DNA from: Taxillus chinensis
Taxonomy: Eukaryota > Streptophyta > Magnoliopsida > Santalales > Loranthaceae
DNA: 64,000 bases
Assembly: GCA_023512835.1 (NCBI GenBank)
Contig: CM042091.1
Span: forward strand, 38,888,107-38,952,106
Reading direction: 5' to 3'
Of this stretch, positions 1 through 64,000 are shown piece by piece (the stretch's first letter is position 1; every line of letters starts with the position of its first letter). Position numbers and translations under genes: made by a program. Under the pieces are notes generated by a model. It saw nothing but the letters and a program-made list of their open reading frames with translations. It made no database searches and was not told the origin of the DNA.

Positions 1-469
1 CAAACGAGCCATGAAAATGCCCTATGAGTTCTGGAAGAGAAGGAGACCAAACATTGGTCACCTAAGGATCTTCGGGTGTACTTGCTATATTCTGAACAAT
101 GGCAAGGACTACTTGAATAAGTTTGATGCCAAGTCAGATGATGGGTATCTCGTTGGATATTCCATGACTAGCAAGGCTTATCGTGTGTTCAATAGAAGGA
201 CCAAAACTGTTGAAGAGTCTATTCATGTTTCTTTTGATGAGACTAACAATGGTATGCAGAAAGGAGACCAAAATGTAAATGCAATGCAGGATACCATCAT
301 AGTAGAAGACCCAAACACAGATAATCCTACAACAACTGAACCAGTGGAAGATGAACCCAAACCGAAAGACCAAAGAGCTAAACCGGTTGCTGTAGAATCA
401 AATCATAAATCAACAGAAGATCATGACTTTAATGTTCAACCTGTTCAGTCTTTGTCACCTCCACCAACC
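1..469 (+). pseudogene. Copia A pol, integrase C-terminal fragment
   Basis: An open frame from 11 to 472 encodes the segment that follows the copia integrase core. It includes the conserved stretch [15 protein letters not shown], then the DDGYLVGYS and [10 protein letters not shown] motifs, and an acidic Thr/Pro-rich tail that normally links integrase to reverse transcriptase. The frame stops where the gypsy element begins at 470. It resumes after that element at about 9757, with the [11 protein letters not shown] motif typical of the start of copia reverse transcriptase. The gene is therefore one pol split by an insertion. Confidence 0.85.
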
Positions 470-509
470 TGATGAACAACTTTTTCACAGCTTCACTGAT
501 TTAGTTCAA

Positions 510-1846
510 AGGGCTGTTCCCAATCTGGCGTGACTATCACGGGTGCAGTGACCAGCTTGTGCTTAAGAACATGAAAAGCTTTTAAACATTCATCATTAAG
601 TTCAAATTTTGTGTCCTTTTCCAATAAGACACTAAGGGGTTTAGCTATTTTGCAGAAGTCCTTAATAAATCTTCTATAAAACCCAGCATGTCTTAAGAAA
701 CTTCTGACCCCTTTTACATTGGTTGGAGGTGGCAGGGTTTCAATAGTGGATATCTTGGCTCTATCCACCTCCAATCCTTTAGAAGACACCTTGTGTCCAA
801 GGACTATGCCCTCATTGACCATAAAATGGCATTTCTCCCAGTTGAGGACTAGCCCTTTCTCCTCACATCTTTCCAAGACTGTCTCCAAATTATTCAAACA
901 TTTTTGGTAAGAGGAACCAAACACTGAAAAATCATCCATGAAAACCTCCATGATTTCCTCCACCAAGCCTTGAAAGATTGCCATCATGCACCTCTAAAAA
1001 GTGGCAGGTGCATTGCACAGCCCAAATGGCATCCTTCGAAAGGCAAAGGTGCCAAAGGGGCATGTGAAGGTGGTTTTCTCTTGGTCCTCGAGCTTAATCA
1101 TAATCTGATTGTACCCTGAGTATCCATCTAAAAAATAATAATGACTATATCATGCTAACCTATCCAACATCTGGTCAATGAAGGGAAGGGGAAAATGATC
1201 CTTCCTGGTGGCCCGATTTAGCTTTCGATAGTCAACACACACTCTCCATCCAGTTACAGTTCTAGATGGTATCAGTTCATTATTTTCATTTTTAACTATT
1301 GTCATACCTCACTTCTTAGGCACAACATGTAAAGGGCACACCCACTCACTGTCCAAGATTGCATAGATTATCCCAGCATGTTTCCATTTTAAAATTTCTT
1401 TTCTAACCACTTCCTTCATTGCTGGGTTTAGCCGTCTTTGCCGCTATACAATGGGCTTAAATTCATCATTCATTAGGATTTTATGCATGCAAATTCCTGG
1501 ACTTATGCCCCTAATATCTTCAATATTCCATCCTAGGGCTTTCTTATGTCTCCTAAGAATATCTAACAGTTGAGCACTTTCCTCATCATTCAAATTTGCA
1601 GCAACAATAACAGGAAATTTATTGGTTGAGTCAAGGAATTTATACCTTAGGTATTCAGGCAACTGCTTCAATTCTGGAGCTGAAGTTGTATCTTCTTCCC
1701 TTGCTTCTGTGGCCTGCTCCAGTGAGCTTGACGTGTGGTCCTCCTCTTCATCCATCAATTCCTCATCTCCTTGCTGTTGGGTTTCTATAAGTTAGAGCAC
1801 GTCTTCTTGCTCTTGTTCATTTTGGTCTCCTAAGAAGTCTTCAACC
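510..1846 (-). pseudogene. Gypsy reverse transcriptase (broken)
   Basis: The minus strand reads through the classic Ty3/gypsy reverse transcriptase: an N-terminal region with LPEYLRYKFLD, then [22 protein letters not shown], a PFGTFAFRRMPFGLCNAPATF block and the catalytic box as FMDDFSVFG. It continues into the connection domain (GHKVSSKGLEVDRAKI) and ends at PFELNQ, where RNase H should begin. In-frame stops break it. One at about 993 interrupts TF-x-RCM, where the family has Gln, so CAG to TAG is likely. The enzyme is dead. Its N-terminal part begins just left of the nested LTR at 1847. Confidence 0.85.
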
Positions 1847-3059
1847 TGTCACACCCCTGAATTCCAGGGAACCCGGAACCGGGTACATGACTTCCCCTTG
1901 CCCGCACCCGAAAGGTCTAGGGGTTGGTGACTAGCACCAATAGAGACTACACCGCTGGTGCTGTCTCAAATATGTAACCCTGTACAGTCATACATCAAGG
2001 GTAATCCTGTACTTTCCCATACATCATCATGCATATAATGAGTCAAACAGTCATACAGACATCACATCACAAACAGTATGCAAATATAACTGTCCACGGA
2101 CCCATGCCCGGGATATCACACAAAACAATATAGAATATAATACTGTATCATACATCAGAGTAGTGGGCATCCTCCTGGAAGGAAGTCCTCCACTAGTCTC
2201 GGGTCACACCTGAAAAAGGTAAACAACAAGTAGGGGTGAGCGACAAGCTCAGTAGGTGACCCAACACTCCACATCATGCAAACATACAAGTCTATACTAC
2301 ATGCTCTGTGTACTCGTGCACTGTGTAGTGTGTACAATTATCAGGACTCAGCCTGCAAACAAACATCAGGCCTAGCCTGCAAACAAACATCAGGCCTAGC
2401 CTCCCCACACAGGACAGCTTGTCCACGATCCTCAACAGGATCCCAGCTCAGGGCACACAGCCCTACCACAGCGCTATATGCCCGGACACAGTGCCACACA
2501 GGCCTGCCATTGGCGTATATGCCTGCCACGGCCACAACGCAATATGCCCGGCCACAGTGCCACACAGGCCTATCATCAGCGCATATGCCCGCCCCGTCAA
2601 CCACATAGCATCATCTATGCTCCATGGTGAGAACCCAACAAGCCATAGAGCCTAAGCTCCAATCCCTCAAACCAACATACCAACACCAATATGGTCTTAA
2701 GGTATACAACACTCCCTTTAGAACTGTAGCCAGTCTTCACCAGTCGATCCTCATTCCTTGACTAAGGAAGGAGATACCCATAGCAGCTATTTTCTTGCAA
2801 TAAAAAGTCTCGGCATTGGCTCTCCATATCATAACTAAGATAATCTGATTTTTGGGGATTTTTCTGAGATGTCTAACCCCACTTTCCAAAAATTCACCTC
2901 TACGAAAAACTAGATTTTTCCGAGATTTTACACTAAATCTCAATTTTCACATTTTAAAGGAGTGAGAATTTATTTTTCTAGTATTTTTCTTTGAATCCAA
3001 ATGGGGGGTATTTACTTAAATGTGGAGAGGCATAATGGTTTACAATGTAAATGTCCACT

Positions 3060-3375
3060 GCAGTGCAATTGCACTGCTGCGGAACACTACTGCGAATTAA
3101 AGCTGCGGATCACTACTGTGGATTGATGCTGCGGAATGGATGCTACGGATCACTGCTGCTGATCCAGACTACTGATCCGGACTAAATAATCCGGACTATT
3201 GATCAGGACTAACGAAGCTGCTGACTCCACAGCTGCTAACTATGAAGCTGCTAACTCCATAGCTACTGACTCCACAGCTACCGACTACGAAGCTGCTGAC
3301 TCCACAGCTGTTGATTCCATTACTGCTGACTCCACAGTTGCTAACTCCACAGCTACTGACTACGAAGTTGCGGAC
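3060..3375. repeat. Degenerate minisatellite with GCTGCTGACTCCACA-type units
   Basis: Short units built on GCTGCTGACTCCACAGCT and GCTACTGACTACGAAG alternate imperfectly over about 300 bp inside the chromovirus-like LTR. The repeat leaves long reading frames open on the + strand (Ala/Asp/Ser/Thr-rich), but these follow from the repeat and are not evidence for a gene. Confidence 0.7.
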
Positions 3376-4113
3376 TACGAACTTCGACCCTACAGTTCAC
3401 CCAGGGTACTCTTCATCATCGTTTTTGGGCTATTTTTCGTCTGAAATTAACCCAAGAACCCCCATGCAGTCACAAACATGTGTTTTACTAAACAGAGTAC
3501 AAAATTACATACCCAAACTGATATAAATCAGTTCTTACCCACAGATCTTATGCTAAACCATTAGATTTAACCCAAAAATTGGGTTTTCCCCAAAACCTAG
3601 GGTTCATACTCAATTTCATAAATCATGATAAATTCATGCATATTCAAAGACAGAATCGAGATAAGAGGTTCAAGGACACGTACCTGGGAAGATTATTTGC
3701 GATCCACGAGCTCCAATCACCCCAAAATCACCAAAGGATGCTCTTCACCTTCCCTCTTTCTCTCTCTTGCTCAAACACGCACACACAAGCAAATTAAAGG
3801 GATAAGGCAGTTTCTTAATTATTTATACTGCTGCCAATAATTGGCCTCCTAGCAATAATTGACCTCCCGAACGTAATAATTGACCTCCCGAGGTCACGAA
3901 CTCCAAATTAAGCCCAATTACTGTCAAAACACTCGAAATGACGAGCACAACACTAAGCAGATATTACCACACTCAAATGATCGCTCAAACGCAAAGTCAA
4001 CCAATAAACCCCAAAAAGTCAACAATCGGGTCAAATGGGGCCCCGACTCGGAATCGGGCCCAGGTACAGTCAAAATGCTCACATCGACGACTAAACTATA
4101 GTCTAGATAGTTA

Positions 4114-5450
4114 TGTTGGATCAAGCCCAGAATTTGGATAACGCTGATAAAGCCTTATGTAATTTGATCTGAGATCTTTTGTGTTTCTTTGATCGTTGCA
4201 GAAGATATGTTATTAATCCGGAGATACACTCGTGAGAGCAAAGCTAAGGACAAGATACATAATCCTGATCCAGACAAGAGTGAGTGTCGTCAAACACTTG
4301 GTAAATAACCAAGTCACCAATACATACGGAATAAAGAACATTCGTGCGGACTAAGAACTTAAAAGCTACGGATTACGGAATCTGCTCTTAATATCTCAAA
4401 TGGACTAAGTCAAATTGATGCGGAGTAAGAATCTTGGTCTACAAGGTCGCACGAAGTAAAAGAGTCGACACGGAGCTAAAAAGTTAAGTCTTCCACTCAA
4501 GTGAACTAAAGTAAAGAAGACACGGAGTAAGGCATCCGAGTCATTCATACATACGTAGTAAGGAAGTACTGATGTGGAATAAGGACCCGAGTCTTTATTC
4601 GCATGGAGTAAGGAAACCAGATGCGGAGTAAGGAATCCGAACCACTCTTACATACGGAGTAAGGAACTTACATGCGGAGTAAGGAAGCGCTGATACGGAA
4701 TAAGCACTCCGACCTTCTCATTCACACGGAGTAAGGAAGCGCTGACACGAACTAAGGATTCTAGTACCAAATAGATACAGAGTAAGCAACCACTGACACA
4801 GAGTAAGGTCCCAAGCTTCATTAGCTACGGAGTAAGGAAAATTACACCGGACCAAGAAGATGCTGCTTCAACTTAACCGCATTTAAAGTTATCAGCTCGT
4901 GGTGTCCCAATGTAAGACAAACTTGTTGAGAACCTGAAGAATCTTACACGTGGATCACCCGGATATGTGGACACAACCTCAATTATGTTTGGGAACTCAC
5001 AAAGGCACTTATACTCTTCAAACCCAAGATCTTGAGCTCCACAAACCGCAGCAGTCAAGGCAGAGAGATTACCGAGGAATAGTTAGTGCTGAACGCATTC
5101 CAGAACTACAAGTTTCAAGGTTGTCTCTTAGGAATGTTTGTATAAATATTCATACTCGTACATTTGTGTAATGTGTGCGTAAGCAAGCCAAGATCAACCC
5201 TGTGTATGCACAAGAGTTCAAAAGATAGAATTAGGCTAGTGTGTGAATCTCTTTGTAAACAGAGTGTAAGAGAGTCTTATTTCTATTTTGTTGTATTTAT
5301 CTTTTGATAATAAAACAAAATACTTCCACTATCTGGTTATCTTCCGCAGTGATTCTATCACTTAACTGGATAAGTGTTTGTGTCTTAAGAGATTGGAAAG
5401 AGTTTCGATAAGAGCCTATTCACCCCCCTCTAGGCTCCAAGGGACCATTA
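4114..5450 (+). mobile_element. Solo copia LTR (copia B family)
   Basis: The sequence starts TGTTGGATCAAGCC and ends CTCCAAGGGACCATTA. It matches the other LTRs of this family at 45437-46667 (+) and 48954-50292 (minus). It has no internal coding sequence, so it is a solo LTR left by LTR-LTR recombination. The flanks AGTTA (4109-4113) and AGTTG (5451-5455) form a target-site duplication with one mismatch. The final TA instead of CA fits a C-to-T change. Its middle (4350-4850) holds many degenerate copies of CGGAGTAAGGAA. Confidence 0.85.
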
Positions 5451-5502
5451 AGTTGCATGCCCATAAAATGGCTATCTCTCAACATTACCCAAATACGAGT
5501 CT

Positions 5503-6210
5503 TTACACAACCAAAGCCTCAAAGTCATCAATCCAAAGGCAACCCTCTTCTTGTTGTCCTTGCAAGGCTCTCTCCATAGTAAAGGCTAGGGTATCTTCAT
5601 TAATTTTCAAGGTCAGCATCCCTTGAGCCACATCTATTAGTGCACACCCTATTCTGAGAAACGGCCTTCCAAGGAGAAGTTGGACTCCTCGAGCTTCCTC
5701 CATTTCTAATACCACGAAGTCTGCTGGAAAAATGAATGAGCCCACCTTCACCAACACGTCCTCAATGATTCTCTTAGGTTTTCCAGTGGACCGGTCAGCA
5801 AATTGTAGAGAGATTGAAGTAGTCTTCATACCAGTTAACCCCAACTGTTTATAGAGGGCAAAGGAGATTAAATAGATGTTGGCCCCCAAATCACATAGGG
5901 CCTGCTGTTGTGGTGCATCTCCTAATACACATGGGAGAGTGAAACTACCCGGATCCTTATGTTTGATGGGTAACTTCCTCTGAACCACGTTACTAACCTC
6001 ATTAGTCACAACAACTACCTCGTGGTCTCCGTACCTCCTATTTTTCATCATGAAATCTTTCAAGAACTTCTTGCATCGAGGCATTTGTTCCAGGGCATCC
6101 ATGAAAGGAATGTTGATTTCCAGCTTCTTGAATATTTTCAAGAAACATTCATTTTCTTCCTCCACCTTTTGATTCCTCATCCGCTGAGGAAAGGGCATCA
6201 TAGGCCTCAC
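5503..6210 (-). pseudogene. Gypsy retropepsin (aspartic protease) segment
   Basis: A 235-residue open frame holds the plant gypsy protease: LPCVLGDAPQQQALCDLGANIYLIS, with the active-site triplet region written DLGA as is usual in Athila/Tat elements, then the LLGRPFLRIGCALIDV block near the C-terminus. The N-terminal part (PRCKKFLKDFM) is the usual lead-in. The enzyme would process the Gag-Pol polyprotein. It ends at a stop at 5503, shortly before the nested LTR. Confidence 0.85.
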
Positions 6211-6215
6211 TTCTC

Positions 6216-7054
6216 ATGGTTGTTGTTCTCCAGCTGGTTTAATTTTAGTTGGTTGCTGTGCTTGATTGACTCCTAACTGCTTCTCTTCTTCTTGAACTCT
6301 TCCTTCATTTTCAACCACCAAAGGCTAACTCTGCTCTTCAGGATTGGTTGTCTATTTAGGCTCCTCAACCTCCTTCAATCTTTTGCCACTCCTTAAAGTA
6401 ATGGCCTTACAGCTCTCCTTGAGGTTCACTTCTGTGTCACTTGGGAAGGATTTGGATGTCACCCCTTGGTTTACATTTTGGGCTATACCCACCATTAGTT
6501 TCTCCATGTTCCTCATGGAAGACTCCACACTGCTCAGTCTCTCTTCCAAGTTTCTACCTTCTCTCTTTGCTACTTCATCCCCTGCTTGGTTGTTCCTCGA
6601 TCGGTATTGTTGTTGTGGATGATTCCCAAACTGTGGTGGCGCTTCTGCAGTTGGTTGCTCTTGGAGGAATTTGTCAGTGGCATAGGGATTTTGCCTCATC
6701 CCTGGTGGAATGTACTTGTAAGGCACTGAGGTCTCTCCTCCTTTAATTTTCTGATAGCCCTACTATTGTTGTTGTTGATTGTTGTACCCTGTATTTTGTT
6801 GCGGATAGCTATGGTCTTGTTGAGGATAAGAGGGTTGCTTTTGATACATACCCTTGCCTCCCACATAATTGGCTTCCTCTGCTCCAATCTAGCCTTGATC
6901 CTATGCTAGTGGAAATTGTTGTACCCTGTATTTCGTTGCGGATAGCTGTGGTCTTGTTGAGGATAAGAGGGTTACTTCTGATACATACCCTTGCCTCCCA
7001 CATAATTGGCTTCCTCTGCTCCAATCCAGCCTTGATCCTATGCTGGTGGAACTG
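6216..7054 (-). pseudogene. Gypsy gag C-terminal/linker region with internal tandem duplication
   Basis: The minus strand encodes low-complexity Gln/Asn/Tyr-rich sequence followed by a piece with NMEKLMVGIAQNVNQ and AITLRSGKRL, which links gag to protease in Athila/Tat-like elements. A 137 bp stretch is tandemly duplicated: the block starting at about 6784 recurs at 6921. Because 137 is not a multiple of three, the duplication shifts the reading frame. Confidence 0.7.
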
Positions 7055-7058
7055 GGTG

Positions 7059-8030
7059 TTATCCTTCCACTTTCAGTGCCAAGACCTCCATCCTCTTGGC
7101 CAAGGCTTGGATCTGTTCTTGCATGTCATTAGGAGTATTGTCCACTGCAGCTACCCTTTCCTTTGGCCTTGATGTTCTCACATTGGACCACTGCCAGTCA
7201 GCTAGCGACAGTCTCTTTAGTAGCTCAGCAGCTTCATCAGGTTCTAAGTTCATCAAGCAGCCTCCTGCAGCTGCATTCACCTTATCTTGAGAGTGAGACT
7301 ATAAGCCAGTATAAAAGGATTCAATTTGAATCCATTGAGGTCTCCCATGCTTAGGGCATCTTCTGGCCAAGTCCTTGAATCGCTCCCATGCCTCATGGAG
7401 AGTCTTCATCTCATCTTGCCTGAACCGGCTAATTTCTCCTCTTAGCTGTATCACCTTGGAAGGAGGGAAGTATTTGGACATAAACTTATTTTGCATTTCC
7501 TCCCAAGTAGTAATTGATCCAGCCGGCAGGCTGTTAAACCAACCAAGTGCTCTTTCCCGCAAAGAAAAAGGGAAAAGTCTTAGCTTAATTGAGTCATCAA
7601 ACACATTGTTGATCTTTATAGTGTCGCACATCTGATAAAATCTCTTCAAATGTTGATGAGGATCGTCTACTACGGTGCCTCCAAAGGCATTATTGCTCAC
7701 CATATTGATGAGTGCTGGTTTTAATTCGAAACTGTTGGCCTGGACTCTTGTTTGTTGGATCCCAGAATATTGGTCCGTCATTGTTTGCCGAGCATAGTCT
7801 AGAAATGTTCTGGGCACTGATCTACTACCCTCCCCTTCAGGGTTTTGCCCATTAAAAACAAAAGGTGGCCCTTGTTGCTGTCCACCGCCTTCTGCTCTTT
7901 GTTCTGCCATTACTTCCAAAAGTGTATGTTCCAGACCGAGTAATGCATCCTCAGTGCCTCTAGCAATGTCCCTTGCTGCTTCTGCTCCGATTTCTGAGAG
8001 TCCGTTCAGGTTCTGGGTCAAAAGGCACAA
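7059..8030 (-). pseudogene. Gypsy gag (Retrotrans_gag domain), one in-frame TAG
   Basis: The frame contains the plant gypsy capsid pattern: FELKPALINMVSNN-FGG, DDPHQHLKRFYQMCDT, IKLRLFPFSLRERALGWF, LPAGSITTWEEM and AWERFKDLARRCP. A TAG at about 7299 sits in FYTGL-x-SHSQ, where relatives usually have Gln, and the same frame continues to 7059. The simplest reading is a C-to-T change at CAG. The protein would form the particle shell of the element. Confidence 0.85.
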
Positions 8031-8204
8031 GCTCTCTGCGACACATACACTGCTGGAAATTTATCAAACACCTGTCGTGCACTCCTACAAAACTACAAGA
8101 ACACACCACAGCAGCTCCGTACAAGGCAAAACAAAATGAAATGCTAAAATCACAATTCAAACTATTTCAACTGATGTTGATGTAAAAACCAGTAAACCGT
8201 TGAA

Positions 8205-8222
8205 TCCCCGGCAACGGCGCCA
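8205..8222 (-). other. Gypsy primer-binding site
   Basis: The minus strand reads TGGCGCCGTTGCCGGGGA three bases after the 5' LTR end. The same sequence follows the LTR of the gypsy element at the right end of the window (63945-63962). It matches the primer-binding site typical of plant Athila/Tat-like elements. The tRNA (Asp is usual for this motif) is from family knowledge, not tested here. Confidence 0.85.
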
Positions 8223-8225
8223 ATT

Positions 8226-9756
8226 TGATTAACAACTTTTTCACAGCTTCACTGATTTAGTTCAACTTTTGTCATTTAAATTGTCCTTCTAAATATTACT
8301 TTGATTCCCTAAATGTAACTACTCAGTATAGCAGCACGAAAGGGGTCGAACCCACAGGGATTAACCAAGCTTTTCCAATTTTTAATCAAATCACCTATTT
8401 ACTCTAGTCCTAGAAAATGTTTTAGCTTACTATTTTGTATTTTTCTCAAATTATTAACTCTTGTCTCTTAAATTACTAAGTAGAATGGTTTTAGTTTTAA
8501 ATTTCAGAATTAAGACATCTAGGGTCACAACTTCGCCATCCCTGCACTGTTTCTACTAATTCGAGTGCTCTTAGGTTTATTCTAAGCTACGCATGCTATT
8601 TATCAACCAAGGTTTGGCAAATGGTCATTGTCAGACCTTCTAAGCACTTACTGCATGAATGATCATCATTACAGCAGCTTCACAGCTAATAAATCACACA
8701 CATGCAAGGATAATGGTCACACCAAGCATATGCATGTCAAGAATCGTGAGTTCTGTCCCTGACTAGGACTAAGTAATCCAGAAGTGCACAATCCAGATTA
8801 TAAAATAATGATAAGATCCTTAAAACATGAAAGTTTCACATAGACAAACCCAGAATTCACCCTTCATCAATATTACAGCATAAGGGGCTACATTGCTCCC
8901 CTAGAAAATAGGAACTACTCACACATAGTGGAGATTACACTAGGATCCATAAAATACAACATTCAGACCTTGGTACAGGAGAGAAAGTGTGTTCTCAGGT
9001 GGCTTCCTTCCTCAAGGTGTGAGATAACTCCCAAATCCTAGCTCTGATCTTCAATTCCAGCAGCAATCTACACCTCCAGGTCTGCTAGGGTTTTCAGCCA
9101 TCAACCCTTTTCTCAGATGTTCAGTTCTCCTTGTTGTGGATGTGTTCTTCGTTTTATATTGGGCTGCAAGTCCAGCTAAAGATGTGCCCTAGCCGACAGC
9201 TGACATCCTATTAGCAAAACTACATCGTTTTGCTTAATGACCCAAAATCCATCTTGAAGTTACAATAATGCTCAAACCAAGCAGATTTAGACCAAGATTC
9301 TTGAGAGAAAAGTCTTTAAAATAATAAACCAAAGTGAACTATGCAAAAATACAGGTGCACTTCATATTGCACGTCATATCCTCATATGACGTGCAGCTCC
9401 AAATGAGGTGACATTGCTCCCTAAGCTTCCTGGAGTCGTGTAAAAGGCAGGACTATAATTATCTCCTTGCACGTGACAATGGTCCATGTGACGTGCACTC
9501 ATGTTTTGCCTCATCAGGCTGCTCTCTTTTGCCATAAGTTCCTTCTTTGGTAAATGAAGTGATTTGGCTGATGTCCATGAGATGAAATTGCATAAAAACT
9601 TGCCAAAACAGCTCAAAAACACATATATATAGGCCAAGCAATGTCTTCCTAAGGTGTTAGAGCAAATAATCGAGAAATATGGATAAATTAAGCTCTAGTT
9701 ATGCTCTTTAATGTCCTAAATATACACTAGAATAACGACATAAATGCACGTTATCA
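8226..9756 (-). repeat. 5' LTR of nested gypsy element
   Basis: On the minus strand the LTR begins TGATAACGTGCATTTATG and ends GTTGTTAATCA, directly before the primer-binding site. The same start is found in the gypsy LTR at 62465. The 1531 bp LTR holds clusters of CACGTGA, GACGTGC and TCACGTG near 9360-9500. It has no coding content. Its first ~210 bp (9544-9756) are included in the 12 kb duplicated unit and recur at 21550-21767. Confidence 0.85.
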
Positions 9757-11471
9757 CAGCCCAAGAACCTGACGTAGAACAGTTAGGCATTCAACGTGAA
9801 GAAAGAGAAGACCTTCCAAAGGCAAGGAGAAGGTTAAAGGACCACCCATCTAAACTAATAATAGGAGATCCTGCTGCACGGGTCAAAACAAGGGCTGCCA
9901 CACTCCATGAGAATCTATACATGTGTTTTTTATCACAAGTGGAGCCGAAAGCAATTGATGAGGCAATTCAGGATCACTATTGGATTGAGGCTATGCAAGA
10001 AGTGCTCAATCAGTTCAAGAGACAAAAAGTATGGGAGTTAGTTAACAGGCCTAGATCACAACGAGTCATTGGTGTGAAATGGATCTTTAGAAATAAACTT
10101 GATGCTGATGGTGTTGTGATCAGAAATAAGGCCAGACTAGTGGCAAAAGGTTATACAAAAGAAGAAGGAATAGACTATGATGAAACATTTGCACCAGTAG
10201 CTAGACTCGAGGCTATCTGCATGTTTTTAGCATATGCAGCATTCAAGGACTTCAAGGTTTATCAAATGGATGTCAAGAGTGCATTCTTCAATGGAGACCT
10301 CTAAGAAGAAGTCTATGTTGAACAACCTCCAGGATTTTGAGAGTCAAACCAAGAACACAAGGTGTACAAACTAAAGAATGCTCTATATGGACTAAAACAA
10401 GCTCCCAGAGCTTGGTATGAAACATTATCAGAATTCCTAATCAAAAACAAGTTCAAAAAAGGCAAGATTGACCCCACTCTATTCCTCAAAGAAGGAAAAG
10501 GATCACCATTGATTGTTCAGATTTATGTTGATGACATCATCTTCGGATCAAGGGACAAAAAGCAGTGTGAAGAATTCTCCTATCTGATGAAAAGTGAGTA
10601 TGAAATGAGTATGATGGGAGAACTTTCATTCTTTCTTGGGTTGGAGGTCAAGCAGTTGAAGGATGGAATCTTTATCAGTCAAACCAAATACACTAAGGAG
10701 TTTTTGAAGAAATTCAAGATGACTGATGTGACTCACATGAAAATGCCCATTCCTACAAACGCCAAATTGGATATGGATGAAGCAGGCAAAGAAGTGGATA
10801 TCATAGAATACAGAAGCATGATTGGATCCTTGTTGTATCTCACAGCAAGCAGAACTGATATAATGTTTGCAACATGCATCTATGCAAGATACCAAGCAAA
10901 TCCCAAGGAGTTTCATATGTCTCATGTCAAAACGATTATGCGATATCTCAAGGGAACTGAAAATTTGAGACTTTGGTACCTAAAGGAGTCTGAATTCAAA
11001 CTGAGAGGCTTTTTAGATGCAGACTTTGTTGGTTGCAGGATTGATAGGAAGAGCACAAGTGGAACATGCCAACCGCTGGCACATCGACTTATATCTTGGT
11101 TTAGCAAGAAATAGAATTCAGTTTCAACTTCAACAACTGAAGTTGAATATATTACTGTAGGAAGTTGCTGTGCTCAGTTGCTTTGGATGGCCAGTCAACT
11201 TTCAGACTATGGATTTAACCTGAAGGTTGTGCCACTATACTGTGACAACACAAGTGCCATTACAATTTCCAATAATCCTGTCATGCATCCCAAAACCAAG
11301 CACATCAAGGTCAGACATCATTTCATACATGACCATATACTAAAGAAGGACATTTCCCTTGAGTATATATCCACGGATGACCAGCTTGCCGACATCTTCA
11401 CCAAACCACTGCAAGAAGCCAGGTTCAATGAACTTCTGACAAAACTTGGCATGTTGGACTTAACTTCATAA
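9757..11471 (+). pseudogene. Copia A pol: reverse transcriptase and RNase H
   Basis: One frame carries the copia reverse transcriptase (WVFRNK-like [61 protein letters not shown], catalytic YVDDIIFGS, then MGELSFFLGLEVKQ) and RNase H (VGCRIDRKSTSGTC, VPLYCDNTSAI, IKVRHHFIHDH, LADIFTKPL). Three in-frame stops break it: TAA at 10302 (family Gln), TGA near 10338, and TAG at 11112 in SKK-x-NSVSTST, where relatives have Gln. These look like C-to-T decay of Gln codons. The product, if intact, would copy the element RNA to DNA. Confidence 0.9.
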
Positions 11472-13142
11472 TGCTTGTTCCATGTCTTGTGTTTTATTTC
11501 AACCTCTATACCTAAGCATGAACATAAATATGACACTGTTAACGATTGTTTATCTCCCCATGAGTACTAGCAATGCCTAAGTGTGATTCATACATTTCTA
11601 CAGCGGGACATTGAGAATTCACATGGATAAAACCGGCTATCTCGGAACCTGGTATAAGTCTTTTGTACAACCTGTCATGAATCTTCAAGTCTAAAGTGAA
11701 GAGAGTGCAATTTCCATTGTACTTCAATTATTTTATATTCCCATTATCTGTTGGTTTCATTCTGAGTGAATATCACTTGTGTAGTATTGCATTCATTAAC
11801 TAGCAGGAACTGTTGTATCTCATGGTACTATTGGCTTGCATGGAAAGGATCCTCAATGATTTAATGCTCTAAGGATGATTGAGACTATAGAACTTGAGAA
11901 TCATAAAAAGCCTATTACTCAAAAAGAGCTGATACCTTTCAATGGAAAAGGCAAGGTGAAAAAGGCAAAAAGAAACTATTAAAATCAATTGCCTATCTTA
12001 GGGGGAGTCCTCACTACTACCCTCAGATGTATCTCTTTTAGAGTAATAATGGAGTTCAAACTGTACGATCATCTGATATCCAAAAGAAACTGTGTTGAGC
12101 TCTGTCCAAATGAAAAGGTTCATGAATTAGCACTGAAAATGCGTGCTCTACAAAGAAAATGGGGCAACTCACACAGACAATATGAATGATCAACCTCCAA
12201 ACTCTATACATGTACTATGTTATAAGTTAGACATTGATGGAATGTGTGTTCTGATTCTCAATAGGACAATCCTGTCTCTCATCATCTAAACTGAACTGAA
12301 AATCATTGGTGGATCAGGGTTATGGTAAGATTCGGTTGACCATGAGCATACCAAACAGTGCATTCCTAGTTCCTGAATCAATCTCATATGCTAATCCGAG
12401 AGTGAGAGGGTGAGGCCTCCGCTAAGTGAGTTTTGCTAAATATGTGAGGAGATTACTGAATTCATGACTGGGTCGTTGCATTAGACTAACCATGGTTTAC
12501 TGGATGCTAGGTTAACATTGTGATCAATGTCGTGCATAAATAAGTATGTGATGATGCACTTAGTCGTTTCTAAGCTTTATGGAAATGTAAATGATTGTGC
12601 TATAGTAGTTGTACATATAAACCAGGCTTTACGGTTGAAAGAATTCAAGTTCTGAGGTTGTAATCTTAACTCCGCTTACAACACTGTTCATCATGCATTG
12701 TTTTATGTGAAATATCATATGCGTCACTTTCGTGTTGATAAGTGTTGAAAGAGTCCAGAGAAATCCACCTTTGTCGCTGAATTCGAAGTCAACCACAAAG
12801 CCTACAGCATCAAAGACTTGCTGCCTCGAAGACTGCTGCTTCGAAGCCTCGAAGCTCGGAGGGTCGTAGACTCAACCTAAACGCAGCTTTGTAGAGTTGC
12901 AGTTCCAAAGGGTCAAAGCGAAACAGATTCAGTTTCCTCGCTGCTCAAGTGTCGAAGACACATCAGCACGTCACTGTGCACTTAACATTCAAAATACACC
13001 AACATAAGGGGTAACATGTACCTATCGCTTGAATTTTCCAACGGGTGGATCCGAAAGATAAAGAGACGGGTCAGAGAAAAGGACGCAGACCTGAAGACGA
13101 ACCGACAAAATGTGTGACTTCTACGGTATGCTTCTCACCTCA
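11472..13142 (+). other. Spacer between pol and ORF2 of copia A
   Basis: About 1.7 kb with no convincing coding sequence. Polypurine tract-like TTAGGGGGAGT lies near 11998-12008, similar to tracts found just upstream of Sirevirus 3' LTRs. From about 12760 the sequence becomes rich in TCGAAG/CTCGAAG motifs like those in the LTR. Copia B has a spacer of similar length in the same place (53158-54815). Confidence 0.6.
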
Positions 13143-13326
13143 TATATAAGTCACTGATAGAGACAGAGCCCAGAGGCACGTTCTTCATTTTCACACTCGA
13201 ACCCTAACCCTAAGTGCTCTCTCTCTCTGTTTGATTCTCGTTCTCGCTCTCTATCTCTTTTATCTGACTACCTTCGAACCTTACAATATCTCTCTACGAG
13301 CGTCTCTTTCTCTCTCTATAACCTCT
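13143..13326 (+). promoter_or_regulatory. Putative internal promoter and leader of ORF2 (copia A)
   Basis: A TATATAAG box at 13143-13150 is followed about 50 bp later by two telo-box repeats (ACCCTAACCCTAAG, 13200-13213) and a CT-rich leader up to the ATG at 13327. Teloboxes and CT-rich leaders are known in promoters of highly expressed plant genes. The layout suggests ORF2 could be transcribed apart from the LTR-driven genomic RNA. This is inference from motifs. The copy at 25152-25335 is nearly identical. Confidence 0.5.
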
Positions 13327-16322
13327 ATGGAAGGACCCAGCACATCGATGGCAGAAGGACTAGGAGAAATCATCCCGGGCTTCATAGTCGACTGGGAAAC
13401 CATAGGCGATGTGAAGGTCAGCTGGCTGGGCGAGTTCAGAAATCGTCTCGATGAATCTGGAATTGCATCCGTATGCACAGGGATGCATGAAATACTGGTG
13501 GAAGACGTCTCGGAGTTTCACGAGACTTTGGTGATCTCTGGAGATGACCTGGTGGGAACAGTACAAGGAGTGGAGATTCGAGTCTCTGCCGAAACACCAA
13601 AATGCACTTCCACTCCCGAAAGGTAACTTTGAACCTCTTCCCAGTCTCTCTAGAGAAGAGTGTAAGTCTTTTCTGGGGTATTCCAACCCTAGAAAGCAAG
13701 GCCGGGGAACCTTGAAAATTGGGTTCTCCGATCAGGCACTGGCGACTCTCATAGTCACCGGACAGTGCCTGATGTGCAAGAAGACTGCTCGTGACTCTGC
13801 AAGCCATGAGCAGATGAAGATCATGTGTAGCGTACTGCAAGGAAGAAGAATAGACTGGGGAACTCAACTACACAATATGATTAAGAGCAAGAAGGGGCAC
13901 TTTGGACTGGTTCTCACCAAAATCCTAAGATTCCTTCACCCTGAGGTATTCAATCACCGACCCACGGCGAAACTACCGACCAAGTTTATTTTCAAGAGCA
14001 TATACGAGGATGGCCGGCTGGAGATCAAGCCTATGAAATGGCCCAGGTCGAGTATGAGAAGTCTCGCTGAGGACACTACAAGTTCTGTTAGAGCCCCAGC
14101 TCCTAGACCAAGTCGAGCAGCACCTGGTCCTCAGACTTCTCGAGCATCCTCTGCGTCTGCTGCAACGGTCCATATAGATGAAGTGGTGGAGAACATTGTC
14201 AGAACTTGTCTCCCCACTGATTGTTGATAGGCCCAGTGATACTGCAGAGATAAGAGAGCCTGCAGCTAGAGGGAAGTCACCTGTACTAGAAACCCCAGAA
14301 GTTAGGGGTACATTAACTGTTCTGCTAAGTTCTCTTGGAGAGTCTGAGCTAGAGGACTTTTATGTTGAGTATGCCAAAGCTCACATGACCCCCACTGAGT
14401 TGAGGAAGGCATGGCTTTGGCAAGCAGATGGTAGATAGAGACCATCTAATCAGTTGGTTGGTAGAGCAGGGTCTTGTGAGGAGAGACCCTGTAGAAGCTG
14501 TCTCGATGGTTGCCCCATCTCCTATCATGGGTGAAACTCCTGACATATTAACTCCCCATGATGCCGAGATGCTAAGAATGCTGAGGAAGAGGAGGAGGCA
14601 CTTACTGTTGAAGCCGAAAGTGACTCTGATGCAGAGGAAGTACCACATGCTTCTGAGCATGTAGAGGTGCCTGAGATGGCCACTCCACTTGAACCGGAGA
14701 CTCATCAAGTGGTCAGTCAGAGGAGTGAGAACTTAACCTCCCATGTTCCATCAGCCATTCCATTAGCTTCCACCTCTCACTTGCGCTCCTTGACTGCTAA
14801 GGAAGTGGACCGTATTGCTGACAAGGTATTGGAAAAACTGACCACATCTGGACTGTTAAATTTCACACCTACCATTCAAGCAGTCGAGGGACGATTTTCT
14901 ACAGTGGAGGAGGGAATGGAGAAGCTCATAAATGAAGTTGAACTTTCTGACTTTGAGTTAGAAAGGGTCAAGACTAAACTGGAATCCCTCATCAGAGTAA
15001 GCACTGAATGGTTTAAACGCCTCAAGAACCATAGTGAAGACATAAAGGAGGCATACAAGAATCAGCATGAGGGATTTCTTAAAACTATGGGTCCTATTTT
15101 TGAAGCTTGCAGCCGACTAGATCGTGGAGAGATCACTCTCACCATGAAGCCACCTCAAAAGACCACTAAGGATAGACCTGAGCCGGTTCCCATTGATGAA
15201 CCTACAACCTTAACCAGTCCTGCTTCCAGTCCTCCGGCACCTCATACTACTTCACCTCAACCTTCTCCTCCTCCACAACTGCGACAGGAAGCTACCTATG
15301 CCCGTGGGCGAAAGCGTGCACACAGAGCCACTGTCCTCGCTAATTCTGATGATGATGATGTACCCATTGGAACGCGCATGAAGAAGCATCCTACTGCTCC
15401 AGGACAAACCTCATCCTCCACTCAACTTGGTCCCTCAATGACCCATCCAAGTACGGCTGAGTATACCATGCCCGCTTCCCCTACTAAACCAGCCGCTACT
15501 ACCACCGCTACACCGATTGTACCACCGTGCACTGTGACTACAGGAGCCAGTCCATCTGAACTTGCCGCTTTCAATAGCTATGTTGTTGGGGACACCACCA
15601 CGTGGACTTGTGGCTACGAAGCATTCTTCACTGGACCTGACCTGTGTCGATTACTACACAATGGTGAATAGATGGATAATCTTGAGATGACACAGTTCAT
15701 CTTTGCACAAAAGTCATATCTGGAGAAGCTTCCTCTCCATATCCGCCGAGATACACGTGTGGAGCTCTGTTTGCCTATTATGCAGGCTCAGCTCATTGAT
15801 GATGCCTCAATGATCGAGTTTATCCAAGGTCGCAGATATGAGAACTCCTTCCATCCATGGAATGAGGTCGACCATGTGCTCATCCCATACTTGTCAACAT
15901 CCCCACACTGGTTTCTTCTCGATATTGATTTCAAGAACAAGAAGATCGTCATCTTTGACTCCAAGCCTACTACTCTACTACTCCATCGGCGGGAACAACT
16001 TCGTGAATTCAATCGCACCTTTACACGTGTCATGCAGGGATATTCGCATGGGTGTGGTGGCTATCATCTTTCAAAACCGATGGAAATTACTCGAATCAAG
16101 CAAGGCGTTCCTGCTCAGGATGATGCTCATAGCTGTGGTTTCTATGTCTGCCACTATATTCGCATCCTGACCACCAACGGCTTCCCTGCCCTCATGCCTG
16201 AATTTGATCGTGTGAGCAGTCGAGCCACCTCACTACATCTGACCACTGCTCAACTCCTGCGTGAGCAAGCAGCTGTTTTTCTGTTTACACAAAGTGTAAA
16301 ATATTCTGACTTTAAACCGTAA
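13327..16322 (+). pseudogene. ORF2 of copia A: N-terminal domain, linker, coiled coil, Ulp1-like C48 peptidase
   Basis: ATG at 13327 starts a leaky but recognisable gene. The N-terminal domain (13327-14070) has PGFIVDW, LVEDVSEFHETL, GTVQGVEIRV, LPLPKGNFE and IDWGTQLHNM...FGLVLTKILRFL. It resembles domains annotated as 'putative plant transposon protein' (PF20167 is my best guess, by eye only). A Pro/Ser/Ala-rich linker, a coiled-coil-like stretch (14800-15080), and a basic RGRKRAHR followed by an acidic DDDD run come next. The C-terminus (15650-16322) is a Ulp1-like cysteine peptidase. Frameshifts occur at about 13600, 14200 and 14569, and a TAG at 15669. Copy 2 has an extra G at the equivalent of 14569 that keeps the linker open. 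Confidence 0.75.
15650..16322 (+). pseudogene. Ulp1-like (C48) cysteine peptidase domain of copia A ORF2
   Basis: The segment counted from the Met at 15672 has His79 in PHWFLLDIDF (codon 15906), Asp96 in KKIVIFDS (15957), Gln149 and Cys155 in AQDDAHSCGF (16134). His-to-Asp spacing (17) and Gln-x5-Cys match the Ulp1/SENP active site. The in-frame TAG at 15669 falls in LLHNGE-x-MDNLEM, where the family usually has Trp (GEWLND), so TGG to TAG is likely. Ulp1 enzymes cleave SUMO or similar proteins. The substrate here is unknown. No catalytic residue is lost in this copy, so only the TAG and upstream frameshifts disable it. Confidence 0.85.
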
Positions 16323-16742
16323 CTGTTTTGTACTCTATTTACTTGTACACTGCTCTTCCTTTTTCCTCTTTTTGTGTTTTCTATGTACTTACTTTATCTC
16401 AGTTACTTTTTGTGTATGTCTTTGCTCTGCTGCTTGTTGTTCTGTGATTTATTGCATTACTCCCATGTGATTTGTGTTCTGCTGCTTGTTCCTCACCCCA
16501 GAAAGGGGGAGTATATCTCAAGGGGAGCAAGGCCGTAGGGGGAGTTATCTTTGACAGGTGGCAGCTAACGCAGCTTCATGCCTACGGGGGAGAGGAGTGT
16601 GCATTTTCGTAATTTTGATCTCCTCTAAATTTTTCATATGCAAAGATATTTTCTGTTAACTTAAAACTGCCCATCAAACTCGTAGTCTCAGACTTCATGT
16701 TTTCCACCCATTGTCAGCTTACATTAAATAGGAGGAGATTAT
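16323..16742 (+). promoter_or_regulatory. 3' untranslated region with multiple polypurine tracts
   Basis: Five purine-rich tracts lie between ORF2 and the LTR: AAAGGGGGAG near 16502, AAGGGGAGC near 16520, AGGGGGAG near 16537, CGGGGGAGAGGAG near 16585, and AGGAGGAGATTAT just before the LTR. Multiple polypurine tracts before the 3' LTR are a known Sirevirus hallmark. The last tract is the likely primer for plus-strand DNA synthesis. Confidence 0.7.
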
Positions 16743-18643
16743 TGGAAATATAGGATTTGATGAAGCTGCCAATATATAGTCTAAGTCTGGAGACTCGAAG
16801 ATCTGAAGGTCATAGGGTCGAAGAGTCGTAGTTTGTAGAAGTAAAACTGTCATAGGACATATTGGCGAGAGGCTCGTAGACTCGTAGGGTCTAGAGACTC
16901 GAAGCATATTTTGACAGAACACAATGCGACTCGTAGATCCCGAGACAAAGGTCATAGAGCCGCAATACAAAAAATAGAGCGTTACTATAAGCAACGAATT
17001 AATTCAGAGACTCGTAGGGTTGAAGAATTCCAAAAGAACAGTAACTAAACTTAAATAACTCGAAGACTCGAAGCCTGTAAAACTGTAGAGTCCCTAGAGC
17101 GCTCATGTCACTTAAAAGAACTTGAAGTACCGCTAGACTCGTAGACTCAAGGGTCATTGAGTCGCAACCTTATAACACGGTTAAGAAAACAGGACTCGCA
17201 GACTCATAGGTCGAAGGTCGAAGAGTCAAAGCCAAAGAGACTGACCAACTTAAATGAAACTGTAACTTGAGAGTCATAGAGTCGTAGACTCAAGGGATAC
17301 AGGTATGTTAGAGAACTTGTTAGACATATCACAGACTCGAAGATCATAAAGGCAGAGAGTTACAGCTGAAGGGTTGTAGCCTTAAAGTCGAAAACTCGTA
17401 GAATATGGAAACTCAGTGCATACGCAACTATGAAAGGCTAAGGAAGAAATGTAAAGTCTAAGACTTGCAGAGTCGAAGAGTTTTAAGGTCGAAGACTCGC
17501 AGAGTCGAAGAGCCTCTTAGTCAAGTAAAATAAACTGAGAAACCCGAGAGTCATAGATCCGCAAAGGTAGGGTTGTAGACTCGCAGCTGTAACAACGGGT
17601 AGATTAGGCGCACTTCAAAAAAGTCACTCTAAGAGCCATTAGGATAGTCGCAGACTCGTAGAGTCATAGACTCGCAGACTTTTAATTAATAGAGTGACAC
17701 AACACACTTAATCAAACTCGAACTCTAGCCTCGGAGACTCGAAGATATGTGAGTCGTAAACTCGCAGATACCAACACTGTAAAGCCTTAAGTAAACTTCC
17801 ACAACCTCAATGGGCTCTAACTGAAACCTTCGAGTCATCAAACCTACGAGGCACCCAACTTCAAGACATACTTAAAACACTGAGCATACGCACTTAATGA
17901 TATCTTCAGCTAGGGTTTATACAGTAAGCTTGCGCCGTCTTGGGTAGTTGGAGTGTAATTAATGCTGTATTAATTGCGATCAACCACTTTCCATGGATGA
18001 ACGGCCAAGATCGACTACGCAAGTATGGGCATGCATCTATGCAGCATGTGCAACAGATATGCAAATCAAAGCAAATCAACCCATCCCCTGACATCCCGCA
18101 TATCCAGTGGTAGGAAGTCAGTCTGTCTGATGGATAACATGGCACACAACAATCTAAACTTAAAATATATATCTCTCTCACATGAAACGATAAAGGTGTC
18201 AATCACTTTATCTGAAAGAGCGGAACACACAGAATACAAGAAATACTCACAAAAGAGAAAGACTCAAGAGAGAATTCTTCTATGCAGTGCGCCATGTTGA
18301 CCTAGAACAAGAACAAATCTGTTCATTAATCAAAAACTCTTGTTCATCAAAGATCCAACACAATCACCGATTCTCATCTCTGTGTTGTTTCCCACAATCC
18401 AAACTATCAAAGCTCATTCCTGTTACATCTGAGATCTGTTTAGTAAAGAGCATTTACTCCTATATCAGATTTGTCTGATAGTTCATTACACCTCACATTA
18501 TCACTCAAATTACTACTGTCATCTTCTCCATAAACACGTCCATTCTAGTTATCTGTAAGAGTAGTATAAACCAGCTAACAGTCTAGCTTCTACGAAGAAG
18601 GAAGTGTATTCATCCCCCCTCTAGACTCACTTTGGGACCTACA
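16743..18643 (+). repeat. 3' LTR of copia A
   Basis: The repeat starts TGGAAATATAGG right after a polypurine tract and ends CTTTGGGACCTACA. The end resembles other copia LTR ends in this window (CTCTAGGCTCCAAGGGACC). Its first 1.1 kb is packed with GACTCGTAG/GACTCGAAG/GACTCGCAG motifs. The flanking sequence at 18644 belongs to a different copia element (C), so A was inserted in C. No matching 5' LTR is in the window. Confidence 0.7.
16790..17830. repeat. GACTCG(A/T/C)AG motif array in copia A LTR
   Basis: Dozens of dispersed copies of a 9-mer GACTCGWAG (also GACTCGCAG, GAGTCGTAG and GTCGAAG) are spread over 1 kb with irregular spacing. Many occur in pairs. The same motif recurs in the LTR of copia C (19740-20190), in the spacer near 12830-12880, and in the gypsy-like region 44520-44870. 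The copy in the second unit is at 28793-29840. Confidence 0.75.
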
Positions 18644-19600
18644 AAAACCAAAAGGACATGGTCCAGTGTACATGACAAGGATCAGATTCTTGGTGATCTC
18701 AAAGCAGGAGTAACTACGAAAAGAAAATTTACTAGAGCTACTGCATTGCTCTCATAAATAAAACTAAAGTCTGTTGGAGAAGAAGTAGAAGATGAAGCCT
18801 GGATCACTGCAATGAATGAGGAGCTAGATCAGATTGAAAAGAACAAAACATGGGAGGTTGTTCCTAGGACAAGAATGTCATCGGCACAAAATGGGTGTTC
18901 AGGAATAAATTGAATGAGGTTGGAAACGTTGTTAGGAACAAGGCAAGACTTGTATGCAAAGAATACTCTCAGATAGAGGGAATAGATGTGGATGAAACTT
19001 TTGTACCAGTGGCAAGGCTGGAAACAATCTGAATGTTTCTTGCATTAGCAGCACATAAGAGATTCAAGGTTTATCAAATAGTTGTGTAGTCTGCATTTTT
19101 GAATGGTTTGCTAAAAGAAGAAGTATATATTAAACAACCGAATGGAGTACAAATTGCTAATAATGAGACACATGCTTGTAGATTAAAGAAAGCCTTGTAT
19201 GGCCTAAAACAAGCTCCCATAGCATGGTATAGCCGACTGGATGGGTGTTTATAGAGAATGAATTTCAGCAAGGAACTGTACATTAGAAACGGGGTTGTGG
19301 AAGAGAGAAATGTGCAACTAGTGTATGTTCCCACGCAAGAATAAACTGCTGATATCCTCACCAAACAACTAGTTTGCTCGTCACAGACGTGGGCTGTTTG
19401 TGCAGTTCCCTCCTCATGCCTGACGGTATAACAGGAGGTTCCCCTTCTTTCTTTGCAATTGGTTGGCAAAGGGGGAGAAAAGAGCAGTGTGCTGTATGCA
19501 GGGGGAGTAAGTGTGAGGTATGCAGGGGGAGAGCCTCGAAGACTCGTAGGCCCAGAGTATGTTTCCATATGTTGCCAACAATTCCAACGGGGGAGATTGT
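18644..19600 (+). pseudogene. Copia C: truncated pol
   Basis: A decayed second copia element lies after the copia A LTR. Its RT segment shows [79 protein letters not shown] and YGLKQAPIAWYSRL. It then jumps directly to an RNase H end (QLVYVPTQE-TADILTKQL) near 19310-19370. The deletion removes the catalytic YVDD region. Frameshifts and stops are present. Four G-rich tracts follow (19469, 19498, 19523, 19589), as in Sireviruses. Confidence 0.8.
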
Positions 19601-20433
19601 TGTTCCCATGATCTTATTAGTTGTCATTGTTGTCAACATTATGCGGAAGCGGGTAGATACTAGGTTGAAGATCCATACTAGGTTGGATAACTTCATAGAG
19701 TGATCTCTTAGAGTGAGTTCGTAGAAGGAGTCTAACCATGTACTTATCAATGTCGAAGATCTAGGTCAAAGACTCGTAGATTACTGGGTCAAAGATCAGA
19801 TGACTCAAAGGTGTCGGGTTGAAGATCATCAGGCCAGCAGACTCGAAGCACCACGAAACGTACACAAGGTCACAGACTCGTAGATCCATAGGGTCGAAAA
19901 TTCGAAGACTGCAGGTGTAGAGCAGCGTCTCGGAGACTCGGGTATCAAGTAGCAGTGTTGCAGAGTCAAAGTTCGAAGGGTCGAAGATTAGCCAAGGAAG
20001 AATAAGGCTGTAACTGACGTGAAACTAAAGACTCGTAGAATTCAAAGGCTCGTAGAGTGAGACATCAGTTGAGCACTGATTCTAACCTAGCTTCGAAGCT
20101 AGAGAGCAGAAGAATTGGAAGATCAATTCTCAAGGTTTGAAGACTCAGACTCGAAGATTTGTAGGTAAAGACTTGGAGCAAAGCTACGGCGCACATACAT
20201 CTACGAGGCTATGGCTAGTTGGAGCAAAACGCACTGAATGCCGCATTTAAGTAAGTTATCACTTGGTCGACAATCCTGAGTACGCTAAGTGCTGGAAAAC
20301 ATGTGGATATCATTCGAGACTAGTGAAACATGTTTCAACGGCAAAGATCAAAAGGTGAAACATGCTTAACCCTAATAGAAGGGTTTCCTACTGCGGCCAG
20401 CCTATAAAAGAAAAGGAGTATGCCTTACTTCGA
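19601..20433 (+). repeat. 3' LTR of copia C, truncated
   Basis: The LTR starts TGTTCCCATGATC after the polypurine tract GGGGGAGATTGT. It carries further GACTCGTAG-type motifs and has a TATA-like CCTATAAAAG near 20405. At about 20434 it passes without a normal end into chromovirus-like LTR sequence, so its 3' part is lost. The second copy is at about 31618-32445. Confidence 0.6.
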
Positions 20434-21427
20434 TAACGCCTATAGGTTCCTGAAAAGTAAACAAAACACAACGGGAGGGGTGAGCAACGACAGCTCAATA
20501 AGGATCATGTCTCCCCAACCCATCCCATGCTCCTAACATTTACATGTTGACGTGCACGAGTACAGTGTCGTGGCAATACTATACAGATAGGCCATAATCA
20601 ACATTTATACACAAACAAGTCATATCAATAGGTACAACCATTGCCACAACCACATAGGCTCCATAACCGACCACCGGGCTCCATAACCAGCCACGGGCTT
20701 CCACGACCACCGGGCTCATAACCAACCACAAGCTTCCATAGCCACCGGGCTCCATTACCAGCCTCGAAAGCTCCAGCCACACAAGCTCCAATCTCAGCCT
20801 CACGGCATACGATCAAACACGTAGCATACATCCCGGTCACACAAGCTTACAATCAAACACATAGCATACATCTTAGCCACACGTGCATATAATCAAACAC
20901 ATAGCATGCATCTCGGTCACACGTGCATATAATCAAACACATAACATGCATCTCGGCCACACAGGCATATAATCAAACACATAGCATGCATCTGGATCAA
21001 CAATCATTATATCAAGTATATTCCCCCCGGAAACCTCAAGGTTTTCCCACGTGAACCTATAGCGGAACGAAACCTAACGAACAACACAGACATTCTCAAC
21101 TGCCTCCAAGGCCCACTACCACACAACGAACCCCGAGAGTTCCCATACCCCGGACTCAACGTCAAAACCAAAAAAAATATGCCATTGAAGGCCAACATCC
21201 ATATAAGAGATCACACCTAAATGGATTTACATATATATATATATATATATATATATTAACAATAACAATATACAATTCATCTATCATAGGGCCTAAATTT
21301 CGAATGGGTACTAGAAGAGATAGAACCCTTACCTCAAAAGGTTCCTCCTTGCTCCTACTCCCACGCTAGACACCGTCCACCCACGCCAATCACCACAGCG
21401 AAGAACGGTCGAAACTCCCTCTCTCTC

Positions 21428-21473
<46 letters not shown>

Positions 21474-21549
21474 GCAATGGCTACGACGGCTGGCGGAAAG
21501 AAACCCTAAACCTAAAACAGAGAGACCTCCACCTCCTTATATAGACACC
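20434..21549 (-). mobile_element. Chromovirus-like LTR fragment (copy 1)
   Basis: On the minus strand a TATA box (CTATATAAGG, near 21535-21545) is followed by a leader with TTTAGGGTTT and a (CT/GA)n run (21418-21472). Further on come ~40 bp repeats (CATATAATCAAACACATAGCATGCATCT, 20820-21000) and the CACCCCTCCCGTTG...TTTTCAG block shared with 2200-2240. The LTR is cut at its 5' side by the duplication junction at 21549/21550. The complete version is at 32446-34152. Confidence 0.65.
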
Positions 21550-21767
21550 TCTTTGGTAAATGAAGTGATTTGGCCGATGTCCATGAGATGAAATTGCATA
21601 AAAACTTGCCAAAACAACTCAAAAACACATATATATATAGGCCAAGCAATGTCTTCCTAAGGTGTTAGAGCAAATAATCGAGAAATATGGATAAATTAAG
21701 CTCTAGTTATGCTCTTTAATGTCCTAAATATACACTAGAATAACGACATAAATGCACGTTATCACAG

Positions 21768-23480
21768 CCCAAGAACCCGACGAGTAACATGGGCATTCAA
21801 CGTGAAGAAAGAGAAGACCTTCCAAAGGCAAGGAGAAGGTTAAAGGACCACCCATCTAAACTAATAATAGGAGATCCCGCTGCACGGGTCAAAACAAGGG
21901 CTGCCACACTCCATGAGAATCTATACATGTGTTTTTTATCACAAGTGGAGCCGAAAGCAATTGATGAGGCAATTCAAGGATCACTATTGGATCGAGGCTA
22001 TGCAAGAAGTGCTCAATCAGCTCAAGAGACAAAAAGTATGGGAGTTAGTTAACAGGCCTAGATCACAACGAGTCATTGGTGTGAAATGGATCTTTAGAAA
22101 TAAACTTGATGCTGATGGTGTTGTGATCGAAATAAGGCCGGACTAGTGGCAAAAGGTTATAGAAAAGAAGAAGGAATAGACTATGATGAAACATTTGCAC
22201 CAGGTAGCTAGACTCGAGGCTATCTCGCATGTTTTTAGCATATCGAGCATTCAAGGACTTCAAGGTTTATCAAATGGATGTCAAGAGTGCATTCTTCAAT
22301 GGAGACCTCTAAGAAGAAGTCTAAGTTGAACAACCTCCAGGATTTTGAGAGTCAAACCAAGAACACAAGGTGTACAAACTAAAGAATGCTCTATATGGAC
22401 TAAAACAAGCTCCCGGGAGCTTGGTATGAAACATTATCGAATTCCTAATCAAAAACAAGTTCAAAAAAAGGCAAGATTGACCCCACTCTATTCCTCAAAG
22501 AAGGAAAAGGATCACCATTGATTGTTCGGATTTATGTTGATGACATCATCTTCGGATCAAGGGACAAAAAGCAGTGTGAAGAATTCTCCTATCCGATGAA
22601 AAGTGAGTATGAAATGAGTATGATGGGAGAACTTTCATTCTTTCTTGGGTTGGAGGTCAAGCAGTTGAAGGATGGAATCTTTATCAGTCAAACCAAATAC
22701 ACTAAGGAGTTTTTGAAGAAATTCAAGATGACTGATGTGACTCACATGAAAATGCCCATTCCTACAAACACCAAATTGGATATGGATGAAGTAGGCAAAG
22801 AAGTGGATATCATAGAATACAGAAGCATGATTGGATCCTTGTTGTATCTCACAGCAAGCAGAACTGATATAATGTTTGCAACATGCATCTATGCAAGATA
22901 CCAAGCAAATCCCAAGGAGTTTCATATGTCTCATGTCAAAACGATTATGCGATATCTCAAGGGAACTGAAAATTTGAGACTTTGGTACCTAAAGGAGTCT
23001 GAATTCAAACTGAGAGGCTTTTTAGATGCAGACTTTGTTGGTTGCAGGATTGATAGGAAGAGCACAAGTGGAACATGCCAACTGCTTGGCAACAGACTTA
23101 TATCTTGGTTTAGCAAGAAATAGAATTCAGTTTCAACTTCAACAACTGAAGTTGAATATATTACTGTAGGAAGTTGCTGTGCTCAGTTGCTTTGGATGGC
23201 CAGTCAACTTTCAGACTATGGATTTAACCTGAAGGTTGTGCCACTATACTGTGACAACACAAGTGCCATTACAATTTCCAATAATCCTGTCATGCATCCC
23301 AAAACCAAGCACATCAAGGTCAGACATCATTTCATACATGACCATATACTAAAGAAGGACATTTCCCTTGAGTATATATCCACGGATGACCAGCTTGCCG
23401 ACATCTTCACCAAACCACTGCAAGAAGCCAGGTTCAATGAACTTCTGACAAAACTTGGCATGTTGGACTTAACTTCATAA
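21768..23480 (+). pseudogene. Copia A pol, second copy
   Basis: The same reverse transcriptase and RNase H as at 9757-11471. The first 750 bp carry extra one-base changes that shift the frame (for example GATCGAAAT for GATCAGAAAT near 22125). From 22518 the frame is clean through YVDDIIFGS to the TAG at 23121, then RNase H to 23480. The shared stops at TAA (about 22310) and TAG (23121) predate the duplication. The extra frameshifts in the first part lie in a suspect sequence patch. Confidence 0.85.
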
Positions 23481-25151
23481 TGCTTGTTCCATGTCTTGTG
23501 TTTTATTTCAACCTCTATACCTAAGCATGAACATAAATATGACACTGTTAACGATTGTTTATCTCCCCATGAATACTAGCAATGCCTAAGTGTGATTCAT
23601 ACATTTCTACAGCGGGACATTGAGAATTCACATGGATAAAACCGGCTATCTCGAACCTGGTATAAGTCTTTTGTACAACTGTCATGAATCTTCAAGTCTA
23701 AAGTGAAGAGAGTGCAATTTCCATTGTACTTCAATTATTTTATATTCCCATTATCTGTTGGTTTCATTCTCGAGTGAATATCACTTGTGTAGTATTGCAT
23801 TCATTAACTAGCAGGAACTGTTGTATCTCATGGTACTATTGGCTTGCATGGAAAGGATCCTCAATGATTTAATGCTCTAAGGATGATTGAGACTATAGAA
23901 CTTGAGAATCATAAAAAGCCTATTACTCAAAAAAGAGCTGATACCTTTCAATGGAAAAGGCAAGGTGAAAAAGGCAAAAAGAAACTATTAAAATCAATTG
24001 CCTATCTTAGGGGGAGTCCTCACTACTACCCTCAGATGTATCTCTTTCAGAGTAATAATGGAGTTCAAACTGTACGATCATCTGATATCCAAAAGAAACT
24101 GTGTTGAGCTCTGTCCAAATGAAAAGGTTCATGAATTAGCACTGAAAATGCGTGCTCTACAAAGAAAATGGGGCAACTCACACAGACAATATGAATGATC
24201 AACCTCCAAACTCTATACATGTACTGTGTTATAAGTTAGACATTGATGGAATGTGTGTTCTGATTCTCAATAGGACAATCCTGTCTCTCATCATCTAAAC
24301 TGAACTGAAAATCATTGGTGGATCAGGGTTATGGTAAGATTCGGTTAACCATGAGCATACCAAACAGTGCATTCCTAGTTCCTGAATCAATCTCATATGC
24401 TAATCCGAGAGTGAGAGGGTGAGGCCTCCGCTAAGTGAGTTTTGCTAAATATGTGAGGAGATTACTGAATTCATGACTGGGTCGTTGCATTAGACTAACC
24501 ATGGTTTACTGGATGCTAGGTTAACATTGTGATCAATGTCGTGCATAAATAAGTATGTGATGATGCACTTAGTCGTTTCTAAGCTTTATGGAAATGTAAA
24601 TGATTGTGCTATAGTAGTTGTACATGTAAACCAGGCATTACGGTTGAAAGAATTCAAGTTCTGAGGTTGTAATCTTAACTCCACTTACAACACTGTTCAT
24701 CATGCATTGTTTTATGTGAAATATCATATGCGTCACTTTCGTGTTGATAAGTGTTGAAAGAGTCCAGAGAAATCCACCTTTGTCGCTGAATTCGAAGTCA
24801 ACCACAAAGCCTACAGCATCAAAGACTTGCTGCCTCGAAGACTGCTGCTTCGAAGCCTCGAAGCTCGGAGGGTCGTAGACTCAACCTAAACGCAGCTTTG
24901 TAGAGTTGCAGTTCCAAAGGGTCGAAGCGAAACAGATTCAGTTTCCTCGCTGCTCAAGTGTCGAAGACACATCAGCACGTCACTGTGCACTTAACATTCA
25001 AAATACACCAACATAAGGGGTAACATGTACCTATCGCTTGAATTTTCCAACGGGTGGATCCGAAAGATAAAGAGACGGGTCAGAGAAAAGGACGCAGACC
25101 TGAAGACGAACCGACAAAATGTGTGACTTCTACGGTATGCTTCTCACCTCA

Positions 25152-25335
25152 TATATAAGTCACTGATAGAGACAGAGCCCAGAGGCACGTTCTTCATTTT
25201 CACACTCGAACCCTAACCCTAAGTGCTCTCTCTCTCTGTTCGATTCTCGTTCTCGCTCTCTATCTCTTTTATCTGACTACCTTCGAACCTTACAATCTCT
25301 CTCTATGAGCGTCTCTTTCTCTCTCTATAACCTCT
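25152..25335 (+). promoter_or_regulatory. Putative ORF2 promoter, second copy
   Basis: TATATAAG at 25152-25159, telo-box pair at 25209-25222 and CT-rich leader, as in the first copy. The start codon is at 25336. Confidence 0.45.
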
Positions 25336-28326
25336 ATGGAAGGACCCAGCACATCGATGGCAGAAGGACTAGGAGAAATCATCCCGGGCTTCATAGTCGA
25401 TCGGGAAACCATAAGCGATGTGAAGGTCACTGGTCGGGCGAGTTCGTAAATCGTCTCGATGAACCGAATTGCATCCGTATGCACAGGGATGCATGAAATA
25501 CTGGTGGAAGACGTCTCGGAGTTTCACGAGACTTTGGTGATCTCTCGGAGATGACCTGGTGGGAACAAGACAAGGAGTGGAGATTCGAGTCTCTCGCCGA
25601 AACACCAAAATGCACTTCCACTCCCGAAAGGTAACTTTGAACCTCTTCCCGTCTCTCTAGAGAAGAGTGTAAGTCTTTTTCGGGGTATTCCAACCCTAGA
25701 AACCAAGGCCGGGGAACCTTGAAAATTGGGTTCTCCGATCAGGCACCGGCGACTCTCATAGTCACCGGACAAAGGCTCGATGTGCAAGAAGACCGCTCAT
25801 GACTCGCAAGCCATGAGCAGATGAAGATCATGTGTAGCGATCGCAAGGAAGAAGAATAGACCCGGGAACTCAACTACACAATATGATTAAGAGCAAGAAG
25901 GGGCACTTTGGACCTGGTTCTCACCAAAATCCTAAGATTCCTTCACCCCCGAGGTATTCAATCACCGACCCACGGCGAAACTACCGACCAAGTTTATTTT
26001 CAAGAGCATATACGAGGATGGCCGGCTGGAGATCAAGCCTATGAAATGGCCCAGGTCGAGTATGAGAAGTCTCGACGAGGACACTACAAGTTCGTTAGAG
26101 CCCCAGCTCCTAGACCAAGTCGAGCAAGACCTGGTCCTCGGACTTCTCGAGCATCCTCTCCTGTCCGCGCAACGGTCCATATAGATGAAGTGGTGGAGGA
26201 CATTGTCGAACTTGTCTCCCCACCGATTGTTGATAGGCCCAGTGATACTGCAGAGATAAGAGAGCCTGCGACTAGAGGGAAGTCACCTGTACTAGAAACC
26301 CCGAAGTTAGGGGTACATTAACCGTTTTGCTAAGTTCTCTTGGAGAGTCCGAGCTAGAGGACTTTTATGTTGAGTATGCCAAAGCTCACATGACCCCCAC
26401 CGAGTTGAGGAAGGCATGGCTTTGGCAAGCGGATGGTAGATAGAGACCATCTAATCGGTTGGTTGGTAGAGCAGGGTCTTGTGAGGAGAGACCCGTGAAG
26501 GCTGTCTCGATGGTTGCCCCATCTCCTATCATGGGTGAAACTCCTGACATATTAACTCCCCATGATGCCGAGATGGCTAAGAATGCTGAGGAAGAGGAGG
26601 AGGCACTTACTGTTGAAGCCGAAAGTGACTCTGATGCAGAGGAAGTACCACATGCTTCTGAGCATGTAGAGGTGCCTGAGATGGCCACTCCACTTGAACC
26701 GGAGACTCATCAAGTGGTCAGTCAGAGGAGTGAGAACTTAACCTCCCATGTTCCATCAGCCATTCCATTAGCTTCCACCTCTCACTTGCGCTCCTTGACT
26801 GCTAAGGAAGTGGACCGTATTGCTGACAAGGTATTGGAAAAACTGACCACATCTGGACTGTTAAATTTCACACCTACCATTCAAGCAGTCGAGGGACGAT
26901 TTTCTACAGTGGAGGAGGGAATGGAGAAGCTCATAAATGAAGTTGAACTTTCTGACTTTGAGTTAGAAAGGGTCAAGACTAAACTGGAATCCCTCATCAG
27001 AGTAAGCACTGAATGGTTTAAACGCCTCAAGAACCATAGTGAAGACATAAAGGAGGCATACAAGAATCAGCATGAGGGATTTTTTAAAACTATGGGTCCT
27101 ATTTTTGAAGCTTGCAGCCAACTAGATCGTGGAGAGATCACTCTCACCATGAAGCCACCTCAAAAGACCACTAAGGATAGACCTGAGCCGGTTCCCATTG
27201 ATGAACCTACAACCTTAACCAGTCCTGCTTCCAGTCCTCCGGCACCTCATACTACTTCACCTCAACCTTCTCCTCCTCCACAACTGCGACAGGAAGCTAC
27301 CTATGCCCGTGGGCGAAAGCGTGCACACAGAGCCACTGTCCTCGCTAATTCTGATGATGATGATGTGCCCATTGGAACGCGCATGAAGAAGCATCCTACT
27401 ACTCCAGGACAAACCTCATCCTCCACTCAACTTGGTCCCTCAATGACCCATCCAAGTACGGCTGAGTATACCATGCCCGCTTCCCCTACTAAACCAGCCG
27501 CTACTACCACCGCTACACCGATTGTACCACCGTGCACTGTGACTACAGGAGCCAGTCCATCTGAACTTGCCGCTTTCAATAGCTATGTTGTTGGGGACAC
27601 CACCACATGGACTTGTGGCTACGAAGCATTCTTCATCGGACCTGACCTGTGTCGATTACTACACAATGGTGAATAGATGGATAATCTTGAGATGACACAG
27701 TTCATCTTTGCACAAAAGTTATATCTGGAGAAGCTTCCTCTCCATATCCGCCGAGATACACGTGTGGAGCTCTGTTTACCTATTATGCAGGCTCAGCTCA
27801 TTGATGATGCCTCAATGATCGAGTTTATCCAAGGTCGCAGATATGAGAACTCCTTCCGTCCATGGAATGAGGTCGACCATGTGCTCATCCCATACTTGTC
27901 AACATCCCACACTGGTTTCTTCTCGATATTGATTTCAAGAACCAGAAGATCGTCATCTTTGACTCCAAGCCTACTACTCTACTACTCCATCGGCGGGAAC
28001 AACTTCGTGAATTCAATCGCACCTTTACACGTGTCATGCAGGGATATTCGCATGGGTGTGGTGGCTATCATCTTTCAAAACCGATGGAAATTACTCGAAT
28101 CAAGCAAGGCGTTCTCGCTCAGGATGATGCTCATAGCCGTGGTTTCTATGTCCGCCACTATATTCGCATCCCGACCACCAACGGCTTCCCTGCCCTCATG
28201 CCTGGATTTGATCGTGTGAGCGGTCGAGCCACCTCACTACATCCGACCACCGCTCAACTCCTACGTGAGCAAGCGGCTGTTTTTTTGTTTTACACAAAGT
28301 GTAAAATATTCGACTTTAAACCGTAA
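25336..28326 (+). pseudogene. ORF2 of copia A, second copy
   Basis: The same gene as at 13327-16322. The linker and coiled-coil part is one open frame here (26459-27676), better preserved than in copy 1. The N-terminal domain (25370-26490) and the peptidase domain (after 27900) lie in patches with many CAG/CTG changes. A C is missing near 27908, just before the catalytic His codon. The codon for the catalytic Cys reads CGT (28138-28140) instead of TGT, a CTG-to-CCG change. Both defects may be sequencing errors. The TAG at 27674 is shared with copy 1. Confidence 0.75.
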
Positions 28327-28746
28327 ATCGTTTTGTACTCTATTTACTTGTACCTTGCTTTTCCTTTTTCCTCTTTTTTGTGTTTTCTATGTACTTACTT
28401 TATCTCAGTTACTTTTTGTGTATGTCTTTGCTCTGCTCCCGTTGTTTCGTGATTTATTGCATTACTCCCATGTGATTTGTGTTCTGGTTGCTTGTTCCTC
28501 ACCCCAGAAAGGGGGGAGTATATCTCAAGGGGAGCAAGGCCGTAGGGGGAGTTATCTTTGACAGGTGGCGCTAACGCGCCTTCATGCCTACGGGGGAGAG
28601 GAGTGTGCATTTTCGTAATTTTGATCTCCTCTAAATTTTTCATATGCAAAGATATTTTCTGTTAACTTAAAACGCCCATCAAACTCGTAGTCTCGGACTT
28701 CATGTTTTCCACCCATTGTCACTTACATTAAATAGGAGGAGATTAT

Positions 28747-30654
28747 TGGAAATATAGGATTTGATGAAGCTGCCAATATATAGTCTAAGTCTGGAGACTC
28801 GAAGATCCGAAGGTCATAGGGTCGAAGAGTCGTAGTTTGTAGAAGTAAAACTGTCATAGGACATATTGGCGAGAGGCTCGTAGACTCGTAGGGTCTAGAG
28901 ACTCGAAGCATATTTTGACAGAACACAATGCGACTCATAGATCCCGAGACAAAGGTCATAGAGCCGCAATACAAAAAATAGAGCGTTACTGTAAGCAACG
29001 AATTAATTCAGAGACTCGTAGGGTTGAAGAATTCCAAAAGAACAGTAACTAAACTTAAATAACTCGAAGACTCGAAGCCTGTAAAACTGTAGAGTCCCTA
29101 GAGCGCTCATGTCACTTAAAAGAACTTAAAGTACCGCTAGACTCGTAGACTCAAGGGTCATTGAGTCGCAACCTTATAACACGGTTAAGAAAACAGGACT
29201 CGCAGACTCATAGGTCGAAGGTCGAAGAGTCAAAGCCAAAGAGACTGACCAACTTAAATGAAACTGTAACTTGAGAGTCATAGAGTCGTAGACTCAAGGG
29301 ATACAGGTATGTTAGAGAACTTGTTAGACATATCACAGACTCGAAGATCATAAAGGCAGAGAGTTACCACGAAGGGTTGTAGCCTTAAAGTCGAAAACTC
29401 GTAGAATATGGAAACTCAGTGCATACGCAACTATGAAAGGCTAAGGAAGAAATGTAAAGTCTAAGACTCGCAGAGTCGAAGAAGTTTTAAGGTCGAAGAC
29501 TCGCAGAGTCGAAGAGCCTCTTAGTCAAGTAAAATAAACTGAGAAACCCGAGAGTCATAGATCCGCAAAGGTAGGGTTGTAGACTCGCAGCTGTAACAAC
29601 GGGTAGATTAGGCGCACTTCAAAAAAGTCACTCTAAGAGCCATTAGGATAGTTGCAGACTCGTAGAGTCATAGACTCAGCAGACTTTTAATTAATAGAGT
29701 GACACAACACACTTAATCAAACTCGAACTCTAGCCTCGGAGACTCGAAGATATGTGAGTCGTAAACTCGGCAGATACCAACACCGTAAAGCCTTAAGTAA
29801 ACTTCCACAACCTCAATGGGCTCTAACCGAAACCTTCGAGTCATCAAACCTACGAGGCACCCAACTTCAAGACATACTTAAAACACCGAGCATACGCACT
29901 TAATGATATCTTCGACTAGGGTTTATACAAAGAAGCTTGCGCCGTCTTGGGTAGTTGGAGTGTAATTAATCTTTGTATTAATTGCGATCAACCACTTTCC
30001 ATGGATGAACGGCCAAGATCGACTACGCAAGTATGGGCATGCATCTATGCAAAGCATGTGCAACAGATATGCAAATCAAAGCAAATCAACCCATCCCCCG
30101 ACATCCCGCATATCCAGGTGGTAGGAAGTCGATCTGTCGATGGATAACATGGCACACAACAATCTAAACTTAAAATATATATCTCTCTCACATGAAACGA
30201 TAAAGGTGTCAATCACTTTATCTCGAAAGAGCGGAACACACAGAATACAAGAAATACTCACAAAAGAGAAAGACTCAAGAGAGAATTCTTCTATGCGGTG
30301 CGCCATGTTGACCTAGAACAAGAACAAATCTGTTCATTAATCAAAAACTCTTGTTCATCAAAGATCCAACACAATCACCGATTCTCATCTCTCGTGTTGT
30401 TTCCCACAATCCAAACTATCAAAGCTCATTCCTGTTACATCCGAGATCTGTTTAGTAAAGAGCATTTACTCCTATATCAGATTTGTCCGATAGTTCATTA
30501 CACCTCACATTATCACTCAAATTACTACCGTCATCTTCTCCATAAACACGTCCATTCTAGTTATCTCGTAAGAGTAGTATAAACCAGCTACCGCTAGCTT
30601 CTACGAAGAAGGAAGTGTATTCATCCCCCCTCTAGACTCACTTTGGGACCTACA
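28747..30654 (+). repeat. 3' LTR of copia A, second copy
   Basis: Starts TGGAAATATAGG and ends TTTGGGACCTACA as in copy 1 (16743-18643). It carries the same GACTCG motif array. Confidence 0.7.
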
Positions 30655-32445
30655 AAAACCAAAAGGACATGGTCCAGTGTACATGACAAGGATCAGATTC
30701 TTGGTGATCTCAAAGCAGGAGTAACTACGAAAAGAAAATTTACTAGAGCTACTGCATTGCTCTCATAAATAAAACTAAAGTCTGTTGGAGAAGAAGTAGA
30801 AGATGAAGCCTGGATCACTGCAATGAATGAGGAGCTAGATCAGATTGAAAAGAACAAAACATGGGAGGTTGTTCCTAGGACAAGAATGTCATCGGCACAA
30901 AATGGGTGTTCAGGAATAAATTGAATGAGGTTGGAAACGTTGTTAGGAACAAGGCAAGACTTGTATGCAAAGAATACTCTCAAGATAGAGGGAATAGATG
31001 TGGATGAAACTTTTGTACCAGTGGCAAGGCTGGAAACAATCTGAATGTTTCTTGCATTAGCAAGACATAAGAGATTCAAGGTTTATCAAATAGTTGTGAA
31101 GTCTGCATTTTTGAATGGTTTGCTAAAAGAAGAAGTATATATTAAACAACCGAATGGAGTACAAATTGCTAATAATGAGACACATGCTTGTAGATTAAAG
31201 AAAGCCTTGTATGGCCTAAAACAAGCTCCCATAGCATGGTATAGCCGACTTGGATGGGTGTTTATAGAGAATGAATTTCAGCAAGGAACTGTACATTAGA
31301 AACGGGGTTGTGGAAGAGAGAAATGTGCAACTAGTGTATGTTCCCACGCAAGAATAAACTGCTGATATCCTCACCAAACAACTAGTTTGCTCGTCACAGA
31401 CGTGGGCTGTTTGTGCAGTTCCCTCCTCATGCCTGACGGTATAACAGGAGGTTCCCCTTCTTTCTTTGCAATTGGTTGGCAAAGGGGGAGAAAAGAAGCA
31501 GTGTCTTTGTATGCGGGGGGAGTAAGTGTGAGGGTATGCAGGGGGGGAGAGCCTCGAAGACTCGTAGGCCCAGAGTATGTTTCCATATGTTACCAACAAT
31601 TCCAACGGGGGAGATTGTTGTTCCCATGATCTTATTAGTTGTCATTGTTGTCAACATTATGCGGAAGCGGGTAGATACTAGGTTGAAGATCCATACTAGG
31701 TTGGATAACTTCATAGAGTGATCTCTTAGAGTGAGTTCGTAGAAGGAGTCTAACCATGTACTTATCAATGTCGAAGATCTAGGTCAAAGACTCGTAGATT
31801 ACTGGGTCAAAGATCAGATGACTCAAAGGTGTCGGGTTGAAGATCATCAGGCCAGCAGACTCGAAGCACCACGAAACGTACACAAGGTCACAGACTCGTA
31901 GATCCATAGGGTCGAAAATTCGAAGACTGCATGTGTAGAGCAGCGTCTCGGAGACTTGGTTATCAAGTAGCAGTGTTGCAGAGTCAAAGTTCGAAGGATC
32001 GAAGATTAGCCAAGGAAGAATAAGGCTGTAACTGACGTGAAACTAAAGACTCGTAGAATTCAAAGGCTCGTAGAGTGAGACATCAGTTGAGCACTGATTC
32101 TAACCTAGCTTCGAAGCTAGAGAGCAGAAGAATTGGAAGATCAATTCTCAAGGTTTGAAGACTCAGACTCGAAGATTTGTAGGTAAAGACTTGGAGCAAA
32201 GCTACGGCGCACATACATCTACGAGGCTGTGGCTAGTTGGAGCAAAACGCACTGAACGCCGCATTTAAGTAAGTTATCACTTGGTCGACAATCCTGAGTA
32301 CGCTAAGTGCTGGAAAACATGTGGATATCATTCGAGACTAGTGAAACATGTTTCAACGGCAAAGATCAAAAGGTGAAACATGCTTAACCCTAATAGAAGG
32401 GTTTCCTACTGCGGCCAGCCTATAAAAGAAAAGGAGTATGCCTTA
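30655..32445 (+). pseudogene. Copia C pol and LTR, second copy
   Basis: Repeats 18644-20433. One stop of copy 1 (GTGTAGTCT near 19084) reads as Lys here (GTGAAGTCT), so the frame from 31045 to 31299 is open through YGLKQAPIAWYSRL. The same deletion of the YVDD region is present. The LTR starts at about 31618. Confidence 0.75.
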
Positions 32446-33433
32446 CTTCGATAACGCCTGTAGGTTCCTGAAAAGTAAACAAAACACAACGGGAGGGGTG
32501 AGCAACGACAGCTCAATAAGGATCATGTCTCCCCAACCCATCCCATGCTCCTAACATTTACATGTTGACGTGCACGAGTACAGTGTCGTGGCAATACTAT
32601 ACAGATAGGCCATAATCAACATTTATACACAAACAAGTCATATCAATAGGTACAACCATTGCCACAGCCACATAGGCTCCATAACCAGCCACCGGGCTCC
32701 ATAACCAGCCACGGGCTTCCACAGCCACCGGGCTCATAACCAACCACAGGCTTCCATAGCCACCGGGCTCCATTACCAGCCTCGAAAGCTCCAGCCACAC
32801 AAGCTCCAATCTCAGCCTCACAGGCATACGATCAAACACGTAGCATACATCCCAGTCACACAGGCTTACAATCAAACACATAGCATACATCTTAGCCACA
32901 CGTGCATATAATCAAACACATAGCATGCATCTCAGTCACGCGTGCATATAATCAAACACATAACATGCATCTCAGCCACACAGGCATATAATCAAACACA
33001 TAGCATGCATCTGGATCAACAATCATTATATCAAGTATATTCCCCCCGGAAACCTCAAGGTTTTCCCACGTGAACCTATAGCGGAACGAAACCTAACGAA
33101 CAACACAGACATTCTCAACTGCCTCCAAGGCCCACTACCACACAACGAACCCCGAGAGTTCCCATACCCCGGACTCAACGTCAAAACCAAAAAAAATATG
33201 CCATTGAAGGCCAACATCCATATAAGAGATCACACCTAAATGGATTTACATATATATATATATATATATATATATTAACATAACAATATACAATTCATCT
33301 ATCATAGGGCCTAAATTTCAGAATGGGTACTAGAAGAGATAGAACCCTTACCTCAAAAGGTTCCTCCTTGCTCCTACTCCCACGCTAGACACCGTCCACC
33401 CACGCCAATCACCACAGCAGCAACGGTCAGAAA

Positions 33434-33436
<3 letters not shown>

Positions 33437-33505
<69 letters not shown>
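33437..33505. repeat. (CT)n microsatellite, longer than in copy 1
   Basis: About 34 CT units. The equivalent in copy 1 (21418-21472) is shorter and interrupted by GTCTGTCT. The length difference helps separate the two copies. Confidence 0.85.
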
Positions 33506-33510
<5 letters not shown>

Positions 33511-33589
33511 GGCTACGGCGGCTGGCGGAAAGAAACCCTAAACCTAAAACAGAGAGACCTCCACCTCCTTATATGGACACCTCACTTAT

Positions 33590-33730
33590 CAAAATGATGT
33601 AGTTTTGATAAGTGAAACCCAACGTTAAAACGACGTAGTTTTGATAAATGAAATCCCACCATCAAAACGATGTAATTTTGATAAATGAAATCCCACCATC
33701 AAAACGACGTAGTTTTGATAAAGGAAACAT
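33590..33730. repeat. About 34 bp tandem repeat with ACGT cores
   Basis: About four copies of a unit containing AAAACGACGTAGTTTTGATAAATGAAA in slightly different forms. The core is a near-palindrome related to the perfect one at 62996-63015. Confidence 0.75.
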
Positions 33731-34152
33731 GCCACAACCTTCCCGCATCCACACAGGACAAAATACCCACAATTCGAACATGGTCTTTATGGAAAAGATG
33801 ATCAGTATAACAAAATGAAGAAGACGATGCAAAAACATGGTTGCACGTGACAAAGACCATTGTCACGTGCAAGCTCCAAATGTCCTAGGATTTTGCCACA
33901 AGCTTTAAACTAAGTCTGGAAGGCTCCCATGCAAAAACATCACTGGACGTGACAAGCCATTGTCACGTGCATTGTCACGTACACCCTCTAAAAGTGTCCT
34001 CTTGGGCTCATCTCTTGCCTCATGCTTGCTCATCAACTTACAATGTGTTCTAGCTAATGTGTATGGGAATAAAACTCCCAAAACCCGATAATTGCCACCC
34101 AAAAGGCATAACTGTGAGTAACTCCTCACATCCCAAAACATGGGTCATTACA

Positions 34153-35000
34153 GTTTCTCTGGAGTACTAAAGTTTAGGCAATCCAGTGACCAACTCAAGC
34201 GATGCTAATTTAGACAAGGTTTTAAAATTTAAGTACGCACAATGCTTATGTCATAGCCAATTTTCTTCTTGAAATACTTTAGTGAGAAAACACACAATGC
34301 TAGAAGAATAATTTCTTAGGATCACAGAATAAATGTCCTCATCTCCTCATCCAGATAACTTAATATATCCAGATTTGGTATCCATGACTGTGGAGGTACT
34401 GGACATAAATGAAACAGAAAATCCCTTGTAACATAAATTACTGACACTTAGCAAATTATACTTTAGACCTTCGACTAATGCAATAGTTGTAAATGATACG
34501 CAGTTGTTGGTTAAGGTACCATACCCCACAGTCTTACCTTTACAGTTGTCACCATATGTGATGGATGGTCCTTGTTTGTCAATAACATTTACGAGTACAA
34601 AGTTATCACCCGTCATGTGTCATGAGCATCTGTTATCAAGTATTCACTTGCTTTGATTTATCTTTGTCTTTTAAGTGGGCTGGTATTGAATTCTAGGGAT
34701 GCTCCTGCACAATAACATATTACATTTTTAGTGCCCAAACTTGTTTCGAGCTGTTAGGAGAAGTAATAACAAAGTCAACATTTTTGGATTTAGCATTTAG
34801 AGGAACTTTTTCTTTCCATGTTGTCTCTACTTTGTTTGATTTCTTTACTTCTCTGCTTTGTGTTTTCTTGAGTGAGGGACTCCTTTTAGGTTTCGACATT
34901 GTTTTACTTGAGGAATCTTTTTTAATGAACTGATTTTTATTATTAATATGAGCTTGATTACACTACCAATCATCATACAAGATCCAGTAGTCATAGTGGT
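34153..35000 (-). pseudogene. Copia D pol: protease end and GAG-pre-integrase
   Basis: The minus strand holds a copia pol fragment close to copia B. The protease motif is damaged (ILDNRCS-x-HMTGD, where copia B has ILDSGCSGHMTGD). It is followed by the GAG-pre-integrase segment (DKQGPSITYGDNCKGKTVGYG, LKYNLLSVSNLCYKG). It is cut at 34152 by the chromovirus-like LTR and at 35001 by the palindromic element. Confidence 0.8.
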
Positions 35001-36686
35001 TGTCATCACCGGTTTTCGTTTCGGGCCAAACTAAACCAATGGTGAGAAATTTAGAGTCACCACCAACTGTTTTTGGGGTACAGTTGGATACACTCTACTT
35101 TGAGTAGTTTAAGGTGTGGTTTGCATTATCAGAGAAGGGTTCGGGAGTTGGTTATGTGTAGGGAAGGATTAGCACCCTTACAGCGCCCTTTTGGTATGTA
35201 TTGGAGGACGAGGTTTTCTATTTATTGGATGGAATTTCCTTGAAAGTCTATGATTTTTATTTAGCTAAGGTATTTGTTAAAGTTATGGTTAAAATTGATG
35301 TACCCTAAATTGCCAATGGGAATCCAAGAAGTTTTGTTTTTTTTTGTTTTTTTGTTTTTCTCTTTGTTTTGTTTTTTTTTTGCCTTGTTTGTTTTGTGAT
35401 TTTTTTTGTTTGCAAAACAATTTTTTTTTCTTTTGCTTTTTGTTTTTTTTTTTTGGAAAATGTGTTGTTTTTTGTTTTTTTGTTTTACGTTTTTTTGGTT
35501 AAAAACTTTTTGTTTGTTTTTTGTTTGTTTTTTTTTTAAAACTTTTCCTTTTTGTTTTGTTTTGAAAACTCAAAGTCACACATGTTACAAATGCATATCA
35601 AAGTAATGAACACATACACTTGGGATTTTTTTTATTTTCATGGGTTTTTTTAATGTAATCTTTGGACTAGGACGTTTTTTTTGTGAGACTGGGGCGTTAA
35701 CTCTTTTTTTTGCGTAGGGAAGGAGCTTGGGTGTTTTTTTTGGACGTGAATTTCAAATTCCAGCCAAACTCTGGCGTACGACACAGGGCGAGTTCACAGC
35801 TTCCCACCGAATTTTGACAAAGTCGGTTTAGCTACCTTTATTATTATTTGTTTTGTACTATAATTCTAAATTTCGTTTCAATTATTTTTATTTTGTTTTA
35901 TTTTTACTTTTTATTTGTTTTTGTTTTCCTCTCTTTTAGCGATGTAATCGTTTTTATTTTGCTTGTTTGTTTTGTGTATTTTATTGTATATAATTGTAAT
36001 ATGTAAAAAAGCAAAAAAAAAAAGAGAAGAAAGCTAAAAAAAGAGAGATGAAAAGAAAGAAGAAGAAAAAGAGAGTGACTTTGTTATTTATTTGTGGATG
36101 TCATAATCACACACTCCACGTTTATTTTGATGTATGTGTTCATTACTTTGATATGCATTTGTAACATGTGTGACTTTAAGTTTTCAAAACAAAACAAAAA
36201 AGAAAAGTTTTCAAAAAAAAAACAAACAACATATTTCCCAAAAAAAACAAAAAGTAAAAGAAAAAAAACAAATCATTTTGCAAACAAAAAAAACCACAAA
36301 ACAAACAAGGCAAAAAATACAAAACAAAGAAAAAACAAAACTTCTAGGATTCCCATTGGCAATTTAGGGTAAATCAATTTTAACTATAACTTTAACAAAT
36401 AACTTAGCTAAATAAAAATTATAGACTTTCTAGGAAACTCCACCCAATAAATAAAAAAACCTCCTCCTCCAATAGATACTAAAAGGGCACTGTACGGGTG
36501 CTAATCCTTCCCTACACGTAACCAACTCCCGAACCCTTCTCTAATAACGCAGACCACACCTTAAACTACTCAAAGTAAAGGGTATCCAACTGTATCCCAA
36601 AAACAGTTAGTGGTGACTCTAAATTTCTCACCACTGGTTTAGTTTAAGCCCACCCCAAATGGCCCGGACGAAAATCGGTGATGACA
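35001..36686. mobile_element. Palindromic LTR-derived element with long inverted arms
   Basis: The element starts TGTCATCACCGG and ends CGGTGATGACA, flanked by a perfect 5 bp duplication GTGGT (34996-35000 and 36687-36691). The left arm (35001-35618) and right arm (36131-36686) are inverted copies of one sequence. That sequence also begins the gypsy-like element at 42886. The loop (35619-36130) contains more of that element, partly in each direction. A 5 bp duplication and TG...CA ends point to insertion by a retroviral-type integrase rather than a cut-and-paste transposase. No coding sequence. Confidence 0.8.
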
Positions 36687-36691
36687 GTGGT

Positions 36692-36982
36692 AATGACCTA
36701 TCTCTCTACAAATTGAACATACACTAAGGTGGGGAGCGAAAACAGGAGATACAGATTTCTTGGCTTTTACATGTTTGCTTCCTTGTTCCTTATGGCCTAT
36801 TTCTTTGCGGTTGGGTGATACGCCCTTAGCCCTAGATGTGTTAGCCTTAGTCTTTCCTTTCTTTCTAGGTACTACAGTTTCGGCTTTAACTACAGCAGCC
36901 TCCCTTTCATCGTTACGTACGGGTGCTACTGCTTCGGGGATTGCAGTAACAGCCTCAACTCCATAGTCAAAAGTTATGGTGC
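36692..36982 (-). pseudogene. Copia D gag-pol junction fragment
   Basis: This short piece aligns with copia B around 60271-60430 and 58440-58550. Both have TGGCCTA and similar Lys/Ala-rich coding on the minus strand. It lies between the palindromic element and the CACTA element. The target triplet at 36980-36982 is TGC. Confidence 0.65.
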
Positions 36983-38218
36983 CACTACAAGAAATCAGGC
37001 CTTTAGTAAAACATAAAATGTATTACCGTAGGATACCGTAACATGTTTTTGGATGTTAAGTCTACTTAGCTTATGAAAAGTCCCCTACCTTTCATTAATA
37101 CTTTTTGGTGTCTTACGATTTTATGTTACGGTAGATCATACAGTACCATATATTATTGTCTTATGAAACATTTTCGTAAGTTTTTTTAAGCTTACCATAG
37201 CACTCTCTACATAACACTTTTTATTGTGTTATAATTATGTGTTATCGAAAATCATACAATATGACCTTTTTTTATTACGGAAAGTAACCAACATACCATA
37301 AGCTAAGTAGACCTAACACACCAAAAAAGCTTACAATATTTGACACAAATATGGCAAACCTTCTCAAACGCTTACAATTATTGGTAACAATTTCATAAAT
37401 ACCATTATAGTTCAAAAATTACCAATATTCAAAGAAAAAAACCATCAAAAATATTATTAATATATTTCCACATTGAAAAATAATGTTCTGAAGTGTTACA
37501 ATCCAAAATAACCAATTGTGCTCAAAATATTTTATGAACTATAATATAAAATTGAAAATGTCTTAAAATAAAACCCCTAATACTATCTTCATTCCATGCC
37601 AAAATAAATTGCAAGCACTCTACCATTCTGCAAGAAAAAACCAATAATTATCAGTTACCAAAAATATATTAAATAAAAAATAAATAACATGAGCAAATCA
37701 TATAACTTGTCAAGTAGGAGAAAAAAAATTACAACTCTATACTTGTCAACAAGATAGATGTAAAAATACAAAATCCAAAGTTCAAAGTTATTTTCTATTA
37801 GGTCCACATATTTTATGATGTTTTGAGTTGAATATGTTATTAATTATAAACTGTGAAATAAAACTACAGTGCTATTCTAAATTAAAGAAGAGTAAACAAG
37901 AGCAAAAAGATAGTAACAAAAACGATTAACTCACACATATAAAGACACCAAGAAGAATTTCAAGCTGCAAACTTGAAACTTTGAATTCTTTAGTATTTCA
38001 TTAGTAATAGATTACTTCATTCTAACACATAAAGTCACTATGCACACACATTACATAATACTAACAGAATTCAATAATTCTGCAACTTTTACTAATTATA
38101 GATTTTTATTTGTAAACGCCAAATTTCTAACACTCCATTTGAATCAAGAAAAAAATCATGATGTCTACAATTTTTTTTATTTTGTTAGGCAAAGATCAAA
38201 GGAGATGTGCAATGATAC

Positions 38219-38971
38219 CTCTAAAAAGCTTGCACATTCCATTCTGCCATCTTCAGAAAAAATGGCAACAATGAGATTTTGTCATTGAAATACCATACTA
38301 GTTGTTGACCATTTTTAACAGCAACCTGCAGAACTGAGTTTGGAGGGCCGGTAGCTACATTCTGGAACAAAACCGCGGGAAGAAGAGTTCTTGCAGATGT
38401 CCAAGGTTGAATTTGTGGGATCTGGTAACCATGCACAACAAATTAAATTATTTTACATCAGGCCCTATTTGCCAAACCACAAAGAATAACTACCTGAAGC
38501 GGTCTACCACTTGCAAGACCAAATGTATTCTTGTTAAACTGAATCATGAAACCAGAAATTATTGTCAAACGAAAATACATAACAGGTCATTTGACAGTTC
38601 ATAAAATCTATAATACTAACCCAAAAGGCGCTGCAAGTTGATCAGGCACGAACGCATTATCTATCCCAATCAAGTCACCAAGTATATTTGGAACAAAAGA
38701 TATAGGTGTAGGTACTACTGGAGCATAGGCTGGCTGCCTTCCAGTTGCATTTGGAGTTCCACTTGAGGTAGCTTGAGGCAACGCAGCACTATCAATTGCA
38801 TTAGAAGATGATTCAGAATAGCCTGTCTCACTACTTGAGGGATAGTAATCATCATCTTCAGTTCTTTGGGACGTAGTTTTCACATGGGTAACAAATGCTT
38901 CTGGGGGGCTTGTGATACACTGAGGACAAAGTAATGACAGGCTTCTTAGACAACACATCATCTTTGGCAGC
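38219..38971 (-). pseudogene. Captured beta-adaptin gene fragment (AP complex large subunit)
   Basis: Three exons are recognisable on the minus strand with introns still present. Exon 1 (38971 to about 38629) has [42 protein letters not shown] and [15 protein letters not shown], the end of the trunk and the hinge of plant beta-adaptin. Exon 2 (about 38560-38494) has GFMIQFNKNTFGLASGRPLQ. Exon 3 (38421-38219) has [37 protein letters not shown] and WYFNDKISL, the ear domain. A C inserted in a CCCCCC run and a missing internal segment between KPVI and TLSSV disable it. Beta-adaptin is a clathrin-adaptor subunit. This copy is not functional. The intron between exons 2 and 3 is GT...AG. Confidence 0.85.
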
Positions 38972-39313
38972 CTGAAATAAATTTTAAAACCTCATAAGTG
39001 AAGTCAAACCGATTTTTTTAATTTGTATTAGGTGAGTTAACGCTGCAACTACAAAGATTTGGAGAGGTAGATGTCACTTAGGCTCAACCAAGCTGACGTC
39101 CCAAAAGCCTTTACCATGTTACTAACTTATGGTTAGAGATCCAAGGTAAAGTCAGGACTTTGGGTCATACTTCAATTTGACTTACAACCTATAAAGTAAC
39201 TCAGCCTACAATCGGAGATTTGGTTCGAATGTTGAAGAGGTAAAGTTCATAAAGGCATCCTTCCTGGTAAGCGCAAACTTGTCGAATATCTCCTCTAACT
39301 TGGAATCAACAAA

Positions 39314-39317
<4 letters not shown>

Positions 39318-39364
<47 letters not shown>
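39318..39364. repeat. (TA)n microsatellite in CACTA element
   Basis: About 23 TA units upstream (on the + strand) of no known gene. Confidence 0.9.
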
Positions 39365-39366
<2 letters not shown>

Positions 39367-40207
39367 ATCTGCAGCAATTAAACTCATAACCATTATGAAT
39401 TAATGAAAGAAGGAATTAATTAAGTAATTATAGAATACCCAATTGAGATGAACAAAAAATACTGTAATCTATCCAGCGACTTTAATTCGTCCATAAATGA
39501 GTGAGAAAAACCATGCTTGGTTGACATTTGTTGGTGCAGACAAAGAATTAAGTAATAATTGCAATATATAGGTGATGGGTAATCTTTTTTTAGAACTTAT
39601 AACAATTTTTTGTCTAACACATATAGGTGATGAGTAATCTTTTTTTAGAACTTATAACTGCAAAACCTAATACTTTGTGCAAGAAAACTATATAAATTTT
39701 AAAGTTCCTGAAAATTTTCAATTTTGCTCCAAATTTCTCCTAATACCCGATCGCACAAAATCGTTTACCTATATTAACATTTCTGACGTTGCTCCAAATC
39801 ATTTGTCCTCCAAAGGGATTAAGGTCTTGCCACCAGTTGGTAACGCATTAATGTTAAGAAAAAATGATACAACTTTACTTAATAAAAGTTTGGTTTTTAT
39901 TATGCATCTATATATAACCATTACCTAATGATCATGACCATAGGTATTATTAAAGAGTGTAAGGCAAAAAGAATTAAATTATTTACAACTGTACTTTGGG
40001 ACTAGGTTTAGTTCGCAGCTGCACATAAATGTTGCATCCTTTCATTAGATTTATCAAAATTTTAAACCTCATGGAAAGGGACTGTCAAAACTGGTCTTTT
40101 AAGAAACTGTACTATATACATGAGTAACAAACAAAACAACCTATAAAGGTGGTTCAAAAACCAATAACAATAGGCATTAGGCAAAACAAAAGATGGTAAA
40201 TTCATAC

Positions 40208-40311
40208 CTTCCTTCCGCATCGTACACACCGCTGTTGTTACCATGTCTGGCCCTATGAATGTTCTTCACTTCTATCGGGAATAGAAAGTTAAGAATTTCC
40301 TCTTCATCGAC
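40208..40311 (-). other. Candidate captured exon of unknown gene
   Basis: On the minus strand, TGTATGTAG precedes and GTATGAAT follows a 104 bp open stretch encoding [19 protein letters not shown] and [14 protein letters not shown]. The splice-like borders and acidic start suggest an exon. I do not recognise the protein. It could be part of the captured gene set or of a lost CACTA gene. Confidence 0.35.
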
Positions 40312-41022
40312 CTACATACAGGCATGCATGCACACACAAATTTCCATTAATCATCTCATTCAAATAATATAACTATAAACAAAACGACCAAAAAATAGAG
40401 GATGAGGCCAACACATCTGCTAGAGGATGGTATGAATGGAACGAAGAAGCGGTCGTAAAGGACGACGAAAATGAGCATGGACGGAAGATCTCACCGAGAG
40501 CCGCCTGTGAAGCTGCACGAAGCACCTTGACCCGCGACCGTTGCCGAGAGTAAGAAGACAACGTAGGGGGAGATTGGCCTCTGGACAACAGATGGCATGG
40601 AGGGGGGACGAAGCTCAGATGCTACAGCCGCCGCACGGTGCTAGCACACTCCACGGGGAGGCCCACGGGCAGATTGTCTTCGCGCAGCGAGGGCCACCGC
40701 TGGAGACCAGCAACTCGACCCGCAGACACCAGAGCCCCCGAAGCGTCCCTATCTTGTAGTAGCCGCCGAGGGAACACCCTGCCGAACCCTAAAATGCCTA
40801 CTCGACCGCACGAAGACATGCCACGCGGGACAGATCTGCAAAAAAAGGAGAACATAGTAAGGGATAAGAGCGTTGACCAATATGAATAACCAATTGAGGG
40901 AACTCAATCGGTTACGCAAAGGCAAGCTTCTATCAATCGGGCCAGCCGCGACTGTGGAAGAACAAGATCTCCTTGCAATCGCCAATATTGTGCCAAAGCT
41001 AATAACTATAGTAATGATCTTG

Positions 41023-41025
<3 letters not shown>

Positions 41026-41071
<46 letters not shown>
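41026..41071. repeat. (GA)n microsatellite in CACTA element
   Basis: An uninterrupted GA run of about 45 bp at the start of the GC-rich internal part. It resembles the leader of a plant gene read on the minus strand. Confidence 0.9.
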
Positions 41072-41074
<3 letters not shown>

Positions 41075-41436
41075 AACTAACTTGGTTGGATTGGAGGTCT
41101 CACTTGAGTAGTATGTTATCTTTCTGATTGTCAGATTAACTACGGCCTTAGGGTTCTTGAGAGTATTGGTTGAAGAATAAGAGCGAGTGTATGTGAAGTA
41201 TGAGTGAAAGTTTTTATTTCTTATTTTAGAATTGTTAGAGATGGAGGCAATGGGCAGCAATACTTAAGTTTCATCAAAATATGTGCGGAATAGTGGGCGC
41301 TAATACAAGTTTCATCAAAATATGGCGCAGAAGGTTGGCGCCGTGTTTTTTTTCTTCTAAATACATAGTTATTGTAACACTTTTTCAATACTGTTATTAT
41401 TTAATGTTATGGTAGGCTTGATTTCTTGTAGTGCGC

Positions 41437-42885
41437 CACCTGAAACAAACCCATACAATGGTTTAAATGTGCTCCCTGGATATAAGTTGGTTAGTTTTGG
41501 AGTGAAGTTCGAAGGACATTCAGTGGCAAGTGTTGAGGTTAATTCTTCAGAGCCTAAGCCTAGTTTGACTCGAGCATCATTCGAATCAGTCCTAAACATA
41601 GAAGTTATTTCCCCTTATTTTAGCCACTTACGATTTACTTCCTTTTTCTTTTCAAGTTCATTTTTGAGTCTCATTAAGTTCACAATTAGGCTGGTTAAGT
41701 TGGTGTTGAATAAATGATTTTCAGCTCTAAGATTTTGATATCAAACCATTTTACTCCTTAGATTAGCTAAATCTTTTTCAAGATTGGAAATAGTTACTTC
41801 AAGTTTTTTAGCTTGTCCATTCATGTCTTGATACATTTGTATTATTATTAATCTCTCACTCCTTTCATGACCATGTTCAGTAGTAAGAGATTCTATATTA
41901 CTCAAAAGCTCAAAGACAGAAGGTACCTCAGTATTTGTCATGAGGTAGATGTTTGCCTTCTCGGTTGGCTCATCATCAAAGGATTCCTCCTCTTCTTCCA
42001 TATTACCTTCATATTTGAAGATGAATGCCTTCCACTTCTTCTTGGAATTTTCAAAGGTGGAGCATCAAAATTTGTCATTGTCACTCTTGTCTGCTGACTT
42101 GGATTTTGATTTGTAAATCTTGGCATAGTGACCTGACTTTCTGTAATTATACCAATCTTGAGATTGAGGCTCAAATCGCTCCATCCTTCTAGAGAATGAT
42201 GAGGATCCTCCTTTTTGTCCCTTCTTTTTCTTTCTCAAAATCCTTTCAAAGGATTTGAGAAGAAGAACAATCTCCTCTGAGTTGGAGTAAGAACTTTTTG
42301 ACCCTTCAATATTATCTTCATGTTGTATGTTCAGACATTCTTCTGTAGCTTTAAAAGCGACCCCCTTTTCTTTCTGAGCTATCTCCTCATCTCGGTTAGT
42401 GTATTTGAACCTAACCTCATGAGTCTTTAGCTCCCTATATATTTCCTCTAGGGGAACATACATCCAATTTTGTGTGGCCTACATCTGGGGTTGCTTGAAG
42501 TAGTAACGATTAGGCAAGGAGCAGAAAAACATGTCATTGATGTGAAAATCTGAATAATGCTTGTTGATAGTTTTCAGATCTAGTATGAGCTTGCCAAATC
42601 TCCTATAGATGTTCTCAAGGGATTCGTCAGGTTTGTGCATAAAGCTTTCAAACTACTTCCTAAGAGCATAAATGATGTCCTATAGTTGGGACTGATTACC
42701 CTCGTAAAGGATTATCATTTTATCCCAAATGGCTTTCACTGTTGTGCAGCCCTTGATGTCCACGAATGAGTCTGAGTCTAATGAAGCCTTGACATACGCC
42801 AATGCTTTTTCATTTGCAAATTGCCAAGCTCTTTCTTCATTGGTAAGTTCGGCATCCGTCTTGTGCCTTCTTACTCCATTATCTC
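41437..42885 (-). pseudogene. Copia D gag, broken
   Basis: The minus strand matches copia B gag in order: KTDAELTNEERAWQFANEKALAYV (42700-42885), a VRFKYTNRDEEIAQKEKGVA block, the zinc-knuckle region (about 42100-42200) and the DEPTEKANIYLMTNTEVPS coiled-coil part (41741-42001). The zinc knuckle has lost its cysteines (YNYRKSGHYAKIY in place of CYNCGKPGHWAKEC). Frameshifts separate the pieces. The gypsy-like element interrupts it at 42886. Confidence 0.85.
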
Positions 42886-44519
42886 TGTCATCACCGGTTT
42901 TCGTCCGGGCCGCAACTGAATGATGAAATGTACAGAGTCGCCACCAACTATTTTTGGGGGTGCAGTTGGTCACCGAAAATGTGGGTGGTCTATGTTACAA
43001 AAGATAAGGGTTCGGGGGTTGGTTACGTGTAGGGAAGGATTAGCACCCCTACAGTGCCCTTTCGGTACCTATAGGAGGAGGAGGTTTCTATTTGTTTTTC
43101 ACTGTTTTGACAGAGTGAAGACATTATTGTTTTCCTAAAGTCTATGTTTTTTATTTTGCTAAGTTATTTGTCAAAGTTATGGTTAAAATTAATGTATCCT
43201 AGATTTCTAAAGTGAATCCTAAAAGTTTTGTATTGCTTTTTACTTGAAGTGGAAATAAAATCCTAAGGTTTTATTATTTTTTTTCTTTTTGGAAATTGAA
43301 ATCCTAAAAATTGAAATATGTTTTTTTTTTCACATTTTTTTTGGTTTGGAAACATTTTTGTTTTTTGTTAAAAACATTTTGTTGTTTTTTGTTGTTTTTG
43401 AAAACTCTCTTTTTTGTTGTTTTTTTGTTTTGAAAGAATTGAACCTTAATCACAAGTTAAAACTTAAAAATGCATATTTGTGTTTTTTTACTATAACTAA
43501 ATGCACACACATATCAAAATAAATGTAGAGTGTGTGACTGTGACATCCACAAATTAAATAACAACTCACTCTTTTTCTCTTTTTTTTCTCTTTTTTCTTT
43601 CCGTTTTCTCTCTCTTCATTTTTTCAGGCTTTGTTTTTTACATATTACAATTATATACAACAAAATAAATAAAACAAATGATTACATCGCTAAAACAAAG
43701 AAAAAAATTAAATACAAATAATAGAAATGAAATTTCACAATATAGCACAGAAGGTAACGAAACCGACTTTATCGATCTTGGCAGCAGTACTACGTACGAG
43801 TTATCCTGTTGGCATCGGTAGTGCTGAACGAACCTTTGAATCTGTTCGACAACTATGAGCTCACCTTGTGCAACGCGCCAGAGTTTGGCCGGATTTGGAA
43901 ACTAATGCTAGAGACGAATTGGCACTGAGGAAGGATCGGAGAACAACTCTTGGGATTATTTTTTTTGGTGGTTTTAGTTTTTTGTGGTTTTTTTTTGTAT
44001 GTAAGCTCTAAAATGGGGCATTTTCTGGTCGTAAGACTGGGCAAAGGGAAAGAGCTTGGGCGTGCTTTTTTGGGATCAGGGAGCTGGGTATGAAAACTAG
44101 GCAAATGGCAGAATAACAGAGCATTTTTTGTTTTTTTTTTGGGCAGACTATCCTTGTGTTCTCCCTCTTTTTTTCTTTTTTTCTTGGCAGAATATCCCTC
44201 TGTTCTTTTTCTTCCTCGTGTCATTTTTTTTTGCTCTTTGTACCCCCTTTCCTCACGTGGACAGAAGATTGAATTTAAAGGGATTGGCTGCATCTCACTG
44301 ACTGCAGCCTTTAATGCTGTATTATTGATGCCAGTATTTTATTTCTAGATTTTGTGCATGGTCGGGTGGTCTGGCGACCTGTGTAGCTCATGATTCTCCC
44401 TTTTTTTTTTTCGTTAACACCTATGACCGACAAGCATTGAAAAACATTTGTCAGATGGCCAGCGCATAAAAAACATGTCTCGTGACTGCACAGGAAAGAT
44501 TCTGCGGAATACAACCAAA

Positions 44520-44870
44520 CAACGAAGGTCAACGGTCAAAGCGTCGAGTGTCGGCAGGTCAAAGTATCAGTAGGTCGAAGTGTCGGCAGGGTTCAAAGGT
44601 TGGTGGGAAAACGGCTTGGTGGGTCGAAGGTCAACGGTCAATGGGTCAGAGTCTCAGACTCAAAGGTCATCCTTCGAAGGTCAAAGATTGGAGAGTCGTA
44701 GACTTGGAGGTCTTCCTTCAAAGTTCGCAGGTTGGAGGGTCGTAGACCAAGGACTTCCTTCGAAGGCGCAAATTGGAGGGTCATACGCAAGGGTCGAAGG
44801 TCAATCCTCGAAGACGCGAAGGCCACAAGTCTTCGAGACTAAGAGGCTACGAGTCTTCGAGTCTAGTTTT
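44520..44870. repeat. GTCGAAG/GAGTCGTAG-type short repeats
   Basis: Irregular repeats of GGTCGAAG, GGTCAAAG and GAGGGTCGTAG over 350 bp. They resemble the motif array of the copia A LTR although the host element differs. Confidence 0.6.
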
Positions 44871-45436
44871 TTTTTTTTTACTTTTTTTTTACTTTTAATT
44901 ACCATTTTACCCGCACCGAAAATGCCAAAATGGGATATGTAGCGGGGATAATTTGGGAAGACCGTATTCGCCTAAATTGATGTTTTGGAGAATTTCACAT
45001 TGTCACTTTTTCGGGCAGTTTAATCAGGGGCATTGACCGTCATTTGGCAAGTTTGACTTTTTCTTCCGAAAACTATTTTCACCATAACTCTTTCATTTTA
45101 AGTCGGAATTGAGCTCAGTCAAGTGCGTTATTCTCTAAATTTCATTCTCTATCCCCTGATATTGGTCTTGGGGTACTTTAGGGACTTGTAGCAAAGGTTA
45201 TCCATTTTGGGCTTCCTCGTTCTTGTCATAGCGTATCCATCGCATGTAAATCGAGGTTTAACATCGACGCCAAACCTGGGACTGACTCTTTGATAGTGGG
45301 GGAGCTTTATGGACCTGTTCAATGAGATACATGGCATGGGAAGACAAATATAAAATGTACACATGGTTAGTATGTCCAACTCGGACAAAATAAGGCCCAA
45401 CAGCTGCCCCTCTTTGTGCATTGTTTTTGTACAAAC

Positions 45437-46667
45437 TGTTGGATCAAGCTCAGAATTTAGATGATGTAGATAAAACTCTATGTAATTTGATCTGAGACTT
45501 TGGTTGTTTTATCTGAAGTTGTTGCAGAAGATATGATCTTAATCCGGACCTACACTCGTGAGAGCAAAGCTAAGGACAGAATACATAATTCTGATCCAAA
45601 CAAGAGTGAGTGTCGTCAAAACACTTGGTAAATAACCAAGTCTCTCCTTCATACAGAATAAGGATCATTCGTGTGGACTAAACACTTAATTCTAAGGACT
45701 AGGGAAACTGCGCCTAACACCTTAAATGGACCAAGTCAACTAGATATGGAGTAAGGAATCCAACTTATTACTCATGCGGAGTAAGGATGTGCTAATATGG
45801 AATAAGTCAGCCGATCATTTAACTCACGAGGAGTAAGGAACTCTTACGGAGTAAGAAAGCGCTGATGCGGAGTAAGCACTCCGACCTTTTCATTCTTACG
45901 GAGTAAAGAAGCGCTAACATGGAATAAGGATTCCTATACTAAATTGATACAGAGTAAGCAATCACTGACACGGAGTAAGGATCCGTGCTTCATTAACACG
46001 GAGTAAGGAACCTTACACCAAATTAAGAAGACACTGCTTCAACTTATCTCCTCACATTCAAAGTCACTAGCTCGCTACTTCCCGATGTAAGACAAACTCA
46101 TTGAGAACCTAAAGTATCTTACACGTGGATCACCCAGATATGTGGACACAACTTTAACTGAACTTGGGAACTCACAAAGGCACTTATGCTTTGAAAACCC
46201 AAGACCTTGAACTCCACATCCGCAGCATTCAAGGCAGAGAGAATTCCGAGGAACAGTCAATGCTGCACATAGTCCAGAAGAACAAGTTCCAAGATTGTCT
46301 CTCAAGGATGTTTCTATATATATTGTAACACTTGTACATCCTGAGGGGGTTGAAGGTGTTGATCGTTCGTGAGTTTGAAATAAGTGTGTATGTACTAGAG
46401 CTCATTGAGATCATAGAAGCTAGTGTGTGAGTCATTTTGTAAACAGAGTGTAAAAGAGTCTTATAGTAGATCTAAAGGCTTTACAAGCTTTAATCTGCTT
46501 CTATTTTGTTGTACTTATCCTTTGATAATAAAGCAAAATACTTCCACTATCTGGTTATCTTCCGCATTGATTTTATCTCTTAACCAAATAATTGTAGAGC
46601 CAAAGAGCGAGAAAAGAGTTTTCGATAAGAGCCTATTCACCTCCCTCTAGGCTCCCAGGGACCAACA
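45437..46667 (+). mobile_element. Solo copia LTR with perfect target-site duplication
   Basis: Starts TGTTGGATCAAGCTC and ends CCCAGGGACCAACA. The flanks CAAAC (45432-45436) and CAAAC (46668-46672) are identical. It belongs to the copia B LTR family and carries the CGGAGTAAGGAA motif repeats (45750-46010). The perfect duplication shows a true insertion followed by LTR-LTR recombination. Confidence 0.9.
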
Positions 46668-46829
46668 CAAACAGTGTACAAAGATAAGAGAGACTCATTT
46701 TGGACGGGTTAGAGCACTTACCTGACCTACCTGCTGCTGAGGTTTGGTTGGAACATTCGAATAGCAGGAAGGGAAATCTTGGTTGCCTTGGGGAAAAAGA
46801 ATGTCTAACAGCCTAGGATGGAAAGAAGG

Positions 46830-48220
46830 TAGCTAATTCCAGTCTGTTTAGGAAGAAGCTAGACACACAAAACTAAAAAGAAATGAGCTAAAACTAGTTT
46901 GTTCAGGAAAAAGCTCAAAAAAAAAATAGCTAATTTCAGTCTGTTCGGGAACAAGCAGGCACACAAAACTAAAAAGAAATGAGCTAAAACCAGTTTGTTC
47001 AGGAAGAAGCACAAAAGAAAGAAACTGGGACCGCCCCGGGAAAACTGAAACGAAAGAAAGTAGCTAATTCCAGTCTGTTCAGGAAGAAGCTAGGCACACA
47101 AAATGGAAAAAAATTGAGCTAAAACCAGTTTGTGTTAGGAAGAAGCTCAAACAAAAGAAACTAGCCAATTCCAGTCTGTTCAGGAAGACGCCAGGCACCA
47201 AAACAGAGAAAAAATGAGCTAAAACCAATTCGTGTCAGAAAGAAGCTCAGAAATAAATTAGCTAATTCCAGTCTGTTCAGGAAAAAGCTAGGCACACAAA
47301 ACTAAAGAGAAATGAGCTAAAACCAGTTTGTGCCAGGAAGAAGCTCAAAAGAAAGAAATTAGCTAATTCCAGTCTGTTCAGGAAGAAGCTAGGCACACAA
47401 AGCTGAATAAAAATGAGCTAAAACCAATTTGTGTCAGGAAGAAGCTCAAAAGAAAGAAATTAGCTAATTCCAGTTTGTTCAAGAAGAAACTAGGCACACA
47501 AAGCTGAAGAGAAATGAGCTAAAACCAGTTTGTGTCAGGAAGAAGCTCAAAACAAAGATATTAGCTAATTTCAATCTGTTCAGGAAGAAGCTAGGCACAC
47601 AAATCCGGACTGCCCTGGGAAAACTGAAATGAAACGAGCTAAAACCAGTCTGTTCGGGAAGAAGCTCAAACAAAAGAAATCCAGACCGCCCAAGGAAAAC
47701 TGAAATCCTTACCGCCCAGGATAGAAAGAAAACAACTCATTCCAGTCTATTCAGGAAGAAGCTAAACACACAAATCCGGACCACCCCAGGAAAACTGAAA
47801 TGAAACGAGCTAAAACCAGTCTGTTCAGGAAGAAGCTCAAACAAAAGAAATCCGGACCGCCCCAAGAGAACTAAAATCTTAACCGCCCAGGATAGAAAGA
47901 AAATAACTAAATCTAGTCTATTCAGGAAGAAGCTAAACACACAAATCCGGACCACCCTGCGAAAACTGAAATGAAACGAGCTAAAACCAGTTTGTTCAGG
48001 AAGAAGCTCAAACAAACGAAATCCGGACCGCCTCGGGGAAAACTGAAATCCTGACCACCTAGGATAGAAAAAAATAGCTAATTCTAGTCTGTTCAGGAAG
48101 AAGCTAAACACACAAATCCAGATCGCCCTGAAAAAACTAAAATGAAACGAGCTAAAACCAATCTATTCAGGAAGAAGCTCAAACAAAAGAAATCTGGACC
48201 GCTCTGGGATGGAAAGAAAG
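46830..48220. repeat. Minisatellite of about 50/100 bp units
   Basis: Two related half-units alternate: AGCTAATTCCAGTCTGTTCA-GGAAGAAGCTAGGCACAC and GAGCTAAAACCAGTTTGTG-CAGGAAGAAGCTCAAA. About 100 bp form a pair. From about 47600 a longer variant adds AAATCCGGACCGCCC, giving a larger period. Open frames on the minus strand across it follow the repeat. Tandem repeats in the 3' non-coding part are known in Tat/Ogre-type gypsy elements. Confidence 0.8.
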
Positions 48221-48953
48221 TAGTTGTATGATGATGTATTATAATGCATGTTACTATAATGATTGCTTGATTCAGGATGCATGTATGAAGGATGCCTGAA
48301 TGGATAATGTAGTGATTCCTAGCTGTAAACTCTGAAGTACTTGATGCTTGCATGAATGCATGGTCATGAAATAATATATGATGCCTGCATCCTTTATTAA
48401 GGGAGCTTAATCTGTTGGTGGTTGCCAGGTTACTTTTGGTGCAAGGGAAATGATACAGTAGCTCTCTCGACATTTGGCCTGTTGGGGGAAACTTGCTTGA
48501 TTTTTGGAGGACATATGTCTTGGGGCAGTTATCTAGCTAAACCAAAGTTGTTGAATAACATTCTGAGGAACCCTACTGGGGAATAGGCTTTTTATTTAAA
48601 CACACACAGGCAAAATTTTGAGACTTGAAACAAAGCTTTGATGAAAACAATTTTTTTGTGTTTGGAGTATGCAATGTTCCGTCACAACTTGTTGTCCTCT
48701 TCTGATAGAGGTAATAATGTTTGGGTTATCCTGGTATTGCTTTCAGCTTGGGATATATTTTATTTTGAGCCCCAGTTGACTGGGCTGAATGGGAATTCTA
48801 ATGGTTTGAATCAGTGCTCGGGGCTAGGTTGAAGATATTATTTGTTTGTTTCCTTATGAGGTTTAGGGACTTATCAGGGTTTCCACTTTTTGGTTGGATT
48901 ATCTTTGTGCATTATGGTGTAGGGAGTTTATTTGAAAGGATTTGTTGGCCTTG
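48221..48953 (+). other. Non-coding remainder of gypsy-like element
   Basis: About 730 bp between the minisatellite and copia B. I see no conserved protein and no clear terminal motif. It probably belongs to the element that begins at 42886. Confidence 0.4.
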
Positions 48954-50292
48954 TGATGGTCCCTTGGAGCCTAAAGGGGGGGGGGTGAATAGGCTCTTAT
49001 CGAAACTCTTTTACACTCTTAAGGCACGGCACTAATCTAGTTAAGTGATAGAATCACTACGGAAGATAACCAGATAGTGGAAGTATTTTGTTTTATTATC
49101 AAGAGATAAGTACAACAAAATAGAAGCAACTCTCTTACACGTTGTTTTTCAAAAGGATTCACACACTAGCCTAGATTTTATCCTTCAGCTCTTGTGCATA
49201 CAAAGGGTTAATTCCGGCTCATACACTGTATCTCTCTTCCTCTTACAAATATACAAATATGAATATTTATACAAACATTCCTAAGAGACAACCTTGGGAC
49301 TTGTAGTTCCGGAATGCGTTCAGCACTAACTATTCCTCGGTAATCTCTCTGCCTTGACTGTTGCGGTTTGTGGAGCTCAAGATCATGGGTTTGAAGAGTA
49401 TAAGTGCATTTGTGAGTTCCCAAATGCAATTGAGGTTGTGTCCACATATCCGGATGATCTACGTGTAAGATTCTTCAGGTTCTCAATAAATTTGTCTTAC
49501 ATCGGGACGCCACGAGCTGATAACATTAAATGCGGTGAGTTGAAGTAGTATCTTCTTGGTCCGGTGTAATTCTCCTTACTCCGTTGCTAATGAAGCTCGG
49601 AACCTTACTCCGTGTCAATGATTGCTTACTCCGTATCTGTTTAGTACCTGGAATCCTTAGTCCGTGCTAGCGCTTCCTTACTCCGCATGTAAGTTCCTTA
49701 CTCCGTATGTAAATTCCTTACTCCGTATGTAAGTTCCTTACTCCGGGCGAGTCTTAAAAGGTTGGATGACTTATTCCGTATCAGTGCTTCCTTACTCCAC
49801 ATGTAAGTTCCTTACTCCGTATGTAAATTCCTTACTCCGTATGTAAGTTCCTTACTCCGTATGTAAATTCCTTACTCCGTATGTAAGTTCCTTACTCCGG
49901 GCGAGTCTAAGGGATCGGAGTGCTTACTCCGTACTAGCGCTTCCTTACTCCATATGAGTAAGTTGTCCGGATTCCTTACTTCGCATCTAGTTTGTTTACT
50001 CCTTGCGAATAAAGGCTCAGATCCTTATTCCGCATCAATACCTTTAAGTTCTTTGTCCGTACGAATGTTCCTTATTCCGTATGTATTGATGACTTGGTTA
50101 TTTACCAAGTGTTTGACGACACTCACTCTTGTCCGGATCAGGATTATGTATCCTGTCCTTAGCTTTGCTCTCACGAGTGTATCTGCGGATTAATATCATA
50201 TCTTCTGCAACGATCAAATAAACACAAGAGATCTCAGATCAAATTACATAAGGCTTTATCAGCATTATCCAAATTCTGGGTTTGATCCAACA
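48954..50292 (-). repeat. 3' LTR of copia B
   Basis: On the minus strand it starts TGTTGGATCAAACCC at 50292 and ends GGGACCATCA at 48954 (1339 bp). The polypurine tract ATTGGAGGAGAT (50304-50293) lies directly upstream. The 5' LTR copy begins at 62223. An array of the unit TTCCTTACTCCGTATGTAAG occupies 49670-49900. Confidence 0.9.
49670..49900. repeat. 20 bp tandem array in copia B LTR
   Basis: About nine or ten copies of TTCCTTACTCCGTATGTAAG (alternating final G or A) occur in two blocks separated by CTCCGGGCGAGTCTTAAAAG-type sequence. In the solo LTRs at 4114 and 45437 the same motif is present but scattered, so the array expanded in this copy. Confidence 0.8.
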
Positions 50293-50555
50293 ATCTCCTC
50301 CAATTATGGATATGCCCAAACCCTTTGGAATCTGATCTGGTAAGCAGTGCAAAAAGATAACATATAGAATACGCATCACAACCAAATTTATTTATCAGCA
50401 ACTAAGTACAATTCAGCCTTAATACAAGATTTTCACTAAGGTACATAAGGCTTACTATACTTGAAGATCATAGTTGCTGCCTTCTCTCTAAGCTCCATTG
50501 TCTGCTTCATCATATAAGTAGTGTGTTGGCTCCACAATTTATCCACAATCAAAAA

Positions 50556-50930
50556 TTACTTGGTGAAGTAACAGATAAAAGCCCCGCAGCTATCTCCATC
50601 CAGCTGTTGTGGCACTTGCTTCTTGCCCCGGAATGTCGCCTTCAGCTTCTCAGTTGGACCCAAGGGAGTGATGCCCAACTCTTCATATAAACCAGCTTTC
50701 TTCACAGCTTCAGTCAGCCTGAGACAAAGTGGCTCCCATTGATTCTTTCTTACAAAATGCTCCACTATCTGATGAGAATCAATGAGAATCATTTGCTTGG
50801 ACTGAATCATGAAGACAGCCATCATGAAGTGTGGCGACATGATCCGGTACGGAATGAGAATGGTTGAGAGAGTTTTCCATGGCTTGCTATCCTCAGCAGT
50901 TCCGTCGATGAAGGACTGAATTAGATCCAC
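50556..50930 (-). pseudogene. Ulp1-like (C48) cysteine peptidase domain of copia B ORF2
   Basis: From the Met at 50930, His34 lies in SPHFMMAVFM, Asp51 in MILIDSH, Gln109 in KQVPQQLDG and Cys115 in GDSCGAFICYF. The His-to-Asp spacing of 17 and Gln-x5-Cys equal those of copia A and of Ulp1/SENP enzymes. All catalytic positions are kept. The frame ends with TAA at 50556. Upstream in-frame TAG codons at 50952 and 51084 separate it from the linker. The substrate is unknown. Confidence 0.85.
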
Positions 50931-53157
50931 ACTGGGAAGATAGCCTTCATTCTAACACGACAGAACTTCAAACAAGTGCCCATCCTTGTATAAAGATGGA
51001 AATAGCCTCATCTCCATTTTAGCAGCCCTCGAGAAGTTATCAATGTCTTCTATAGTAAAGAGTCCTTTCTCCGAACAAAGAGTCTAAATGTTGTCCGGGG
51101 AGAAAGGGTACATTTCAGAAAGGCATCTTCTCTCAGCAGAAGACGCTGCATAGGACTTCATTGCTTTGCAAACACTTCCATCCACATCAGAAGGGTCAAA
51201 CGCCGCATATGATGGGAGGAAGGTGTCGGCTGCGGATAAGGAGGATGGAGGAGGAGCTGGAGCTGCAGTAGAGGGGCCTGGTTGAGAGAAGCGACTTCGT
51301 TTGGGAATTTGAACTCCCTGAAGCACTGAAGCGGCAGGCCGCTTCTCAGTCCGAGTAGATGGTTGTGGTGCAGAAGGAGCAGAGGGGGCAGACGGATCAA
51401 ATGACACTTTCTCCCCTGGTTTGGCAGATCGCCGGGAAGCAACGGGAGGACGAGCCATCGTGTGCGCCAGGTCCGCGAAGGAGGTAGACAGTGAAAGAAC
51501 GGACGAGGCGACTAGATCCATTTTCTGCTCCATAGAGGTGGAGGAGTCAGTGAGAGCGGAGAGGAGTTGGGCGCCGAGTGCATCAACCTTGGCGGCGATG
51601 GCGGAAATTTGGGTACTCTGAGCCTGGGCGTGGCGGTCCAGCTGGGCGGAGAGCACAGCGTCGGAGTGGACCGTGCCAAAAGAGGCACGCCCAAGGATCA
51701 ACTCCGGAGCTTTGGAGGACTCCCCCGCATGAACAGGAGCAGGGGTGCGCTGGGTAGAGGAGTCCGTAGGAGTATCAGCAGCAGCAGCAGCGAAGGGGCA
51801 TCCGGAGCAGCTGACCCGCTTTGACCAGAGAGGTCAACCACGGGAATGGCAGCAGCAGGAGAAGAGGGGCCAGCCATAGCGGGAGAAGGACCCCGGGCGG
51901 AATGAACAGGGCTGGAGGGAGTAGTGAACGCCACATCTGGAATGGAGGCCGGCGTAAGAAAGCCGTGATCCAAGTTCCAGATGACCATTGTCTCCGGGGA
52001 TTGGGTATGTCGTGTGTAAAACACCCGGAGATCGTTGTTAGGAACGGAGGTGGTGTGGGCAAGGCTAAAATGGAGCCATAGGTCCGTTAAGGTGTCGGCG
52101 GAGAGATGGTCAAGATAATCTCGGGGTTGAGGTAGGGGAGGCAACGGGGCTTCTGGAGAAGAGGCCGGGACATTAGCAGTGGCGGCCGCAACAACGGTAT
52201 CAACCGCGGCAGCAACAGTGGAGGAGGGAGTAGGGACATCCGTAGCAGATGGAGCTGAGGAAACAGCTTTAGGGGCACTGCGCTGAGATGGCCCAGGAAC
52301 CTCGGATGGGTCGGCACGAACGCTGTGCTGGGAGGCCCGAGAATGAGAAGGTGCTGCTACGGACCGAATCCGGGAGGATCGGGGTGCAAACTGACGTGGG
52401 GGCTTGGCTGTCGGAGGGGTCACCAACAGAACTGCCTTGTTGTTCCGAGGCAGGGAGAATGCCGAGAGCTGTTGATGGTCGGTGGTCTATCATGTTCCCA
52501 TCCGGTGTAAGATAACGAAGGTAATAAGCCTGGAGGAAATGGAACAGTATCATATCGGGTGAAATGGTCCGGATTAAGATGCCGGAAGACAATGCTGAGG
52601 ATGTGCCCAAAGGAATGGTTCTTGGGACCATTCTATAGCAACCGAAACAAGAATATCCCCCAATCCATCGGAAGTCCTTCAAAAACGCCGTACATGGCCA
52701 GGAGAAGGTCGTACGGAACGGAGTCGAGGGCGGATGTGCGAGCTAGTAAGCATCGACTCAAGATGGTCGTCATACATCGATAGTGACCTTGGAAGGATTT
52801 CACCTTGTATTCCTTGCCTTTTTGTGTGCAACCCATAGAAGCCGCCATTGGATCGGCATCTGGGCGCTATGGTTCACCAAGAGGTAGGTGGAGAGCAGCT
52901 CGGAGAACGGTTGGAGTGATGATGATGGATTCACCGCGGACATAGGAGAGTATAGAATCGGTGGTGCAGCGAATCCGTTGGTAATACTCAATGATGTCTT
53001 CGATAAGAAGATCGACGGGATTGGAGATCAGGTTGAGTATATGCGAGGCTTCAAGGAGCGGGCAAAGCTGGAAAAACCAATCCGGAGGATTAGAGACAGC
53101 ACTCCAATCAACCAGATGGCCAGGATTAACGCCGGAAAGAGAGATTCTGGGTGCCAT
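50556..53157 (-). pseudogene. ORF2 of copia B: N-terminal domain, linker, Ulp1-like C48 peptidase
   Basis: ATG at 53157 begins an N-terminal domain with NPGHLVDWS, LLIEDIIEYYQRI, SYVRGESIIITPTVL, ALHLPLGEP and, later, GLPMDWGIFLFRLL...FGHILSIVFRHL. These align by eye with the copia A ORF2 pieces. A Ser/Pro/Ala-rich linker (52430-51700) and a heptad-like region follow. The C-terminal peptidase is at 50930-50556. Stops in the main frames are all TAG: 52867, 52633, 51084 and 50952. A frameshift lies near 52430-52500. The gene is not intact as read, but its order of domains matches copia A. Confidence 0.75.
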
Positions 53158-54815
53158 TTCAGATGAAATTTGAAGGACAAGAGGAAAGGTGAGGTCTTGG
53201 CAATGGAAGAAGCAACGAGAAGTTTAGGGATTTGAAATGAGCAATACTCGTGCTTCGCAAGAATGATCAAAACATATAAGACCGAGTCCGTAAATGTCAG
53301 AGGGTCTAGGAATTGGAGAGTGAAGCAGGGACCCGCTTGACAAGCTGATGTCATTAGTCTGGATATCGATGCGCCTCCAAATGAAACGATGTCGTGGAGA
53401 CCACATGACTAAGTAAGTGTTACAGCTGGTTGCCATCTAGAGAAGTGTGTGTGCATCCCGAGATTTGCATTTAATGAATCATCATAATTCCTCCTCAAAA
53501 GCACGCGACATATAGGAAGACTTGGATTGTCGCAATTAGACTGTGTCAGGAGTCCGGAGGAATGAACCGACAATCATCCAGAGTAAATAATAGTCGAGGA
53601 AGAGTATCCGGATGAAAAGTAGACCATGTCCGTAGAAGACAGAGTTCGCTGAGAGAGCTAAGTAGATTCCTTTGCAGTCAATAAGTCAAAGAGAAGAGAA
53701 GTACCACAACACTTCAAATCCAAGACTATGGACTTGATTTATCGATACGGTTGCAAAGAGAATCTGAACCTGTAGCTAAAAAAAATTGAACTGAAAATAC
53801 AAAAGCTTAACAGGCAAGGATTAGTACGGATTAGGGAAAATAATTAGTGAAAAACAACATAATCCGAACTAATGAGAAACAGAACTTATGCATTACTAAG
53901 CATATACATACGTGAGAATGATCAATATTACTGAATCAGGGCATATGGCAGATAATCATACACAAGTTCATATAGGTCAACATAGCGAAACCGTCTTGCT
54001 GAACAACGTAGCTAAGATTAATTAAAGATCATATGATTTGGCCAATTTGGGATTCATGAGTGAAAAGGGTGGAAGCGAACACATGTCAAAAGTAAGCAGG
54101 TGATTAGCCGATTAAAATGCATGGTTGAAGAAAGAAAATACATCCAAGCATGCCACTTTTCTGATCCAAAACAGCATAGCCAGTCAGATCCGGAAGTAAA
54201 AGTTTAGAGGAGGGAGTATCCGAGACATATTAGGGGTTTATCACTGCTCCCCCGTAGATCATTTAATCCTCTCAATGAAAAGCTCCCCCTCAAATAGACA
54301 GCCAGGAAAGAGGTCATGAGACATATAAGGGGGGGTATTACTGAATAATATATAAAGCATTTTCTCCCCGTAGATTGTGCAATCCTCTTGGTTAACATTC
54401 CGGTTTGTAATTCAAGACCGTCTATCTTATTAGAAAACTATACTTGAGGTGACTAGATGCGATTGAGTATTCATCCACCAGGTATTCCGAGCTAACCCAT
54501 TTCATTTCTTCAACTATACATGTTAATAGAGTAATCTAAATGAACATGTTGTTGTCATGTGGTGATTAGTGGAAATTAAGATCATGAAGCCAGAAAGAGG
54601 TAAATCATATAAACTTTAATCATGTTAGCTTAAACGACTTCAGTCGGGAAACGCAAGTATCCTCCCATAATGAAGTTGATATTAATATCAGAAGCATGAA
54701 GCCGTTAATCACTAAGTATGATTAGCATTAAAATTAGTATGTATCTTCCACTTTTAATAAAAGCACAATGCATGTTCTGATAGTAAGCATACTGTTGAGC
54801 AATTTAAATGTGAAG
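53158..54815 (-). other. Spacer between pol and ORF2 of copia B
   Basis: About 1.65 kb without recognisable protein. On the minus strand several polypurine tracts (CTACGGGGGAGC near 54250, GAGGGGGAGCT near 54290, CTACGGGGAGA near 54375) cluster soon after pol. Such tracts are normally next to a 3' LTR. Confidence 0.65.
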
Positions 54816-57800
54816 CTATGCAGAGAAGTCAAGCATACCTAATCGGAAGAGTAATTCAGAGAATCTTACATCAGGTAGGGGCTTTGTGAGTATGTCTGCC
54901 AATTGATCTTCAGTAACAACATGTTCCAGTGAAATGTGATGTTTGAGAACATGGTCGCGTATGAAGTGATGCCTGACCTCGATATGCTTCGTCTTAGGGT
55001 GCATGACAGGATTTTTGCTAATAGCAATTGCACTAGTGTTGTCGCAGTAGAGTGGAATAGATGACATGTTGAAACCGTAGTCAGTAAGTTGACTTTGCAT
55101 CCAGAGTAGCTGTGCGCAGCAACTCCCAGCAGCTATATATTCAGCCTCAGCAGTAGAGGTTGATACGGAATTCTGCTTCTTACTGAACCATGAGATCAAT
55201 CTATTTCCAAGAAACTGACACGTACCACTTGTGCTCTTCCTGTTGATGCGACATCCAGCAAAGTTGGCATCAAAGTATCCAGGATAAGGTGAAGTTTGAC
55301 TCCTTTGGGTACCAGAGTCCCAAATTCATCATTCCCTTGAGATACCTTAATATCCGTTTAACGTGAAGCATATGTGACTCCTTGGGATTCGCCTGATAGC
55401 GTGCACAAATGCAAGTTGCAAACATAATGTCTGGGTGACTTGCTGTGAGATACAACAAGGATCCTATCATCCCTCTGTAGTCAGTCACATTTACTGATAT
55501 GCCGTCCACATCAGGATCTAACTTGGCACTAACAGGCATGGGAGTTTTGACAGGAGATGAACCTTCTATACCAAACTTCTTAATAAGATCGCGAGTGTAC
55601 TTAGCTTGATTAATGAAGATTCCTTCCTTCAATTGTTTAACTTCTATTCCGAGGAAGTAGGACAGTTCTCCCATCATGCTCATCTCAAACTTGTCTGTCA
55701 TCAACTTAGCAAACTCCTCACAAAGCTTCGGATTCGTTGATCCGAAAATGATGTCATCCACGTATATTTGTACGATTAGAGTGTGTCCTTTCTCTTTTCG
55801 TAGAAATAAGGTGGTGTCAATCTTCCCTTTTTGGAAGTTGTGAGCAAGTAGGAATTCTGACAATGTGTCGTACCAGGCTCTTGGAGCTTGCTTCAAACCA
55901 TATAAAGCTTTCCGAAGTTTGTAGACTAGATGTCCTGCTTTAGGCTCAATGAAACCGGGAGGTTGTTCTACACAAACCTCCTCTTGAAGATCTCCATTCA
56001 GGAATCCGCTCTTGACGTCCATTTGATAAACTATGAAGTTTTCATATGAAGCATACGCGTAAACATCCGAATTGCCTCAAGTCTTGCTACTGGAGCAAAG
56101 GTCTCATCATAGTCTATTCCTTCTTCTTGACGATATCCTTTGGCTACCAGTCTGGCTTTGTTCCAGATTACAATTCCATCCGTATCAAGCTTATTCTGGA
56201 ACACCCATTTAATGCCAATGACTTGCTGAGACTTTGGCCTTGGTACTAAGGTCCACACATTATTTCTTTTAAATTGATTCAGCTCTTCTTGCATAGCTTC
56301 TATCCAATTTGAATCCTGAAGAGCTTCATCTACCACCTTTGGTTCTATTTGAGATAGAAAACATGAGTAGAGACTCATGTTGGAGGTGGCTACTCTTGTT
56401 CTTACACCAACAGTAGGATCACCAATCACTTGTTCTGAGGGATGGTTTCGGGTCCATCTGTAATTCTGTGCATGTGACGGATGATCTTGAACAATTTGAA
56501 GCTCTTCCAGATTAGGTGGTGCAGTTGTATCTGCTGGTTGAGCTTCGTCCGGACTAGATGTTTCCGTATTGAAAGGTACAATTGAACTAGATGGTTCTTC
56601 AACACTGTTTCTTTCAGTGTTAACTGGTCCGGACGGACTTGAATGTGCTCCGGAATTTTGGGTATCCGTAGGAGTATGTCCGGAGCTAAATGGTAGTCCG
56701 GAGTCCGAGTCATCCGTAGCATCGTCCATATAATTTCTTTGTGCTTCGCTGATGCCACGTGGTTGGTCAAGATGTGTAACAGGTACATTCATAAACTTCG
56801 AATAATCGACATTGCTGTCCATGACCTGCACATTAGAACTTGATGAACCGACTTTTGACCAATAAAGGTTAGCTTCATCAAAAGTCACATGGATAGATTC
56901 TTCAACTTTAAAAAGTTTTCTATTGAAGACCCGATAAGCCTTGCTATGTAATGAGTACCCAACAAAAATCCCATCATCAGATTTTGGTTCAAATTTATTC
57001 CGGGTCTCTTTGCCATTTATCAATATATAGCAAGTACACCCAAAAGCTCTGAGATGTGAAATTGAGGGTTTTCGTCCTCTCCATATCTCATAGGGTGTTT
57101 TCATGGTAGATTTATTTATTAGAGTTCTGTTCTAAACATAACAGGCAGTGGACACAGCTTCAGCCCATAGACTGAGAGGAAGCATTGCCCCTGCTAACAT
57201 GGATCTACCAGCTTCAACTAAAGTACGATTCTTGCGCTTAGCTACTCCATTTTGTTGTGGAGTTCTGGGAGCAGAGAAGTCATGCTGTATGCCCTATTCA
57301 GAACAATATGATCTCATTTCTGAAAAGTCATATTCTGTACCATGATCACTCCTGATGCACTTTATGCTCAGTCCTTGTGAGTTGCTTATCCAGTTGAAAA
57401 GATCTACTAGATGCTCAAAAGTTTGATCCTTTGATTTCAGGAACATCAACCATGTGTATCTGGTGAAATCATCGATAACCACTAGGGTATATCTCGCACC
57501 AGCTAGTGACGGAACAGATATAGGACCACATAGGTCCATATGAAGAAGTTGTAGAGGAGCAGTTATTGAATTAACTGATTTTCTCTTAAAGCTATGTTTG
57601 GTCTATTTGCCCAGTTGGCATTCTCGACAGAGAGTGTCTCTGGAGAATTTGAGTTTAGGTAGACCAGTGACGAGATCAAGTGACGCTAATTTAGACAATG
57701 TCTTAAAGTTTAAATGTGCGCATCACTTGTGCCATAATCAACTATCTTCATCTGAAGCTTTAGTGAGGAAGCATACAGGGTTAGAAGAATTATTTCTTAA

Positions 57801-58140
57801 CACCACTGAGTATATGTCCCCATCTCTTGATCCGGATAACTTAATATCTCCGGATAAGTTTTCTCTTATTGTACAAGAGTTGGACATAAAGGAAACAGTA
57901 AATCCTTTGTCATATAAATTACTGACACTTAGCAAATTATGCTTCAAACCTTCGACTAATGCAACTCTTGTGATTGATACACGGCCGTTAGTTAAAGTGC
58001 CATACCCGACGTCTTACCTTCTTTGTTGTCACCATATGAAACGGATGGACCTCGTTTTTCCTTAACTTCTACGAGCGAGTCCGATCACCCGTCATATGTC
58101 CGGAGCATCCACTATCGAGGATCCACTTGCTTTGATTAAT
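54816..58140 (-). pseudogene. Copia B pol: protease, integrase, reverse transcriptase, RNase H
   Basis: In order on the minus strand: protease motif WILDSGCSGHMTGD (about 58130-58090), GAG-pre-integrase (57947-57738), integrase core (57539-57294, MDLCGPIS and CIRSDHGTEY) continuing through QQNGVAKRK-like sequence, integrase C-terminal region (57104-56700), reverse transcriptase (56400-55270, [45 protein letters not shown]) and RNase H (55199-54816, FSKKQNSVSTSTAEAEYIAAG, LADILTKPL). Breaks occur near 58000, 57294, 57120, 56030 and 55260. It is better preserved than copia A, and it keeps Gln in SKKQNS. Confidence 0.9.
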
Positions 58141-58551
58141 CTTTAACTTCAAGTGATCCGTCCAGTAGATGCTCCTAAAAAGACAACAAGCCCACACTTT
58201 TGATGCCCAAACTTGTTTGGGGCGGCAATTGTCAGTTCCTGGATTTGATTTTGCTAGGACTTTTAGCTCTCCAAGTTGACTTTACCTTGTTGATTTCAAC
58301 TGCTTCTTTTATTTGGATTTTCTTGGGAGAGACACTCCTTTGAGGTTTAGATTTTGTTTTGCTCGAAGAAACCCTTTTATAAAACTGATCTTTATTGGAT
58401 TGAATTTGATTACAAAGCTAGTTATCAGATAAACTCCAACATTCATAGTGATAATGACCTATTTCCCTATAGATGGAACAGACACTATAATGTGAAGTAC
58501 AAATAGGGGATACAGGTCTCTTAGATTTTACAGACTTTCTACTCTGTTCCC

Positions 58552-58872
58552 TGATAACTACGTAATTTGTCATTAAATTTGCATTTAATTTATGGGCTTT
58601 AATTGCATATTTTATTGAATTAATGCATTTTTATAATAGTTTTCTCCAATTTCAATTATTTACTGTTTTATTCATTTTTTATAGATTTAATATTAATTTT
58701 GGTGGCTTTTAATGTTAAATTAATTATTTCAATTTTAATATTAATTCTTTGGGCTTAACTGATTATTTTAATCATAGTATTATTTTTCTCTATATATGTT
58801 TGGGCTTAATTTGAGTTAATTATTTATTTATTTATTTATATATTTGTAATTTTAATATATTATTGTTTTGTG

Positions 58873-58905
<33 letters not shown>

Positions 58906-60266
58906 GCATGATACGTGGGAAGGAATGAAAGGGTATTTAAAGGTGTGGGTCTTTGCAATTACTTAATTGAGTTATCCTTTTGTGCAGGGAAAAAAAAAAA
59001 CAATGAAGAGGGCTTTTATTACATGGAAAAGAAATTGGGAAGTAGGAAACATGCTTTTGCTATGTGGGGTTACGTGGAATCTTGATATGCATGAAAAAAA
59101 AAAAAAAAACCGAAAGTGGGCTTAATATAAATCATGGGAGAAGAGACCCAGGCATCTCCATTTTACGCCCCGCGGCTTCTCTCCCAGCTGAGCCATCGTG
59201 CCCCCATCTCCACCACTCATCTCTCCTCCTAACATCACCCCTATCATCACGCCCCCATCAATCCATCTCTCCTCCACGCCAGATCTTCACCCGTGCGCAG
59301 ATCCATCGCAGCTCGTCCTCTCGCCCGGCGCCAGGTCTTCATGCCCGGCCGTCTTCGTCCAACACGACACATCGTCTCCATTATTCCTGCACGTCCAGAT
59401 GGCATCCATCGTTGACGCCGTGCTTCCATCTCCCCCCCCCCGAGGAGACCAAAAATCCCCCCCCCCCCCGGGGGCAGCCAATCAAAGCCGGATTAAACAA
59501 AGATAGCGTCATGGAGATTCGGATCGAGTTCAAGACTGGATATTTAATTGGTTGCCCTATTTTTCTTAATTCTGTTCTAATTTGTTGTTTTATTTTTATA
59601 TGAAAACATTTGTGATTTTCTAACCCATGGAGGGGTAAGTATTTTGTAATCGGTTTAGCGTAGCACTTCGGATGCTTGTTTTGAATCCATGTTTTAATAT
59701 TTAATTTGATATTTTTATGTGCTTATGATTTAATTCTCAACTCCGTGATTTGTTAATTTAATATCTCGGTTGAGTGTTGATTTAGCAATTCATCATGCGT
59801 TAATGTTTTATTTGAGTGGGAAGATTTGTTTCGTAGGAACGCCTAGTCTTTCGAGAATTGATTCATAATTATTCTGGTTAGAATAAATTCATAATTTGAT
59901 TGTATTCATGGTGTTTTGATCATTTGGATTATGGGGCCATAATTTATCTAATTAATCTTTTGGGATAGTGATAAATAGCATTCGGTGTGAGTTAAACCAT
60001 TACTTATTTAATTAATTGATTTTCTCAGTTATTGATTTTCTTAGTTAAAATTCTTTGCTTTAATTAGTTTTAATTAGTTTTCATTAATCAAAAATCCCCC
60101 CAATTTGATATTTATTCTTTTTTCATTAGTTTTTTATTAAACGGTAATTAAATAGATTGAATTGAATTTTTATAAGTCCTCCGGTAGAGAACGATCTAGG
60201 TTAAGCCACTAGCTATACTTAGTTTAAATTTTATTTGGAGTGCGTGTGCGACAAACGCCCTTTTCA
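58552..60266 (+). mobile_element. Solo LTR inserted in copia B
   Basis: The insertion starts TGATAACTACG and ends CGCCCTTTTCA, flanked by TTCCC on both sides (58547-58551 and 60267-60271). Across it, copia B reads TTCCCTGTGGCCTA, aligning with copia D TTCCTTATGGCCTA at about 36787. It is 1715 bp, AT-rich on the left, with C-runs near 59433-59470. It resembles gypsy LTRs, but the lineage is uncertain. The Pro/Ser-rich open frame at 59064-59603 has no recognisable domain. The strand is a guess. Confidence 0.85.
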
Positions 60267-60662
60267 TTCCCTGTGGCCTAATCCATTGCGTTTCAGCGGC
60301 TTGTAGATGTCGGCCTTAGCCTTTCCTTTCTTTTTTAACGGCCGACCTTCCCTTCATCATTAGTTATGGGTGCTATCCTGCTTCGAGAAAGGTGCAAGAA
60401 ACACCCTACCCTCATAAACTATGGTGCCACCTGAAATGAAACCATCCAACGGTTTAGATGTACTAACAGGATATAAGTTAGTTAGTTTTGGAGTGAAATT
60501 CGGAGGGCACATAGTAGCTTGAGCTATGGAAGTTGATGGTTCTGAACCTAGGCCAGGTTTGACTCGGATGTTGTCAGGATCAGTCCTAAAGGTAGAGGCT
60601 ATTTCCCCGGATTTTAACCACTTATGATTTATTTCCCTTTCCTGTTCCAGTTCGTTTTCAAG

Positions 60663-62162
60663 TCATTTCACAATAACTTTTAGGCCCGTTAGGTTGGTAT
60701 TTAGCAAATGATTTTCTGCTCTTAGATCATGATACCAAGCCTCTTTTCCTCTAAAGTCAGCTATGTCCTTTTCAAGTCTAGTGATAGTAAATTCAAGGCA
60801 TTTATTCTGACTTTCCACATCTTTGTACATTTGAGTAATTATTTGTCTCTCATTCTTTTCATGATCACGTTCACTAATAAGAGATTCTAATTGACTCATG
60901 AGCTCAGAGATAGAAGGTACCTCAGTGTTTGCCATGAGGTAGACGTTCGGCTTAGGAGTTGGCTCATCATCTGAGGATTCCTCCTCTTCTTCCGAGCCAC
61001 TAATGTACTTTGTCACGAACGCCTTCCTCTTGTTCTTGCTGTTATCTGAGGTGGAGCGGCGAGGAGTTACCTTATCACTTTTCTCGGCCACTTTTGATTT
61101 GGATCTGCATTCCTTGGCCCAATGACCGGGTTTCCCACAGTTATAGCATTCCTGGGAACTGGACTCCAGTCTCTCCTTCCTTTGGAAAGATGATGACGAG
61201 CGTCTCCTGAATCCTTTTCTGCTTTTCCATAGGAATCGCTCAAAGGATTTGACGAGAAGAGCTATCTCCTCCTCCTCGTCAGAGTCAGAATTCTCGGACA
61301 CGTCCGTATCATCATTCCTCAGTATGTTTAAACATTCTGTAGCTTTGAGAGCTACCCCCTTTTCTTTCCGAGCTATTTTCTCATCTCGGTCAGAGTACTT
61401 AAACCTGACTTTGTGAGTCTGCAGCTCTCCATATAGTTCTTCAAGGGGAACATACTGCCAGTTTTTGTCTGATTGCATCTGGAGATGTTTAGAGTAGTAT
61501 CGATCCGGCAAGGAGCGAAAGAACTTGTCATTGATCTGAGATTGAGAATAATGCTCATTGACAGTCTTCAGCTCAAGAATGAGCTTGCCGAATCTCCGAT
61601 AGATACTTTCGAGTGATTCACCTGGTTTATGATTGAAACTCTCAAAGTTCTGCCTGAGAGTACATATCACAGTTTGCATTTGGGACTGACTCCCCTCATA
61701 GAGGATTGTCAGTTTATCCCAAACGGCTTTGGCTGTCGTGCAACCCTGGACTTCCGTGAAAGCCTCGGAATCCAAGGATGATGTAACATAAGCCAGAGCC
61801 TTTTCACTAGCGCACTGCCAGGCTCTTTCATCGTTGGTAAGTTCAGCATCCGTCTTTGGCCTCCTAACTCCATGTTCTCCGATAGTCATTGGAATTGGAA
61901 TCTCCTGATGAAGACATGGCCACATGAGATGATCATGGCATACCATAAACATCTTCATGCGAGCTTTCCACTGGGAGAAAAGCTCAGGTGTGAATTTGGG
62001 CGGTTTCGTCAATGTAAAACCAGAACTCCGTGGTTGAGGAGCGACAGCAGCAGCAGGTTGTGGTGGATCGACGTTTTCACTGCTGCTTCGATTTGGGATG
62101 GGCTCTTGTGCACCTCCGGAGTTAAGGCAAGTGTTAAATAGCATACTACTTTCTTCGGCCAT
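60663..62162 (-). CDS. Copia B Gag, 499 codons open
   Basis: An uninterrupted frame from ATG at 62162. Residues 48-260 form the copia gag domain (UBN2-type; SGFTLTKPPKFTPELFSQWK, AVWDKLTILYEGSQSQM, LILELKTVNEHYS). A CCHC zinc knuckle CYNCGKPGHWAKEC is at 339-352. Lys/Ser-rich sequence and an acidic stretch follow, then a predicted coiled coil (about 415-490; ISELMSQLESLISERDHEKN). A TGA at 60663 ends it in VIVK-x-LENELEQE, where the frame goes on. CGA to TGA is likely, so the natural protein may have been longer. It would bind element RNA and build the particle. Confidence 0.9.
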   Translation of the reverse strand: MAEESSMLFNTCLNSGGAQEPIPNRSSSENVDPPQPAAAVAPQPRSSGFTLTKPPKFTPELFSQWKARMKMFMVCHDHLMWPCLHQEIPIPMTIGEHGVRRPKTDAELTNDERAWQCASEKALAYVTSSLDSEAFTEVQGCTTAKAVWDKLTILYEGSQSQMQTVICTLRQNFESFNHKPGESLESIYRRFGKLILELKTVNEHYSQSQINDKFFRSLPDRYYSKHLQMQSDKNWQYVPLEELYGELQTHKVRFKYSDRDEKIARKEKGVALKATECLNILRNDDTDVSENSDSDEEEEIALLVKSFERFLWKSRKGFRRRSSSSFQRKERLESSSQECYNCGKPGHWAKECRSKSKVAEKSDKVTPRRSTSDNSKNKRKAFVTKYISGSEEEEESSDDEPTPKPNVYLMANTEVPSISELMSQLESLISERDHEKNERQIITQMYKDVESQNKCLEFTITRLEKDIADFRGKEAWYHDLRAENHLLNTNLTGLKVIVK

Positions 62163-62208
62163 TGCTTAGAGTAAAAGAGTGGGATCTCTACTTTTGAATA
62201 AATAGACT

Positions 62209-62220
62209 GCTCTGATACCA
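62209..62220 (-). other. Copia B primer-binding site
   Basis: The minus strand reads TGGTATCAGAGC two bases after the 5' LTR. This complements the 3' end of initiator methionine tRNA, the usual primer of plant copia elements. Confidence 0.9.
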
Positions 62221-62222
62221 CT

Positions 62223-62464
62223 TGATGGTCCCTTGGAGCCTAGAGGGGGGGGTGGGGGTGAATAGGCTCTTATCGAAACTCTTTTACACTCTTAAGGCAC
62301 GACACTGATCTAGTTAAGTGATAGAATCACTGCGGAAGATAACCAGATAGTGGAAGTATTTTGTTTTATTATCAAGAGATAAGTACAACAAAATAGAAGC
62401 AACTCTCTTACACTTTGCTTTTCAAAAGGATTCACACACTAGCCTAGATTTTATCCTTGAGCTC
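62223..62464 (-). repeat. 5' LTR of copia B, truncated
   Basis: Matches the 3' LTR from its end (TGATGGTCCCTTGGAGCC on the + strand, as at 48954). After 242 bp it is cut by the gypsy element at 62465. The rest should lie beyond the window. Confidence 0.9.
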
Positions 62465-62995
62465 TGATAACGTGCATTTATGCCATTATCCTAGACCTTA
62501 TATAGGGTGTTTTAGCGTATGTTTTGTCCCTATTTGCATGATATTTTCCACATATTTGCTCTAACCCCTAGGAAGACCCTGTTTGGTGTATAGTGGTACT
62601 TTTTGAGTGTTTTTGGCAGGTTTTGGAGTAACCTTTTCCCACACACTTTGGCTAGATCACTCCATCAACTCACGAGGAAGCTATAGGAAGAAGATGGAAG
62701 CAAAATGAAGGCAAAATCAAGGTGCACGTGAAAAGCTTTCTCACGTGCATTCTCACGTGCAAGGATTTTATTGCATGGATGCCTTCTACAACTCAAGAGG
62801 AAGCTTTGGAGCAAATTTGAGTCAAATTGGAGCTGCACGTGAAAAGGGTCTTCTCACGTGCATTCTCACGTGCAAGCATTTTTAAGCTCCAAATGATGTG
62901 TTTTGTTGTTTTAATCATTTTCCTCTAAAGAACTGGGGTCAAATTTGGTGTAGTTTGAGTTTTATTTCGCCTAGAACGTCAACTAGTGTAACTAA

Positions 62996-63015
62996 CCAAA
63001 ACGACGTCGTTTTGG
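62996..63015. promoter_or_regulatory. Perfect 20 bp palindrome with ACGT core
   Basis: CCAAAACGACGTCGTTTTGG is self-complementary. ACGT-core motifs are bound by plant bZIP and related factors. It lies upstream of the likely TATA region (CCTATAAATAGG, about 63076), so a role as a promoter element is plausible. Confidence 0.6.
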
Positions 63016-63075
63016 CTGCGACCACATTTATACTTAGGGCACAATTTTTGTAACCCTAATTTGGCCCAGTAAAAC

Positions 63076-63087
63076 CTATAAATAGGG
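63076..63087 (+). promoter_or_regulatory. LTR TATA box of right-end gypsy element
   Basis: CCTATAAATAGG lies about 60 bp downstream of the palindrome and would place transcription start near 63110. Confidence 0.6.
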
Positions 63088-64000
63088 GGCTTGGGAGGCA
63101 TTGTAAAGCATCTTGAGTGGGAGACTCTGATTGGAGTTCTGAAAAGAGCTGTAGCCGTTGCTAAAAGATCGGATTATCCTTGGCAAGGAGTCTTTGGTTC
63201 ATCTTGGGGTCTTCCTTTATTGTCCTGGTATCGTAATCATGTTCTTTCTTGTAATTGTTATTGCTTTCGTCATGATTATGGAGTAGTTTTATTAGTCTAG
63301 GGGAGCAATGTAGCCCCCAATAAATTATATTCAGTTGGGTTATGGTTGTTCAATAAAATAGAATTCAGTTCTTGTTTAGTTCACTTGCTTGAATGGAAAT
63401 GCCTAGTTTATGCATAATTAGGTAATCTTAGCCCTTGTCTAGGGTGGAACACTAGTGAATTAGATTTAATATTGCATGATGGACCAAGTCCCCAACTATT
63501 AGATTGTTTATCTACCTTGATCACTTTTATTCACATGGACCAAATGGGATAAAAGCCTTAAATCTATCTTAGCATGGACCAAATGTAAGATAGGTAGGAG
63601 ATAATCAACATGAACATGAGCTAGAATATAAATCAAGAACAAGAGCCATAACTAGACTATTACAATCGATTGGGTGGTAAACATTGTGACCCTAGATCCT
63701 TAATCACTGAAATTTCAATACCAATAGCTTGCCAACATTCTGATTTAATCATTTTTCGTTCAAACTATTTGTATAACAAAAATCAATTGTCCAGACATAA
63801 AATCAACTTATTAGCTTAGTGCTTGGAACACCATTAGCTACCTCCTTGTGGGTTCGACAACCGGAGTCTTAATACTCCATTTTATTACTTGACCAGTGCA
63901 CTTGCTGCAAAACCTATAGACACAATTTATTCAGGTCAAGTTTTTGGCGCCGTTGCCGGGGAGGCAAGCCAAACGTTGTTAAGACTAAGTGACATTAGGT

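What the first reader, a model, noticed from the sequence alone, without database searches (positions are those of the whole stretch)
13327..16322. Copia A carries a second gene ending in a Ulp1-like cysteine peptidase
Between pol and the 3' LTR lies a gene of about 3 kb. Its C-terminal domain has His (15906), Asp (15957), Gln and Cys (16134) at the exact spacing of Ulp1/SENP SUMO proteases (His to Asp 17 residues, Gln-x5-Cys). Sireviruses are known to have an optional env-like ORF in this place. Ulp1 genes are known in plant DNA transposons such as some Mutator-like elements. I do not know of a described copia lineage with a Ulp1 gene in the env position. If general, these elements may alter SUMO or ubiquitin-like tags during replication or silencing.
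Basis: partly seen in the sequence, partly recalled or inferred. Interest (0 to 1): 0.88.

Follow-up and report, generated by a model that had tools for sequence, protein, structure and literature searches.

The report
Sirevirus retrotransposons carrying a Ulp1 protease
A plant jumping gene of the copia (Sirevirus) type carries, in the slot usually called "envelope-like", a gene whose last domain is a SUMO-protease-type enzyme kept by natural selection across copies in this genome, which gives a testable function to a gene class whose role has been unknown.

Summary
Observation confirmed. The 216-residue frame at 15672-16319 is a Peptidase_C48 (PF02902, E 2.4e-15) with His/Asp/Gln/Cys exactly where stated. 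It belongs to the copia element: it lies between RNase H and a Sirevirus-type polypurine tract and 3' LTR. A second, diverged copia in the window (minus strand; RT/RH 63-74% identical) has the same gene in the same slot at only 23-29% identity, with the same catalytic spacing. Of 20 genome copies sampled by C48 score, 17 have the LTR about 0.4 kb after C48 and 12 have copia pol upstream. In a C48-blind sample of 20, all hold C48 sequence (15 near complete); median dN/dS is 0.22, RT being 0.27. The N-terminal domain is probably a divergent PF20167. In family A the gene has its own TATAA motif and LTR-type repeat boxes upstream. The window copy itself is dead (frameshifts, a private in-frame stop). 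So part of the fast-evolving Sirevirus "ENV-like" gene class is a Ulp1-type peptidase fusion, not an envelope. Role is inferred: most likely SUMO removal that relieves host repression. Shown for one genome only; my searches found no printed description, but a key supplementary table could not be read.

The parts
9744..11471 (+). Element A: copia RT (two frames, 9744-10304 and 10341-11114) and RNase H (11115-11471); 5' part lost or interrupted by a gypsy LTR ending about 9756
   Evidence: PF07727 E 4e-28 and 1.9e-36; RH 73.7% identical to element B RH, itself no Pfam match
12760..12970 (+). Cluster of repeated boxes (CGAAG/CGTAG half-sites) in the linker, the same boxes as in the LTR
   Evidence: 7 half-sites in 211 bp against at most 2 in any equal window of pol or gene; mean 7.44 per 200 bp at -600..-400 of the gene in 16 copies
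13143..13149 (+). TATATAA upstream of the gene, likely internal promoter (inferred)
   Evidence: TATAA core invariant in 16 aligned copies
13327..14227 (+). N-terminal domain of the extra gene (pieces 13327-13623 and 13535-14224, different frames), probably a divergent PF20167
   Evidence: Homologous to B (E 4e-10 and 2e-6) and to L020, which itself reaches PF20167 E 6.2e-12, 46.2 bits against 45; no direct Pfam match for A
14562..15668 (+). Middle region: acidic, Pro-rich and basic linker, 369 aa
   Evidence: ORF; about 38-52% identical over the main stretches in most other A-family loci, 81% in L014
15669..15671 (+). Private in-frame stop between middle region and C48 (shared only with the tandem copy)
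   Evidence: Sense in 14 of 14 other copies that could be tested
15672..16319 (+). C-terminal Ulp1-type peptidase (C48): His 15906, Asp 15957, Gln 16116, Cys 16134
   Evidence: PF02902 E 2.4e-15; residues; 8-sequence profile against PDB: SENP1 E 6.5e-11
16504..16737 (+). Multiple polypurine tracts: exact AGGGGGAG at 16504 and 16537, one-mismatch at 16520 and 16585, terminal AGGAGGAG at 16730-16737 followed by AT
   Evidence: exact AGGGGGAG-AT/TG at this junction in 12 of 20 sampled loci
16740..18641 (+). 3' LTR of element A; C-rich integrase-signal-like end, ...GGGACCTACA
   Evidence: LTR start found after C48 in 17 of 20 sampled loci
25336..28326 (+). Tandem copy of the gene (unit 2, 21550-33583); C48 piece frameshifted and catalytic Cys replaced by Arg
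62209..62465 (-). Element B: 3' end of the 5' LTR (62223-62465, 95.5% to its 3' LTR), cut by a gypsy LTR; PBS TGGTATCAGAGC at 62209-62220
60663..62165 (-). Element B gag (500 aa, copia gag plus CCHC)
   Evidence: PF14223 E 5.3e-23, PF00098
54816..57602 (-). Element B integrase core, RT and RNase H
   Evidence: PF00665 E 4.1e-10; PF25597, PF07727; RH by homology to A
50438..53157 (-). Element B extra gene (decayed): N-domain 53157-52870, 52866-52639; C48 50951-50559 with His, Asp, Gln, Cys at the same spacing
48956..50292 (-). Element B 3' LTR, preceded by GGAGGAG-AT/TG

Best explanation
SHOWN: The feature is the extra gene (eORF-3'F, 'ENV-like') of a Sirevirus-type copia retrotransposon. It encodes a protein with an N-terminal domain that is probably a divergent PF20167, a variable Pro-rich/basic middle and a C-terminal Ulp1-type (C48) cysteine peptidase. 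It is a resident gene of the element, found in the same slot in diverged copia lineages, and in family A its peptidase is kept by purifying selection about as strongly as RT. The window copies are decayed. INFERRED: the gene is expressed from its own promoter (TATAA motif, LTR-type repeat boxes upstream in family A), and the peptidase removes SUMO or a related ubiquitin-like tag from host repression factors, or from Gag/integrase, so that the element escapes repression or completes its cycle. Probabilities: resident, selected C48 gene 0.95; active Ubl peptidase in intact copies 0.8; SUMO as main tag 0.6; relief of host repression rather than maturation of the element's own proteins 0.4.
For: C48: PF02902 2.4e-15; profile of 8 sequences from four lineages (A, B, L003/L006, L020) against PDB: SENP1 6.5e-11, Ulp1 1.8e-7, with His, Asp, Gln, Cys invariant in all 8. 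Residence: element B in the same window, gag to 3' LTR, with the gene in the same slot; 12 of 20 sampled loci with pol upstream on the same strand and 17 of 20 with the LTR after C48; fixed spacing. A third lineage: L006/L031 with gag-INT-RT, an N-domain piece and C48 on one strand; the Sirevirus twelvemer follows C48 exactly in L003 and with one mismatch in L004, L006 and L008, against none in 146,048 bp of upstream control. Selection: C48-blind sample, 20 of 20 hold C48 sequence, 15 usable, median dN/dS 0.22, pN<pS in 7 of 7 disjoint pairs; N and U1 0.33-0.34, RT 0.27, RH 0.21. Promoter. Precedents: the SUMO pathway with Ulp1 controls yeast Ty1 transcription (PMC8585004, passages); Ulp1-carrying KIU genes of Vandal MULEs act in hypomethylation of related elements (PMC13317346, passages).
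Against: No enzymatic, expression or substrate evidence. The fold model is poor (mean pLDDT 39.6); its Foldseek matches are not significant (best Ulp1, E 0.043) and unrelated ribosome-assembly proteins score nearly as well. Element B's C48 alone is under the Pfam cut-off (15.1 against 20.7 bits). In the blind sample 5 of 20 copies have only 48-109 residues of C48, 4 of the 15 usable ones have lost one or more of the four key residues, and many have stops: normal for old copies but not proof of need. Of the seven non-A C48 loci looked at (L002-L006, L008, L020), three (L002, L005, L020) have no Sirevirus junction after C48 and L005 and L020 no copia pol in the 7-13 kb seen upstream; L003 has the N-domain but no copia pol in the 5.6 kb before it. 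Protein searches of 5.8 billion sequences found no relative of the C48 piece although that set holds plant copia RTs; the tool's length and exact-word limits weaken this, but generality across plants is not shown. Repeat boxes upstream of the gene were clear only in family A. In yeast both loss of SUMO conjugation and ulp1 mutation derepress Ty1, so the direction of effect is not simple.
Confidence: 0.72

Rival explanations
1. The peptidase serves the element itself, not host silencing: it trims or de-modifies Gag, integrase or its own precursor during particle assembly or nuclear entry, as a second maturation protease beside the aspartic protease.
For: The wider fold class includes processing proteases as well as deSUMOylases (general knowledge, no call); the gene is carried and selected like pol.
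Against: The gene looks like a separate transcription unit with its own TATAA motif, so its product need not be packaged; copia elements normally carry an aspartic protease (general knowledge).
Confidence: 0.25
2. A host ULP gene captured by the element and carried as a passenger without function.
For: Plant elements do capture host genes (PMC13317346 passages; PMC7264820). Many copies are broken.
Against: dN/dS 0.22 in a C48-blind sample; diverged lineages with the same domain order and triad; a domain related to PF20167 'putative plant transposon protein' sits at the N-terminus.
Confidence: 0.04
3. The gene is a separate DNA transposon (a Ulp1-bearing Mutator-like element, as Kaonashi/KIU) nested in the copia element.
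For: Ulp1 genes are known in MULEs of Arabidopsis, melon, rice, grapevine (PMC13317346, passages).
Against: Same slot and spacing in many copies and in B; no transposase of that kind in the gene pieces scanned with Pfam.
Confidence: 0.02
4. It is a true envelope or movement protein, as the name ENV-like suggests.
For: Position after pol; genes there have been called ENV-like (PMC3414828, passages).
Against: No 19-residue stretch with a mean hydropathy over 1.6 in any of nine scanned pieces of genes A and B (highest 1.47, inside B's C48 core); a peptidase triad under selection.
Confidence: 0.03

Closest known systems
Sirevirus (SIRE/Maximus) copia elements with ENV-like / eORF-3'F gene (SIRE1, Endovir, ToRTL1)
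   Same: Gene in sense between pol and 3' LTR; multiple AGGGGGAG tracts, AT/TG junction, PBS junction (B) and C-rich LTR end; very fast-evolving gene; in family A also repeat boxes before the gene and in the LTR.
   Different: The gene ends in a Ulp1-type peptidase; the passages I read give only transmembrane and coiled-coil features and no proven function (PMC3414828; PMC6317226). Sequence relation to SIRE1 env not tested.
Kaonashi / KIU genes of non-TIR MULEs (Vandal, melon and rice MULEs)
   Same: A plant transposon gene with a Ulp1 domain, long conserved; KIU is a VANC-type gene tied to hypomethylation of related elements (PMC13317346, passages).
   Different: DNA transposons with another N-terminal part (VANC type). 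Here an LTR retrotransposon with a PF20167-like N-domain.
Ginger1 DNA transposons and nematode NeSL/Utopia non-LTR elements with Ulp1
   Same: Mobile elements with a Ulp1-like domain in their own proteins (PMC2836005, PMC4640811, passages).
   Different: Domain fused to the transposase or to the RT protein, not a separate env-position gene; not plant LTR elements.
Yeast Ulp1 and human SENP1/SENP2
   Same: Catalytic core and triad by sequence profile.
   Different: Cellular genes; 12-20% identity to yeast Ulp1 in the (poor) model alignments; rest of the protein differs.

Membership tests
Peptidase C48 (Ulp1/SENP) | Profile match over the curated cut-off | tested here: met
   A 57.4 bits against 20.7; L003, L006, L020 49-53 bits. 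B alone 15.1, below the cut-off.
Peptidase C48 (Ulp1/SENP) | His-Asp-Cys triad plus Gln of the oxyanion hole | tested here: met
   for A; invariant in 8 of 8 aligned.
Peptidase C48 (Ulp1/SENP) | Ulp1 fold | tested here: inconclusive
Peptidase C48 (Ulp1/SENP) | Cleaves SUMO or another Ubl | not testable with these tools
   Needs an enzyme assay.
Sirevirus | Multiple AGGGGGAG tracts, terminal one joined to AT/TG at the 3' LTR | tested here: met
   A: two exact and two one-mismatch copies plus a decayed terminal one; exact twelvemer at the junction in 12 of 20 sampled loci. In B the terminal tract has mismatches and the upstream copies lie before the gene.
Sirevirus | 5' LTR/PBS junction CA-A[T/G]TGG-TATCAGAGC | tested here: met
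   Element B 62209-62224 (motif from PMC2829016). Not testable for A (5' end missing).
Sirevirus | Repeat boxes in LTR and just 5' of the extra gene | tested here: met
   Family A only. Not clear in B, L003, L006.
Sirevirus | RT/RH/INT phylogeny within the SIRE clade | not tested
   No reference SIRE pol sequences were at hand.
Sirevirus ENV-like gene | Transmembrane segment | tested here: not met
   Highest 19-residue Kyte-Doolittle mean 1.47 in nine pieces; simple scan on decayed pieces only.
Sirevirus ENV-like gene | Sequence homology to the SIRE1 env gene | not tested
PF20167 (Transposase_32) N-domain | Profile match over the cut-off | tested here: inconclusive
   L020 46.2 bits against 45 (met), L030 19.6, L031 12.9; A and B no direct match, only through homology to L020.
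KIU/VANC MULE gene | VANC-type N-domain and MULE ends | tested here: inconclusive
   No such Pfam match in the gene pieces scanned; MULE ends were not searched directly.

The most novel reading that the evidence does not exclude
The 'ENV-like' gene of Sireviruses is, at its root, not an envelope but an anti-silencing factor: a PF20167-type DNA- or chromatin-targeting domain fused to a deSUMOylase that acts at the element's own repeat boxes in the LTR and before the gene, removing SUMO from host repressors. That would make it an LTR-retrotransposon counterpart, evolved separately, of the VANC/KIU system of Vandal MULEs, and explain both the fast evolution of the gene and the family-specific repeat boxes.
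Probability: 0.2. Interest if true: 0.92.

Novelty: new variant of a known kind. Interest (0 to 1): 0.76.

Why it matters
Neumann et al. [quoted passage not shown] Here two such genes that their BLAST threshold of 1e-10 would barely or not join share an N-domain and a C48 triad, and in one family the peptidase is under purifying selection. That turns 'does it have a function?' into a concrete test: a Ubl peptidase, with known residues to mutate, in a very abundant plant retrotransposon genus. It also adds plant LTR retrotransposons to the mobile elements (MULEs, Ginger, NeSL/Utopia) that hold a Ulp1 domain.

Tried and rejected
Nested MULE or host-gene insertion: rejected on fixed position in many copies and in element B. 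Stop-codon suppression between middle region and C48 (known for SIRE1 by a reference title in PMC3414828): considered because the stop is shared by both tandem copies; rejected, since 14 of 14 other testable copies have a sense codon there. Envelope reading: no transmembrane stretch. Repeat boxes before the gene as a general rule: clear for family A, not for B, L003 or L006 (in B a stretch inside pol scores higher). AlphaFold of C48 with three window sequences: poor model, not used as evidence. Protein database searches with C48: nothing (one search shows the set holds plant copia). Viral contigs: nothing. NCBIfam: nothing. First-pass dN/dS came from copies chosen by C48 score and is biased; repeated on parts of C48 outside the scored stretch (0.18 and 0.28) and on a C48-blind sample (0.22). 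Rows dropped: 5 of 20 copies with under 130 residues. Three of those 20 (L034, L040, L043) lie at places also in the C48-scored list. One search left out L002-L009, L016, L020, L025 and the tandem copy as divergent, fragmentary or duplicate. The 16 copies were those whose N-domain match begins at residue 1, so the ATG being present in all 16 is partly by choice. Sampling of C48 hits was to be 40 of 150; only 20 of 150 were obtained as 10-kb stretches (rows 9-85, every fourth, row 57 replaced by row 58), so rows 86-150 are not represented.
Full report
WHAT THE WINDOW HOLDS. Upstream, from an ATG at 13327, lie an N-terminal part in two frames (13327-13623, 13535-14224) and a middle part (14562-15668). 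Copia RT and RNase H end at 11471. After C48 come polypurine tracts (exact AGGGGGAG at 16504 and 16537) and a terminal AGGAGGAG-AT before an LTR that starts at 16740 and ends at 18641. The whole block 9544-21549 is tandemly repeated at 21550-33583 with 97.9% identity; the second C48 is frameshifted and has lost its Cys.

A SECOND, INDEPENDENT CASE IN THE SAME WINDOW. On the minus strand element B runs from a 5' LTR end and PBS (62209-62220) through gag (PF14223), integrase (PF00665), RT and RNase H to a 3' LTR at 50292-48956. Between RNase H and the 3' LTR it has the same gene: N-domain 23% identical over 77 residues (E 4e-10), a next piece 29% over 42 (2e-6), and C48 26% over 120 (3e-12), with the same His-to-Asp and Gln-to-Cys spacing. 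The middle parts show no match. blastn at 1e-3 finds no nucleotide match between the two genes, while the main RT and RH stretches are 63-74% identical in protein. So the gene is shared by the two elements and evolves much faster than pol. B's C48 alone falls below the Pfam cut-off; the claim for B rests on the pairwise match and the residues.

THE GENE ACROSS THE GENOME. The genome (521 Mb) gave 4308 first-look C48 candidates, of which 150 were scored, all over the cut-off. Fourteen of the 150 lie in open frames of at least 500 residues without a stop; one of these (L001) matches A's C48 only at 7.7e-4. I took 20 of the 150 as 10-kb stretches. Twelve of 20 have copia RT and/or RH upstream on the same strand, and 17 of 20 have the A-type LTR start after C48. 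RNase H to gene ATG is 1838-1885 bp in 10 of 11 measurable sampled loci (the other has an insertion) and C48 to LTR 343-438 bp in 16 of 16. The exact Sirevirus twelvemer stands at that junction in 12 of 20. The 8 loci without pol in reach were not resolved one by one; some are interrupted or truncated, and L020 is of another family.

OTHER LINEAGES. L003/L004 and L006/L008 form one lineage (C48 72% identical between L003 and L006), 27-34% identical to A and B. L031, next to L006, has gag-INT-RT pieces and an N-domain piece on the same strand; L030, next to L003, has the N-domain but no copia pol in the 5.6 kb before it. The Sirevirus twelvemer follows C48 exactly in L003 and with one mismatch in L004, L006, L008, against none in 146,048 bp of upstream control; L002, L005 and L020 lack it. 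L020 has N-domain and C48 but no copia pol in about 13 kb upstream, which holds gypsy-like frames; L005 shows no copia match in 7 kb upstream.

SELECTION. In family A the window's in-frame stop is private: sense in 14 of 14 other testable copies. Pairwise dN/dS medians were: RT 0.27, RH 0.21, N 0.33, U1 0.34, U2 0.37, C48 core 0.13, C48 outside the Pfam-scored stretch 0.18 and 0.28. Because those copies were picked by C48 score, I drew a second sample by the non-coding stretch after the gene plus the LTR start (1349 first-look candidates, 40 scored, 90-100% identity). Rows 3-22 of those 40 were read: 20 of 20 hold C48 sequence, 15 with at least 130 residues and 5 with 48-109. The 15 give median dN/dS 0.22 (IQR 0.16-0.30), pN below pS in 7 of 7 disjoint pairs. 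All four key residues are kept in 11 of the 15; the other 4 have lost one or two. Between the two tandem copies in the window, counts are small and constraint is weak or absent (pN/pS 0.82 in the middle part, 0.56 in part of RT). For B and the other lineages no dN/dS was computed.

DOMAINS AND EXPRESSION. A profile of eight C48 sequences from four lineages matches SENP1 at 6.5e-11 and yeast Ulp1 at 1.8e-7 among solved structures, with His, Asp, Gln, Cys, the neighbouring Ser-Cys-Gly and a Trp invariant. The N-domain of L020 reaches PF20167 'putative plant transposon protein' at 6.2e-12, just over its cut-off; L030 and L031 match the same model weakly and in order; A and B relate to it through L020. 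No transmembrane stretch was seen. Before the gene, a TATAA core is invariant in 16 aligned copies (13 genome copies of family A, the two window copies and L020); the AACCCTAA-type leader is seen in the family A copies, not in L020. The LTR's repeat boxes cluster at -600 to -400 (7.44 per 200 bp; at most 2.44 in other bins from -2000 to +3000). This matches what Bousios et al. describe for ENV-containing Sireviruses (PMC2829016, passages). It was not clear in B, L003 and L006.

HOW IT MOST LIKELY WORKS. Residence, architecture and, for family A, selection are shown. That intact copies are active Ubl peptidases is likely from the triad. That the target is SUMO on host repressors is inference. 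Precedents from the text passages I read: the SUMO pathway and Ulp1 tethering control Ty1, a copia-type element of yeast (PMC8585004), and Ulp1-carrying KIU genes belong to the VANC hypomethylation system of Vandal MULEs (PMC13317346). The main rival is a role in maturation of the element's own proteins.

WHAT IS KNOWN. In ten full-text searches of a library that lacks most subscription papers I saw no paper that describes a C48 domain in a copia element; I judged by listings, and opened passages of PMC13317346, PMC11963269, PMC2829016, PMC2836005, PMC3414828, PMC4640811, PMC5240378, PMC8585004, PMC9768921, PMC6317226, PMC3599292 and the first two of three parts of PMC7264820. PMC6317226 reports CDD matches of extra ORFs in a supplementary table that could not be read here, so a C48 entry there is possible. 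Nothing outside this one genome was shown to carry the gene.

Noticed in passing
9544-21549 and 21550-33583: A 12-kb tandem duplication (97.9%) whose breakpoint lies inside a gypsy LTR; it copied parts of two Sireviruses together. Divergence is uneven: linker 0.59%, gene 2.25%.
   Followed up: partly
18642-20530: A third Sirevirus fragment (RT end, three exact and one one-mismatch polypurine tracts, LTR start about 19598) with no gene between pol and LTR: an element of the gene-less kind, or a deleted one, in the same window.
   Followed up: partly
45437-46669 and 4114-5449: Solo LTRs of the element B family; the first is flanked by the 5-bp repeat CAAAC on both sides.
   Followed up: partly
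34152-34998 and 41741-42994 (minus): Parts of a further copia element (gag about 72% identical in DNA to B, and a PR/INT-region piece) without RT and linker.
   Followed up: no
62456-62966: A gypsy LTR inserted in element B's 5' LTR; a relative (9264-9765) abuts element A's pol.
   Followed up: no
46821-48209: A minisatellite-like tandem array of diverged units.
   Followed up: no
L001 (G000:C191): Best C48 hit of the genome, in a 1092-residue open frame at 51% GC against 32-40% for the eight other stretches measured; may be a foreign contig or a host gene.
   Followed up: partly
L003 / L004 (G000:C2, 18.7 kb apart, opposite strands): Two C48 genes with the same score in inverted orientation, in open frames of 453 and 427 residues; possibly a large inverted duplication.
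   Followed up: no
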